Shown here: in pieces, positions 1 through 46,692 of the stretch
Numbering within the stretch: position 1 is the stretch's first letter
How the letters are laid out: each line of letters starts with the position of its first letter
Assembly: GCA_023476565.1 (NCBI GenBank)
Contig: JAMCVZ010000049.1
Location: 1 to 46,692, forward strand
DNA: 46,692 bases
DNA from: Nitrospirota bacterium
Lineage (GTDB): Bacteria > Nitrospirota > Thermodesulfovibrionia > Thermodesulfovibrionales > Dissulfurispiraceae
Direction: 5' to 3'
Made by a program: the position numbers and the translations under genes
The notes under the pieces: model-generated
Databases searched by the model: none
What the model was told of the DNA's origin: nothing
The model's input: only the letters and a program-made list of their open reading frames with translations

Positions 1-1785
1 CTGCTCCCAGAGAGAATGGATTATTATTCTGTCTTCATCCTGAAGCAGGAGATTTTCCTGCGTGTTATTTGCCATTGCCTTTGCTACATCAAAATAAATA
101 GTTTGGTATTGCCTTTTGGCGTCAACCCTTATTATCTCGCCTTTTTCAGGATATGCCTGATTGGTCAAGCCGCCAGCCTCAAGGATAGCGTCACTTATTC
201 TTGTGTTATCATTAAGGTCAATCTTGAGCGGTTTTCTCACCTCACCCTCAACTACTACATAAGGCTTGTCCTTGAAAAACCACTTTGAATATATATATAT
301 GTTGTCCTGTGGTTTAATCTCAATGTTATTTAACGCATCGTTATCAAACAAAACCTTACCTAAATTAAATGGTATCAGTTCTGTATCAAGCCCCTGCAGT
401 TTTAATCTCTTAATCAAGGCATAGTTAAAATATGTTTCTTTCAGCAGATCATTTGAATCTTTTATCAGGTCGCTTATTTTCATACCTTGTTTATACTCAT
501 ATTTCCCCGGGTGCTTGACATTTCCATTAAGGTAAACTGCATTGATATCCTTATCAACAATTGAAAATATCTTTACAAGATCGCCGTCCTGAAGGATAAA
601 ATCCTTTGCCCTCGTAAGGTCTTTATCGTTAATGTCTATGACTACTTGTTTTTCATTCTTTATAATCCTCTCAACCTGTATCTGCTGGGTATATGCAGTA
701 GGGATAATCCCGCCAGCAAGCTCAAAGAGATTCTGAAGGTCCTTTTTATCATTCAATTCGTAAATCGCAGGTCTCTTAACATTTCCTGCGACGCCTACAA
801 TCTGTCCTGTCACAGGCACAAACACAATATCGCCTGCCTGAAGCATCCTGTCTTTTGACTTATCTCCTCTAAGAAGAAGCTCATAAAGGTCAAAAGTCGT
901 TATAACCTTATCCTTTCTTCTTAACTGGATGTTTCGCATTGTGCCTATATCGGTCGGCCCTCCAGCTATCAGAAGCGCATCAGTTATTGTTGCAAAGGAG
1001 CCTATTGTATATGCCCCGGGCCTTCTGACATCTCCAAGAACAAAGATTGGTATGCTCTTTAAAGCGCCCATTGTTACGTTGATATTGGTGCCGACAATCT
1101 GCTCGGACTGCTGTATCAGATGTGTTGCCATCTTTTCAAATGTCATTCCTGTCACATGGATGGGTCCTATCTGCGGAATGGTGATGTTACCTTCCCTGTC
1201 AACAACCAGATCGTATTGTGCATTGAACCTCCCCCATAATAATATCTTCACTTCATCACCGGGCCCCACAACATATTCCGCAGGCACAGGCGTATCCTTT
1301 CTGTCTGTTACAACCTTTACTGCGGCGTCCCTGAAAAATTCGTATCCGAACGGCTTAAGATCCATTGGAATATCCTGATATTTGCCGATAATCCTGTATC
1401 TTTCAAAAAGCGGTTTGCCTTTGTCCTCGCCAATAACCTGTTTTTCTGGAAACTTCTGCGGTTCTTTCTTTTCGGGCTCTTTCTTCTGCGTCTCTTTCTT
1501 TTGCAACTCCTCTTTCCCTTTTACTACATCCTCCGGTTTAAGTCCCTGAAATTCGGGCTTGCTCTTCAGTATATCAATCGCCTCGGGAGTAAGCCCCTTC
1601 TGTTGTATTGCCTCGTGAACTGATTTTTGCTGCTGAGGTGTCAATTGTTGTGTTGATTGCAGATGGATAAGCGGTGTAACAACCTGAGGAGATGATGTGC
1701 CTGCAGGCTGCTGGGAATATACAGTTGCGCTAAAGATAAGATCAAATATAATTATTGCGCATAAAAACCTTTTAAAAAATACCAT
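1..1785 (-). CDS. Polysaccharide export protein with SLBB repeats (partial, runs off left edge)
   Basis: My own minus-strand translation from the ATG at 1785 stays open for 595 codons to the window edge, so the C-terminus is missing. It has a signal peptide (residues ~1-24, hydrophobic core AIIIFDLIFSA), then a Gln-rich and a Lys/Glu-rich linker (to ~110). A Poly_export domain follows from about residue 168 (AEYVVGPGDEVKILLWG), then several SLBB-type units, each recognisable by patterns such as VLGDVRRPGAYTIG, VAGNVKRPAIYEL, LNGNVKHPGKYEY and VEGEVRKPLKIDL. These proteins form the outer-membrane/periplasmic export channel for capsule or exopolysaccharide (Wza-like). Start choice: AAGGAG lies upstream, and the ATG 7 nt earlier hits a stop after six codons. 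It begins 13 nt after the wzz-like gene, so both are probably co-transcribed. Confidence 0.9.
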   Translation of the reverse strand, partial: MVFFKRFLCAIIIFDLIFSATVYSQQPAGTSSPQVVTPLIHLQSTQQLTPQQQKSVHEAIQQKGLTPEAIDILKSKPEFQGLKPEDVVKGKEELQKKETQKKEPEKKEPQKFPEKQVIGEDKGKPLFERYRIIGKYQDIPMDLKPFGYEFFRDAAVKVVTDRKDTPVPAEYVVGPGDEVKILLWGRFNAQYDLVVDREGNITIPQIGPIHVTGMTFEKMATHLIQQSEQIVGTNINVTMGALKSIPIFVLGDVRRPGAYTIGSFATITDALLIAGGPTDIGTMRNIQLRRKDKVITTFDLYELLLRGDKSKDRMLQAGDIVFVPVTGQIVGVAGNVKRPAIYELNDKKDLQNLFELAGGIIPTAYTQQIQVERIIKNEKQVVIDINDKDLTRAKDFILQDGDLVKIFSIVDKDINAVYLNGNVKHPGKYEYKQGMKISDLIKDSNDLLKETYFNYALIKRLKLQGLDTELIPFNLGKVLFDNDALNNIEIKPQDNIYIYSKWFFKDKPYVVVEGEVRKPLKIDLNDNTRISDAILEAGGLTNQAYPEKGEIIRVDAKRQYQTIYFDVAKAMANNTQENLLLQDEDRIIIHSLWEQ

Positions 1786-1798
1786 TCTTCATTCTCCT

Positions 1799-2641
1799 TT
1801 AAATCTTTCCGCTTTTCTCGCTTCTAATCTTATCCACATACTCCTTTAGAAATGCTGCGAATATCCCTGCAAACAATGATGTTACGAATGCTGTCATCAC
1901 CATCCGTCTTCTCTGCGGTTTTATCCTTTTGTCCGGAACCTTTGGGGGATCAATAATTTTGAAGGCAAAGTTCTCCTTCACCTCTGCCATCATGGACTGC
2001 TCTATCTGCTGAGCGATTATATTGTAAATCTTATTTTTTATAAAAGGGTCCGCCGTGTCATTAAGAAGGGACTCAAGATATTTCTTGTTTGTATCGGCAA
2101 CCCGTTTTGACTCGCTGCTCATATGATTGTTAAGTTCGGTCAGCGTATAATTTAAGATCTCAGCGGCCATTTGGGGGTCTTTAAACTGCATTGAAAGCTC
2201 AATAATATTGTCTTTTTGCTTAAAATTTACTTTCATAGCGCCATGGAAAAACCGCAGACCTGCCCAGACTTTTTCGTTTTCTGATTTTTTATTTAAAGAA
2301 CCTTTTTCAAAAAATACATCAAGAAGTTTATGCCTCTTGATTATCATCTCGCGAAGGATGTTGCTGTTCAGTAGATTTACAATCTCTGTTACACTTGCGG
2401 ATACGGGCGCTGCTATGCCAAACCGGGAGGCAAGACCTGCCATGGGGGATATCTCTTTTTGCTGTGATGCAGGAGCAATAACTGCCTTCGCCTCATATAC
2501 AGGCGCCGTAAGCAACGCTGTTACTACCGAAACTGCTACGGCTATCGCGATAATAATTATAATTAGCTTTTTATGTTTTTGTATGACCTTTAGATAATCA
2601 AGTAGATTAATTTCATCAGAAAATTCTTCCTTATGTTCCAT
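1799..2641 (-). CDS. Wzz/GumC-type polysaccharide co-polymerase (chain-length determinant)
   Basis: The 280-residue protein has the classic PCP layout. There is an N-terminal amphipathic start (residues 10-22, LLDYLKVIQKHKK), a first membrane helix (~24-46) and a periplasmic, partly coiled-coil region (~50-228). A Pro/Arg-rich motif (IDPPKVPDKRIKPQRR, ~229-246) then precedes the second membrane helix (~247-264). There is no C-terminal tyrosine-kinase domain. Such proteins set chain length in Wzx/Wzy-dependent polysaccharide assembly and dock on the export channel, which is the gene immediately downstream. The start is supported by GGGAG six bases upstream of the ATG. O-antigen versus exopolysaccharide use cannot be decided from the sequence. 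Confidence 0.88.
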   Translation of the reverse strand: MEHKEEFSDEINLLDYLKVIQKHKKLIIIIIAIAVAVSVVTALLTAPVYEAKAVIAPASQQKEISPMAGLASRFGIAAPVSASVTEIVNLLNSNILREMIIKRHKLLDVFFEKGSLNKKSENEKVWAGLRFFHGAMKVNFKQKDNIIELSMQFKDPQMAAEILNYTLTELNNHMSSESKRVADTNKKYLESLLNDTADPFIKNKIYNIIAQQIEQSMMAEVKENFAFKIIDPPKVPDKRIKPQRRRMVMTAFVTSLFAGIFAAFLKEYVDKIRSEKSGKI

Positions 2642-3079
2642 ATAAACTCCCTATAGTGTCCTGTCTCATAAATAAATTTACACAATTTTGTCATTACTTT
2701 TAAGTCTCTCACAAACATTTCCAGCCCCCTTTCAAAAAGTCAGTCAGCCTTTTAATTCAGCCTTTTCCCGTTTAGCGAGGTTTTGGAACAAGCCTGTTCC
2801 CCACCGCGCTCCAGCCGGAATACACATTACCACCAACATTTCCCCCCTTTGCCTTCCACATAGTACCATCCCTCTCCCATATGATTTGAAATTAAAGGCA
2901 TTTTCATGACAGCCATTCTCCTACAATTAGACTGAAATAAGGCACTATTCAAAGCAATGAGAGTTGAGTCATAAAGACACTTTTGAGATTCATAGTTTAT
3001 ACACTTTTTTTGTTGTATTTGTCAATGCAATTTATAAATTGTGGCAAACGAAATGAAGCGGTTGTTATAGTGAATTGTT
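2642..3079. other. Gene-free interval between the export operon and an XRE gene
   Basis: About 440 bases of AT-rich sequence between divergent genes. I see no convincing gene: the short open frames have no domain pattern or ribosome-binding site. It should hold the promoter of the wzz/export operon (minus) and of the XRE gene (plus); the only clear element is the palindrome at 3028-3041. Confidence 0.5.
3028..3041. promoter_or_regulatory. 14-bp perfect palindrome upstream of XRE gene, candidate operator
   Basis: CAATTTATAAATTG is fully self-complementary and lies 38 bases before the XRE start codon. XRE repressors bind short palindromes and often autoregulate, so this is a plausible autoregulatory site. 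A TGTTATAGT string at 3063-3071 resembles an extended -10, but it is only 8 bases from the start codon, so the transcript would be nearly leaderless. Inference only. Confidence 0.35.
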
Positions 3080-3445
3080 ATGCAGAAGAAGAAGGTGACA
3101 ACAAGCAAAGACATCGGGGAAAGAATCAAAGAACGGCGGAAAGAGCTGAAGATATCACAGGAAGAACTGGCTGAAATACTGGGAGTTACTTACCAGCAGG
3201 TGCAGCGGTATGAAAACGGGACCAATAAGCTCAATGTGGAAAATATTCAGAGAATTGCCAATGCATTATCAGCGCCCTTATCGTATTTCTTTGAAGTATA
3301 TAAGATGCCGGTCATTGCAGAAGAACAAGCGCACTATGCAACACCAGCCGAGAATAAACTCCTCAGGCATTTCAGAAAGATTAGAAACAGCAATTCCCAA
3401 AATATAGTCATACAAATTGCCCGGCTCGCGGCAAAATCAGACTAA
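3080..3445 (+). CDS. XRE-family helix-turn-helix regulator
   Basis: The 121-residue protein has an HTH_3 domain at residues ~10-68 (IGERIKERRKELKISQEELA, then GVTYQQVQRYENG and an LNVENIQRIANALS helix). A ~50-residue C-terminal tail lacks a recognisable sensor domain. It binds DNA and probably represses transcription; the target is unknown. No strong Shine-Dalgarno is visible before the ATG. It is convergent with the PIN toxin gene, whose stop is 3 nt away. Its role could be local (toxin-antitoxin or polysaccharide operon) or unrelated to either neighbour. Confidence 0.85.
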   Translation: MQKKKVTTSKDIGERIKERRKELKISQEELAEILGVTYQQVQRYENGTNKLNVENIQRIANALSAPLSYFFEVYKMPVIAEEQAHYATPAENKLLRHFRKIRNSNSQNIVIQIARLAAKSD

Positions 3446-3448
3446 AAA

Positions 3449-3922
3449 TTATGCTTTGCCGGATTCAATGGCCTTAATTATTTTGGGGAGAGCTATATCA
3501 AGGAATTCTGCGGGACTTAGTATTTTGAAGGGATATCCGCCTTTTGATCTAAGACTTGCAAAATCCTTTTTATCCCCTGTAATAAGAAAATCTGCTTTGC
3601 CTTTAAGGGCCGAAACAAGCACAGGGATGTCCTTATCCGCGATGTGCCCTGATAACTTTTTCACATCTTCCGGCAAAGGCAGGGGGATAATTTTCAGATT
3701 AAGCAGGGGAAGGTACTTCTTGTAAACAGGGAGAGCATCGGGCAACTTTTTTATCAGATTTCGCTCGATCTCAATAATATTGTATTGCCCCGTCATGCCG
3801 GCAAGCATAGGGAGACCAAGACAAAGCACGTCAAGAATAATGCGTGGCGCCCCTTTGTCAGAAAAGAGGCCGGACAGGATAACATTTGAATCAAGAAAGG
3901 CTTTAACCTTTCTTTTTGGCAT
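3449..3922 (-). CDS. PIN-domain toxin of a type II toxin-antitoxin pair
   Basis: From the ATG at 3922 the product is 157 residues. It begins PKRKVKAFLDSNVILSGLF, the usual opening of the 'putative toxin component, PIN family' ribonucleases. Acidic metal-binding positions are visible: D of LDSN, E of NIIEIERNL, D of DKDIPVLVSAL and D of LITGDKKDF. Activity is presumably Mg-dependent RNA cleavage, blocked by the antitoxin. A longer open frame reaches 4039, but those 39 residues overlap the antitoxin gene and look non-native. The gene overlaps the antitoxin by 20 nt, typical of translational coupling. Confidence 0.85.
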   Translation of the reverse strand: MPKRKVKAFLDSNVILSGLFSDKGAPRIILDVLCLGLPMLAGMTGQYNIIEIERNLIKKLPDALPVYKKYLPLLNLKIIPLPLPEDVKKLSGHIADKDIPVLVSALKGKADFLITGDKKDFASLRSKGGYPFKILSPAEFLDIALPKIIKAIESGKA

Positions 3923-4190
3923 AAATTTCTCTGTAAAGCGACTCCCGCTCCTCTTTAAGTCCTGACAATACCTCCTCAGCGGAAAGTCCCGATGCTTCAA
4001 GTATCTTCCTGATCTGCCTTCTTGCCTCATCGAGCTCAAGTCTTTTCGGAGTAATTATGACCGAGTCTCCAACAGGGATAATGGAGACCGCCTGTCCTTC
4101 TTCAAGATGGCTCATCTCCCTTATTTTTTTCGGAATAGTAAGTTGACCGCGGGATTTTATTTCCGCTACTGATGATTTAACAGCTCCCAT
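3903..4190 (-). CDS. AbrB/MazE/SpoVT-type antitoxin
   Basis: The 95-residue product has an N-terminal swapped-hairpin AbrB domain (SRGQLTIPKKIREMSHLEEGQ, with the canonical QLTIPKxIR; cited here as motif positions ~11-30) and a helical C-terminal half that would bind the toxin. The start at 4190 is chosen because GGAGG lies 6 nt upstream; a TTG start at 4211 would place the Shine-Dalgarno inside the coding region. It precedes and overlaps the PIN toxin gene. A perfect 10-bp-arm inverted repeat lies 22 nt upstream and is a likely operator for autoregulation. Confidence 0.88.
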   Translation of the reverse strand: MGAVKSSVAEIKSRGQLTIPKKIREMSHLEEGQAVSIIPVGDSVIITPKRLELDEARRQIRKILEASGLSAEEVLSGLKEERESLYREIYAKKKG

Positions 4191-4211
4191 TTCATACCTC
4201 CAACATTGCAA

Positions 4212-4233
4212 GATATTCTGATTTCAGAATATC
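4212..4233. promoter_or_regulatory. Perfect inverted repeat upstream of the antitoxin gene, likely operator
   Basis: GATATTCTGA and TCAGAATATC are perfect 10-bp arms separated by TT, and a further AGAATTCAGAATATT follows to 4247. The site is 22 nt before the antitoxin start. AbrB-type antitoxins bind such AT-rich palindromes to repress their own operon, so this is read as the toxin-antitoxin operator. Confidence 0.55.
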
Positions 4234-4346
4234 AGAATTCAGAATATTTTGCAACTTCTGTGCCAAAGCTGTTCCGGGCTCTGTATTTCGAGTATCTATA
4301 TTTGCGGGCCAAGTACCGGGTATTAGGGCGGTTGCAGTCAGAGCAG

Positions 4347-5591
4347 TTAAACAAGATAGCCGAATCTTTTTTTGAACTCTTCCGGCGGCAGGTTTACCGT
4401 CTCGGACAGGCACTTCAGTCTCTTCCCTTCGAAATCATCTCTCTCTATCCTTATCATATATTTCCGCCCGACCTCGTAGGTTTCGGAAGTAATATCCACG
4501 GTCTTTATCCTGACTTTTCCCGTGGAATAATCTACAAGCTCGACAAACGGGATGGGTCTCAGGTGACCATTGTCGAATACTATCATTGAGCCCGTGCCGC
4601 CCTGGAGTAGATAGCGCACGACGCCGTAACCGAGATCACGCGTGTATTCAACGTCAAAAGGTATGGGATCCGCGGCCCTCAATTCATATCCGATGTTTTT
4701 ATCCACGATAGTAGCCGATATGCCCAGGGCTTCGAGGTTTTTTTTCACGAAATTCTTCAGGACCCTTCCCAGTTGGATCTCCGAGAGCCTGACCCTGCCT
4801 GTCTCATCCTTCTCCAACTGCTCATACTGACCGAGCTCTTCAGGATCGAACTTCTCCGCAATGCCTTCAGCAAGGATCGCCACACCGTAGTCCCTGTTCA
4901 TAGAGAGCCTCTTGATTATCGAGCCGGTAAGGATATCGGCGACCTTTCTGAATGAGAGGGGTTCCTCGAACTCTTCGGAAATAAGGGTAAGTGTAGCACC
5001 GGCCCCCTTGCCGATACCCAGTGCAAGATGCCCGGAATGCCTGCCCATAGTGGTTATAAAATACCACCTGCCTGTAGTTTTAGCGTCTTTCATGATATTT
5101 TCGACTATTTCCACGCCCCAGTGCCGTGCTGTCTGGTAACCGAACGTCGAATTGCCGCCCGGAAGAGGGATATCGTTATCAATGGTCTTGGGGACATGGG
5201 CCACATTGATAGCGCCCCTGGCCTCCCGCTCTATCCAGTTTGCCATGAAAAGGGTGCCTTCACCGCCGATAGTAATAAGATATTTGATGCCGGTGCGCTT
5301 GAGGGTGGACATCAGGACCTTGAACTTCTCTTTTACCTTGTCGGGATAATCACGGGAGGTCCTCAGGATAGAACCTCCCTGCGTGTGGATCATCGAAACG
5401 TCATTTATGGTAAGGGGCACTATGCAATCCGTGCTCCCTTCAAAGAGGGCCTTGAATCCTCCCATAATGCCCACCACTGTCTTGCCTTCATTGACAGCTT
5501 CGATGGTTGCTGAGCTGATGACGCCGTTAATGCCCGGGGCAGGGCCGCCCCCGACGATAATGCCGACTATTTCGTTATTTTTCTTGCTCAT
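4347..5591 (-). CDS. 6-phosphofructokinase (group III-like, ATP-type signature)
   Basis: This 414-residue protein of the PFK family phosphorylates fructose 6-phosphate. It opens with GGGPAPGINGVI. The phosphoryl-donor loop reads GGEGT, with Gly at the position equivalent to E. coli 104, which usually favours ATP. The catalytic loop is PKTIDNDI, with Lys at position 124. Later come MGRHSGHLALG and an AEGIAEKF segment. It is longer than the 320-residue E. coli enzyme, as in the long actinobacterial/plant-like groups. Its ATG overlaps by one base the stop of the upstream paralogue (TAATG), so it is the last gene of the aldolase-PGK-PFK-PFK operon. Donor specificity is predicted from two residues only. 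Confidence 0.88.
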   Translation of the reverse strand: MSKKNNEIVGIIVGGGPAPGINGVISSATIEAVNEGKTVVGIMGGFKALFEGSTDCIVPLTINDVSMIHTQGGSILRTSRDYPDKVKEKFKVLMSTLKRTGIKYLITIGGEGTLFMANWIEREARGAINVAHVPKTIDNDIPLPGGNSTFGYQTARHWGVEIVENIMKDAKTTGRWYFITTMGRHSGHLALGIGKGAGATLTLISEEFEEPLSFRKVADILTGSIIKRLSMNRDYGVAILAEGIAEKFDPEELGQYEQLEKDETGRVRLSEIQLGRVLKNFVKKNLEALGISATIVDKNIGYELRAADPIPFDVEYTRDLGYGVVRYLLQGGTGSMIVFDNGHLRPIPFVELVDYSTGKVRIKTVDITSETYEVGRKYMIRIERDDFEGKRLKCLSETVNLPPEEFKKRFGYLV

Positions 5592-6805
5592 TAGAGGTGT
5601 CTCTCTATCGGCGGCTTTGCCTCAACAAACTCGCAAACATACTTCCGGGGCTTTCTCCCGAAGCAGGTTCCGATGCTCTCGAAAAGGGCGATTTCGCTGA
5701 TATCGACTTCTCTCCGCTTTATCGCTTCGGACGTGGGCATATAGGACACCTTTTTACCGTTTACATCGACTACGGTATTTCCGGATTTTCCCCCCGTCAA
5801 GAGGAGCACCGCTGCCGCGCCCACCCTGTAGCCGAAGTTGACGTCATACGCGGAGGTATGCCCTGAGCGCACGAGATGGCTGGGCATTATTTCCCTCACT
5901 TCGGGGATCTCGTAAACGCCGGGAGCGTACATGCCCACCTTTTTCATGAACTCCTTGACCGCAGGATCTGTCTTGAACCTTTTTTCGATCTGCTGTTTGA
6001 CGAATTTTCCCGCCCCTGCCAGCTTCTTATGTCCGAAGGCATCGACCCCTGCGGTTTCATCATACAGCATTTCCCCGCTTACATTCTTGATCCCCTCGGC
6101 AACGACTATCATATACGTACCTGCCTTCACATCGCTTCTCTCTATCCTGGCGAAGTAGGTGGCCTTGATGTGTTCATAGACGACATCGAAATCAACCGGG
6201 ATTTCAGGTATCAGGATACAATCGGCCTCTGCTCCTATGCCGCCGCGGAATGCCGTATGTCCGACGTACCTGCCGAACACCTCGACCACCATGATACGGT
6301 TATGGCTCATTCCTGTTGTTTTGAGATCTCTCACCATCTCGGCTATCCTGTTGATGGCGGAATCGCCCCCGACGCTGTATGTCTGGAGATCGAGGTCCAT
6401 GGTTTTAGGGGCATGGACGCAGGGGATGCCCTGAGAGCCGAGGTCCACGACAACGCTGCCGGTATCGTCGCCGCCGCTTATGACCAGGGCGTCAATCCCG
6501 AATTTCTTGAGCCCGTCCTTTATCCTTTGATAGGTATCGGGATCGGCTATTTTGCTGATCTTCACCCGTGAATGGCCCGCCTCGGACCCGGCAAGGGATG
6601 CCTCTATACGGCTCACCCTTTCCGCGTTGAGCACAACGACATTATTCATTTCCACAAGGTTGTAAAGACCTGCATATCCATTGGGAATAACAACCGATTC
6701 TATTCCATGGGCATATGCTTCCCTCGCAACGCCCTTGATTACCGCGTTAAGTCCACCGGCATCACCGCCGCTTGTGATAATCCCGATCCTCTTAATATCA
6801 GCCAT
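5591..6805 (-). CDS. Divergent 6-phosphofructokinase paralogue (PPi-type signature)
   Basis: This 404-residue PFK-family protein (GIITSGGDAGGLNAVIKG start) has a donor loop reading GGDDT. Asp at the position equivalent to 104, together with Lys at 124 (PKTMDLDL), is the pattern of pyrophosphate-dependent enzymes. PPi-PFK is reversible and can serve glycolysis or gluconeogenesis. The catalytic loop is unusual, TMDLD instead of TIDND, although both Asp residues remain, and the sugar-binding MGR motif reads FGR. It lies 28 nt downstream of pgk and overlaps the next PFK gene by one base. It may be a working PPi enzyme, a regulatory partner of the neighbouring PFK, or an enzyme with another sugar phosphate substrate. 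Confidence 0.85.
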   Translation of the reverse strand: MADIKRIGIITSGGDAGGLNAVIKGVAREAYAHGIESVVIPNGYAGLYNLVEMNNVVVLNAERVSRIEASLAGSEAGHSRVKISKIADPDTYQRIKDGLKKFGIDALVISGGDDTGSVVVDLGSQGIPCVHAPKTMDLDLQTYSVGGDSAINRIAEMVRDLKTTGMSHNRIMVVEVFGRYVGHTAFRGGIGAEADCILIPEIPVDFDVVYEHIKATYFARIERSDVKAGTYMIVVAEGIKNVSGEMLYDETAGVDAFGHKKLAGAGKFVKQQIEKRFKTDPAVKEFMKKVGMYAPGVYEIPEVREIMPSHLVRSGHTSAYDVNFGYRVGAAAVLLLTGGKSGNTVVDVNGKKVSYMPTSEAIKRREVDISEIALFESIGTCFGRKPRKYVCEFVEAKPPIERHL

Positions 6806-6833
6806 AAAAGTCTCCTCCCTGGTATAGTCTATT

Positions 6834-8195
6834 TCAAATGCGTGTTTGCAGTTTATCGTCTATTGTTTCCAGTTGCCGTGGAGCCGGACCCTCTGTTTTA
6901 TCCTTGCGCAGCAACGCCTGAACCGGCTTAAGCCCATAGGGGCTCCCCTGCTCTATTGCGGTAAGCACAGCTCCGCCCCCGGTGAAAAAGTAATACTGTG
7001 TGTTATCGAGCACGGAGAGATAAAGGCCGGGGCAGAGATCTTTGAATTCCTGCAGGGTATCACCGCCGCCGTACATCTTGAGCGCGACCCTGTTATGGTC
7101 GATCTCACTGTCCAGTGCAGCAGACCCTGCGGCGAAATAAGGGGTAAATCCCATGACCGCATTGACGAATATCGTCCTGGCGCCCAGAATGTTTTCAGCT
7201 ACAAGTCTGTCCACAAACGACGAGGGATCTATATCGAGCATATACTTGTACCTGTTCCCCTCCTTGAAATCCCTTATGCAAACCGTCCTGTACTTCCCTT
7301 CAAACTTGCCTTCCATGGTATCCGATTCAACAAGGCACGGCAGCTCCACGATCTTTCGGCCCGCTTTGTCCTTCTCGACAAGCTCCTGTGCCAGATCAAC
7401 ATCCTTGTCTGAAACCCCTTCTATGCTTACCCCGTATTTTGCGCAGAGGAACGCATTGTATATCACTCCGCCGAGTATCAGCTTGTCCACTTTATCATAA
7501 ATTGCATAGAGGGGTTTTATCTTTGTATCGTACTTTGCGCCTGCAATAACGGCAAGAAACGGCCGTTCGGGATTGAGAACATAACCCAGGTTGGCGATTT
7601 CCTTCTGCATGAGAAAGCCTGCATAAGAAGGGAGATATTTTGTAACGTCATAGGTCGAGGCATGGGCCTGCCATGAGCCAAAGGCGTCGTTGATATAAAT
7701 GTCGGCAAGCCCCGCGAGTTGGAGCGCAAAACTTTCCCGCGCCTCCCCTTCGGCTTCCTCCCCCTGAAACCAGCGTGTGTTGGGGAGGTAGATTCCTCCT
7801 GTTTTCCTCTCGCGGAGCTCCTTTATGGCAAGGTTGATCGATGTATCGATGCCGGTAATCCCGAGTTTCGGGTCTATGTGGAATTTCGGTATCCGGAACT
7901 TCGCATGCAGCTTGTGCTCGAGATATCCCACGATCGGCTCCACTGATTCGCCCGGCCTGCATTTGATCTCACCGGTCTTTTTATCCCCTGGCCTCCCGAT
8001 ATGGGTCATCAGGATCGGCCGCCCCCCCCGCTCCACTATGTTGTAAAGGGTTCCGAGGGTACTGTCTATCCTGTACGGGTCTTTTATCTCACCGTCTTTT
8101 ACTACATTGTGATCGAATCTGACAAGGACAACCTTTCCGTCAAGGTCCGCGTTCTGTATCAAGGCAAGTCCCGGGTCCAGCGCATACATTTCCAT
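6834..8195 (-). CDS. pgk: Phosphoglycerate kinase
   Basis: The product converts 1,3-bisphosphoglycerate plus ADP to 3-phosphoglycerate plus ATP in the cytoplasm. It is recognisable by VLVRFDHNVV near residue 23 (family VRVDFNVP), by HIGRPG, YINDAFGSWQAHAST, GFLMQKEI and PFLAVIAGAKYDTKI, and by the nucleotide-loop GGGDTL and FTGGGA near the C-terminus. At 453 residues it is ~60 longer than usual, with a ~30-residue C-terminal tail and small insertions; the N-terminal motif is also divergent (Phe-Asp-His). The Shine-Dalgarno GGAGG is 6 nt before the ATG and sits in an 18-bp palindrome. It is the second gene of the operon. Confidence 0.92.
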   Translation of the reverse strand: MEMYALDPGLALIQNADLDGKVVLVRFDHNVVKDGEIKDPYRIDSTLGTLYNIVERGGRPILMTHIGRPGDKKTGEIKCRPGESVEPIVGYLEHKLHAKFRIPKFHIDPKLGITGIDTSINLAIKELRERKTGGIYLPNTRWFQGEEAEGEARESFALQLAGLADIYINDAFGSWQAHASTYDVTKYLPSYAGFLMQKEIANLGYVLNPERPFLAVIAGAKYDTKIKPLYAIYDKVDKLILGGVIYNAFLCAKYGVSIEGVSDKDVDLAQELVEKDKAGRKIVELPCLVESDTMEGKFEGKYRTVCIRDFKEGNRYKYMLDIDPSSFVDRLVAENILGARTIFVNAVMGFTPYFAAGSAALDSEIDHNRVALKMYGGGDTLQEFKDLCPGLYLSVLDNTQYYFFTGGGAVLTAIEQGSPYGLKPVQALLRKDKTEGPAPRQLETIDDKLQTRI

Positions 8196-8197
8196 AG

Positions 8198-8215
8198 TTC
8201 ACCTCCGGAGGTGAA
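8198..8215 (-). promoter_or_regulatory. 18-bp palindrome containing the pgk Shine-Dalgarno
   Basis: TTCACCTCCGGAGGTGAA is perfectly self-complementary and contains the GGAGG that serves pgk. In RNA it can pair within one molecule only with an opened centre, or between two molecules, and could mask the ribosome-binding site. Seen in sequence; the regulatory meaning is inference. Confidence 0.4.
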
Positions 8216-8216
8216 A

Positions 8217-8276
8217 GACCGTTCAAACCGTCCAAGCAGTTTAAACGGTCTGAACGGTTAAGCGGTTTGGGCGGCT
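8217..8276. repeat. Imperfect palindromic repeat between aldolase and pgk
   Basis: The interval is built from CCGTTCAAA/CCGTCCAAG-like units followed by their complements (CGGTCTGAA, CGGTTAAG, CGGTTTGGG), spaced 8-9 nt apart, giving a long hairpin-capable segment. The first arm CCGTCCAAGC can pair with GCGGTTTGGGCGG at the end. It has no U-tract and lies within an operon, so it is more likely an RNA-processing, stability or repeat element than a terminator. Confidence 0.5.
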
Positions 8277-8277
8277 C

Positions 8278-9636
8278 TTATATCCCCAGCAGGCCCGATT
8301 TAACCTCTTTCTTTACTGCTACAGGCTTAACAGTTTTCTTTACGATATCTACGGTGTTGCCGACCTTCAACTCGCTGAAGAGCAATCCGAACTTGTCTTC
8401 CAGTTCCTTCATTATAGGCCCTTTGACATCGGAAGGCAAATCCCACCATTGCTTCTTGATCGGTCCGAAGCCTTTCTTTCTTGTGCTGTAGATAAACTGC
8501 TCCTCGGTCTGATTCTCTTTCTTTTCCTTCGCATACTCTTTCTTTATGAAATCATACACTTCATTTCTGAAGCCCCGGGGCAGATGGCTGCTGTCATAGA
8601 TGATGTTCTGGAACCCTGTGGCAAGGTGTACTTCAGATGTGCCGGTTTGCGGGAACATATGGAAGGCTTCGTCGGGAAGGGTTGATGCGCCGTGCTGTAC
8701 GCAGCCGGAAAGCCCGTACTCCTTTCTCGCCATATCCGACAATACCCTCAGGGTATCGAAATCTATCTTGACCTTTGCCAGTGAGCCGTCGGGCAGGACA
8801 ACTCCTCCGTGGCTTGTGCCTGTCTGGACGCTGAGCTTGCTCAGACCCTTTGTGCCTTTAAAAGTCTCGTTAAAACCGTCAAGGTACGCCTTCAATTCTT
8901 CAGGGTTGCTGTTTTTACTGCCTATCTCACCTATCTCACCGCCAATCGAAACATTTATTCCGGACGGCTGCACCTGCCTCACATGTGCGGCAAGTTCGGC
9001 GGTCTTCTCAAAGTTCGGCCCCTGCTGTTCTTTCACCGTCGGCTTATCGAGATCAACAAGGGTGGATGAATCGATATCTATATTATAGAACTCAGCTTCT
9101 ATCGCCTCGGTGATAAGCCCCCGCACATAGTTCGTCTCGGCAGCGGGGTCGCCCAAATAGTTTTTTCTGACGAGCTGGAAGTGGTCACCCTGGATAAATA
9201 CCGGCCCCTCATACCCCTCCTTAACGGCAGCGGCGAGGACAACGGTTGCATATTCGAGCGGCCGCTGCTTTGTATAGCCGATTTCAGACCGCGCAATCTC
9301 GAAGATCATGGCGCCGGCTTTCATTTCGAGCGCCTTTCTGAAAACAGCCTTTGCCGCATCGTAGGTGAGTCCCCTTATATTCATCGCGGGCACGGTAAAT
9401 CCCGGATAGTTCCTCCCCATTTCCTCGTAAAGTCCCTGAATCGATGAGGGGACGGCTCCGCACGCCTTCGCAATCTCTTTTATAAGGATAAACAAAGCCT
9501 TTCTCTTCTCATCATCGGGCTCAAAAACCGCATTATAAATAAGACCGTCCATCATGGTGCGGACAGCGTTTTTGTCCTTTACCGTAACAAAACCGTCTTT
9601 CACTTCAACAGCATTCCTCAGCCCTTCTATCGCCAT
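8278..9636 (-). CDS. Class II fructose-bisphosphate aldolase family protein
   Basis: The 452-residue protein has the class II aldolase layout. FTVPAMNIRGLTYDAAKAVF lies near the start of the barrel, then GPVFIQGDHFQ (zinc/catalytic His region, family LHLDHG-like) and DIDSSTLVD. SIGGEIGEIG, QTGTSHGG (zinc His) and HGAST with DEAFHMFPQTG follow. It would cleave or form fructose 1,6-bisphosphate with a divalent metal. It has ~70 extra N-terminal residues and a basic C-terminal tail compared with typical 305-345-residue enzymes, so it belongs to a divergent branch. The start is at 9636 because AGGAGGG is 4 nt upstream; an open frame from 9678 lacks a site. It is the first gene of a four-gene operon. 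Confidence 0.85.
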   Translation of the reverse strand: MAIEGLRNAVEVKDGFVTVKDKNAVRTMMDGLIYNAVFEPDDEKRKALFILIKEIAKACGAVPSSIQGLYEEMGRNYPGFTVPAMNIRGLTYDAAKAVFRKALEMKAGAMIFEIARSEIGYTKQRPLEYATVVLAAAVKEGYEGPVFIQGDHFQLVRKNYLGDPAAETNYVRGLITEAIEAEFYNIDIDSSTLVDLDKPTVKEQQGPNFEKTAELAAHVRQVQPSGINVSIGGEIGEIGSKNSNPEELKAYLDGFNETFKGTKGLSKLSVQTGTSHGGVVLPDGSLAKVKIDFDTLRVLSDMARKEYGLSGCVQHGASTLPDEAFHMFPQTGTSEVHLATGFQNIIYDSSHLPRGFRNEVYDFIKKEYAKEKKENQTEEQFIYSTRKKGFGPIKKQWWDLPSDVKGPIMKELEDKFGLLFSELKVGNTVDIVKKTVKPVAVKKEVKSGLLGI

Positions 9637-9663
9637 AAGACCCTCCTGTAAAATTTTTCTCAT

Positions 9664-9692
9664 ATTATAACAAATCACCGGGCATTTGACAT
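9664..9692 (-). promoter_or_regulatory. Promoter of the aldolase-pgk-pfk operon, overlapping a divergent -35
   Basis: On the minus strand an ATGTCA -35 (9687-9692) and an extended -10 TGTTATAAT (TATAAT at 9664-9669) are separated by 17 bp, 28 nt before the aldolase start. On the plus strand the same segment shows TTGACA (9686-9691) with an AT-rich stretch 16-17 bp further on, which could serve the radical SAM gene. The two promoters would overlap and compete. Confidence 0.6.
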
Positions 9693-9720
9693 TAAGACAG
9701 GTAAAAATAAATAATTAAGC

Positions 9721-11295
9721 ATGTCAAGCAGATACAATGCCTTTGGCCCTTACCTCAAGAAGAGATTCGGCGCCATCGTATACAAGGTAAATGTCGATGC
9801 AGGATTCACCTGTCCCAACAGGGACGGAACCCTCGGGGTGACAGGATGCATTTACTGCAATAACGACAGTTTCCGGCCCTCGGAGTGCAGACCCGAAACT
9901 CCCATAACAGAACAGATAAAAAACGGAATAATCTATCTTACCCGGAGATATAAGGCCAAGAAGTTTCTCGTTTATTTCCAGCCCTTTACCAACACCTACG
10001 CCCCTGTAGCGGAACTGGAGCGCATTTACAGGGAAGCCCTCTCGGCTCCTTCTGTTATCGGCCTCGCAATAGGGACAAGACCTGACTGTATTGATGAAGA
10101 AAAGATAGAGCTTCTGAAAACGCTTGCAAAAGATTACTTCATCCTTATTGAATACGGACTGCAATCAATATACGACAGGTCGCTCCGGTTCATAGCCAGG
10201 GGACATGATTACCGGACATTCACTGATGCGGTAACAATGACAAAGGGGCGCGGCATACATATCGGCGCCCATATCATCGCCGGCTTTCCGACCGAAACCA
10301 GGGATGAAACGCTTGCGATGGCCGATGAGCTTTCACACCTTCCCGTGGAGTTCCTCAAAATACACCAGCTCCAGATAGTAAAGGATACGCCTCTTGCGGA
10401 CATATATTCGAGAGAGCCGTTTTACACGTTTCACTATGGGGAATACCTGGACTTCCTTGTGGATTTCATCGAGCGCCTGTCGCCTGAAATAGTCTTGCAG
10501 AGACTCTTTGCAACCTCCCCGGACAGTATTCTTATAGCGCCTCATTGGGGAAAAATAACAGAACAGATAAAAAACGGAATAATCTATCTTACCCGGAGAT
10601 ATAAGGCCAAGAAGTTTCTCGTTTATTTCCAGCCCTTTACCAACACCTACGCCCCTGTAGCGGAACTGGAGCGCATTTACAGGGAAGCCCTCTCGGCTCC
10701 TTCTGTTATCGGCCTCGCAATAGGGACAAGACCTGACTGTATTGATGAAGAAAAGATAGAGCTTCTGAAAACGCTTGCAAAAGATTACTTCATCCTTATT
10801 GAATACGGACTGCAATCAATATACGACAGGTCGCTCCGGTTCATAGCCAGGGGACATGATTACCGGACATTCACTGATGCGGTAACAATGACAAAGGGGC
10901 GCGGCATACATATCGGCGCCCATATCATCGCCGGCTTTCCGACCGAAACCAGGGATGAAACGCTTGCGATGGCCGATGAGCTTTCACACCTTCCCGTGGA
11001 GTTCCTCAAAATACACCAGCTCCAGATAGTAAAGGATACGCCTCTTGCGGACATATATTCGAGAGAGCCGTTTTACACGTTTCACTATGGGGAATACCTG
11101 GACTTCCTTGTGGATTTCATCGAGCGCCTGTCGCCTGAAATAGTCTTGCAGAGACTCTTTGCAACCTCCCCGGACAGTATTCTTATAGCGCCTCATTGGG
11201 GAAAAACCAGACAGGAAATCATTCGTGATATAGAAGAGAGGTTTGCTGAAAGAAATGCTATCCAGGGCTCTCAGTGCATATGTTGTAGGCATTGA
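9721..11295 (+). CDS. YhcC-like (TIGR01212-type) radical SAM protein with internal tandem duplication
   Basis: The N-terminus carries a radical-SAM cysteine set C31, C43 and C46 (TCPNRDGTLG then GCIYC), the spacing of the YhcC/TIGR01212 family, which would hold a 4Fe-4S cluster and cleave SAM. The family is usually ~300 residues; this frame encodes 524 because residues 62-278 are repeated exactly as 279-495 (651 bp, in frame). Removing one unit leaves a normal 307-residue protein. The second unit has no cysteine motif. The substrate is unknown. The end overlaps the start of comM. The duplication could be real and recent or an assembly artefact; a protein of this shape is unlikely to fold as one barrel. 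Confidence 0.8.
   Translation: MSSRYNAFGPYLKKRFGAIVYKVNVDAGFTCPNRDGTLGVTGCIYCNNDSFRPSECRPETPITEQIKNGIIYLTRRYKAKKFLVYFQPFTNTYAPVAELERIYREALSAPSVIGLAIGTRPDCIDEEKIELLKTLAKDYFILIEYGLQSIYDRSLRFIARGHDYRTFTDAVTMTKGRGIHIGAHIIAGFPTETRDETLAMADELSHLPVEFLKIHQLQIVKDTPLADIYSREPFYTFHYGEYLDFLVDFIERLSPEIVLQRLFATSPDSILIAPHWGKITEQIKNGIIYLTRRYKAKKFLVYFQPFTNTYAPVAELERIYREALSAPSVIGLAIGTRPDCIDEEKIELLKTLAKDYFILIEYGLQSIYDRSLRFIARGHDYRTFTDAVTMTKGRGIHIGAHIIAGFPTETRDETLAMADELSHLPVEFLKIHQLQIVKDTPLADIYSREPFYTFHYGEYLDFLVDFIERLSPEIVLQRLFATSPDSILIAPHWGKTRQEIIRDIEERFAERNAIQGSQCICCRH
9904..11206. repeat. Perfect 651-bp direct tandem duplication
   Basis: Copies 9904-10554 and 10555-11205 appear identical (their translations are identical), with one base of homology (A) at the junction. 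The unit length is divisible by three, so the radical SAM frame stays open. Contig concatenation without merging would give the same picture. Confidence 0.9.
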
Positions 11296-13107
11296 TGCAC
11301 ATCTTATCGAAGTCGAAGTCGATATAACGTCGAAAGGGCTCCCCTATTTTTCCATGGTCGGGCTCCCCGATACCGCGGTAAAGGAGAGCAAGGACAGGAT
11401 CAGGGCCGCCCTGAAAAACATCGGCTTCAACTTCCCTTTAAAGCAGATCACCGTCAACCTTGCGCCTGCAGACCTGAAAAAAGAAGGCTCATCCTTCGAC
11501 CTGCCCATAGCAATAGGAATCATCGCAGCCGAAAATATAATACGACCGGACTCCCTCGCTGACTATATCCTTGCCGGCGAACTCTCCCTTGATGGAAAGA
11601 TAAAGCCGATCAGGGGGGCGTTACCCATCGCCCTGGAGGCGAAAAGGGCCGGGATAAAAGGGGTCATTCTGCCGAACGGGAATGCGGCGGAAGCGGCTGT
11701 GGTAAGCGGGATAGAGGTGCTGTGCATGGAAAGCCTGCCCGAAGTTATCGAATTTTTGGGCGGCATATCGCAGAGAGCGCCTTTTACCGTGGACCTGCAT
11801 GCTGCAATGGCCGAGAATTCCCAGTACGAAGATGATTTCTCGGATGTCAAGGGTCAGGAGCACGCGAAGCGGGCGCTGGAGGTAGCGGCTGCCGGCTCAC
11901 ATAATATTTTGATGATAGGCACACCGGGCAGCGGCAAGACAATGCTCGCCCGGCGGCTGCCGTCAATACTGCCTCCGATGACCTTCGAGGAGGCGCTCGA
12001 TACTACAAAAATTCACAGTATTTCAGGGCTGCTGAAAAGCGGGCAGTCACTCCTTGCGACAAGGCCGTTCCGTTCTCCGCACCATACGATCTCGGATATC
12101 GCCCTGATCGGAGGCGGACAGACGCCGAGGCCGAGAATTCCCAGTACGAAGATGATTTCTCGGATGTCAAGGGTCAGGAGCACGCGAAGCGGGCGCTGGA
12201 GGTAGCGGCTGCCGGCTCACATAATATTTTGATGATAGGCACACCGGGCAGCGGCAAGACAATGCTCGCCCGGCGGCTGCCGTCAATACTGCCTCCGATG
12301 ACCTTCGAGGAGGCGCTCGATACTACAAAAATTCACAGTATTTCAGGGCTGCTGAAAAGCGGGCAGTCACTCCTTGCGACAAGGCCGTTCCGTTCTCCGC
12401 ACCATACGATCTCGGATATCGCCCTGATCGGAGGCGGACAGACGCCGAGGCCGGGGGAAGTGTCGTTGGCCCATCACGGGATACTGTTCCTGGATGAGCT
12501 CCCCGAATTCAAGAGAAATGCCCTTGAGGTTTTAAGACAGCCCCTGGAAAACGGCCAGGTAACTGTCTCAAGGGCAGCGGCAACTGTTGCATATCCCGCC
12601 CAATTCGTGCTCGTTGCGGCTATGAACCCCTGCCCCTGCGGCTATTTCGGAGACTCCCGCCACCAATGCACCTGCACTCCCGGCATGATAAACAGGTACA
12701 GGTCGAGAGTCTCAGGCCCGCTCATGGATCGTATCGATATACATCTGGATGTCCCTGCCGTGCCTTACAAGGACCTTTCAAACGATTATTCGGGGGAAAA
12801 ATCATGGCTTATACGGCAAAGGGTCACTGAAGCACGGGAAAGGCAGCTCAGAAGATTCGAGGGCGATAAAATATTCGCCAACGGCCAGATGAAGACACGG
12901 CATATGAAAAAACATTGCACTCTTACGGAAGATGCGCGCACCCTCCTTGATGCCGCCATGCAGAAGCTCGGCTTAAGCGCACGGGCATACTCGAGGATAT
13001 TGAAGGTATCGAGGACTATTGCCGACCTGGACCGTTCAGATGATATACACAATCACCATGTGGCGGAAGCAATACAATACAGAACTCTGGACAGAGGACA
13101 AATATGA
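11255..13107 (+). pseudogene. comM: comM/yifB-type Mg-chelatase-like AAA+ protein, broken by a tandem duplication
   Basis: The N-terminal part (SRALSAYVVGIDAHLIEVEV, GLPYFSMVGLPDTAVKES, VNLAPADLKKEG) is the ChlI-type domain of ComM/YifB. The Walker A GTPGSGKT, the sensor region [13 protein letters not shown] and the C-terminal CNCPCG-like Cys cluster with RAYSRILKV follow. ComM is a hexameric helicase that aids branch migration in natural transformation. A 320-bp tandem duplication (not divisible by three) shifts the frame: the first frame ends at 12205 and the second is open from 12229. Deleting one copy restores exactly 510 codons plus stop, so damage is recent or artefactual. The start at 11255 is chosen because it begins the conserved MLSRALS; it overlaps the radical SAM gene. 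Confidence 0.88.
11809..12453. repeat. 320-bp direct tandem duplication inside comM
   Basis: Copies begin at 11809 and 12129; both junctions and the end carry GGCCG (11809-11813, 12129-12133, 12449-12453), a 5-bp microhomology typical of slippage or end-joining duplication. The unit covers the Walker A region and disrupts the frame. Confidence 0.9.
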
Positions 13108-13214
13108 GAGACAAACACTAAATTCTAAAATCTAAACCCTAAACCCTAAACACGAAGCTCTAAACACCTCTTTTTAGGATTTCGTGCTTCGGATTTGGAA
13201 TTTGTTTTTTATTG
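12625..13214. repeat. Direct repeat copy A: comM 3' end plus downstream heptad palindrome (left flank of island)
   Basis: This 590-bp block matches 20765-21347. Differences seen are C/A and A/G changes early in the block (GACTCCCGCCACCAATGC versus GACTCACGCCACCAGTGC) and one extra 7-bp CCCTAAA unit here. Copy A is continuous with the rest of comM. It ends just after the stop codon of the DUF5615 gene. Confidence 0.92.
13113..13214. repeat. Heptad-periodic imperfect palindrome after comM
   Basis: The left arm reads in sevens as AACACTA, AATTCTA, AAATCTA, AACCCTA, AACCCTA, AACACGA, AGCTCTA. After a short loop the right arm, read on the other strand, gives AAATTCC, AAATCCG, AAGCACG, AAATCCT. 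The arms pair imperfectly. The matching block after the second comM end lacks one heptad. The CCCTAAA units are not telomeric; they are part of this palindrome. Confidence 0.75.
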
Positions 13215-13571
13215 TCTGACCCTAATTCTGTGAGCTTCTACCAAAAACAACTTCCCTTTGTAATGACCCATTTCAGGGTTAGCTGATAAGTAATTTTTGA
13301 ATGTTTCCATAAGTTGAGGAACAATTTCAGGATGATTTTTAACCTGCAAAGAAATGATGCCTTTATATTGCTTAGGTGGGTATGCCACAATATCAGCGAA
13401 ATCTCCATTTAAAGAAATTAGGATAGAATCTAGCTCTTGAGCTTTTGCTATTACAAACGAATCCGGCGAATCCTTTGGAAGAAAATCTCTTAAACGCAAA
13501 ACTTCATGTCCTACATCATGAAGAGTCTTAATCACTGCATTTGAAATGCAGTGATCAGCAAAGAACCTCAT
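13209..13571 (-). CDS. DUF5615-family PIN-like toxin
   Basis: The 120-residue protein begins MRFFADHCISNAVIKTLHDVGHEV and has a central ILISLNGDFADI segment. This is the pattern of DUF5615 (Mut7-C/PIN-like) proteins, usually paired with DUF433 antitoxins; the first Asp (D6) and the later Asp are the expected metal ligands. It is predicted to cleave RNA. Its start overlaps the stop of the DUF433 gene by 4 nt (ATGA). Its last codon and stop lie inside the heptad palindrome that ends direct repeat A, so the gene sits exactly at the left edge of the island. Confidence 0.82.
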   Translation of the reverse strand: MRFFADHCISNAVIKTLHDVGHEVLRLRDFLPKDSPDSFVIAKAQELDSILISLNGDFADIVAYPPKQYKGIISLQVKNHPEIVPQLMETFKNYLSANPEMGHYKGKLFLVEAHRIRVRQ

Positions 13572-13795
13572 GCCTTTGCTACTTCAAATTCTGACAATTC
13601 TCGGGCGTAATCCAGACAAGCAGATATCTGTTCCTTAGTGAGATCAGGGAACTCTCCTATTATTTCTTCAAAGGCACTGCCGTTTGCCAGATAACCGAGT
13701 ATAAGGCTAACCGGAATTCTCGTTCCTTTTATGCGGGGCTTGCCGTGGATCACATCAGGGGTGCTCACTATATGCTCTCTCCAGTTTATTTGCAT
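13568..13795 (-). CDS. DUF433 antitoxin
   Basis: The 75-residue protein matches DUF433 along its whole length: ISTPDVIHGKPRIKGTRIPV-type core (here residues ~9-29), LILGYLANGSAFEEII, and LTKEQISACLDYARE at the C-terminus. This is a winged-helix-like antitoxin that binds DNA and the DUF5615 partner encoded next. The Shine-Dalgarno GGGAGGG is 4-5 nt upstream, and an extended -10 lies 31 nt before the start. It is part of the island's left end, where it could also help retain the island by addiction (inference). Confidence 0.88.
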   Translation of the reverse strand: MQINWREHIVSTPDVIHGKPRIKGTRIPVSLILGYLANGSAFEEIIGEFPDLTKEQISACLDYARELSEFEVAKA

Positions 13796-13825
13796 AGTGC
13801 CCTCCCATCAAATAATTGATATTAC

Positions 13826-13834
13826 ATTATACCA
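13826..13834 (-). promoter_or_regulatory. Extended -10 promoter of the DUF433/DUF5615 pair
   Basis: On the minus strand TGGTATAAT is a perfect extended -10 located 31 nt upstream of the antitoxin ATG. No clear -35 is seen, as allowed for extended -10 promoters. Confidence 0.55.
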
Positions 13835-14066
13835 GATTTGCTCAACGTTCCATTATAAGCAGAACTTCGGGCATCTGACATCAGCTTCATGCCAGCCCAG
13901 GCAAGGGGAGCGCAAAGTATCGCTATCGCTCTGCTCATGCCAGAAGCAAGCCCAACGCCTTCGCTTCCTCAATGCTTGCCCTTCGCCTTGCAAGATGCGC
14001 ACACTTCAGCAAGGTTCTGCCAAGCCCCAATAATGCTGAATACAAAATTTACCTTTATATCTTTCT
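13835..14066. other. Non-coding spacer within the island
   Basis: Between the divergent toxin-antitoxin and cassette promoters lie ~230 bases with GC-richer, repetitive-looking stretches (GCTTCC/GCTTGCC, GCGCAAAG/CGCTATCGCTC). Small open frames are present on the plus strand, but none has a ribosome-binding site or recognisable domain. I see no defined element. Confidence 0.4.
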
Positions 14067-14095
14067 TTATCATATCCAACGACCTGTAGTATAAT
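14067..14095 (+). promoter_or_regulatory. Promoter of the GHKL-PRTase / receiver-phosphoesterase cassette
   Basis: TTATCA (14067-14072) and a consensus TATAAT (14090-14095) are separated by 17 bp. Transcription would start near 14102, leaving a ~114-nt leader before the ATG at 14216. The second cassette gene follows after 12 nt with its own strong Shine-Dalgarno, so one transcript probably covers both. Confidence 0.6.
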
Positions 14096-14215
14096 TACTC
14101 ACTGAACGTGAAATTTCGTTAATTTTCAATAGATAAGACAGCAACAATACTGTTAGTAACTATAGAATCGAGGCTGACTTGCATTTATGAAAGCATTGTT
14201 TCGGAAATAGTGCAT

Positions 14216-17200
14216 ATGTCGAAAAATAATCCCTTAGAGACAGTTAGCACACCCGCAGACTTCGGCGCTCCAATAGCGCGCATCATAGATGACCAGTTCA
14301 ATATAACGCTTCCTAAATATTTTCGCGATGAAGGCTGGGCCAACGGTATAGGGCTTATACAGGAAGAGATTACCCGATGGGCTGCCCAGCGCGCATTGAC
14401 CCCACGTAAAGTGATCTTTGACTTTAATTCATGCCGATGGATCGATCCGCTCCCTCTGATCTCGATTCTCTTAGAGATCGCGAATGCTCAAGCATTGGAT
14501 TTGCTTGTTGACATTCGGCTTCCAATTCCGGATGCTGGTCCAGCTCCGTCAGAAATAGGGCCTTATCAACAATCTCCAAATCGTCTGCTGCGGTTCTTAG
14601 ATCAAGAAGGGTTCCTTGATTGTTTGGAACAATTAAAGATCACGCGCTTTAATCAGCTTGATCAAAGTAGAGAAAATTATAGAAATTTACATGTCAAAGC
14701 ATCATACGAAGATGCCAGATGTATTCCGATGAGCCTTTTTATTGTGCCTCAGGAAGAGGACAGTGAATTTGCAAAAAGATCGGTTGAAATACTGCTAAAG
14801 GGTGTGGACTCAAAACTCGCTTCCAAGATTGCGCCGCAGACAAGAGACCGTCTTATCTATAAACTTCGTGTTGCAGTGCAGGAAATGCTTCATAATGCAC
14901 AGGAGCACGCCTATGAAGAAGAGACAGCTCCACGCGCACTAGGATTATATATACGATATAGAACCGGACGGTTGGGACTTGATTCTGCAGGCAGAGAAGT
15001 ATATCGAAGGCATGTTAGCGAAGAGCGCATACGCTGTCCTCAGCTTGATGTTGACTGGCTTACTCCTCGTCCAGGGTGTATTGAAGTATTCATGCTTGAT
15101 CGCGGCGTAGGTATGGTCTATCGGTTTGAACAAGCGAATGTTCAGTTGTCCGATAAATACAAGTTCAATCAAGTTATGCAAGAAGTATTTCTTGGCGGTC
15201 GCAGTACGAAACCTGAGCGACTTACTCGCTACGGTGGACTCCATCTGCTCTACAATTTACTTAATGAGACAGGCGACTACATTCGTGCGCTGGAGAATCA
15301 TATTTGGTTTGGTTGTAGCGCCCCTATTGATCGACCGACAGCTGTAACTTATTCGCTCACTGAAAAGCGAAGTCGTAGGCAAGGTCTGGCCATACATCTG
15401 CGACTGGGATGGAAAGAAGAGACTGATTATGGTGATAGGTGGGCTAAGTTTGGAGAAGGTCAGCAAAGCGAAGTGTGGCCCGAATTATGCTTAGATGAAA
15501 GTGATTGTGCATCATCCTTCAAGTGGTTCGAAAGCAAAAAGGTTCTAGACGAGCGCTTTGGCCAGCTGAAGGTATATGGGGAGCAGAGTGACTGGATTCT
15601 ATGGTTAGTCCGACCCCATCGTATGAAGTGGGACATTCTCAATTTTCTGGAATATAAAGTTGCTCCATATGCTACTGACGAAACGACACTAATCATCGCG
15701 GATATCCCAAGTTATGAAGCGGAAACCTATGCAGCTGCGCTCGATGAATTTAAGGCGCCCGGCAGTGCAGACTGGCCAAAAAAATTAGCGAGGATAATCT
15801 TATCTACAAATAGATGGCGCTTCGCTACTGTTAATTATCAGAAGCATGGGTCTAGACATGGGTTTTCAAGTCTTAAAGAAGATTTCAAGAAGGTGCAGAT
15901 TAAACACCCTACCATTACACCAAAACCGCAAACGTTCAGACTTTCAGTTGTGCGTTGGCTAAAATGGCATGACTCACGCAGACTATGGGAAGAGGTTAAC
16001 CACGGTAGATCTATGTTCATTCCTGAAAAGATTATCTGGGGGCATGACCAGACAGGCATTCCTGTCACTATAGGTGGCTATCTTGATTTCCCGCAAACAA
16101 CTCGTAATAGCCTCTGCGCTGCAATTTATAGAATATCGTTGGCTCGGGTATTGGGCGTTCTGCCGCCACACGAAGTAGACTTTTATCCATTGGATCGGTT
16201 GACCCTTCCTGTGCTGCAGGAAATTCATGCTGTTGAGGTATATGAGCCTGCCACAACCTTCCCAGGTACTCGGCTGGCAATAGGTTCAGTTCTAGTGTCT
16301 GGCTCAACTTTGGCTGCCTCGGGCGCACTGTCACTTGATCTACATTTCTTTGTCCATAATAGCAGTCCGCTGCGGAAACACAAACCTTCTCTCCTATTTT
16401 GGTTGCCAAACCAGCAACTGAGCGAGTCGGCGCCTAGACTTTCCAGGATCGGCAAAACAGCTGCAGTAGCACCTGAGGGCTGGAAGAGTTTTGAAATACC
16501 TCGGTTTGATGAAAACGGAAAATGCATTGGGTTCCGAGATCCGCAAAAGACATATCAGGACTGGCAAAGCTCAAGCCCTGTCATTGTCAAGGCTGGTCAT
16601 TGGTCATATGAAGGACATCATGATTTTCTTACCTTGAATATTGCCGCTGCTGTAGAAGCTGCTTTTCTGGAAAAGAATGATTTGGCACGTTTTCTCATCC
16701 TGACGATATTGCCATTCATCGGTATAGATAAAAGCCACATAGATAAAAATTGGCATCGCCTCCTTGACGATCACTTTGGAAAAAACTCTTCGCGTTCGAG
16801 TAATCAGGCCAAATATGGTCTTCTCGTCTATCGTTCTCATCCAACTAGCGAATTGGTTGTGCGCAAGTTATTGAATCTTCTTACACCACAGGGTCGTCAA
16901 CTTGCAATGACTAGAATTTCCCCTATTCTTCCTATTCGGGTTCGCTGGAGTGGGTCCTCACTTTTAATTCCTCCTCTGATGCGTCAAGAGATCCGCTCAG
17001 CTCTAATTGTTGACAATCAAATGCGGCCTATCTTGTTATTTGATGATGCAGCAATTACGGGGCGGACCATCCAAGATCTCCGCGCTGCTCTAAGTGCTCT
17101 TGGCGCAACGCCTATCAAAACAATGGTTATTGTTAATCGCCTACGACAACCCGCGGACGGATATAAAGAAGAGCGGGTCGACTATTATTGGCGCCTCGAC

Positions 17201-18820
17201 TTGCCAGTAATGGGCAGGGAAGGCAATTGTCCTCTTTGCCATGCGCTTAGTCTATCTGAATCTTTCTCCTGTTCACTATCTGCACCATATGCCAAAGAAG
17301 AGATCAGACATTGGGGCTATCGATGGGGTTCTGCCTCTCCATTAAATAATTGGAGCAGGGGGTTACGTCCGCTGCCATTGGTCAATCCTGAAATGGCGAC
17401 AAGATATTGTTACCGTCAGAGTCCAGAAACATTGAACGAGGAAGCAAAGCATTTGGCGAAAATCGATCTCATCCGATCAACAGGTTTGGCCCTCCACGTG
17501 GCAGAACTACACGCGATGACGGGGAGGGACGACTACTGTCTAAAAAAGATCAGGGAGCACGGTGAACCCGAAATACGATGTGAACTGGCTGCTAGTCAAC
17601 TGCTCCTTTTTGGGAATGAGTTTGATCTGGATGTGCGTGTTGAGCTTGTTAAAATTCTCATCCGCGAACTATCGCGATTAAAGGAGCATTCTCCCCATGC
17701 GCCATTGGCAGCTTTGGCAGCAATGTATGGGCTTGGTCTGCTTGACACGACTGCCAAACGCCAAGCCGCCAATGCAGTCATTGAGTATGAGAAAGAAAAA
17801 TTAAACTATGTTACAAAAGTACTATTAGCTTACCTAACCTCAGAGGAGCTAATTAGTCAAGATTCAATCGCCTATAAAATAGGCAAAAGATTGCTTTCGA
17901 CAGCCTCGTGGTCATTATCTCAGCGGTTAACTGCTTGGTTCCTTGAGCATCTTTCACCGCGGGGCAATGCTCACTCCGAGGCGATTCCCTTGCTCATTGA
18001 CGATTTGGCTCAAGCATCCACTATTAATGATGTTCGAATTAAAGACGCTTTGGACAGTTTAGATCATTTGGCGGATATAGTTGATGGCCTTGAAAGCGTC
18101 TTAGTTCGCAAGGAAGCGTCGGATACCTTCGGAGATAAGACTGCTGCGATGAAGAAGAATGCTGAAATGGTCCGTGAATTAATTACTCGCAGTAGCTCCG
18201 ATCGTTTGCAAGCTGGTTGGCGTGAGAACACAAAACACGCACTGGAAACGTATGTGGCATCAATGAAAGCTGTTGCTGATGCTTTCTTTCATCGAATCCC
18301 GCTGACAAAGGAATATTGGAGAGACCGCACTTTTGAGACCAAGGCACTTACTCAGATAATTAAGCGAATTGAGTGGAAGGGAGCTAGCGATGGAAAGGTT
18401 TGTAATGGTAATTTTGTCGAATCGCGTAAGCGTTCAATTAAGTTCAGCTTATCCGGTGCTCTCAATTTTGACAGCAGCTCCGGAGAAGTGTGGATCACTT
18501 GGCATCGTGGGATTGCCGGAATAGTCTTGGATCTTCTGAGAAATGCTGTCTATTCTACGTCTGTAATAATTGATCCTTGGGATCCTGGGCGGCAGGAGTA
18601 CGCTGACCTATGGGTACGTGTCGATTATGAGACAAAAGCTGTCACAATGATTTTTACTAACGCATCGGCATGTAATTCCACAACTGTACTCCCTAAATTG
18701 AAAAAGCACAGATGGTCTCATTTAACTGCAATTGGTGGCAGTGTTGAGCCAATTGATCTGACAGATAAAATTCTTGGCATTCGTATAAGCATCCCTTATG
18801 CAGCTTATTTGGGTGCTTAA
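14216..18820 (+). CDS. Giant STAS-like/GHKL ATPase/phosphoribosyltransferase/GHKL protein (unnamed family)
   Basis: The protein is 1534 residues. Residues ~30-105 resemble a STAS-type sandwich (KVIFDFNSCRWIDPLPLISI). Residues ~215-360 form a GHKL ATPase: N-box VQEMLHNAQEHAYE, G1 box MLDRGVGM, and GGRSTKPERLTRYGGLHLL. Residues ~865-1000 form a type I phosphoribosyltransferase fold with PRPP loop ILLFDDAAITGRTIQDL (~938-955), followed by CPLC and a nearby Cys that could bind zinc. Residues ~1070-1380 are helical, HEAT-like. Residues ~1425-1534 resemble a second, degenerate GHKL fold (AGIVLDLLRNAVYSTS, then LWVRVDYETKAVTMIFTN). A weaker VLVSGSTLAASG at ~692-704 may be another PRPP-loop relic. 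No membrane segment. ATG 14216 has GGAAA 8 nt upstream; a GTG six bases earlier is less likely. I cannot name the family; a sensor-switch producing or releasing a nucleotide signal is inference. Confidence 0.8.
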   Translation: MSKNNPLETVSTPADFGAPIARIIDDQFNITLPKYFRDEGWANGIGLIQEEITRWAAQRALTPRKVIFDFNSCRWIDPLPLISILLEIANAQALDLLVDIRLPIPDAGPAPSEIGPYQQSPNRLLRFLDQEGFLDCLEQLKITRFNQLDQSRENYRNLHVKASYEDARCIPMSLFIVPQEEDSEFAKRSVEILLKGVDSKLASKIAPQTRDRLIYKLRVAVQEMLHNAQEHAYEEETAPRALGLYIRYRTGRLGLDSAGREVYRRHVSEERIRCPQLDVDWLTPRPGCIEVFMLDRGVGMVYRFEQANVQLSDKYKFNQVMQEVFLGGRSTKPERLTRYGGLHLLYNLLNETGDYIRALENHIWFGCSAPIDRPTAVTYSLTEKRSRRQGLAIHLRLGWKEETDYGDRWAKFGEGQQSEVWPELCLDESDCASSFKWFESKKVLDERFGQLKVYGEQSDWILWLVRPHRMKWDILNFLEYKVAPYATDETTLIIADIPSYEAETYAAALDEFKAPGSADWPKKLARIILSTNRWRFATVNYQKHGSRHGFSSLKEDFKKVQIKHPTITPKPQTFRLSVVRWLKWHDSRRLWEEVNHGRSMFIPEKIIWGHDQTGIPVTIGGYLDFPQTTRNSLCAAIYRISLARVLGVLPPHEVDFYPLDRLTLPVLQEIHAVEVYEPATTFPGTRLAIGSVLVSGSTLAASGALSLDLHFFVHNSSPLRKHKPSLLFWLPNQQLSESAPRLSRIGKTAAVAPEGWKSFEIPRFDENGKCIGFRDPQKTYQDWQSSSPVIVKAGHWSYEGHHDFLTLNIAAAVEAAFLEKNDLARFLILTILPFIGIDKSHIDKNWHRLLDDHFGKNSSRSSNQAKYGLLVYRSHPTSELVVRKLLNLLTPQGRQLAMTRISPILPIRVRWSGSSLLIPPLMRQEIRSALIVDNQMRPILLFDDAAITGRTIQDLRAALSALGATPIKTMVIVNRLRQPADGYKEERVDYYWRLDLPVMGREGNCPLCHALSLSESFSCSLSAPYAKEEIRHWGYRWGSASPLNNWSRGLRPLPLVNPEMATRYCYRQSPETLNEEAKHLAKIDLIRSTGLALHVAELHAMTGRDDYCLKKIREHGEPEIRCELAASQLLLFGNEFDLDVRVELVKILIRELSRLKEHSPHAPLAALAAMYGLGLLDTTAKRQAANAVIEYEKEKLNYVTKVLLAYLTSEELISQDSIAYKIGKRLLSTASWSLSQRLTAWFLEHLSPRGNAHSEAIPLLIDDLAQASTINDVRIKDALDSLDHLADIVDGLESVLVRKEASDTFGDKTAAMKKNAEMVRELITRSSSDRLQAGWRENTKHALETYVASMKAVADAFFHRIPLTKEYWRDRTFETKALTQIIKRIEWKGASDGKVCNGNFVESRKRSIKFSLSGALNFDSSSGEVWITWHRGIAGIVLDLLRNAVYSTSVIIDPWDPGRQEYADLWVRVDYETKAVTMIFTNASACNSTTVLPKLKKHRWSHLTAIGGSVEPIDLTDKILGIRISIPYAAYLGA

Positions 18821-18832
18821 AAAGGAGGCAAA

Positions 18833-20302
18833 GTGGCTTACAGAATAATGATAATTGACGACGCACCGAGTCGCCGAAAAGAACAATACATGGAAGTTTT
18901 CTCTATCCCGGAATTTGAGCCGTTGTATATATGGACCCACAGGGATTTTGAAAAATATCGAAATACACCAGTTGATGGTTATGTCATTGATGTGTTTCTC
19001 GATGAAGGCGATTGGTCAAATATTAACGCGGCTGAACTATTAAAGTCATCTATACAAGAGGCACCCCGTGCTGCCCCGATTTTTCTCATTAGTCAGCTGT
19101 GGGGTGACGAAAGAGTTCTTGAAATCCTCAAGCAAGTCGGAGAGTCGTCAGCCAAAGTGGTCCAGTACCTTGCTTGGAGCGAGTTCATACAAGCCACAGG
19201 ACAGGACGAGGCAGCTAAGGCCAGAATGGATGCGCTACGTAACAAGCTTTTATTTGAGCTTGACCATTGGCATGGGCGAAGCGGCTTTAGACCTAACCCT
19301 GACGATGCCATTCGTATCCTTCTTCTGGCAGACGTTCAGTTTGGTGATCCTGCGACAGATCCAAAAGCCACATTCGCTGAGCACTGGATTGTCCGTGCAT
19401 TAAGACAAGAGGGTCTATTGCCGGACCTGATAGTTGTGGCGGGTGACTTAAGCCACAGTGGGAGGCCTGATCAGTTTCTGCTTGCCGAAGAGCGGCTTGC
19501 TCTCGATCTTATTGGTCCACTATGGGGCAACACTAACATTGAACGAATGCGTGATAGAATTGTTCTCGTGCCTGGAAATCACGACGTCAATTTACGGTTC
19601 TCCGCATGTGACAAGCGTAAATTTAACTTGGAAACTAAAGATTTTGAGACTGACAATGTCCCTGCATATGTGGCCGGTTCTACGCATTCTCCGCGACACC
19701 ACGACTATGCGCTTGAACCTTTTCGTCGCTTTGCTCATCGTCTCACGAGCGATAGGAACTGGGCTATTTCATCAAGTTTGTCATGGGTCGATCGCCGTTT
19801 CCTACACTGCGGTATTCGTTTTTTTGTCATGAACAGTGTAGCTGAACTTGGCGCGGACACTCCAGATCATGCATCCTTTAGCGAATCTGCTCTGAGAGAA
19901 ATAAATCGTAGTCTCGGAGACGACGATCCTGAAGCAGTATTTAGTATTGCTATATCCCATCATGGCCTTCGTTCAGAAGGTGCCTCCACAAAGGAGCGTC
20001 AGGTGGATAATTGGCTTACTGTAGGGCGTGATGTCTTCTCGATGCACAAGATTCGTCTTTGGCTTTATGGGCACTACCATGAATTTGATGCTCGTTCACT
20101 CAATAGCGAACCGTTCGACAAAGCACCACTTTGGCTTGTGCAAGCACCTACTTCAAGAATCGGCTTCTCAACCCGTGGATTTTGCGTTATAGAACTTATC
20201 AGGGAGAAAGGCAACGTCATTGATGCCCATGCTCACCATTATGTCCTTGAAAAAAGCACTACAACAAAGAAAAGTATACGGAAAGTCTTTGCTAAAGGGT
20301 AA
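18833..20302 (+). CDS. Receiver-like domain fused to calcineurin-type metallophosphoesterase
   Basis: The 489-residue protein has a receiver-like N-terminus (~3-120): acidic pair IIDDAP (D9, D10), candidate phospho-acceptor D53 in YVIDVFLDEGD, and FLIS at ~84-87. The usual Lys is not obvious. Residues ~160-440 are a calcineurin-like phosphoesterase: LLLADVQFG (D167, with Gln where the first His usually stands), VVAGDLSHSG, VPGNHD, ISHHGL and YGHYHE. It would hydrolyse a phosphodiester, perhaps a cyclic nucleotide or nucleic acid. It starts at a GTG with AAAGGAGG 5 nt upstream, 12 nt after the giant gene, so the two form a transcription unit. The receiver half suggests phospho-relay or docking control by the GHKL partner (inference). 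Confidence 0.82.
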   Translation: MAYRIMIIDDAPSRRKEQYMEVFSIPEFEPLYIWTHRDFEKYRNTPVDGYVIDVFLDEGDWSNINAAELLKSSIQEAPRAAPIFLISQLWGDERVLEILKQVGESSAKVVQYLAWSEFIQATGQDEAAKARMDALRNKLLFELDHWHGRSGFRPNPDDAIRILLLADVQFGDPATDPKATFAEHWIVRALRQEGLLPDLIVVAGDLSHSGRPDQFLLAEERLALDLIGPLWGNTNIERMRDRIVLVPGNHDVNLRFSACDKRKFNLETKDFETDNVPAYVAGSTHSPRHHDYALEPFRRFAHRLTSDRNWAISSSLSWVDRRFLHCGIRFFVMNSVAELGADTPDHASFSESALREINRSLGDDDPEAVFSIAISHHGLRSEGASTKERQVDNWLTVGRDVFSMHKIRLWLYGHYHEFDARSLNSEPFDKAPLWLVQAPTSRIGFSTRGFCVIELIREKGNVIDAHAHHYVLEKSTTTKKSIRKVFAKG

Positions 20303-20321
20303 CAATTTATTGACGTATTTC

Positions 20322-20732
20322 TTAGATTAGATCTTCAAGAAACTTTTTAATTTGTAGTAGATTCCTTTCGCACGGCTTCACTCGTCCGCTCAACCAGTCC
20401 TCTAACTGCTCCGGGTCCCGGCCCATAAGCGGCCCCAGCCGTCTCAGTGAAAGGCCTGTGACCTTCTTGAAGTAAGCCAGTCTTCCCACAGGATCGTCAG
20501 GACACTCCCAGGGCACATATCCGAGAAAAGCGAGGACGGCCGGAATGTGGATCAACTCCGGCTCGGTCCCGTGCTCCCAATTCCACACGGTGGATTCGGT
20601 AACGCCGATCTCGACGGCAACTTCGATCTGCAGCAGGCCCAAGTCAAGGCGTCTCTTCCTGATGTGCTCTCCGAGGGACCGGGGTTCTAAAGGGTAGCCC
20701 TTGGGTGGTATAATACGGCGTGGCAACGTCAT
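20322..20732 (-). CDS. Helix-turn-helix protein (XRE-like) at the island's right end
   Basis: The product has the pattern LGEHIRKRRLDLGLLQIEVA, then GVTESTVWNWEHG, IPAVLAFLGY and a C-terminal second helical repeat (LSLRRLGPLMGRDPEQLEDWL). This is a widespread solitary HTH family with two helix-turn-helix-like modules. The likely start is the Met at 20732 (136 aa), because the longer frame to 20798 runs into direct repeat B and is non-native. It is convergent with the cassette (19-nt gap). Its upstream region is cut after ~32 bases by the repeat, so the native promoter is probably gone. It might regulate the cassette or be a passenger. Confidence 0.72.
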   Translation of the reverse strand: MTLPRRIIPPKGYPLEPRSLGEHIRKRRLDLGLLQIEVAVEIGVTESTVWNWEHGTEPELIHIPAVLAFLGYVPWECPDDPVGRLAYFKKVTGLSLRRLGPLMGRDPEQLEDWLSGRVKPCERNLLQIKKFLEDLI

Positions 20733-20764
20733 CCTATATTGCGGATACTTTGCAAAGGTGTCCA

Positions 20765-21247
20765 AACCCCTGCCCCTGCGGCTATTTCGGAGACTCACGC
20801 CACCAGTGCACCTGCACTCCCGGCATGATAAACAGGTACAGGTCGAGAGTCTCAGGCCCGCTCATGGATCGTATCGATATACATCTGGATGTCCCTGCCG
20901 TGCCTTACAAGGACCTTTCAAACGATTATTCGGGGGAAAAATCATGGCTTATACGGCAAAGGGTCACTGAAGCACGGGAAAGGCAGCTCAGAAGATTCGA
21001 GGGCGATAAAATATTCGCCAACGGCCAGATGAAGACACGGCATATGAAAAAACATTGCACTCTTACGGAAGATGCGCGCACCCTCCTTGATGCCGCCATG
21101 CAGAAGCTCGGCTTAAGCGCACGGGCATACTCGAGGATATTGAAGGTATCGAGGACTATTGCCGACCTGGACCGTTCAGATGATATACACAATCACCATG
21201 TGGCGGAAGCAATACAATACAGAACTCTGGACAGAGGACAAATATGA
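20765..21247 (+). pseudogene. comM C-terminal fragment (right copy)
   Basis: The block encodes the last ~160 residues of ComM ([13 protein letters not shown] through the final LDRGQI) with no N-terminus. An open frame reaches back to an ATG at 20720 within the island, giving a chimeric 175-codon frame whose first ~15 residues are not ComM. It is a remnant of the duplicated target, not a functional gene. An extended -10 (TGGTATAAT, 20706-20714) happens to precede it. Confidence 0.88.
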
Positions 21248-21347
21248 GAGACAAACACTAAATTCTAAAATCTAAACCCTAAACACGAAGCTCTAAACAC
21301 CTCTTTTTAGGATTTCGTGCTTCGGATTTGGAATTTGTTTTTTATTG
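20765..21347. repeat. Direct repeat copy B: comM 3' end plus heptad palindrome (right flank of island)
   Basis: This copy is 583 bp and matches 12625-13214, minus one CCCTAAA heptad and with two base changes near its left end. It ends one base before the AGGAGG of the GalT-like gene, which shows that this intergenic sequence is the native comM downstream region. Copy A therefore lost its native right neighbour when the island arrived. Confidence 0.92.
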
Positions 21348-21357
21348 AGGAGGCAAC

Positions 21358-22365
21358 GTGCCTGAACTTAGATTAAACCTTATAACACGGGAATGGGTTA
21401 TGGTCGAAAAGAGCACCGCTGTCGATCCCGCGGATTTTCTTGAAAAGAACATACTGAGAAAGCTGCCGGAATATCTCGGGACCTGCCACTTCTGCCTGGG
21501 AAATGAAAAGATAATACCTGATGAGGTATATCGTATCCAGGATGAGAGCGGATGGAAGGTAAGGGTCGTGCGGAACAAGTTTTCAAAGCTTTCTGAAGAG
21601 GGACACCAGGTAAGGTGGAGTGACAAATTGCAAAGGTCGGCCAACGGGGTCGGCGTACATGAGATCATCATAGAAACGCCCTTTCACAACTTTACTACAG
21701 CAAACCTGCAGGCCGCTCAGTTGAAAGCAGTTATCGAAACATACAAGAAACGCCTTATCGAGATATACAACGATCCGCGGGTCGATTATGTAGTCATATT
21801 CAAAAACAGCGGAACCAGATCCGGCACGTCTTTCGAGCATTCGCTTACCCAGATGGTGGGCATACCGGTGATGCCTCTCCAGATAAGGGACAGGATCGAG
21901 GCATACATGAGATTTTTCGATGACACAGGGGAGTGCCTGATGTGCAAGATGCTCGGCGAGGAGCTGCAAAACGGCTCAAGGGTGCTTGTTGATTCCGAAC
22001 ATTTCGTATCCTTCGTCCCTTATGCAGCCCTGTCGCCTTTCCATGTCTGGATATTCCCGAAAAGGCACTCGGGTTCGATTGCGGACATCAGGAATGAGGA
22101 GATGTGGGACTTTGCATCAAACCTTAAGGCAACCATGTCAAGACTGTATCACGGCCTTGAGAACCCGGATTTCAATTATGCCATAAGGTCAGGTAGGCCC
22201 GATAATGCAAATTCGAAGTTTATCCACTGGTATCTCTCCATCGTGCCGCGGATAGGGTATACCTCCGGATTCGAGATCGCCAGCGGCATGTACATAAACC
22301 CGGTGCAGCCCGAAGCAAGCGCCCAATACCTGCGGGATGTGAAAATACCGGAAGAACATACATAA
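21358..22365 (+). CDS. GalT-like nucleotidyltransferase lacking the catalytic HPH motif
   Basis: The 335-residue protein aligns in outline with galactose-1-phosphate uridylyltransferase. It opens ELRLNLITREWVMVE, has the zinc-type pair CHFC (~residues 43-46), FKNSGTRSGTSFEH, a second CLMC, FPYAALSPFHVWIFPKRH and the closing FIHWYLSIVPR. GalT enzymes carry HPHxQ with the second His as nucleophile; here the motif is HSLTQ, so the nucleophile is Leu. It may have lost transferase activity, use another residue, or do another job. GTG start with AGGAGG 5 nt upstream. Probably once downstream of comM without the island. Followed by 80 nt of non-coding sequence. Confidence 0.8.
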   Translation: MPELRLNLITREWVMVEKSTAVDPADFLEKNILRKLPEYLGTCHFCLGNEKIIPDEVYRIQDESGWKVRVVRNKFSKLSEEGHQVRWSDKLQRSANGVGVHEIIIETPFHNFTTANLQAAQLKAVIETYKKRLIEIYNDPRVDYVVIFKNSGTRSGTSFEHSLTQMVGIPVMPLQIRDRIEAYMRFFDDTGECLMCKMLGEELQNGSRVLVDSEHFVSFVPYAALSPFHVWIFPKRHSGSIADIRNEEMWDFASNLKATMSRLYHGLENPDFNYAIRSGRPDNANSKFIHWYLSIVPRIGYTSGFEIASGMYINPVQPEASAQYLRDVKIPEEHT

Positions 22366-22446
22366 GGCGCTTTGCCCTAACTAATAACCATCCGAATTCA
22401 TCAGGAGCTGGTTCTCTTTTGACCGTGCTTCGCCGATGCTCGTCAC

Positions 22447-22674
22447 TTAGATCGCCGGCTGGCCCAGCACAGGGCACTTTGCCTCGCATATCCCGCAACC
22501 GATACAGAGCTCAAGATCAACCCTCGGCTGCTTCACCAGCACTTCCCTACCCTGCCTGCCTTTCACTATTACTTCATCGAACCATATGGCCTTCTTCGGG
22601 GTGGGGCAGACCTCCTCGCAGACGATACACGGTGTCGCATGGGCATGGGGCAGGCATCTTCCTTTATCGATCAT
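22447..22674 (-). CDS. Small 4Fe-4S ferredoxin-like protein
   Basis: The 75-residue product has a partial first cluster motif (CIVCEEVCPTPKKAI) and a complete second one (CIGCGICEAKCPV). Its start overlaps the preceding ferredoxin-type gene by 11 nt, so the two are translationally coupled. The two together resemble the C-terminal part of NapG/NapH-like membrane ferredoxins, here split into two frames. It is likely an electron-transfer subunit. Its operon partner has lost its 5' half, so function is doubtful. Confidence 0.72.
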   Translation of the reverse strand: MIDKGRCLPHAHATPCIVCEEVCPTPKKAIWFDEVIVKGRQGREVLVKQPRVDLELCIGCGICEAKCPVLGQPAI

Positions 22675-23284
22675 TGCAGTGGCCGATCCTTACCTTCGCT
22701 TTTTCTTTCAGCTCGAGCTTCCTGATTGCGCCTGTAGGACAGACCTGCCCGCACAGGGTGCACCGGTACTCACAATACCCGATCCTCGGAATAAGTACGG
22801 GAGACCATATGCCCTCAAGACCGGCCTCGAGCAAAGCAGGCTGAAGCCCGTTGGTTATGCATACCTTCATACACTCGCCGCATTTAACACACCGTTTCAG
22901 AAATTCCTTCTCTTCGAGGGAGCCCGGCGGCCTGAGGAGTCTCGGATTGGGAACCCCTGTCTTCAAAAGCGGAGTCGTCTTCAATAAAGGGACGGCAACA
23001 ACGCCGGCAAGCATTGAAGTGACAACACGCCGCCTTCCCAGATCCAGTGCCGCAGCAGATTTCTTTCCGGAGAACCCGAAACTGACGGCCTTCTTCGGGC
23101 ATATATCATCGCAGTTCCGGCAGCAACAGCACTCAGCATCTTTCCATTCCTCTTTTTTGTCAGGGTCAGCGCCTCCCTGGCAGACCGAAGCGCACGCGCC
23201 GCACGAATTACACTCCTCGCTTACCGACCTCTTGAGCAGGGAGAATCTCGAAAACACGCCGAGCAGGGCGCCGAGCGGACAGTA
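22664..23284 (-). pseudogene. 5'-truncated NapH/NapG-like polyferredoxin
   Basis: The open frame starts abruptly at YCPLGALLGVFSRFSLLK, the loop that normally follows the last membrane helices of NapH-like 4Fe-4S membrane proteins. It is immediately preceded by an in-frame TGA, and no upstream membrane segments exist. After that come CNSCGACASVC, CCCRNCDDICP, a Tat-like internal segment (RRRVVTSMLAGVVAVPLL), CVKCGECMKVC and CTLCGQVCP clusters. A GTG at 23257 might start a 197-residue remnant. Intact relatives are ~450-500 residues with N-terminal membrane helices. The 5' half was apparently lost in a deletion that joined this point to the kdsA promoter region. Confidence 0.72.
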
Positions 23285-23304
23285 TCACATAGAAACCTCT
23301 TTAA

Positions 23305-23313
23305 TGATATAAT
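23305..23313 (+). promoter_or_regulatory. Extended -10 promoter of the kdsA operon
   Basis: TGATATAAT is a perfect extended -10, 25 nt before the kdsA ATG. No good -35 is visible. It lies only ~20 bases from the truncated end of the ferredoxin gene. Confidence 0.55.
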
Positions 23314-23337
23314 ACACGGTAAATTGATGGCTGCTTT

Positions 23338-24189
23338 ATGGAAATAAAAACAAACAGCGTGAGCATAGGCGATGGCAATCTCCCTGTAATCATTGCAGGG
23401 CCGTGCGTGATCGAGAGCGAAGATATAACTCTTTATACAGCCGAAAGATTGAAAGGAATATGTGCTGCCGTGGGACTTCCCCTCGTCTTTAAAAGCTCTT
23501 ATGATAAGGCGAACCGCACTTCCGTTAATGCATACAGAGGCCCCGGTGTCGATAAAGGGCTGAGGATATTGGCCGGGATAAGGGACAGACTCAATATCCC
23601 AGTACTAGCGGATGTCCATTCCGTCGACGAGATCAGGGCCGCTTCGGAAGCGCTCGATATACTGCAACTCCCCGCATTCCTGTGCAGGCAGACAGACCTG
23701 ATCCTTGCCGCCTCCGGCACCGGCAAGCCGGTGAATATTAAAAAAGGTCAGTTCCTCGCTCCCTGGGATGTAAAAAATATCATAGAGAAATTCACATCGA
23801 CCGGAAACAAAAAGTTATTTCTCACAGAGAGGGGCACTTCATTCGGCTACAATAACCTCGTCGTCGATTTCAGGGGGCTGCCCATTATGCGCTCCTTCGG
23901 CTATCCGGTAATATTCGATGTAACCCACAGCCTTCAGCTTCCGGGCGGCCAGGGGAGTTCTTCAGGCGGCCAGAGGGAATTTGCCGGGCCCTTTGCACGG
24001 GCCGCGGTAGCTGTCGGAGTCGACGGCCTGTTCATGGAGGTCCATCCCGAGCCTGAGAAGGCCCTGTGCGACGGCCCCAATATGATACCTTTGGACAGCC
24101 TGGCACGGTTGCTGAGATCGGTAAAGGCTATTCACGACCTTATGGCAGAACAAAAATCCACGGGAGGAGGAGAATCTCATGCCGTCTAA
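23338..24189 (+). CDS. kdsA: 3-deoxy-8-phosphooctulonate synthase, metal-dependent type
   Basis: The 283-residue enzyme condenses phosphoenolpyruvate and arabinose 5-phosphate to Kdo-8-phosphate for lipid A-core assembly. Signatures are IIAGPCVIESED near the N-terminus, VFKSSYDKANR, LPAFLCRQTDL, KKGQFLAPWD, TERGTSFGYNNLVVDF, THSLQLPGG and MEVHPEPEKALCDGPN. The Cys in AGPC, with the later His, Glu and Asp, are the ligands of the metal-dependent class (as in Aquifex); the metal-free E. coli type has Asn there. The first gene of a long envelope operon, overlapping the next gene by 11 nt. Confidence 0.95.
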   Translation: MEIKTNSVSIGDGNLPVIIAGPCVIESEDITLYTAERLKGICAAVGLPLVFKSSYDKANRTSVNAYRGPGVDKGLRILAGIRDRLNIPVLADVHSVDEIRAASEALDILQLPAFLCRQTDLILAASGTGKPVNIKKGQFLAPWDVKNIIEKFTSTGNKKLFLTERGTSFGYNNLVVDFRGLPIMRSFGYPVIFDVTHSLQLPGGQGSSSGGQREFAGPFARAAVAVGVDGLFMEVHPEPEKALCDGPNMIPLDSLARLLRSVKAIHDLMAEQKSTGGGESHAV

Positions 24190-24700
24190 GCTCACTAAAG
24201 CCTTATTGATAATCTTTTCCATCACCCTGCTTGTAATTCCCGTCTCAGGAGGCGCCGGACAAGGCAGCAGCCGGCCTCCACAGAAAGAGGAAATCCTTAC
24301 AAATCAGGACATCGAGAAGTACAAGAAACCCTCTGATGGTGAGACCCAGTCCGTCATTAACAAAAAGGCAGAAAGTGATAACAAGACCCGGAAAGCCGAG
24401 GACCGGAAAGAACAGGAATACTGGTGCAAGAGGGCGACTTACTACAAGAAGAAAATAGAAAAGGCCCAGGACGAGGTTAAAAAGCAGGATGCGCGTCTCG
24501 CCGAGCTGAAAGAAGATGCGTCCAGAGAGCTGGGCAAGAAAAGAAAGGCCCTGGAGAAAGAAATCAAAAAGACCCGGACAAAGCTTAAAAGCGCTCAAAA
24601 GCAGTTGAAGGATAGAGAAAAAGACCTGGACAGGATCGAAAACGAGGCGCATAAGAAGGGAATTCCTCCGGGATGGTTGAGATGCCAGTTCACTTGGTGA
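24179..24700 (+). CDS. Predicted secreted or membrane-anchored coiled-coil protein
   Basis: The 173-residue protein has a basic N-terminus and hydrophobic stretch (~8-24, ALLIIFSITLLVIPVSG), i.e. a signal peptide. A polar linker follows, then a long Lys/Glu-rich coiled coil (~80-155) and a short C-terminal cap (PPGWLRCQFTW). I do not recognise a named family. It overlaps kdsA and precedes kdsD, so it is co-transcribed with Kdo genes and is probably periplasmic. A role in envelope assembly is inferred from position only. Confidence 0.7.
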   Translation: MPSKLTKALLIIFSITLLVIPVSGGAGQGSSRPPQKEEILTNQDIEKYKKPSDGETQSVINKKAESDNKTRKAEDRKEQEYWCKRATYYKKKIEKAQDEVKKQDARLAELKEDASRELGKKRKALEKEIKKTRTKLKSAQKQLKDREKDLDRIENEAHKKGIPPGWLRCQFTW

Positions 24701-24741
24701 TCACAAAGGATGAAGGCGGCAAGCATGAAGGATGAACTAAA

Positions 24742-25710
24742 ATGGACAACATTCTTGATATTGCAAAGAGGGTTTTAAAGATAGAGGCCGATGCGGTTTC
24801 CGCCCTGATTGAAAGGCTCGACAGCACCTTCGAAAAAGCCGTCGATATTATCTACAACAGCAAGGGCAGGATCGTTGTGACCGGCATGGGGAAATCAGGG
24901 CTCATCGGCAAGAAGATTGCCGCAACGCTGGCTTCCACAGGCACCCCGGCCTTTTTTTTGCACCCTGCCGAAGCCGGGCACGGAGACCTGGGGATGGTGA
25001 CTTCGGGGGATACGATAGTAGCCATATCACACAGCGGCGAGACAGAAGAGCTCATAGGCCTGCTGCCCTTTCTGAAGAGGTTCGGCATAAGCCTGATTTC
25101 GATGACCGGAAACCCTGATTCAACGCTGTCCAAAGCGGCCGACGTAGTCCTCGATGTATCCATAGCCGAGGAGGCCTGCCCCCTCGGCATTGTGCCGACA
25201 GCTTCGACAACCGCCGCCATGGCGATGGGCGATGCTATTGCTGTCGCCCTTTTGACAAAAAGGGGATTCAAGAAAGAGGATTTCGCCTGCTTCCATCCGG
25301 GCGGCAATCTCGGGAAAAGATTGCTCATCAGGGTGAAAGACCTCATGCACACAGGAGCTGCCCTCCCGCTGGTATCACCGGAAACCCCTATGATAAAGGC
25401 TGTCATGGAAATATCATCCAAAAAACTCGGGGTCACTATAGTTGCAGATGCCGACAACAGGATCCTCGGCATTGTAACGGATGGGGACCTGAGGAGGGGC
25501 ATAGAAAAATGGGACAAGGCGTTTTTCGATATGAAGGCAGGGGAAGTCATGACGAGGAACCCTAAGACCATATCCGAAGAAGAACTGGCGGCAAAGGCTT
25601 TGTCTATTATGGAAAACAAATCCATCACATCCCTTACCGTTCCTGACAGTGAGGGAAAGGCGAAAGGCATAATTCACCTGCATGATATATTACGGCAGGG
25701 GATTGCGTAA
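24742..25710 (+). CDS. kdsD: Arabinose-5-phosphate isomerase (KdsD/KpsF family)
   Basis: The 322-residue protein has an N-terminal SIS domain (~35-170; VTGMGKSGLIGKKIAATLAS, then HPAEAGHGDLG and SHSGETEEL) and two C-terminal CBS domains (~205-262 and ~270-322; IVTDGDLRRG and SLTVPDSEGKAKGIIHLHD). It interconverts ribulose 5-phosphate and arabinose 5-phosphate, feeding KdsA encoded just upstream. Length and architecture are normal for the family. It is 41 nt downstream of the coiled-coil gene and 12 nt before the DUF1016 gene. Confidence 0.95.
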   Translation: MDNILDIAKRVLKIEADAVSALIERLDSTFEKAVDIIYNSKGRIVVTGMGKSGLIGKKIAATLASTGTPAFFLHPAEAGHGDLGMVTSGDTIVAISHSGETEELIGLLPFLKRFGISLISMTGNPDSTLSKAADVVLDVSIAEEACPLGIVPTASTTAAMAMGDAIAVALLTKRGFKKEDFACFHPGGNLGKRLLIRVKDLMHTGAALPLVSPETPMIKAVMEISSKKLGVTIVADADNRILGIVTDGDLRRGIEKWDKAFFDMKAGEVMTRNPKTISEEELAAKALSIMENKSITSLTVPDSEGKAKGIIHLHDILRQGIA

Positions 25711-25722
25711 GGACTTTAATGA

Positions 25723-26859
25723 ATGAGTGAAACTGTTAAAAAACTCAATTATTCAACTCTAATCTCTGATCTTGCCTCTCTCATTGAGCAAGGGCGCAGA
25801 ACAGCAGTTCGCTATGTAAACACTGCTCTCGTGACCACCTACTGGCTTATCGGCAGAAGAATTGTCGAATATGAGCAAGGGGGAAAAAAGCGAGCCCAAT
25901 ACGGAGAAGCATTGCTGAAAAGATTGTCTTCTGATCTGACTTCACGATTTGGAAAAGGATTTACAGAAAGGAATATAGAGCATATGCGGCAATTCTATTT
26001 GAGCTATCCTGAGATTTCGCACACTGCGTGTGCGAAAATATCAAAGAAAGCAGATAGAAAATCGCACTCAGTGCGTGCTGAATTAGCACCCACTTCCCAA
26101 TCAATGTCTGTATTTTCCGAGGCGTTCTTTAGAAGATTCTCTCTGTCCTGGTCCCACTATCGATTGCTTATGCGCCTTGATGAGGCTCACCAGCGAGAGT
26201 TCTACGAAGCAGAATGCAAAAGAGGAAACTGGTCGGTAAGACAACTCGACAGGCAGATTCAATCTATGCTTTACGAGCGCACCGCATTATCCAAGAGAAA
26301 GTCAGCAGTTATTGCAAAAGCTCACGAAAAACCCGTCGTCCTGAAGCCGGAGGACGAGATAAAAGACCCCTATGTACTGGAATTCCTTGGATTAAAAGAC
26401 GAATACTCCGAATCACAACTAGAAGAGGTATTGATTCAATATCTTGAACGCTTTCTTCTCGAACTCGGCACAGGGTTCACCTTTGTCGCCCGCCAGAAAA
26501 GGATAACCCTTGAGGGAAGACATTATCATATCGATCTGTTACTCTACCATCGAATTCTAAGATGCCTGGTAGCGGTGGATTTAAAGATCGGCGAACTCAC
26601 TCACGCAGATGCAGGACAAATGAACCTCTATATCAATTACCTGAAGGATCGGGAGAAGCTGCCCGAAGAGAATGAACCTATAGGAATCATCCTCTGCACT
26701 GATAAAAAGAGAACCATTGTCGAGTATGCATTGGGCGGAATAAGCAATAAGATATTTGCCTCAAAGTATCGGCTGCAATTGCCAGATCCTGCGGTCCTCA
26801 AGACCGAAATAGAGCATGAACGACGAAGGCTTGTCGAGATGAAAATAGTTGAGCAATAA
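25723..26859 (+). CDS. DUF1016/YhcG-type PDDEXK nuclease-domain protein
   Basis: The 378-residue protein has the N-terminal DUF1016 helical domain (NTALVTTYWLIGRRIVEYEQ-type, ~35-55; GKGFTERNIEHMRQFY, ~85-100) and a C-terminal PDDEXK fold (~215-350). Its active-site strand has D in HIDLLLYH and D-x-K in AVDLKIGELTHADAGQMNLY. The family is scattered, mobile and predicted to act on DNA, with unclear roles in mobile-element biology or defence. Here it interrupts the Kdo operon between kdsD and kdsC, so it looks like an insertion. Residues ~99-128 form a polar, palindrome-encoded insertion. It ends 141 nt before kdsC. Confidence 0.85.
   Translation: MSETVKKLNYSTLISDLASLIEQGRRTAVRYVNTALVTTYWLIGRRIVEYEQGGKKRAQYGEALLKRLSSDLTSRFGKGFTERNIEHMRQFYLSYPEISHTACAKISKKADRKSHSVRAELAPTSQSMSVFSEAFFRRFSLSWSHYRLLMRLDEAHQREFYEAECKRGNWSVRQLDRQIQSMLYERTALSKRKSAVIAKAHEKPVVLKPEDEIKDPYVLEFLGLKDEYSESQLEEVLIQYLERFLLELGTGFTFVARQKRITLEGRHYHIDLLLYHRILRCLVAVDLKIGELTHADAGQMNLYINYLKDREKLPEENEPIGIILCTDKKRTIVEYALGGISNKIFASKYRLQLPDPAVLKTEIEHERRRLVEMKIVEQ
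26015..26089. repeat. Palindrome cluster inside the DUF1016 coding region
   Basis: Three hairpins lie in 75 bp: TTTCGCACAC/GTGTGCGAAA with a 3-nt loop (26015-26037), CGCACT/AGTGCG with a 1-nt loop (26063-26075), and GTGCT/AGCAC with a 5-nt loop (26075-26089). They encode a variable linker just before the conserved SWSHY segment and keep the frame. Confidence 0.6.
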
Positions 26860-26865
26860 AAAACA

Positions 26866-26997
26866 GTGAGCGCCTTTCTTGAAGAAAAAGGGGCGAAAAT
26901 CCACGACAAGAACAAGGAGCAGATAGATCTAACGCCTGAAACCCTAAAGGGTGGTCCATCGAAAAAAAGGAGGCCTGTTCAGATAAACCTGATGTAA
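26866..26997 (+). other. 43-codon open frame between DUF1016 gene and kdsC, possible remnant
   Basis: It starts at a GTG two codons after the DUF1016 stop and stays in that same frame to a TAA at 26995. The predicted peptide is polar (SAFLEEKGAKIHDKNKEQID, then KKRRPVQINLM). No family is recognised. AAGGAGG at 26968-26973 is too far (26 nt) from the kdsC ATG to be its usual site. It may be a leftover of the original intergenic region or gene displaced by the DUF1016 insertion. Confidence 0.3.
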
Positions 26998-26999
26998 AA

Positions 27000-27539
27000 A
27001 TGAAAAAAACAAAAAAACAGATAGAACAAATCGCCAAGGGAATTAAACTCCTCGCCCTTGATGTGGACGGGGTACTTACCGACGGCGGCATTACTTTGGA
27101 CAATGACGGGAACGAGTTGAAAACATTTCATGTAAGGGACGGCCACGGAATAAAGATGCTCCAGAAGGCAGGGCTTCAGGTCGCCCTAATCACGGGGAGG
27201 GACTCAAAGGTTGTTGACAGGCGGGCACGCGAGCTGGGGATCAAAGAGGTCTACCAGAAGTGCCATGACAAGAGAATTGCCTACAAGCACCTTATCGAGA
27301 AGCTCGGAGTTTCTGATGAGGAGGTAGCATATATCGGAGATGATATCGTCGATATCCCCCTTTTCAGGAAGGTGGGCCTCGCAGTCGCTGTCGCAGATGC
27401 AACGGACGAGACGAAAGACGAGGCCATGCTTGTTACAAAGTCCCGCGGCGGAAGAGGCGCTGTCAGGGAAATTTGCGACCTTATCTTAAAAGCGAACGGC
27501 AAATGGAAAGTTCTGACAGATGAGTACTATAAGATTTAA
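27000..27539 (+). CDS. kdsC: Kdo-8-phosphate phosphatase (HAD, YrbI/KdsC family)
   Basis: The 179-residue HAD phosphatase lacks a cap domain, as is typical of the tetrameric YrbI group. Motif I is LALDVDGVLTDGG, motif II LITGRDS, the Lys motif is in KCHDKRIAYKHL, and the final acidic motif is YIGDDIVDIPLF. It removes phosphate from Kdo-8-P, the step after KdsA. It overlaps pgsA by 20 nt. No well-placed Shine-Dalgarno is seen before the ATG. Confidence 0.93.
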   Translation: MKKTKKQIEQIAKGIKLLALDVDGVLTDGGITLDNDGNELKTFHVRDGHGIKMLQKAGLQVALITGRDSKVVDRRARELGIKEVYQKCHDKRIAYKHLIEKLGVSDEEVAYIGDDIVDIPLFRKVGLAVAVADATDETKDEAMLVTKSRGGRGAVREICDLILKANGKWKVLTDEYYKI

Positions 27540-28056
27540 TCTCCCTACAATCCTTACTTTCAGCAGGATATTTCTCATACCTTTCTTTATTATCGTAACT
27601 CCCGGAAGCCCCTTTTTGGGAATCAGCATATTCCTGATCGCATCTTTGACCGACTTCCTTGACGGCTATCTTGCAAGGCGATCGGGACAGATTACGAAAT
27701 TCGGGATTATTCTTGACCCGATAGCCGACAAATTCCTTATTATTTCCGCCCTGATATTGCTGGTTGATATGGTAAGGCTCCCGGCATGGATTGCCATAAT
27801 AATCATTGTCAGGGAATTTGTCGTTACCGCGCTGAGGGTGGTCGCCCTTTCAAAAAATATCGTCATCCCGGCCGAGACAGGCGGAAAACTCAAAACCGCC
27901 GCGCAGATGGTATCGATCATACTCCTCCTCCTGCCCGGGGGGATAGGGGATCTGGATTTCTACGATGCCGGTCTGGTCCTCATGTATATCGCCCTTGTCC
28001 TTGCCTTAATTTCCGGGATTAAATATACCGTCTCTTTCTGGAAGCAGGTCCAATGA
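27520..28056 (+). CDS. pgsA: CDP-diacylglycerol-glycerol-3-phosphate 3-phosphatidyltransferase
   Basis: The 178-residue integral membrane protein has the full CDP-alcohol phosphotransferase signature: DFLDGYLARRSG, then GIILDPIADK (spacing D-x2-DG-x2-AR-x8-G-x3-D-x3-D). About five hydrophobic helices are visible, as expected. It makes phosphatidylglycerophosphate in the inner membrane. The N-terminus NLPTILTFSRIFLIP is characteristic. The start lies inside the end of kdsC, and its stop overlaps plsY by 4 nt (ATGA), so the three genes are tightly coupled. Confidence 0.94.
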   Translation: MSTIRFNLPTILTFSRIFLIPFFIIVTPGSPFLGISIFLIASLTDFLDGYLARRSGQITKFGIILDPIADKFLIISALILLVDMVRLPAWIAIIIIVREFVVTALRVVALSKNIVIPAETGGKLKTAAQMVSIILLLLPGGIGDLDFYDAGLVLMYIALVLALISGIKYTVSFWKQVQ

Positions 28057-28637
28057 CAACTGTCTTGATGATAGCCTCATTCCTGATCGGTTCGATACCG
28101 GTCGGGCAACTGCTCGCAAAGAGCAGGGGCATTGATTTAAGGAAGGTCGGCAGCGGCAATATCGGCGCAACCAATGTCATGAGGACAATGGGAAAAGAGG
28201 CCGCCCTCCTCACCCTTCTGGGTGACATGACAAAAGGGGCGGTAGCAGTAGGAATAGCAAAGGCCCTCGCGCTGGGACCGGTGTACGAAGGATTGCTCGG
28301 GCTCTCTTCGATTCTGGGACACAATTTTTCACCCTTCCTCAAATTTAAAGGCGGCAAGGGAGTTGCGACGAGTCTTGGTGTCTTAACCGTACTTTCACCC
28401 TACGTTGCGCTCTTTACCGTTATACTCTGGCTCCTGACAGCAAAATTTACGAAGTATTCTTCTTTGAGCGCACTGGTAGCTTTCGGATTCCTGCCGCTCA
28501 GTTTTTACATGATCGATTATTCCCGGAGGAAAATACTCATCGCAGTCGCCATTACTGTTTTGATTTTTATACGCCACCTTCCCAATATCAAGCGGCTCGT
28601 TCAGGGCGCCGAAAGCAAAATAGGCGAAAAGAAATAG
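28053..28637 (+). CDS. plsY: Acyl-phosphate:glycerol-3-phosphate acyltransferase
   Basis: The 194-residue membrane protein has the three conserved PlsY loops: GSIPVGQLLAK at the first helix end, KVGSGNIGATNVMRTMGK, and GHNFSPFLKFKGGKGVATSLG. It acylates position 1 of glycerol 3-phosphate at the start of phospholipid synthesis, functionally close to the upstream pgsA. Several hydrophobic helices fill the rest. It overlaps pgsA by ATGA and is the last gene of the operon. Confidence 0.95.
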   Translation: MTTVLMIASFLIGSIPVGQLLAKSRGIDLRKVGSGNIGATNVMRTMGKEAALLTLLGDMTKGAVAVGIAKALALGPVYEGLLGLSSILGHNFSPFLKFKGGKGVATSLGVLTVLSPYVALFTVILWLLTAKFTKYSSLSALVAFGFLPLSFYMIDYSRRKILIAVAITVLIFIRHLPNIKRLVQGAESKIGEKK

Positions 28638-28665
28638 ATCGCTCAAGCCGGCACTGCCTGTCTAT

Positions 28666-28674
28666 TGTTATAAT
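28666..28674 (+). promoter_or_regulatory. Extended -10 promoter of queC
   Basis: TGTTATAAT is a perfect extended -10, 57 nt upstream of the queC ATG. The leader shows GAGGAAAGAGG just before the start. I looked for a preQ1 aptamer and saw no convincing fit. Confidence 0.5.
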
Positions 28675-28731
28675 AGAGGATTGCAGCAGAAGGGCATTTT
28701 GTTTGCCTGAGGAAAGAGGTTGAGATAGCAC

Positions 28732-29544
28732 ATGAGCAGAAAAGCGGTTATCCTCCTGAGCGGAGGAATTGATTCCTCGACATCAGCGGCCATAGCAAGG
28801 GCTGAGGGATACGAGGTCTACGCACTAAGTTTTGATTATGCCCAGAGGCACAGGGTCGAACTGGAATCAGCAAAGGCGGTAGCAAAGAGCCTCGGCATCA
28901 AGAGGCACCTCATAATGAAATTCGATATGAGGGATATAGGCGGCTCTGCCCTGACTTCGGATCTGGAAGTGCCGAAAGGCCGTAATGAGTTATCCGTAAT
29001 GCGTAATGAGTCAAAAGAAAAAGACACATCACGCATCACGCATCACGCATCACTGATTCCCGTCACCTACGTTCCTGCCCGCAACACGATCTTCCTTTCT
29101 TTTGCCCTTTCATGGGCAGAGGTGCTTGAGGCCCCGGATATTTTCATCGGGGCGAATGCGGTGGATTACAGCGGGTATCCCGACTGCCGCCCTGAATATC
29201 TGGGGGCTTTTGAGGAAACGGCAAATCTCTCGACAAAGATATCCGTGGAGGGAAAGCTCAGATTTAAGATCAATGCGCCGCTCCTCTATCTGACAAAAGC
29301 GGAGATAGTAAGGAAGGGTACTGGATTGGGCCTGGACTATTCCCTGACATGGAGCTGCTATGATCCGCAGGAAGACCGTAACGCGTTATCCGTAATGCGT
29401 AATGAGTTAATGAAGGAAACAGATCACGCATCACGCATTACGCATCACGGCTTTGTTCCCTGCGGCAGGTGCGATAGCTGCCTTTTCAGGGCCAAGGGGT
29501 TCGAGGAGGCCGGGCTGAAAGATCCTCTCGACAATTACAGGTGA
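28732..29544 (+). CDS. queC: 7-cyano-7-deazaguanine synthase with two palindromic in-frame insertions
   Basis: QueC makes preQ0 from carboxydeazaguanine and ammonia with ATP. Visible signatures are the PP-loop [55 protein letters not shown] and the zinc set CYDP...[14 protein letters not shown] (C of WSCY plus three more Cys). The 270-residue length exceeds the usual ~220-230 because two ~26-residue segments are inserted: one before IPVTYVPAR ([10 protein letters not shown] through ITHHASL) and one just before PCGRCDSC ([10 protein letters not shown] through ITHHGF). Both derive from similar DNA palindromes. All catalytic residues remain, so the enzyme may still work. Confidence 0.93.
28981..29057. 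repeat. Heptad palindrome insertion 1 in queC
   Basis: The 77 bases divide into eleven sevens: CGTAATG, AGTTATC, CGTAATG, CGTAATG, AGTCAAA, then a loop, then GACACAT, CACGCAT three times, CACTGAT. ATGCGTAATG can pair with CATCACGCAT with one mismatch. It is read through as peptide in QueC. Confidence 0.78.
29377..29450. repeat. Heptad palindrome insertion 2 in queC
   Basis: Heptads are CGTAACG, CGTTATC, CGTAATG, CGTAATG, AGTTAAT, loop, then ACGCATC, ACGCATT, ACGCATC. ATGCGTAATG pairs perfectly with CATTACGCAT. Its sequence is close to insertion 1, and the encoded peptides are alike (RNxLSVMRNE and SRITHH). Confidence 0.78.
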
Positions 29545-29602
29545 AGGGGCCGGCCGCAAAAAACAAGCTTGATTCTCAGGCCGCCCGATAGTAAACTTAT
29601 GT

Positions 29603-31696
29603 ATGCTTGAATCCCTCTTCAACCCGGTTTCAATTGCGGTCATCGGCGCCTCCAGGGATCCGAAAAAAGTCGGCCATGCTGTTCTCAACAACCTGATACA
29701 GTTTAAATACAGCGGCACGCTATACCCGATTAACCCTACTGCAGAAGACATTCTCGGGCTGAAGACCTATCCAAAGGTATCTGCAACCGGCAAAGACATA
29801 GACCTCGCGGTCATAGCAGTGCCTGCCCGCTTTGTTCCTGACTCTCTCGTTGATTGTGCTTCCGCAGGGATCAGGGCCGCGGTCATACTGAGCGCAGGGT
29901 TCAAGGAGGCGGGAGCCGAGGGTATCAGGCTTGAGAATGAGGTCAGGGAAATCAGCAGAAGGAATAATATCAGGATGCTCGGTCCCAACTGCCTCGGCAT
30001 TATAAACACCTCGAACAATATGAACGCCACCTTTGCAGGGGGTATGCTCCCGGAGGGCAGGATATCGTTCTTTTCACAGTCCGGGGCCCTCGGCATTGCC
30101 ATTCTGGATTGGGCCATCGGGAACAAGATGGGTTTCTCAAAATTCATCAGCCTCGGGAACAAGGCTGACCTTAACGAGATAGACTTCATAGAGTACTTCA
30201 TGAACGATCCGGATACGGATGTCATCCTCGGGTATATAGAGGATGTGGTAGACGGGAGAAGGTTCATGAACGTTGCTAAAAATGCAACAAAGATAAAGCC
30301 TGTTATCCTTATGAAATCAGGCGGCACCGCAGCAGGCGCACGGGCGGCCTCCTCGCATACCGGCGCCCTGGCCGGGTCCGAAGTCGCATTCAACGCTGCT
30401 TTCAAGCAGACCGGGATTATAAGGGCGGAAGGGATTCAGGACCTCTTTGATACAGCCCTTGCGTTTTCAGGGAAAAAGCTGCCGTCCGGGGATAAACTGC
30501 TTATCATTACCAATGCCGGAGGCCCAGGGATCATCGCGGCCGATACATCCGAGCGGCTGGGCCTGAGGCTGCCCCAGATGTCGAAAGAGTCGATCGACTC
30601 CATTGCCGCCCTTCTGCCGCACAACGCGTCATTATACAACCCCGTGGATATCATCGGCGACGCGACTTCAGAGAGGTACGCCGTCGTGTTGAACAGGGCA
30701 ATAGGTGACCCTAATGTGGATGGGATCATTGTAATACTTACGCCGCAGGCCATGACCGACGTCGAGAATATCGCTGATATAATCGTTGAGACCTCGAAAC
30801 AAACAGAAAGGCCGGTCATAGCGTCCTTTATGGGAGAACTGCGGGTGCGGGAATCGATCCGGAAGCTCAAGGCCGGCGACATACCCAGTTTCTCCTACCC
30901 GGAAACAGCGGTAAAGGCGTTCAAGAAGATGTTCGAATACAATACCTGGAAGCACGCCCGGGAGAACGGCTCGCAGCCCCGTCAGACCGATAAGTCCGTG
31001 CTGCAGGTCATGATAGATGACTTGCTGGGGGCAGGCAGGTACGAGCTAGGCGAGGATATCGCAATGACGATCCTTGCACAGTACGGGTTCGTGTCTCCTG
31101 AACGGGCATTGGCCCGCTCTGCGATAGAAGCCGCCGTAGTCGCCGAGAGAATAGGATTCCCGGTAGTCATGAAGATATCGTCGCCCGATATATTGCACAA
31201 AACTGATGTTGGCGGCGTAAAACTCAATATAAACTCCGCAATAGCCGCGGAAGACGCTTTCACCGAGATAACAACGAACATAAAAAGACTTATGCCGGAT
31301 GCCTTCATAAACGGGGTCATTGTTTCCGAGATGATCAAGGGCGGCAAGGAAGTGATACTCGGCGCCACCTATGACAGGACCTTCGGTCACATGATCATGT
31401 TCGGCCTGGGCGGGATCTATGTCGAGGTGTTGAAGGATGTATCGTTCAGGATAGCTCCTGTGTCGCACAGCGAGGCAGCTTCCATGATCAATGAAGTCAA
31501 AACCAGCGCACTCCTCAGGGGCGCGCGGGGCGAGAGACCGGTGGATATCGAAGCCGTAATCGAGGGAATCTTGAGCGTATCGGCCATTGTCACCGACTTT
31601 CCCATGATACGGGAGCTTGATATCAATCCCCTTATGGTCATGAACAGGGGCGCATTTGCAATCGATGCGAGGATCATATTTGAAAATCAAAAATAA
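29603..31696 (+). CDS. ADP-forming acyl-CoA (acetyl-CoA) synthetase, fused alpha-beta
   Basis: The 697-residue protein combines, in order, a CoA-binding Rossmann domain (~1-130; SIAVIGASRDPKKVG) and succinyl-CoA-ligase-like domains (~145-450), with SQSGALG and the phospho-His segment SSHTGALAGS. A C-terminal ATP-grasp domain follows (~475-690; FPVVMKISSPDILHKTDVGG, MIKGGKEVILG, LDINPLMV). It converts acyl-CoA plus ADP and Pi to the acid, CoA and ATP, conserving energy during fermentative or acetogenic metabolism. The last codons (ENQK) and stop are provided by a heptad palindrome. The DRTGG gene follows 73 nt later. Confidence 0.92.
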   Translation: MLESLFNPVSIAVIGASRDPKKVGHAVLNNLIQFKYSGTLYPINPTAEDILGLKTYPKVSATGKDIDLAVIAVPARFVPDSLVDCASAGIRAAVILSAGFKEAGAEGIRLENEVREISRRNNIRMLGPNCLGIINTSNNMNATFAGGMLPEGRISFFSQSGALGIAILDWAIGNKMGFSKFISLGNKADLNEIDFIEYFMNDPDTDVILGYIEDVVDGRRFMNVAKNATKIKPVILMKSGGTAAGARAASSHTGALAGSEVAFNAAFKQTGIIRAEGIQDLFDTALAFSGKKLPSGDKLLIITNAGGPGIIAADTSERLGLRLPQMSKESIDSIAALLPHNASLYNPVDIIGDATSERYAVVLNRAIGDPNVDGIIVILTPQAMTDVENIADIIVETSKQTERPVIASFMGELRVRESIRKLKAGDIPSFSYPETAVKAFKKMFEYNTWKHARENGSQPRQTDKSVLQVMIDDLLGAGRYELGEDIAMTILAQYGFVSPERALARSAIEAAVVAERIGFPVVMKISSPDILHKTDVGGVKLNINSAIAAEDAFTEITTNIKRLMPDAFINGVIVSEMIKGGKEVILGATYDRTFGHMIMFGLGGIYVEVLKDVSFRIAPVSHSEAASMINEVKTSALLRGARGERPVDIEAVIEGILSVSAIVTDFPMIRELDINPLMVMNRGAFAIDARIIFENQK

Positions 31697-31752
31697 AAAG
31701 TAAAAAATTGGACTCCTTAATTTTACATTTTTCATTTTAATTTTTTGAATTT
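31683..31752. repeat. AT-rich heptad palindrome after the acyl-CoA synthetase gene
   Basis: The left arm reads AATCAAA, AATAAAA, AGTAAAA, AATTGGA. The right arm, on the other strand, reads TTAAAAT, GAAAAAT, GTAAAAT. The arms pair across a short GACTCC loop. The stop codon of the upstream gene lies inside. It may double as a terminator. Confidence 0.6.
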
Positions 31753-31769
31753 ACTTCAGGAGGAAACAC

Positions 31770-32834
31770 ATGGTTCCAATATTTATAATGTCCAGCAGGG
31801 ATTATACCGGGAAGACCTTCCTGGCCATCGGCCTCGGCATAGAGCTGATGGAGCGGGGATATAAGGTGGGATATATAAAACCCATAGGCAAAAGGCCTGT
31901 AAAAAAAGGGAAGGGTATTTATGACGAAGATGCCGTATTCATGAAAGAGGCGTTATCCCTTGCCGACCCGCTGGATATTATTTCTCCTTTTGTGCTCAGT
32001 TATGAAATGCAGCAGCTGCTCCTGGAGGGGAGGATCAGGGACGCAAAACAGCGCATACTGGATGCGTTCGGTTCACTGGGAGACAAGGACTTCGTTATTG
32101 TCGGCGGCGCCGGCGACTTTTTCGAAGGCGCGGCCCTTGATATCAATGCACTCTCATTGATACACGAGATGAACGGCAATGCGCTGATAATCGAAGCATG
32201 GAGAGGGGACGTATCCCTGGATACCCTTCTGGGCAGCGCACGGCTTTTAGGCGAACGATACGCGGGCGGGGTTTTCAACAAAGTGCCTGCTAACTCTCTG
32301 GAGCACGTCAAGGGAAGCGTAAAACCCTTCCTTGAGAATAAAGCGATCAGGATATTCGGGGTTTTTCAGAAAGACAGCCTTCTCGAGTCAATGGCGGTAA
32401 GGCAATTGATCGAGATATTGAACGGCAAGGTCCTGTGCTGTGAAGACAGGCTGGATGAATTCGTTGAGAATTTCTCGATAGGCGCAATGGATGTCGACAA
32501 CGCCCTGAAATATTTCAGGAGAACACCGAACAAGGCGGTCATAACAGGGGCCCATCGGTCCGATATACAACTCGTCGCAATGGAGACATCGACGAAATGC
32601 ATCATCCTTACAGGAGGCATGTACACGAATGATGTCGTCCTCGGCAGGGCGCAGGCCAAGGGCATCCCCATAATATCGGTACCGGAGGATACCTTTACCG
32701 CCATCGACAGGATCGAATCAAACATCGGGAAGACAAGGATAAGAGAGGAAGGCAAGATAAACCGTGCAAAGAAGATGATCGGGGCGGAATTCGATATGGA
32801 AAGATTCTTGAAAACAGTAACGGGTAACAAGTGA
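31770..32834 (+). CDS. BioD-like P-loop plus DRTGG-domain protein (phosphotransacetylase-associated family)
   Basis: The 354-residue protein has an N-terminal dethiobiotin-synthetase-like P-loop domain (~1-205; SSRDYTGKTFLAIGLG, GYIKPIGKRP, VGGAGDFFEG) and a DRTGG domain (~215-330; ITGAHRSDIQLVAMET, ILTGGM). The same pair precedes the catalytic domain in long phosphotransacetylases, but no acyltransferase domain is present here. Next to an ADP-forming acyl-CoA synthetase it probably senses or regulates acetyl-CoA metabolism (inference). The ribosome site AGGAGG is 7 nt upstream. The C-terminal codons for TVTGNK and the stop lie in the palindrome at 32816-32910. Confidence 0.83.
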   Translation: MVPIFIMSSRDYTGKTFLAIGLGIELMERGYKVGYIKPIGKRPVKKGKGIYDEDAVFMKEALSLADPLDIISPFVLSYEMQQLLLEGRIRDAKQRILDAFGSLGDKDFVIVGGAGDFFEGAALDINALSLIHEMNGNALIIEAWRGDVSLDTLLGSARLLGERYAGGVFNKVPANSLEHVKGSVKPFLENKAIRIFGVFQKDSLLESMAVRQLIEILNGKVLCCEDRLDEFVENFSIGAMDVDNALKYFRRTPNKAVITGAHRSDIQLVAMETSTKCIILTGGMYTNDVVLGRAQAKGIPIISVPEDTFTAIDRIESNIGKTRIREEGKINRAKKMIGAEFDMERFLKTVTGNK

Positions 32835-32910
32835 CGACAAAGGCAGTGACGAGTCTTCGGATTCTTTTTTATCCTTCAACTCGTTACTTATAACTCGTTA
32901 CTGCCTTTAA
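32816..32910. repeat. Heptad palindrome shared by two convergent gene ends, possible bidirectional terminator
   Basis: The left arm starts AGTAACG, GGTAACA, AGTGACG; the right arm, read on the other strand, gives AGTAACG, AGTTATA, AGTAACG, AGTTGAA. The core stem pairs 32839-32854 with 32893-32908 over 16 positions with one G-T wobble. It encodes the last residues and stops of both the DRTGG gene (plus) and the response regulator (minus). Confidence 0.75.
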
Positions 32911-33280
32911 GGTAGCCTTCTACAGCTTCCAGGAATTCCTTCATCGTTACAGGCTTCGCTATATAGCCGTCAAATCCCTTTTCCAGGAACATTTCCCTGT
33001 CTCCCTTCATGGCATATGCCGTAAGGGCTATGATTTTGGTATGTTTTGTCGAAGCATTCGACTTTAAGGTTTTAGCCACGGTCAGCCCGTCGATCCCCGG
33101 CAACTGGATATCGAGAAGGACAAGATCGAAGCTCTCTTTCCTGGAAATCTCAAGAGCCTCTTCGCCTTTTGATGTATTGACGTACTCGTATCCCCCCACA
33201 TTGAGAAGATCCGCAAACAACTCAAGATTGACGGGATTATCCTCGACAACGAGTATTTTTGCCTTACTGCTCATTCTCAC
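32888..33280 (-). CDS. Single-domain response regulator (CheY-like)
   Basis: The 130-residue receiver domain has VVEDN (acidic pair), the phospho-acceptor in LVLLDIQLPG (D at ~57), IIALTAYAM and the conserved Lys in IAKPV. There is no output domain, so it signals by protein contact. The start is a GTG at 33280 (or an ATG two codons on) overlapping the 3' end of the hybrid kinase gene by 17 nt, so it is the likely phospho-acceptor partner of that kinase. Its last six codons come from the palindrome at 32816-32910, replacing whatever native end it had. Confidence 0.9.
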   Translation of the reverse strand: MRMSSKAKILVVEDNPVNLELFADLLNVGGYEYVNTSKGEEALEISRKESFDLVLLDIQLPGIDGLTVAKTLKSNASTKHTKIIALTAYAMKGDREMFLEKGFDGYIAKPVTMKEFLEAVEGYLKGSNEL

Positions 33281-36200
33281 CCGAGCCCCTGCCTCCGCTT
33301 GCTTTAGCCATTCTCAAGATCTGGCGCGCTTTGAATATGAGTTCCTCGGGCGTGGCCGCATCTTTGGGGTAGCTTACTACAGCCATACTCGCTTTAACTT
33401 TCCCCTCGGGCATAACTTCCTCACCGTAGAAGGGATAGCTGCCGATATACGCGAGGAACCTCTTTGCAACGACTTCGGCCTGCTCCTTAAGCGTGCTTGA
33501 AAGTATAACTGCAAATTCGTCGATACCGTATCTCACAACGATATCCGAGCCCCGCAGACCCTTTCTGAGTATTTCCGCTATTTTCCTGATACAGATATTG
33601 GCCCTGTTTATTCCGTGCGCCTTTATGTATTCCGTAAAATTGTCAATATCGAGCATTATTATGGTGAAGGTTGTTTTGTATCTCGCCGCCCTGCTCACCT
33701 CCTGCGCAAGACGTATCTGGAAATAGCTGTGGTCAAAGAGGCCGCTTACCTCATCCAGCAGTCCCGCCCGTGCAGGATAGGTAACCTCAAGGTCCTTTAT
33801 ATACAAGAGGAGATCCTCTTTGGTGAAATGGCTTTTCTGTATAAAGCTCTCGATTTTACCTGCAAGCCTGAGCCTGTCATCCACAGTAAGGTCCTTGGCC
33901 GTGAGTATAAGGATCGGGATATCAAGAGTGGCGGGATTGCCTTTAAGGGTCTGCGCCACCTCAAAGCCATCGACTTCGGGCATCATGAGATCAAGAATAA
34001 TGAGGTCGGGCTTATATGCCATGGCCTTTTCAATACCCTTGTGCCCGGAATTGGCCGCAATGACATGGTAGCCCGATGATTCGAGAATTGACGCCAGCAG
34101 CTCGAGCACATCGTCGTGGTCATCAATGCACAATATATTTATATGCTTCCTGGTTTTCTTGGTAGAGAAGCTCAATTGCTCGAGTTTCCTCAGGAGTGTT
34201 ATTCTGTCTACCGGCTTTACAAGATAATCGGATGCGCCGAGCGCAAAACCCAATTCCCTGTTGTCGATAACGGACGATATGATTACCGGGATATCCTTCA
34301 ATTCAGGATCCGATTTCAACTCCTGCAATATCTCCCATCCGTCCTTCCCGGGCAGCATCACATCCAGAAGCACCGAAAACGGCTTCAGTTCCCTTATCCT
34401 GTTGAGGGCCTCCTCACCGCTGTATGCATGGGCGACCCTGTATCCCCCCTGGGCAAGATAAAGGGTCAGAACTTCGGCGGTTGCAGGGTCGTCCTCAACG
34501 ACAAGTATAAGGGGCGACTTGCCCCTCCTTCTCTTTGAGATATCCACATCATGCGTAAAATATTCTCTCTCTGCATCAGGGAGCAGTTTTGACGCCTTTT
34601 CGAAAGTATCTGCGTCAAACAGGGGAACGACTATAGTAAAGGTACTGCCTTCGTTCTCTTTGCTGTCGACAAATATCTCTCCGCCGTGCAGCTCCACAAG
34701 CCTTTTGGTAAGCGCAAGCCCGAGCCCCGTTCCCTCATATTTCCTGGAGAAGCTGCTGTCCCCCTGTTCAAACTCGGAGAAAATCCTTTCACGGTCTTCC
34801 TTTTTGATCCCGATTCCCGTATCGGTTACGGCGAGCTTTAAATAGTCACTCTGCCCAGAATACAGGTTGATCCCTTTTAATGAACGCAGCAGCTCAGAAC
34901 CTTTGAGCGCCTGCGCTTCCAGGAGGACGTTCCCGTTTTCCGGGGTGAATTTAACCGCATTGGAAAGCAGGTTGTACAGGATCTGCTTGAATTTGACCCT
35001 GTCCGCCTTGAGAGGAGCCACAGTGCCGTTTATTTTTACGGACAGCGTTTGTTTCTTTTTGTCGGCAAGCGATTTTATAACCGTCTCCACGTCCGCTATC
35101 GCCTGCTGCACGGGGAACAGCTCATAATTAAGCTCTATCTTGCCCGACTCTATTTTGGCTATATCGAGTATATTATTGATGAGCTGCAGAAGGTGGCTTC
35201 CTGAATTGTATATATTGTGCACATGCCGTTTCTGCTTATCGGTAAGGGGGCCGTAAACTTCATCCACGAGCAGTTCCGAAAAGCCCAGAATCGAATTGAG
35301 CGGGGTCCTGAGCTCATGGCTCATGGTGGCGATAAACTGGCTTTTGAGCTTATTCGACCTTTCGAGCTCTCTGTTTGCCTTTTCAAGGTCTTTTGTCCTT
35401 TCAAAAACCTTTTCCTCCAGTTTTTCATTCATTTCCTGGAGCTCCAGGTTCCTTTCCTCAATCGCCCTCTCGAGCCTCTTTTTCTCCGTAATGTCCTTGC
35501 TGATACCGACTGTCCCGAGCAGGCCCCCGGCACCGTTCTTAAGATGCGACAGGGTCAGGCTGATATCGACGGCCCTCCCGTCTTTCGCCCTCAATTGTGT
35601 TTCATAATTGGATACGTAGCCCTCTTTCTCGAGCATCCCCAGTATCTCCTGCCTTTCCTGGGGCCTTACCCACAGGTCTTTTGCTTTTGTGCCGGCGACC
35701 TCATCCTTTGAGTATCCCAGCACCCTTGATGCGCCCTTGTTGAATTCGACGATCCTGGCATCGTTATCGGTGGTCATAATCACATCCGCGGAATTATCGA
35801 GGACATTCTGAAGATAGGTCCGCGTCTCTGAAATCGCTTCGATAAGCCGGAATTTCTCAATGGCATACGCGGCCTGAATTCCGAGGAGAGTCAGGAATTC
35901 CACCTCTCTCTGCGTCCATTCCCTGGGGTTGAAGTCGTCTATGTAGAGAATACCTATAACCTTTTCGTTGGCAAAAAGCGGGACAGCCACGATACTCTTG
36001 GTCCCCTCCTTGATAAGCCCTCTCATATCGACAAACGAGCATTTGTCCGTATCCGGTATGATCGTCGGGATCCTCTTGCTCAGAACGTGGTCCGTCATCC
36101 CGCCGCTGCGCCTCGTCCAATGGATAACCTGGGCGGATCTTGAAGAGAAGCCCCTTAACGCCTTGATTGTAAGGGAATCATCATACTCGCTATACAGGGC

Positions 36201-36683
36201 AATGCTTCCGGCAGGCGCATGAACAGAGCGGAGGGCCTCGGTAAGGAGTGTATCCAGGGCCTCTTCCAGCCTATCTGCGGATGTAAGGGAAATGCCGATG
36301 CGATACAACTCTTTGGTATCGCTGAGAAGGGTTTTGGCCTCTTCCTGGGATTGGCGGCGCTTTTCCAGCAGGGCGCAGACAAGCTTCGCGCTGTTGCCGT
36401 CTATGACTTCCGTACCCGGGGATTTCTTTTTCAGGACCTCAAGCGTAAGATCGCTATTGCCCGTCACATTGATAATGACATCGATCTTATTGTTCAGAAG
36501 CTCTTCGAAACCGCCGGCAATGGGTATATTATATTTCTTTGCGATATCAAGGCCCGGGGCATCCGGGTTAATATCGGCAACGCCGACTATATGCGCATCC
36601 TTTTCTTTCAAAAAGACCGACAGAAGAGCGCTTCCACCCTTCCCCGCCCCGATTATGGCTATGCTTCCCTTGAAATCATGCAT
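33264..36683 (-). CDS. Hybrid histidine kinase: Rossmann-GAF-PAS-HisKA-HATPase-REC-REC-GGDEF
   Basis: The 1139-residue cytoplasmic protein starts with a dinucleotide-binding-like Rossmann fold (~5-115; IAIIGAGKGGSALL, IINVTGNSDL). GAF (~125-280), PAS (~285-400) and a coiled coil follow. HisKA (~445-510) has its phospho-His in MSHELRTPLNSI. The HATPase (~555-690) has LLSNAVKFT, DTGIGI and GTGLGLAL. Two receivers (~720-840, LLDVMLPG; ~850-965, ILDLMMPE) precede a GGDEF-like domain (~985-1130) whose signature is GIDEF, with the second Gly replaced. No membrane helices. The N-terminal Rossmann domain is unusual for kinases and may sense NAD(P) redox state. It is followed by an overlapping response-regulator gene; cyclase activity is doubtful. 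Confidence 0.9.
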   Translation of the reverse strand: MHDFKGSIAIIGAGKGGSALLSVFLKEKDAHIVGVADINPDAPGLDIAKKYNIPIAGGFEELLNNKIDVIINVTGNSDLTLEVLKKKSPGTEVIDGNSAKLVCALLEKRRQSQEEAKTLLSDTKELYRIGISLTSADRLEEALDTLLTEALRSVHAPAGSIALYSEYDDSLTIKALRGFSSRSAQVIHWTRRSGGMTDHVLSKRIPTIIPDTDKCSFVDMRGLIKEGTKSIVAVPLFANEKVIGILYIDDFNPREWTQREVEFLTLLGIQAAYAIEKFRLIEAISETRTYLQNVLDNSADVIMTTDNDARIVEFNKGASRVLGYSKDEVAGTKAKDLWVRPQERQEILGMLEKEGYVSNYETQLRAKDGRAVDISLTLSHLKNGAGGLLGTVGISKDITEKKRLERAIEERNLELQEMNEKLEEKVFERTKDLEKANRELERSNKLKSQFIATMSHELRTPLNSILGFSELLVDEVYGPLTDKQKRHVHNIYNSGSHLLQLINNILDIAKIESGKIELNYELFPVQQAIADVETVIKSLADKKKQTLSVKINGTVAPLKADRVKFKQILYNLLSNAVKFTPENGNVLLEAQALKGSELLRSLKGINLYSGQSDYLKLAVTDTGIGIKKEDRERIFSEFEQGDSSFSRKYEGTGLGLALTKRLVELHGGEIFVDSKENEGSTFTIVVPLFDADTFEKASKLLPDAEREYFTHDVDISKRRRGKSPLILVVEDDPATAEVLTLYLAQGGYRVAHAYSGEEALNRIRELKPFSVLLDVMLPGKDGWEILQELKSDPELKDIPVIISSVIDNRELGFALGASDYLVKPVDRITLLRKLEQLSFSTKKTRKHINILCIDDHDDVLELLASILESSGYHVIAANSGHKGIEKAMAYKPDLIILDLMMPEVDGFEVAQTLKGNPATLDIPILILTAKDLTVDDRLRLAGKIESFIQKSHFTKEDLLLYIKDLEVTYPARAGLLDEVSGLFDHSYFQIRLAQEVSRAARYKTTFTIIMLDIDNFTEYIKAHGINRANICIRKIAEILRKGLRGSDIVVRYGIDEFAVILSSTLKEQAEVVAKRFLAYIGSYPFYGEEVMPEGKVKASMAVVSYPKDAATPEELIFKARQILRMAKASGGRGSGENEQ

Positions 36684-36901
36684 AAACGCCCTCGCTTCTC
36701 GCCTTCCCTGTCTATTAGTCCTTTGCCATGCTCTTCCGGAGCTGCTTACAATACAATACGTTGCCCCCTGTTCGCTTATATCATACTAATTTTTACCCAT
36801 TTAATATCAGGTACGGAGCGTACAACTGTCAAGATTTATTTTATAAAAAAAGCAACCGCTCTGAAATTGACATTAACATTTTTTTTCAAGTATCCTAAGT
36901 A

Positions 36902-38650
36902 GTGACTGTCGGTACATCTTTATTGGGCCAGTTGCTGCTTAAGGCCAAACTCATATCTGAAGAACAACTGAATGAGGCCCTTCGTGTCCAAAAACTAGAC
37001 GGCAAAAGGCTCGGGTCCGTTCTCTTGAAAATGGGGCATATCACTGAAGAGAGCCTTATTACCTTTTTAAGCAGGCAGTATAACGCGCCCGCCATCAACC
37101 TTTCAGACCATAGAATCGATACAACACTGCTGAAGCTCGTCCCGTACGAGACAGCAAAAAAGTACCAGCTTCTGCCCATCTCAAAGGATGGGGCGGCCTT
37201 GAGAATCGCCGTTGTCGATCCCTCGAACAACTTTGCAATCGATGAGGTCAGGTTCCTCACCGGAATGAAGATCTCGGTGCATGTGGCTGCCGAAGCCGCG
37301 ATCATGGAAACCATAGAAAAGAGCTATCCTAAAAAGGAAGCCGTCAGGCTGTCATCCAAGAATTCCAGGGGAGGCGATAAGGACCTGCTCGATGTTGAAG
37401 ACCTGAACAAAGTGATTGGAAGCGCCCTCGAAGACATCACCCTTGTTGAGGAAAAAGATGACAAGGATTTCCCCAAGGAGGTGGATGCGCCTATCGTGAA
37501 GCTCGCCAACGGCATACTGATGAATGCCATAAGATCGCGCACCAGTGACATACATATAGAGCCCTCGGAGACCCTCCTGCGGGTAAGATACAGAACCGAC
37601 GGCGTGCTTCAGCCGGTACTGAAGCTCCCCGTAAAAATCAAAAATGCGCTGACATCCAGGATCAAGATAATGTCCCACCTGGACATATCCGAGCGCAGGC
37701 TGCCCCAGGACGGAAGGATAAAGCTCAAATTCGGCGACGACAGGGAGATAGATTTCAGGGTCTCGACATTGCCGACCCTGTGGGGAGAGAAAATCGTCCT
37801 GAGACTGCTCGATAAATCAAATCTGCAATTGGACCTCACGAAATTGGGGTTTGACGAAAAGCCGATGCAGGATTTCATGGAGGCCATAGAAAAACCCTAC
37901 GGCATGATACTGGTCACGGGCCCGACAGGCAGCGGCAAAACAACAACCCTCTACTCCGCCCTCTCACAACTGAACAAACCGGGGGTCAATATCATGACTG
38001 CGGAAGACCCCGTCGAATATAACTTTTTCGGCATTAACCAGGTGCAGATAAGGGAGGACATAGGACTTACCTTTGCCGCTGCGCTCAGGTCGTTCCTGCG
38101 CCAGGACCCTGATGTCATCATGGTCGGGGAGATAAGGGATTTCGAGACCGCTGAAATAGCTGTCAAGGCCGCGCTTACCGGGCATCTTGTTCTGAGCACG
38201 CTCCATACCAATGATGCCCCGAGCACCATAACGAGACTCATAAATATGGGGATAGAGCCGCTTATGGTATCGGCTTCGGTCATATTGGTTATAGCGCAAA
38301 GGCTTGCGCGGAAAATTTGCCTGAACTGCAAGGAAGAGCATAAAGTTTCTGAAACAGCCCTGATCAAGATAGGGTTCGACCCTGCTATCGTCAAAGACGT
38401 CACATGCTACATGGGACTGGGCTGCCCTGAATGCAATAATTCGGGATACAAGGGAAGAATAGCCTTATACGAGATAATGTCCATAAAGGACGAGCTTAAA
38501 GAGCTTATTCTTCAAGGCGCGTCAGCGGCTGATATAAAGAAGGAAGCCATAAGATTGGGGATGTCCACACTGCGCCGGAGCGGAATCAAGAAGGTCATAG
38601 ATGGGGTAACTTCAATAGAAGAAATCCTCAGAGTGACCTTCGAGGATTAA
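36902..38650 (+). CDS. pilB: Type IV pilus assembly / type II secretion ATPase
   Basis: The 582-residue hexameric ATPase powers pilus extension at the inner membrane. It has an N-terminal MshEN-type domain (~1-140; LLLKAKLISEEQLNEAL, LVPYETAKKYQLLPI) and a central linker domain with DIHIEP. The catalytic domain has Walker A GPTGSGKTTT (~340), VQIREDIGLTFAAALRSFLR, Walker B DVIMVGEIRD and a tetra-Cys zinc motif (CLNC ~473, CPEC ~507). The GTG start lacks a good ribosome site, but no better start is visible. The gene lies 218 nt from the divergent kinase gene. PilT follows after a palindromic spacer. Confidence 0.92.
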   Translation: MTVGTSLLGQLLLKAKLISEEQLNEALRVQKLDGKRLGSVLLKMGHITEESLITFLSRQYNAPAINLSDHRIDTTLLKLVPYETAKKYQLLPISKDGAALRIAVVDPSNNFAIDEVRFLTGMKISVHVAAEAAIMETIEKSYPKKEAVRLSSKNSRGGDKDLLDVEDLNKVIGSALEDITLVEEKDDKDFPKEVDAPIVKLANGILMNAIRSRTSDIHIEPSETLLRVRYRTDGVLQPVLKLPVKIKNALTSRIKIMSHLDISERRLPQDGRIKLKFGDDREIDFRVSTLPTLWGEKIVLRLLDKSNLQLDLTKLGFDEKPMQDFMEAIEKPYGMILVTGPTGSGKTTTLYSALSQLNKPGVNIMTAEDPVEYNFFGINQVQIREDIGLTFAAALRSFLRQDPDVIMVGEIRDFETAEIAVKAALTGHLVLSTLHTNDAPSTITRLINMGIEPLMVSASVILVIAQRLARKICLNCKEEHKVSETALIKIGFDPAIVKDVTCYMGLGCPECNNSGYKGRIALYEIMSIKDELKELILQGASAADIKKEAIRLGMSTLRRSGIKKVIDGVTSIEEILRVTFED

Positions 38651-38651
38651 T

Positions 38652-38756
38652 TGCGTTCATAGCGTTATAGTGTTGAGCGCGTAAAGGAAAATAGATAATT
38701 AGCGCTATAACGCTTTATGCTATACGCACAACGCGATAAACGCTGTAACGGAGGGA
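38652..38756. repeat. Heptad-like palindrome between pilB and pilT
   Basis: AGCGTTATAG in the left arm pairs exactly with CTATAACGCT in the right arm. The right part reads ATAACGC, TTTATGC, TATACGC, ACAACGC in sevens. It separates pilB from pilT and ends in the pilT ribosome site GGAGGG. Confidence 0.6.
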
Positions 38757-38758
38757 TA

Positions 38759-39862
38759 ATGGCTACATTGTTTGAGCTCCTTAAGCTGATGATCGAGCGG
38801 AGCGCATCCGACCTGCACATAACTACAGGCAGCCCTCCGAAACTACGGATAGTGGACAAACTCGCGACGCTTGAGGATTGCCCTGCGCTCACCCCGGAAG
38901 ACACGAAATCCTTCTGCTACAGCATCATGACCGAGCTGCAGAAACAAAAATTCGAGGAAAACAACGAGCTTGACCTTTCTTTCGGAGTAAAGGGACTGAG
39001 CCGGTTCAGGGCAAATATCTTTATGCAGAGGGGCGCGGTGGCAGGCGCATTCAGGGCAATACCCTTTGACATTCAATCACTCAGTGGATTGGGGCTGCCC
39101 GATACCGTCGAGGAGTTTGTCCGGAAGCCCCACGGGCTCATACTCGTCACAGGGCCGACAGGGAGCGGCAAATCGACAACGCTTGCTTCCATGATCGACA
39201 GGATCAACTCGGAAAGGGAAGCGCATATTGTGACGATCGAGGACCCTATCGAGTTCCTCCACAGTCATAAGAAATGCATCGTGAACCAGAGGGAGGTCAA
39301 TTCCGACACCTCATCATTCAGATGCGCCCTCAGCAGCATACTGCGGCAGGACCCCGACATCGTATTCATAGGTGAAATGCATGATATCGAGACAATAGAA
39401 GCGGCAATAACCATTGCGGAGACAGGGCACCTGACCCTCGCAACACTGCATACGTGTTCGGCCATACAGACGATAAACCGCATAATAGACGTCTTCCCGC
39501 CGCACCAGCAGGAGCAGATACGTGTCCAACTGTCCCTCGTGCTCGAGGGGGTCATCTCGCAGCGTTTGCTCACAACACAGGACGGCAACGGCAGGACCCT
39601 TGCATTCGAAATCCTTGTGCCGACACCCGCCATAAGAAGTCTCATAAGAGAAAACAAACTGCAGCAGATATATTCCGTAATGCTGGCAGGACAGGGGCGC
39701 TCCGGCATGAAGACCATGAACCAGTCCCTCTACGAGCTTTATGCAAAGGGATTGATATCCTCCGATGACTCCATCAGCTATTCATCAATACCTGAAGAAA
39801 TGGTGCAGATACTGTCCAAAGGATCGCTTCAGGACTCACGGACCAAAAACGGCGGCAAATAA
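38759..39862 (+). CDS. pilT: Twitching motility (pilus retraction) ATPase
   Basis: The 367-residue protein carries ATLFELLKLMIERSASDLHI at its start, Walker A GPTGSGKSTT (~131-140), the Asp box VTIEDPIEFLH, Walker B ILRQDPDIVFIGEM, the His box ETGHLTLATLHTCSA and the C-terminal AIRSLIRENK. It powers pilus retraction. The start at 38759 has GGAGGG 4 nt upstream; a longer frame from 38717 lies in the palindrome and lacks a site. The C-terminal tail is short and polar. Length is near the family norm (~345-370). Confidence 0.93.
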   Translation: MATLFELLKLMIERSASDLHITTGSPPKLRIVDKLATLEDCPALTPEDTKSFCYSIMTELQKQKFEENNELDLSFGVKGLSRFRANIFMQRGAVAGAFRAIPFDIQSLSGLGLPDTVEEFVRKPHGLILVTGPTGSGKSTTLASMIDRINSEREAHIVTIEDPIEFLHSHKKCIVNQREVNSDTSSFRCALSSILRQDPDIVFIGEMHDIETIEAAITIAETGHLTLATLHTCSAIQTINRIIDVFPPHQQEQIRVQLSLVLEGVISQRLLTTQDGNGRTLAFEILVPTPAIRSLIRENKLQQIYSVMLAGQGRSGMKTMNQSLYELYAKGLISSDDSISYSSIPEEMVQILSKGSLQDSRTKNGGK

Positions 39863-39949
39863 ACGCCTTAATCCACCCGTCCTGCTTGATTGATAAGAAT
39901 AGAAGGAAAGGAATGGTATGCCCGGGGGCAGGAAATTCGAGGCGTCATG

Positions 39950-40017
39950 CCCGCATTGCGGGACTGCCCTCCCGACGCGGCAAAGAGTGCGGAGGGCAGT
40001 TGAGCGGGTTCCCCGCT
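39950..40017. repeat. Cluster of three hairpins (REP-like)
   Basis: CCCGCA-T-TGCGGG at 39950-39962; ACTGCCCTCC at 39963-39972 with GGAGGGCAGT at 39991-40000; AGCGGG/CCCGCT at ~40003-40017. All arms are perfect. The cluster lies where the LysE-type sequence stops being recognisable, so it may mark the insertion that truncated it. Confidence 0.6.
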
Positions 40018-40027
40018 GGAACGTAAA

Positions 40028-40111
40028 TATGCATAATACACCAATTGGCCCAACAGGTGCGGCAATTGAGAAGCCAATGAGAAGACCCTTAAGAGAGAAA
40101 TTGATACCCAT
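40028..40111 (-). pseudogene. LysE-family exporter, N-terminal fragment
   Basis: The first ~28 codons (SLKGLLIGFSIAAPVGPIGV) match the start of LysE/RhtB-type amino-acid exporters, with a good ribosome site (AGAGGAG) just upstream. After LCI the frame continues to 39836 but no longer resembles the family. The rest of the gene is gone. Confidence 0.65.
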
Positions 40112-40128
40112 CTCTCCTCTTGTTTAGC

Positions 40129-40266
40129 CTAATCACTTCTCTTTCCTCCAAATAATACAAGTACCTCGCCAGCAAGTACAACTCCTAATCCCACTGCAAT
40201 AACCGGATTAACATATGCATGACTGGTTGCCAGGGCTGGACGCACCCTGCTTAAGAAGAAACTCAC
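40129..40266 (-). pseudogene. EamA/DMT-family transporter, C-terminal fragment
   Basis: ALATSHAYVNPVIAVGLGVV and the closing VLVLFGGKRSD match the last helices of drug/metabolite transporters. About 20-25 residues that normally lie between the LLGE-like motif and the final helix are missing, and everything upstream is absent. It lies next to the MBL hydrolase stop and 17 nt before the LysE fragment, so these were once an adjacent transporter pair. Confidence 0.6.
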
Positions 40267-40280
40267 CTCTCCCCCCATCT

Positions 40281-41204
40281 TTACTTTTTCAGGTACTTCA
40301 TCTGGATGTTCGCCTTTATGAGCCAATCACCTTCGGCCCTCTGTGGTACGATCTTTTTAATTTCCGATGCAATATGTTCAACATCGTTCGATTGGGTGGC
40401 AAGTTCCCGGGCCTTTTCATCAAAGGTAATAAGATAGTTCCTCATGTCCTCCACATCTTTTTTGCCCGAAACCGGCCCGTGTCCAGGGATAATGACGGCT
40501 GGATCCAACGCCGCGATAGAATCGAGCACTTCTGTCCAACTCTCGATCTCACCGTCTCCCATGTACGGATGATAGCCTGTAAACAGGACATCACCGGCGA
40601 ACAGTATCTTTTTATCCGGCAGGTAGACCAGGATGCTGTCGTCCGTATGCGAAGGCCCGGCATAAATCAATTCCACTTTCTGATTGCCGAGATCTACTTC
40701 CATTCTCTCGCTGAAAGTCAGAACAGGGTATACAATCTTTGTTCCTTCCATATCCTTTTCCGTAAGGCCATATGCCTTTGCGTTTTTCAAGGCATTTTCG
40801 CTGTTGCTTTCCATGTTCTTTTTACAGTTCTCGTGGGAGATGATTACCGCCCCCAGTCTCCTGAAGTCGGCATTTCCGAAGGTATGGTCAAGGTGAGAGT
40901 GCGTATTGACCACATATCTGATCGGTTTATCCGAGATCGCCCGGATGTCTTTGATAAACCGCTTCGCCTCTTTCGAGGAAACAAGCGTATCGACAACAAG
41001 GATGCCGTTTTTCCCTATAATGATTCCCGCGTTTGCGCCGAAGCTGTTCTGCGGAGAGCTGCCTTTAACATTGACATACGAGTAAACATTATCGGCTATC
41101 TTCGTCAATCCGCTCTGGGCAGGCGCAGCCCGGCCCATTGTTACGGAGCCAACAAGTACGAACACTAAAACGAAAAGCATGGTTCTCAATGATTCCTTTC
41201 TCAT
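40281..41204 (-). CDS. Secreted metallo-beta-lactamase-fold hydrolase
   Basis: From the ATG at 41204 (GAGGAGG 5 nt upstream) the product is 307 residues. A signal peptide (~8-27) is followed by an MBL domain: NTHSHLDH (zinc site), later His in SHTDD, Asp in LFAGDVLF and His in IIPGHGPV. The family includes quinoprotein-associated and glyoxalase-like hydrolases exported to the periplasm; the substrate is unknown. Neighbours are the methyltransferase fragment upstream and transporter remnants downstream. A longer open frame to 41231 overlaps the methyltransferase fragment and is less likely. Confidence 0.85.
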   Translation of the reverse strand: MRKESLRTMLFVLVFVLVGSVTMGRAAPAQSGLTKIADNVYSYVNVKGSSPQNSFGANAGIIIGKNGILVVDTLVSSKEAKRFIKDIRAISDKPIRYVVNTHSHLDHTFGNADFRRLGAVIISHENCKKNMESNSENALKNAKAYGLTEKDMEGTKIVYPVLTFSERMEVDLGNQKVELIYAGPSHTDDSILVYLPDKKILFAGDVLFTGYHPYMGDGEIESWTEVLDSIAALDPAVIIPGHGPVSGKKDVEDMRNYLITFDEKARELATQSNDVEHIASEIKKIVPQRAEGDWLIKANIQMKYLKK

Positions 41205-41227
41205 CTCATCCTCCTCATGAATTTTCA

Positions 41228-41521
41228 TCAATGAATGCCGCCCTTTATACTATACCGAATCGAGCCGGCAATTCTTTTATTTAACTCCGCAGTCAGGATA
41301 TTCTTTTTGCTGAAGTCTTCCCGCACCAGTTCAACAGTAAGTTTTCCCGTGCCACAGCCGATATCGAGGATTGAATCGGATTCGCATATCTTCGCCAGAT
41401 CGATCAGTTCTCTTCCTGCATCAACCTGCGGAGCTTTAGCTGCATCGTACTTTTCGGCATCCTGTATGGAGGTATTTTTACCGATTGCACTGCTGTTCCG
41501 CATAAATTCCGCTACTCTCAT
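41228..41521 (-). CDS. Truncated class I SAM methyltransferase (N-terminal part)
   Basis: The 97-residue product contains the SAM-binding motif SILDIGCGTGKLTVEL (~50-65) after a helical N-terminus, then ends with RIAGSIRYSIKGGIH, far short of the ~200-250 residues of complete enzymes. It has a good ribosome site (GGAGG, 5 nt spacing). It probably lacks activity by itself. An intrinsic terminator lies just upstream, suggesting that expression is controlled by attenuation. It may be a decayed gene whose 3' part was lost next to the MBL gene. Confidence 0.6.
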   Translation of the reverse strand: MRVAEFMRNSSAIGKNTSIQDAEKYDAAKAPQVDAGRELIDLAKICESDSILDIGCGTGKLTVELVREDFSKKNILTAELNKRIAGSIRYSIKGGIH

Positions 41522-41553
41522 GTCATCCTCCTTTTCAGCAACAGTAACAAAAA

Positions 41554-41581
41554 AAGGCCACGGTGTTTGTTCCGTGGCCTT
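41554..41581 (-). terminator. Intrinsic terminator / attenuator before the methyltransferase fragment
   Basis: Perfect 10-bp arms AAGGCCACGG (41554-41563) and CCGTGGCCTT (41572-41581) enclose an 8-nt loop. On the minus strand the stem is followed by seven Ts. It lies 33 nt before the methyltransferase ATG. On the plus strand the stem is followed by CGGGTTTTT, so it may also work that way. Confidence 0.85.
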
Positions 41582-41742
41582 CGGGTTTTTCTGGTTATCT
41601 GACTAACAGCTAATAGAATCCCCCTCCAGCCACGGCATTGACATGCCATGCTGCTTTAAGGAGTATCTTCGCTATCAGCAGATTTGTATAAAGCATGTTT
41701 AGAATATACGCAGAATTCCTGGGAATGTCAAGAAATTTTTGC
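41582..41742 (-). promoter_or_regulatory. Leader with a possible antiterminator (candidate attenuator or riboswitch)
   Basis: Upstream of the terminator, on the minus strand, the 160-nt leader contains CCGTGGC (plus-strand positions ~41630-41637), which can pair with the GGCCACGG half of the terminator stem. GGCATG with CATGCC-like and CAGC/GCTG pairings offer other stems. This is the architecture of a transcription attenuator. I could not match it to a known riboswitch class (SAM, SAH, cobalamin, Moco, glycine and fluoride were considered). Confidence 0.4.
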
Positions 41743-42183
41743 TCACGTCTTATCCCTGTTCAAAATCAAATCCACCATGGTCGTTTTCGGCTGATTGAAA
41801 AGGATTTTTACCCGCTCCCTGTATTCATCGGGGTGAATATGCTCCTGATGGGTGCCTATGACAATTTTAATATCCGGATATGCCTTCTCCAACTCTGCCT
41901 TGTACTTCTCTTTAAACGGGCACAAAGCTTTCATGCAATAGGTGAAGTGAATTGCGTTCACCTTAAATTCGGTGAGGGCCCTGATCCGCTGGAGCAGTTT
42001 ATCAGCACCGGTGAGCGTGGGGCACCCCGGGCAGTTGATAATCCCTATCAGGTCCAAAGGTTCGTTTGCGGGATAATCGGCAAACGCCCCCCTTCTTTTA
42101 CGGAGATCCGACAGGCAGCCTGCTGATGAACATCCCAAATCCTGTGTTGCATTTGAGCAGGTAAGTATCCCGATACGGGCCAT
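41743..42183 (-). CDS. CGGC-domain protein
   Basis: The 146-residue protein matches the CGGC-domain family: ILTCSNATQDLGCSSAGCL at the N-terminus, a central INCPGCPTL (variant of the name-giving CGGC), and a Cys pair in HFTYCMKALCPF with an acidic/His C-terminus (GTHQEHIHP). The conserved Cys residues suggest metal or cluster binding; biochemical function is not established. It follows the QueG-like gene after 4 nt, so the two are co-transcribed and may share a metabolic role. The transcript likely ends at, or reads past, the attenuator at 41554-41581. Confidence 0.85.
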   Translation of the reverse strand: MARIGILTCSNATQDLGCSSAGCLSDLRKRRGAFADYPANEPLDLIGIINCPGCPTLTGADKLLQRIRALTEFKVNAIHFTYCMKALCPFKEKYKAELEKAYPDIKIVIGTHQEHIHPDEYRERVKILFNQPKTTMVDLILNRDKT

Positions 42184-42187
42184 TTGA

Positions 42188-42895
42188 CTACCTCCGTTTT
42201 GTCTTCCTCCCGAAAGGGCATACTTTTATGCATACGCCGCATATCAGTGCGCCTACATCAGGTATTCTCTTAAACTCGCACAACCTGCGATAACATTTAT
42301 CCAAATGAATTGCCTCACCCCTGTTTTCATAACGGCTGTCTGTCGAAACATTCTTAATTGCAGAAGCAGGGCATGCCTCCGTGCATTCCCTGCATGTTCC
42401 GCACCTGTTTTTTATCGGGCGGTCAGCAGCAAGCGGCATATCAGTGAGCACGGTGGCCAGTCTGATCCTCGGCCCGTATTCCGGGCTTACGATGAGGAGG
42501 CTCTTCCCCTGCCATCCGATCCCCGCCATCCGCGCAACCGCTTTATGGGAGATGGATCCGAGGAGATTGGTTTCATCAATAATATGAGAAGCCGGAACGG
42601 CTGAGGCAGTGAATCCTCTTTCGCCTATCCACCTGACGACCCCGGCAGTAAGGGCATCCAGGGATGCATTAACTTTTCTGTAATGTTGCGCATATTCGGA
42701 TGTTGGTCCACCGGAGATACCAATGATTACGGCATCGTCAAGTCTGATTGCAACTGAGATTGCACGGCTGTAAGTATCCAAAAGGTCTTGCGGGATAACG
42801 GTCCAGCCTTTCTTAAACGGCTCCAGGTCGGCGATGCCGCAAAGATCTGCGCCGCTGATTTTACAGAAGTTTTTCAGGTCTGATGTTATGTCCAT
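42188..42895 (-). CDS. QueG-like (epoxyqueuosine reductase-like) 4Fe-4S protein
   Basis: From the ATG at 42895 the protein is 235 residues. It has an N-terminal domain as in QueG and reductive-dehalogenase-like cobalamin enzymes (SGADLCGIADLEPF) and RMAGIGWQGKSLLIVSPEYGP. Two cluster motifs follow, CGTCRECTEACPASAI and CGVCIKVCPFG, plus further Cys. It is shorter than QueG (~350) and lacks the C-terminal HEAT repeats, so true queuosine activity is doubtful. The longer open frame to 43045 has no ribosome site. It overlaps functionally with the CGGC gene 4 nt downstream. Confidence 0.8.
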   Translation of the reverse strand: MDITSDLKNFCKISGADLCGIADLEPFKKGWTVIPQDLLDTYSRAISVAIRLDDAVIIGISGGPTSEYAQHYRKVNASLDALTAGVVRWIGERGFTASAVPASHIIDETNLLGSISHKAVARMAGIGWQGKSLLIVSPEYGPRIRLATVLTDMPLAADRPIKNRCGTCRECTEACPASAIKNVSTDSRYENRGEAIHLDKCYRRLCEFKRIPDVGALICGVCIKVCPFGRKTKRR

Positions 42896-43058
42896 AGATA
42901 ACCTTAATTCAAAAAATCTTTCTGAAAAGAGCAGAAATATCCCGGCCAGGGACGAATTGCCTCTGCCTTTATATCTTACCGGGATAGATATGAATGGCCA
43001 ACACTTGTATATGTTATAATTTTCACAAAGGCATAGCAAGTACAATTATGGCTCCAAC

Positions 43059-44330
43059 TCAAAAAAGCGTCGCCGGCCCCTTTACCTCTTTTCTCTCCAC
43101 CTCCTCAAATATCTTTATCTTCCCGAATTCACCGTCAAACCCCGGCGCAATATACACATTCCCGGAACGCATTCTCGATATGGCCTCCCTGATGAGCGGA
43201 GAGCCGGCTTTTTCAATATCATTCAGCGGAACATCCATGAGGATTTTAAATTCATTGCCGAGTTTTTCCAAAAGGCCGAGATATTCGTTGTTTACCTTTT
43301 TGCTGCTAACGCCGACTTTCAGGGCTTCCGCAAGTATCCCGGGCAGGGGAATTATCGAATGAAACGGCGGACGGCTTTTCGGCTTGAAACCTTCCCCCCT
43401 GTCCGCAAGCTTTCCAACCCTGTGCATGACTCCTACCGTCAACCGCTTTCCGCATACAGGGCAGAGATAATTATGCCTCACCGTTTCTTGCGGGGAAAAG
43501 CTTACGCCGCACAATCTGTGGCCGTCGTAATGATATTTTCCTTCTTCGGGAAAGAATTCTATGGTCCCGCTAAAGCCTTTTTTTGTTTTAATCGCATCTA
43601 TAATTCCCTTATAGGAGATTCCCGTATCAAAGATATTCGCTTCGCGCCCGATCTTGGCCGGCGAATGGGCATCTGAATTGGAGATAAGGGTTATTCTGTC
43701 GAGGTCCGAGAGTCGCCAGTTCATCGCCGGGTCTGACGAAAGCCCGGTCTCTATGGCGTGAATATGCGGGGCCAGCTCCTCAAAACATTCCTCAAGTGAA
43801 TCGAAACCCGACTCCGCGCCGAAGACCGAGAAATGCGGTGTCCACGCGTGGGCGGGGACAAGCAGTGCGTCGGGGCATGCATCGAGCATGACCTTCAGGA
43901 GATCCTTTGCATCCATGCCCAGTATCGGCCTGCCGTCGGCGTTGAGGTTCCCGATCCTTGCGAGGGCCGTGTTCAGGCGTGCGGCGGCGGCGAAATCGGT
44001 GACGAAGATGAGGGAATGTATCTTCCGCGTCCTTCCATTCTTACTGTAGATACAGCTTATCTCGACCGAGAGGAGAGAAAATACTTCGGCCCTGCATGAG
44101 CCGGGGATGCCCTCGATCCGGTATTCCTTTTTGAGGCGAAACAAGCCGTTCCCCGAGGATTCGAGCTTTTCGTTCAGTTCCTTGAACCACTTCGGATGTG
44201 TAAAGTCGCCCGTCCCGATCACCGTAATTCCCTTGAGCTGGGCCCATTTCCAGATGCTTTCAGGCGACATATCCCTGCTGGTGGCCCTTGAATATCTCGA
44301 ATGGATGTGGAGGTCGGCAATAAAACGCAT
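43059..44330 (-). CDS. Endonuclease Q family PHP-domain protein
   Basis: The 423-residue protein has an N-terminal PHP phosphoesterase domain: ADLHIHSRYS, TGDFTHP, the PAHAWTPHFSVFG segment, and ISNSDAHSP. A zinc motif follows (CGVSF... with CPVCGKRL, ~270-295), then an RPPFHSIIPLPGILAEAL region typical of the TIGR00375/EndoQ group. Archaeal EndoQ nicks DNA 5' of deaminated bases; a bacterial homologue is expected to act in DNA repair. Length and domains are complete. It is the first gene upstream of the QueG-like gene but 14 nt beyond that gene's longer frame, so coupling is uncertain. Confidence 0.88.
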   Translation of the reverse strand: MRFIADLHIHSRYSRATSRDMSPESIWKWAQLKGITVIGTGDFTHPKWFKELNEKLESSGNGLFRLKKEYRIEGIPGSCRAEVFSLLSVEISCIYSKNGRTRKIHSLIFVTDFAAAARLNTALARIGNLNADGRPILGMDAKDLLKVMLDACPDALLVPAHAWTPHFSVFGAESGFDSLEECFEELAPHIHAIETGLSSDPAMNWRLSDLDRITLISNSDAHSPAKIGREANIFDTGISYKGIIDAIKTKKGFSGTIEFFPEEGKYHYDGHRLCGVSFSPQETVRHNYLCPVCGKRLTVGVMHRVGKLADRGEGFKPKSRPPFHSIIPLPGILAEALKVGVSSKKVNNEYLGLLEKLGNEFKILMDVPLNDIEKAGSPLIREAISRMRSGNVYIAPGFDGEFGKIKIFEEVERKEVKGPATLF

Positions 44331-44651
44331 CAGGAATTATAGCACGGGGACATCCTTTTCGGCTGGAATGCAAGAGCCCCGGTACAAGCCGGGGCCCGGT
44401 AGGCTGAAGATATGCTTCTTCTATCTCTGCATCCTTTCGTCCTTGTTCTGTATGCGTTCGCCCTGGCGCTGCATCCGCTCTCCGCGGCGCTCCCTTTTTT
44501 CGCCTCTCTTTCCTCCTGCATTTTTTCAAAAACTTGGCACTACTATATGCGAGTAACGCCACAATTTCAAGGGGTGACCTGCCTGCCGTAAGAATAGTAT
44601 TGACAAAACCAACGACCTCTGATAAAAAATCACTGGGAGGGTGCTTCCGGC
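44331..44651. other. Divergent intergenic region with hairpin and rcoM promoter
   Basis: It contains a hairpin (GCCCCGG 44376-44382 with CCGGGGC 44389-44395, no U-tract) and, on the minus strand, a Gln/Arg/Glu-rich open stretch (RGERMQRQGERIQNKDERMQ, ending near 44410). That stretch lacks a start codon and resembles the tail of a small basic protein, so it may be a remnant. Confidence 0.45.
44600..44628 (+). promoter_or_regulatory. Sigma70-like promoter of the rcoM-like gene
   Basis: Consensus TTGACA (44600-44605), 17-bp spacer, TAAAAA (44623-44628, four of six matches to TATAAT). The ribosome site GGGAGG follows at 44635-44640, leaving an 11-nt spacing to the ATG. Confidence 0.6.
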
Positions 44652-45356
44652 ATGCAAATCCTGAAGGATTGTTTGAATGTAGGTCTGGTTCTCCTTTCAT
44701 CCGATTTTTGTGTTATCGGCATGAACAAGCTTGCCAGCCAGATGCTGGGCCCGGCCATGGAAGAGCTGGGAAAATCCGTTTTCCACTACCATCCCCGCAA
44801 GAGCCATTCGAAGATTAAATGCCTGTTGAGTGAATCACGGGTCCATCCGAATATCCCGACAACCATGGTCATTGACGTATTGAACAAGGCGCTCATTATC
44901 AATGTCTCCGAGGTCGCCCTGAAAAAGCCCTGGAAGCCCCTATTCGCAATGACATTCGTGGATATCACCGACCAGGTCGGCGCCGAAACGAATCCTGATA
45001 CCGGCATGATGGAATTGAAGAAGTTCCCCATATGCAGCAAGGGCTCGCTGCGGTTTCTGGACATGCAGTCAATATATTTCATCCGGTCGGATGCCAATTA
45101 TTGCAGGATATTCACCGAGACCGGCTCCTATCACCTCCAGTTTACCCTGAAGAATATCCTTAAACGGTACGCGGGATTGAAATTCTTCCGCGTGCATAAA
45201 AGTTTCATCGTCAACATCGACCATATCCGGAGGGTCGAACGTGACCCCCGGGGGCATACCGCAATTATCTTCGACAGGGAAACGATTCCCCATGTGCCGG
45301 TAGCCCGCCGGAAGCTGCACGAGCTTAAAAATATCTTAGAGCCTCTAACAAAATGA
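44652..45356 (+). CDS. RcoM-like PAS-LytTR transcription regulator (probable CO sensor)
   Basis: The 234-residue protein has an N-terminal PAS domain (~4-107) and a C-terminal LytTR DNA-binding domain (~124-230; QSIYFIRSDANYCRIFT, FFRVHKSFIVNIDHI, VPVARRKLHELKNIL). In RcoM a heme is bound by a His in an LHPEKSRDKL-like segment and by a Met before an F-x-D-V-T-D strand. Here HYHPRKSHSKIKCLL gives His47 and AMTFVDITD gives Met100 at the matching places (alignment from memory). RcoM activates CO-metabolism genes when CO replaces Met. The gene lies just upstream of cooF and cooS in the same direction, which supports this assignment. Confidence 0.8.
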   Translation: MQILKDCLNVGLVLLSSDFCVIGMNKLASQMLGPAMEELGKSVFHYHPRKSHSKIKCLLSESRVHPNIPTTMVIDVLNKALIINVSEVALKKPWKPLFAMTFVDITDQVGAETNPDTGMMELKKFPICSKGSLRFLDMQSIYFIRSDANYCRIFTETGSYHLQFTLKNILKRYAGLKFFRVHKSFIVNIDHIRRVERDPRGHTAIIFDRETIPHVPVARRKLHELKNILEPLTK

Positions 45357-45374
45357 GCTTTTGTGCATTAAAAT

Positions 45375-45425
45375 CCCTCCTAACCTCCCTTTGCCGAAGG
45401 GAGGAATTCCCCTCGTGAGGGGAGA
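45375..45425. repeat. Palindromic MITE-like hairpin pair after rcoM, possible terminator
   Basis: CCTCCCTT/AAGGGAGG (45384-45391, 45397-45404) and CCCCTC/GAGGGG (45409-45414, 45417-45422), then ATTTTCATTTTG. The CCCTCC/GGAGGG style is a common dispersed bacterial repeat and can terminate transcription of rcoM. Confidence 0.55.
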
Positions 45426-45650
45426 TTTTCATTTTGTTATGGATTCTTAGGCATTATCTAAGAGCTCACCGTAAAAAGCTGCAATTGCTCACCCTTCGTT
45501 GTAAAAAACCATAAACTATGAGCCCTGGGTTATAAGCGATTCTGCCGATTATCATACCAAATCGACCGTTCGTCATTTTTTTCTTCATATGCGCTGCGAA
45601 TTAATTTATCTTAGAGGTAAGAGATAGAGAGGTGAAAGGAGGCGCTCATT
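45426..45650. other. Regulatory interval upstream of cooF
   Basis: About 225 non-coding bases before cooF. A string ACCGTTCGT at 45565-45573 fits the generic LytTR recognition pattern (W-M-M-GTT-N-R-K) and could be half of a binding site for the upstream regulator; I found no convincing second copy at the usual spacing. The ribosome site GGAGG at ~45638 precedes the cooF ATG by 8 nt. Confidence 0.3.
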
Positions 45651-46244
45651 ATGAAAAAGGTTTTTGTCGACGTTGCCATTGAAAGGTGCACAGCCTGCAA
45701 GTCCTGTGAGATTGCCTGTGCAGTGGAACATTCTTCTTCCAGAAATCTCTTTGCCGCCATCTTTGAGACACCCGCGCCCAAAAAGAGGATTCATGTGGAA
45801 AAGGCTCTTTCTTTCTCATATCCAGCGAAATGTATGCACTGCGTTGATGCGCCGTGCATCATGGCATGTCCCACTGGAGCGATGTGTAGGGATCCGGAAG
45901 TCGGCAGCGTTATGGTCAACGAAGACAGGTGCATGGGGTGCTGGATGTGTGCCATGGGCTGCCCTTTTGGTGCAATATCCACAGATTCGGAAAAAGGGAT
46001 AGCGGTGAAATGCGACTTTTGCAAATCACGGCTAAAAGAAGGAAAAGATCCTGCATGTGTGGAGGTATGTCCGACTCATGCTCTCTCTTGTGGGGAGCCG
46101 GAGGAACTTTCAAAAGAGAAGAGGCTGCATACCGCGCAAAGGGTTGCCGTGGCAGTGTGTATGGAAAAAGAGGAAAGGTCGAAAACGACACCGCTGGACA
46201 TTTTAAGAGAATTCTGGGGCCTCAAAAAGCTGAGGTATAGTTAG
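45651..46244 (+). CDS. cooF: CooF-like 4Fe-4S electron-transfer protein
   Basis: The 197-residue protein has four cluster-type Cys motifs in the HycB/CooF order: CTACKSCEIACAVEH, CMHCVDAPCIMACP, CMGCWMCAMGCPFG and CDFCKSRLKEGKDPACVEVCP. CooF accepts electrons from CO dehydrogenase and passes them to a hydrogenase or other acceptor. It lies 12 nt before cooS and downstream of the CO-sensor gene. The C-terminal tail (ILREFWGLKKLRYS) matches the family. No hydrogenase genes are seen in the window. Confidence 0.92.
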   Translation: MKKVFVDVAIERCTACKSCEIACAVEHSSSRNLFAAIFETPAPKKRIHVEKALSFSYPAKCMHCVDAPCIMACPTGAMCRDPEVGSVMVNEDRCMGCWMCAMGCPFGAISTDSEKGIAVKCDFCKSRLKEGKDPACVEVCPTHALSCGEPEELSKEKRLHTAQRVAVAVCMEKEERSKTTPLDILREFWGLKKLRYS

Positions 46245-46256
46245 GGGAGGTATCTG

Positions 46257-46564
46257 ATGGCAATGAAAACACTGGATAGGGCTTCACAGATTTTGATAAA
46301 TAAGGCAGGGGAACTGGGTATAGAAACAGGGTTTGACAGACTTGAAAGCCAGTTGCCCCAGTGCGGATTTGGACAGCTTGGGACATGCTGCCGGATGTGT
46401 TATATGGGGCCATGCCGCATAGATCCTTTTGGAGAGGGTGCTGTGAAAGGGGTGTGTGGTGCTTCTGCCGACACTATTGTATGTAGAAACCTTTTAAGGG
46501 AGGAGGTGGGAGGAGCCGCCTCGCATGTGGGGCATGCCCGACATGTAGCACTTGCTTTTAAAAA
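46257..46564 (+). pseudogene. cooS: Ni-CO dehydrogenase catalytic subunit, interrupted by an IS
   Basis: The N-terminal ~100 residues are clear CooS: LDRASQILINKAGELGIETG, LPQCGFGQLGTCCRMCYMGP (cluster-binding Cys), PCRIDPFGEG, GVCGASADTIV and the following HARHVALAF. After this the frame leaves the family and ends at 46631 inside IS-like sequence, so the C-cluster half of the ~630-residue enzyme is missing here. The right half might lie beyond the window if the element is simply inserted. As seen, the CO dehydrogenase is inactivated. Alternatively, the break is an assembly join. Confidence 0.82.
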
Positions 46565-46692
46565 GGGGTCTTCGCGTAATCGAGTGGGTGATTTTGAGCA
46601 ATTTTTATACCTCCGGCAACATACAGGTTAACACTTTCAGTCGGAGATACTCCTCATCACGTAGCCCATATGCTCTTCTCTGTATCACCCTG
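46565..46692. mobile_element. End of an insertion sequence (left terminus), runs off the window
   Basis: The cooS homology stops just before GGGGTCTTCGCG (from 46565), which resembles an IS terminal inverted repeat. A transposase-like C-terminus is encoded on the minus strand and ends 40 nt inside. The family is probably ISL3-like, but this is a weak guess. Confidence 0.6.
46605..46691 (-). CDS. Transposase, C-terminal fragment (partial)
   Basis: On the minus strand an open stretch of 28 codons ends at 46605 with RRAYGLRDEEYLRLKVLTC and MLPEV. This is the style of the C-terminus of some IS transposases (basic RAYG with a following LRLKVL helix). The start is off the window. It supports an IS insertion in cooS; the exact IS family cannot be set from this length. 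Confidence 0.55.
   Translation of the reverse strand, partial: RVIQRRAYGLRDEEYLRLKVLTCMLPEV

Follow-up and report, generated by a model that had tools for sequence, protein, structure and literature searches.

A mobile operon encoding a giant STAS-GHKL-phosphoribosyltransferase protein and a receiver-fused phosphoesterase in a Nitrospirota bacterium: a candidate immune or stress module

Results

A two-gene operon on an island between comM and galT

The window analyzed here, i.e., the whole stretch of 46,692 nucleotides, contains an island between comM (yifB) and galT, recognized by its flanking repeats, its codon use and an empty site (Table 1). The two direct repeats, each composed of the comM 3′ end and intergenic sequence, are 98.5% identical, with two substitutions and one 7-bp indel between them, and the comM-galT site is empty in the relative G012. 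The island carries a gene for a giant protein and, downstream, one for a receiver-phosphoesterase protein. The GC3 of this pair is 0.40, versus ~0.60 in core genes; that is, its codon use is foreign. Both open reading frames and their 12-nt spacing were confirmed, as was the strong ribosome site, AAAAAGGAGGCAAAGTG, ahead of the second gene's start. Given this short gap and ribosome site, we conclude that the two genes form one operon. Promoter and terminator scans returned nothing beyond the level of shuffled sequence, and no RNA family was found in the island.

The island setting and the toxin-antitoxin neighbors noted in an initial, sequence-only reading were also confirmed, the latter as a DUF5615/DUF433 toxin-antitoxin-like pair. 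A PDC-S02/YhcG nuclease is located 5.4 kb away, and was counted in favor of the module interpretation discussed below.

Table 1. Features of the island and of the two-gene operon (window positions).
Feature	Position	Strand	Remarks
Left direct repeat, 590 bp	12625..13214	+	comM 3′ end and intergenic; compared with right copy
DUF5615 PIN-like toxin candidate	13209..13571	-	neighbor; not conserved with the pair
Island between comM (yifB) and galT	13215..20764		repeats, codon use, empty site
DUF433 antitoxin candidate	13568..13795	-	neighbor
Giant protein gene	14210 (GTG start) or 14216 (ATG start)..18820	+	1536 aa (1534 from ATG)
STAS-like domain	14255..14659	+	residues 16-150; SpoIIAA/RsbS fold match
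GHKL ATPase/kinase domain	14711..15337	+	residues 168-376; motifs, fold match, profile match
Invariant motif G-H-W-x-Y-x-x-H-H-D	16595..16624	+	residues 796-805
Phosphoribosyltransferase domain	16823..17200	+	about residues 872-997; PRPP loop ILLFDDAAITGRT at 941-953
Intergenic gap, AGGAGG ribosome-binding site	18821..18832	+	12 nt
Receiver-phosphoesterase gene	18833..20302	+	489 aa
HTH regulator	20322..20798	-	start uncertain; GC3 0.635, native-like
Right direct repeat, 583 bp	20765..21347	+	comM 3′ end and intergenic

Domain composition of the giant protein

The giant protein consists of a STAS domain, an RsbW/SpoIIAB-type GHKL domain, an unassigned middle, a phosphoribosyltransferase (PRTase) domain and an unexplained C-terminus. 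None of the models in Pfam, NCBIfam, PADLOC or PHROGs identifies it. The structure predicted for residues 1-1061 has a mean pLDDT of 34.7; therefore, residues 380-860 are left without assignment, and a viral fold search was uninformative. Fold comparison with this low-confidence model places the proposed STAS-like start close to SpoIIAA/RsbS (Z 7.6-7.9). W77 and D79 in this domain are invariant in three homologues. All three also appear to carry a proline, Pro80, at the position where the STAS motif places the phosphorylated serine of classical STAS proteins.

The first of the GHKL ATPases proposed earlier was upheld by several lines of evidence. Its motifs, namely E225..N229..H233-A-Y (N-box), D297-x-G-x-G (G1 box, D297-G299-G301) and T339-R..G (TR-GG, 339-343), do not vary among three homologues that are 24-31% identical to the window protein. 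Searched against the PDB, the sequence profile of this region has RsbW as its single natural match (E 0.4), and in the poor structural model the region matches RsbW/SpoIIAB with a Z of 11.0 over 111/113 residues. Pfam gives a weak HATPase_c_2 match (E 0.0084) and no HisKA match in the kinase, and the best fold matches of the low-confidence model are serine kinases. The DUF4325 STAS-GHKL proteins of the phylum were considered as near kin of the N-terminus, and were rejected (best E 0.2).

The PRPP-binding PRTase was likewise substantiated. Its loop, D945-D946-A-x-x-T950-G951, is invariant in the homologues, and 17 of the 18 PDB profile matches are phosphoribosyltransferases. The top match, isocitrate lyase, was judged to be spurious, because that enzyme lacks the PRPP loop. 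Weak genome matches of the PRTase fall nearly all at the PRPP loop, on short PRTase-sized frames. Judged from sequence, the DD-x(3)-TG loop in a PRTase-like context points to a type I phosphoribosyltransferase fold. The homologue at one related locus (L004, see below) matches ShosT weakly (PADLOC, E 3.7e-5), and also ComF. The Ter-associated PRTase_2 family (PF15609) was discarded as an assignment: the score is 12.9 bits, versus a cut-off of 28.8, and the pair gene is absent among the matches in its own genome. Of the GHKL-PRTase-GHKL layout originally envisaged, the first GHKL domain and the PRTase thus stand, but the second GHKL domain, placed at the C-terminal end (residues 1400-1534), is unsupported; profile-profile comparison with the first GHKL domain yields a probability of 0.3% over 12 columns.

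The partner protein, a receiver joined to a calcineurin-like phosphoesterase

The second protein is, as anticipated, a receiver (residues 1-150) joined to a calcineurin-like phosphoesterase (residues 158-489). The receiver matches the ArcA REC domain with a Z of 13.7 over 121/122 residues, and the phosphoesterase is recognized by Pfam (E 3e-11). D9, D10, D53 and S87 of the receiver, and D167, D205, N249-H250, H376, H414 and H416 of the phosphoesterase, are invariant across homologues; the metal-site motifs D-x-H/Q, GD, GNHD, H and GHxH are all present. Two features count against the module interpretation: in two of the three homologues the receiver lacks the usual lysine, and in two of the three the DxH motif of the phosphoesterase is DxQ.

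The nearest phosphoesterases recovered outside the family belong to conflict loci. Relatives occur with a GAAD adaptor domain, adjoining GASH, in Rhizobium and Simplicispira; on a Pseudomonas plasmid, where the neighbor is a GHKL protein; and next to NACHT genes in Nostoc. The domain also matches the DS-8 and DS-9 models (E 2e-6 to 8e-16).

Conservation and distribution of the pair

Two distant homologous pairs, with 20-35% protein identity, match the window pair in gene content and gene order. The genes are tightly coupled at all three loci, by the 12-nt gap in the window and by overlaps of 8 and 4 nt in the other two. The retention of the whole pair at such identity, in identical order and at three distant loci, goes far beyond what chance would produce. 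A check proposed at the outset was whether homologues occur mostly as single genes in core genomes; all three of the homologous loci found carry the pair, and none is a single core gene, an outcome in favor of the initial reading.

At L004, the pair lies on a virus/prophage contig and directly follows the genes of a genuine Gabija system, GajA (1e-199) and GajB (3.5e-131); a tyrosine integrase and a phage replisome organizer are further neighbors. At L002, it borders the end of the contig, and core genes flank it on the opposite side. The whole pair is in direct contact with defense genes at one of the three loci, which counts against the module interpretation. Its presence is patchy: within the phylum, 2 of 396 genomes have it, and the congener lacks it. 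No relative turned up in GTDB genomes scanned with back-translated patterns of single sequences, nor did plasmid and phage collections contain a relative of the giant protein; in viral sequences, the pattern GHW-x-Y-x-x-HHD recovered only the L004 contig.

Discussion

Proposed mechanism

The sequence-only reading held that an ATP switch, PRPP chemistry and phosphodiester cleavage are combined in one transcription unit on an island, and this much was retained. Its suggestion that the phosphoesterase might be the maker of a signal was not; this domain is better read as a gated effector. Starting from what is observed, namely the domains, the conservation of their active-site residues, the strict pairing and mobility of the genes, and the Gabija adjacency at one homologous locus, we consider the chances to be even that the pair is a two-component module for immunity or stress that moves horizontally and stops growth by means of a receiver-gated phosphoesterase.

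We infer the trigger, kinase activity, receiver gating, substrate and defense outcome of this module to be as follows. The giant protein would be both sensor and switch, its STAS and RsbW-type GHKL unit binding ATP. A trigger, which by analogy to CapK/VapK may be ssDNA or some other signal of phage infection, would bring about a change of state or an active kinase, and the giant protein would then act on the receiver of its partner, either by phosphorylation (on D53) or by docking. This change in the receiver would release or activate the fused calcineurin-like phosphoesterase, which would cleave a nucleotide or nucleic acid, such that growth stops and the infected cell releases no phage. The PRTase, its PRPP loop preserved, would most likely either consume nucleotides as a further effector or set the switch by gauging PRPP or nucleotides. 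A point against the module interpretation is that serine, and not a receiver aspartate, is the residue that RsbW kinases phosphorylate. That a STAS-GHKL unit of the anti-sigma-factor type (serine-kinase class) signals here to a receiver and not to a STAS partner, with the PRTase built into the sensor and PRPP/nucleotide chemistry linked to a receiver-gated phosphodiesterase within two proteins, would be a new kind of signaling in bacterial immunity; it is a tentative and somewhat unlikely proposition.

Alternative interpretations

The PRPP loop and the phosphoesterase metal site are intact in all homologues, and outside the pair the loci have no separate target or toxin gene in common. Both facts would also fit a scheme in which the PRTase makes a ribosylated or nucleotide-like messenger that the receiver-phosphoesterase destroys, the level of this private messenger controlling other genes; i.e., the pair would be a stress regulator and not a killer. 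However, no conserved downstream effector accompanies the pair to read such a messenger, and the relatives of the phosphoesterase are effectors of other conflict systems; we regard this scheme as unlikely. PRTase and GHKL domains are ligand-binding folds, and both sets of motifs are conserved here. A STAS-GHKL-PRTase protein might thus read PRPP or ATP as a stress sensor of the nucleotide pool, tuning the phosphoesterase to metabolism with no antiviral role and with the island as just a vehicle. Contact with defense genes at one locus only would agree with this idea, but the nature of that contact, namely with Gabija on a viral/prophage contig, as well as the very patchy presence and the conflict-type phosphoesterase, make it decidedly unlikely.

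It is also conceivable that the receiver-phosphoesterase is constitutively toxic and is inhibited by the giant protein, until phage damage to the latter, or loss of ATP, frees the toxin. Translational coupling and the fixed order, large gene then small, are in line with such a toxin-antitoxin arrangement, as is the control of toxins by STAS-GHKL proteins in VapKSC (PMC13373217). Nevertheless, the receiver points to switching through this domain and not to simple sequestration, and the size ratio is unusual for an antitoxin. We deem this explanation very unlikely.

Comparison with known systems

The pair is not covered by a named system, and its role is most likely in stress or defense. If the immune-module interpretation is correct, an undescribed two-gene module joins the bacterial immune repertoire. 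For the kinase half, CapK/VapK (PMC13373217) is the nearest parallel in the literature, with STAS followed by GHKL, in that order; ssDNA activates CapK in vitro, and VapKSC confers protection against a phage. CapK/CapS, VapKSC and the window share a STAS domain followed by an RsbW-type GHKL kinase, and a co-encoded partner gene; in the window, this assignment comes from a low-confidence fold model together with invariant motifs. The partner of CapK/VapK, however, is itself a STAS protein, phosphorylated on Ser/Thr, whereas here it is a receiver with a phosphoesterase, and the fused STAS domain has Pro80 at the expected Ser position, unlike that partner. In addition, CapK/VapK has a PIN RNase or a downstream operon as effector, while in the window a PRTase-bearing protein of 1536 aa has the kinase unit as its N-terminus. 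Neither next to the L004 pair nor on the sequenced flank of L002 was a VapC-type PIN RNase recognized; the DUF5615 PIN-like gene of the window is divergent and on the other side of the pair. If our interpretation holds, a STAS-GHKL switch of the CapK/VapK type has been rewired to act on a phosphodiesterase that a receiver controls.

Detocs is a two-component defense system that comprises a GHKL protein and a receiver-fused enzymatic effector, and the pair in the window shares these two elements. It differs in having a PRTase and a STAS domain, and in that the effector is a phosphoesterase, not a nucleoside phosphorylase; moreover, no receiver-only third gene as in Detocs was recognized in the island, next to the L004 pair or on the sequenced flank of L002. 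For a HisKA-type histidine phosphoacceptor domain, as in Detocs and classical two-component kinases, Pfam gave no match. We also weighed whether the HATPase and REC labels of Fig. 6F in PMC13092281 denote the same system as ours; the text links this figure to nucleotide enzymes, among them a purine phosphorylase, which suggests a Detocs-like system.

DS-8 and DS-9 (PMC13092281; NCBIfam NF053861, NF053862) have a phosphoesterase domain related to that in the window, and their metallophosphatase residues are needed for defense. Nonetheless, the window protein is far below the curated DS-9 cut-off (NF053862; 47.5 versus 420 bits), and the DS-9 partner is a HAD phosphatase, while the window's is the giant protein. 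Against DS-8, a NACHT fusion, scores are 25.6-57 versus 790 bits, with no NACHT match in Pfam. In the GTPase-centered conflict systems with GAAD/GASH (PMC7159879), a calcineurin-like phosphoesterase is a common, interchangeable effector, as in the window, but regulation is by the GAAD adaptor and GTPases, rather than by a receiver and a GHKL kinase.

No gene for DprA, the antitoxin that accompanies the PRTase toxin in ShosTA, was recognized among the island open reading frames. ShosTA and type III retrons (PMC9122126, PMC12548924) resemble the window in that a PRTase domain is used in phage defense; in those systems it stands alone with DprA or in a retron, whereas here it is inside the sensor protein. 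Should the module interpretation be right, the pair would offer a tractable case for studying what a PRTase does in defense from within its own sensor, the same question being posed by ShosTA and type III retrons.

Results

Start, stop and spacing were re-read in the window, and both reading frames proposed in the sequence-only reading are real. The partner gene begins 12 nt past the end of the gene for the giant protein, with AAAAAGGAGGCAAAGTG just ahead of it.

Features of the window and of related loci
Feature	Sequence	Coordinates	Strand	Description
Giant protein gene	window	GTG 14210 or ATG 14216 to 18820	+	1536 or 1534 aa
Partner gene	window	GTG 18833 to 20302	+	489 aa
Island	window	13215-20764		holds the pair plus a DUF433/DUF5615 pair
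Exact 652-bp tandem duplication (100% identity)	window	9904-11206		within radical-SAM-like gene 9721-11295
Exact 325-bp tandem duplication	window	11809-12453		within comM/yifB; frame broken, comM split in assembly
YhcG-type PDDEXK nuclease	window	25723-26859		PADLOC PDC-S02, E 3e-142; inserted within kds/LPS gene cluster
Compact Gabija	L004, viral/prophage contig	386-3080		GajA 539 aa, GajB 381 aa; immediately precedes homologous cassette
HTH-like sequence	L063, congener G001	2556-2645		upstream of galT; 63% over 30 aa to island HTH N-terminus; cassette absent
Phosphoesterase and GHKL genes	L053, P. aeruginosa plasmid NZ_MT732187.1	6995-10764		1-nt overlap; 772-aa HATPase_c_3 GHKL protein
GHKL and phosphoesterase genes	L097, genome G271	1750-6775		HTH-GHKL-DUF4325 protein, followed after about 540 bp by 1136-aa phosphoesterase-headed protein and DNA methylase-like gene

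A class-wide search found a full-length relative of the giant protein (30-31% over 1500 residues) in a genome of another family of the same order, G147, where the next gene encodes a partner homologue (32-35% identity; locus L002). A third pair (1553 and 501 aa; 24% and 21% identity, respectively, when aligned to the window proteins) came from a profile scan of viral contigs and lies on IMG/VR contig IMGVR_UViG_3300037692_000500 (L004). The larger gene precedes the smaller in all three loci, with a 12-nt gap, an 8-nt overlap and a 4-nt overlap between them, and no homologue stands alone among the relatives found. Genome contigs were scanned with single-sequence patterns, and profile searches of genomes covered the one phylum; of the 396 genomes of this phylum screened, two carry the pair, and the congener G001 lacks it.

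Single-sequence models of Pfam, NCBIfam, PADLOC and PHROGs do not identify the giant protein, whose top Pfam match is HATPase_c_2 (E 0.0084). By fold comparison, residues 16-150 resemble the STAS proteins SpoIIAA, RsbS and the stressosome (Z 7.6-7.9), and residues 168-376 resemble RsbW/SpoIIAB anti-sigma-factor kinases (Z 11.0, 111/113 residues, rmsd 2.4 Å). Because a single poor model (mean pLDDT 34.7) underlies both matches, sequence evidence was also used. GHKL residues E225, N229, H233, A234, Y235, D297, G299, G301, T339, R340 and G343 are identical in all three homologues, and the sole natural PDB match of the GHKL-region profile is RsbW (E 0.4, aligned on the N-box). The GHKL domain claimed earlier is upheld, and so, with the reservation about the model, is the STAS-like start. 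Residue 80, which by the general STAS motif would be the position of the phosphorylated serine in classical STAS proteins, is proline in all three homologues; the fused STAS is therefore unlikely to be the substrate.

Residues about 872-997 are, judged from sequence, a phosphoribosyltransferase, as the sequence-only reading had proposed from its loop: ILLFDDAAITGRT carries the PRPP signature, and 17 of 18 PDB matches of the region's profile are PRTases (PyrR, HGPRT, PurF). Weak genome-wide matches fall nearly all at the same PRPP loop, on short PRTase-sized frames; the giant homologue of L004 has matches to ShosT, a defence toxin (E 3.7e-5), and to ComF. An invariant motif, GHW-x-Y-x-x-HHD (residues 796-805), lies N-terminal to the PRTase. 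The PRTase could act either as an additional effector or as a gauge of PRPP. No domain explanation was obtained for the C-terminal 480 residues. The second GHKL claimed there resembles the first over an N-box-like stretch only (probability 0.3%), and we do not retain it.

The partner is a receiver joined to a phosphoesterase, in agreement with its earlier description. In its model (mean pLDDT 60.8; receiver region mostly 56-85) the receiver has a (beta-alpha)5 fold matching ArcA REC (Z 13.7, 121/122 residues), and the phosphoesterase part (residues 158-489) resembles YydB (Z 12.4; 259 residues at rmsd 4.8). Receiver residues D9, D10, D53 and S87 are invariant in the three homologues, the usual lysine being missing in two. 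Also invariant are the metal residues D167, D205, N249-H250, H376, H414 and H416; the first phosphoesterase motif is DxQ in two homologues and DxH in the remaining one. The partner matches Metallophos (E 3e-11) and the anti-phage phosphoesterase model DS-9 (E 1.2e-12, well under the cut-off).

The closest phosphoesterases found outside the pair family lie in conflict-type loci. A GAAD adaptor is fused to the phosphoesterase in Simplicispira and one Rhizobium record, a GASH-annotated gene adjoins it in Simplicispira and a different Rhizobium record, and NACHT genes do so in Nostoc. On the Pseudomonas plasmid the phosphoesterase lies upstream of a HATPase_c_3 protein, possibly another undescribed GHKL-phosphoesterase pair. 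L097 reads as a CapK-like regulator adjoining a phosphoesterase effector. Phosphoesterases are the commonest variable effector of GAP1-N1 systems (PMC7159879), and DS-8 and DS-9 no longer defend once their metallophosphatase site is mutated (PMC13092281).

The island setting with toxin-antitoxin-type neighbours is borne out. The island is flanked by 590-bp and 583-bp copies of the comM 3' end. Two substitutions and a 7-bp indel separate the copies; the repeat is therefore not a simple assembly echo. In the relative G012 comM adjoins galT, so the site is empty there. GC3 is 0.40-0.41 in the pair vs 0.58-0.62 in core genes. The HTH-like sequence by galT in G001 is a possible remnant of an earlier insertion. 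The YhcG/PDC-S02 nuclease, 5.4 kb to the right, also has a low GC3 (0.446). The 652-bp duplication is either real or an assembly artefact. In L004 the pair immediately follows GajA (1e-199) and GajB (3.5e-131), and a tyrosine integrase and a phage replisome organiser adjoin it.

Discussion

The pair combines these domains and residues with conserved pairing, mobility and, in one locus, adjacency to Gabija; its trigger, kinase chemistry, gating, substrates and outcome we infer. The best parallel for the N-terminal unit of the giant protein is CapK/VapK, in which a STAS-GHKL kinase phosphorylates a partner STAS, releasing an operon or a VapC toxin; CapK is switched on by ssDNA, and VapKSC protects against a phage (PMC13373217). 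Whereas VapKSC uses a partner STAS and a PIN nuclease effector, here the co-encoded partner carries a receiver and a fused phosphoesterase, and this replacement leads us to propose a chain from trigger to arrest. A trigger would act on the STAS-GHKL switch, which would signal to the partner receiver; that signal would free the phosphoesterase, and growth arrest would follow.

The kinase chemistry is the weak point of this mechanism. Since serine is what RsbW kinases modify, Asp53 would be an unusual phosphoacceptor for them, and the true signal may instead be docking.

The pair is distinct from several known systems. It is not VapKSC, having no STAS partner and no PIN effector, nor ShosTA, no DprA being recognised in the island; DS-8 and DS-9 are rejected on scores far under their cut-offs and on different partners, and Detocs on a third gene that was recognised neither in the island nor next to the L004 pair nor on the side of L002 that is sequenced. 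Pfam gave the giant protein no HisKA match. Membership of Ter PRTase_2 was likewise rejected. The pair's mode of action is probably that of a CapK/VapK-controlled effector system, newly arranged.
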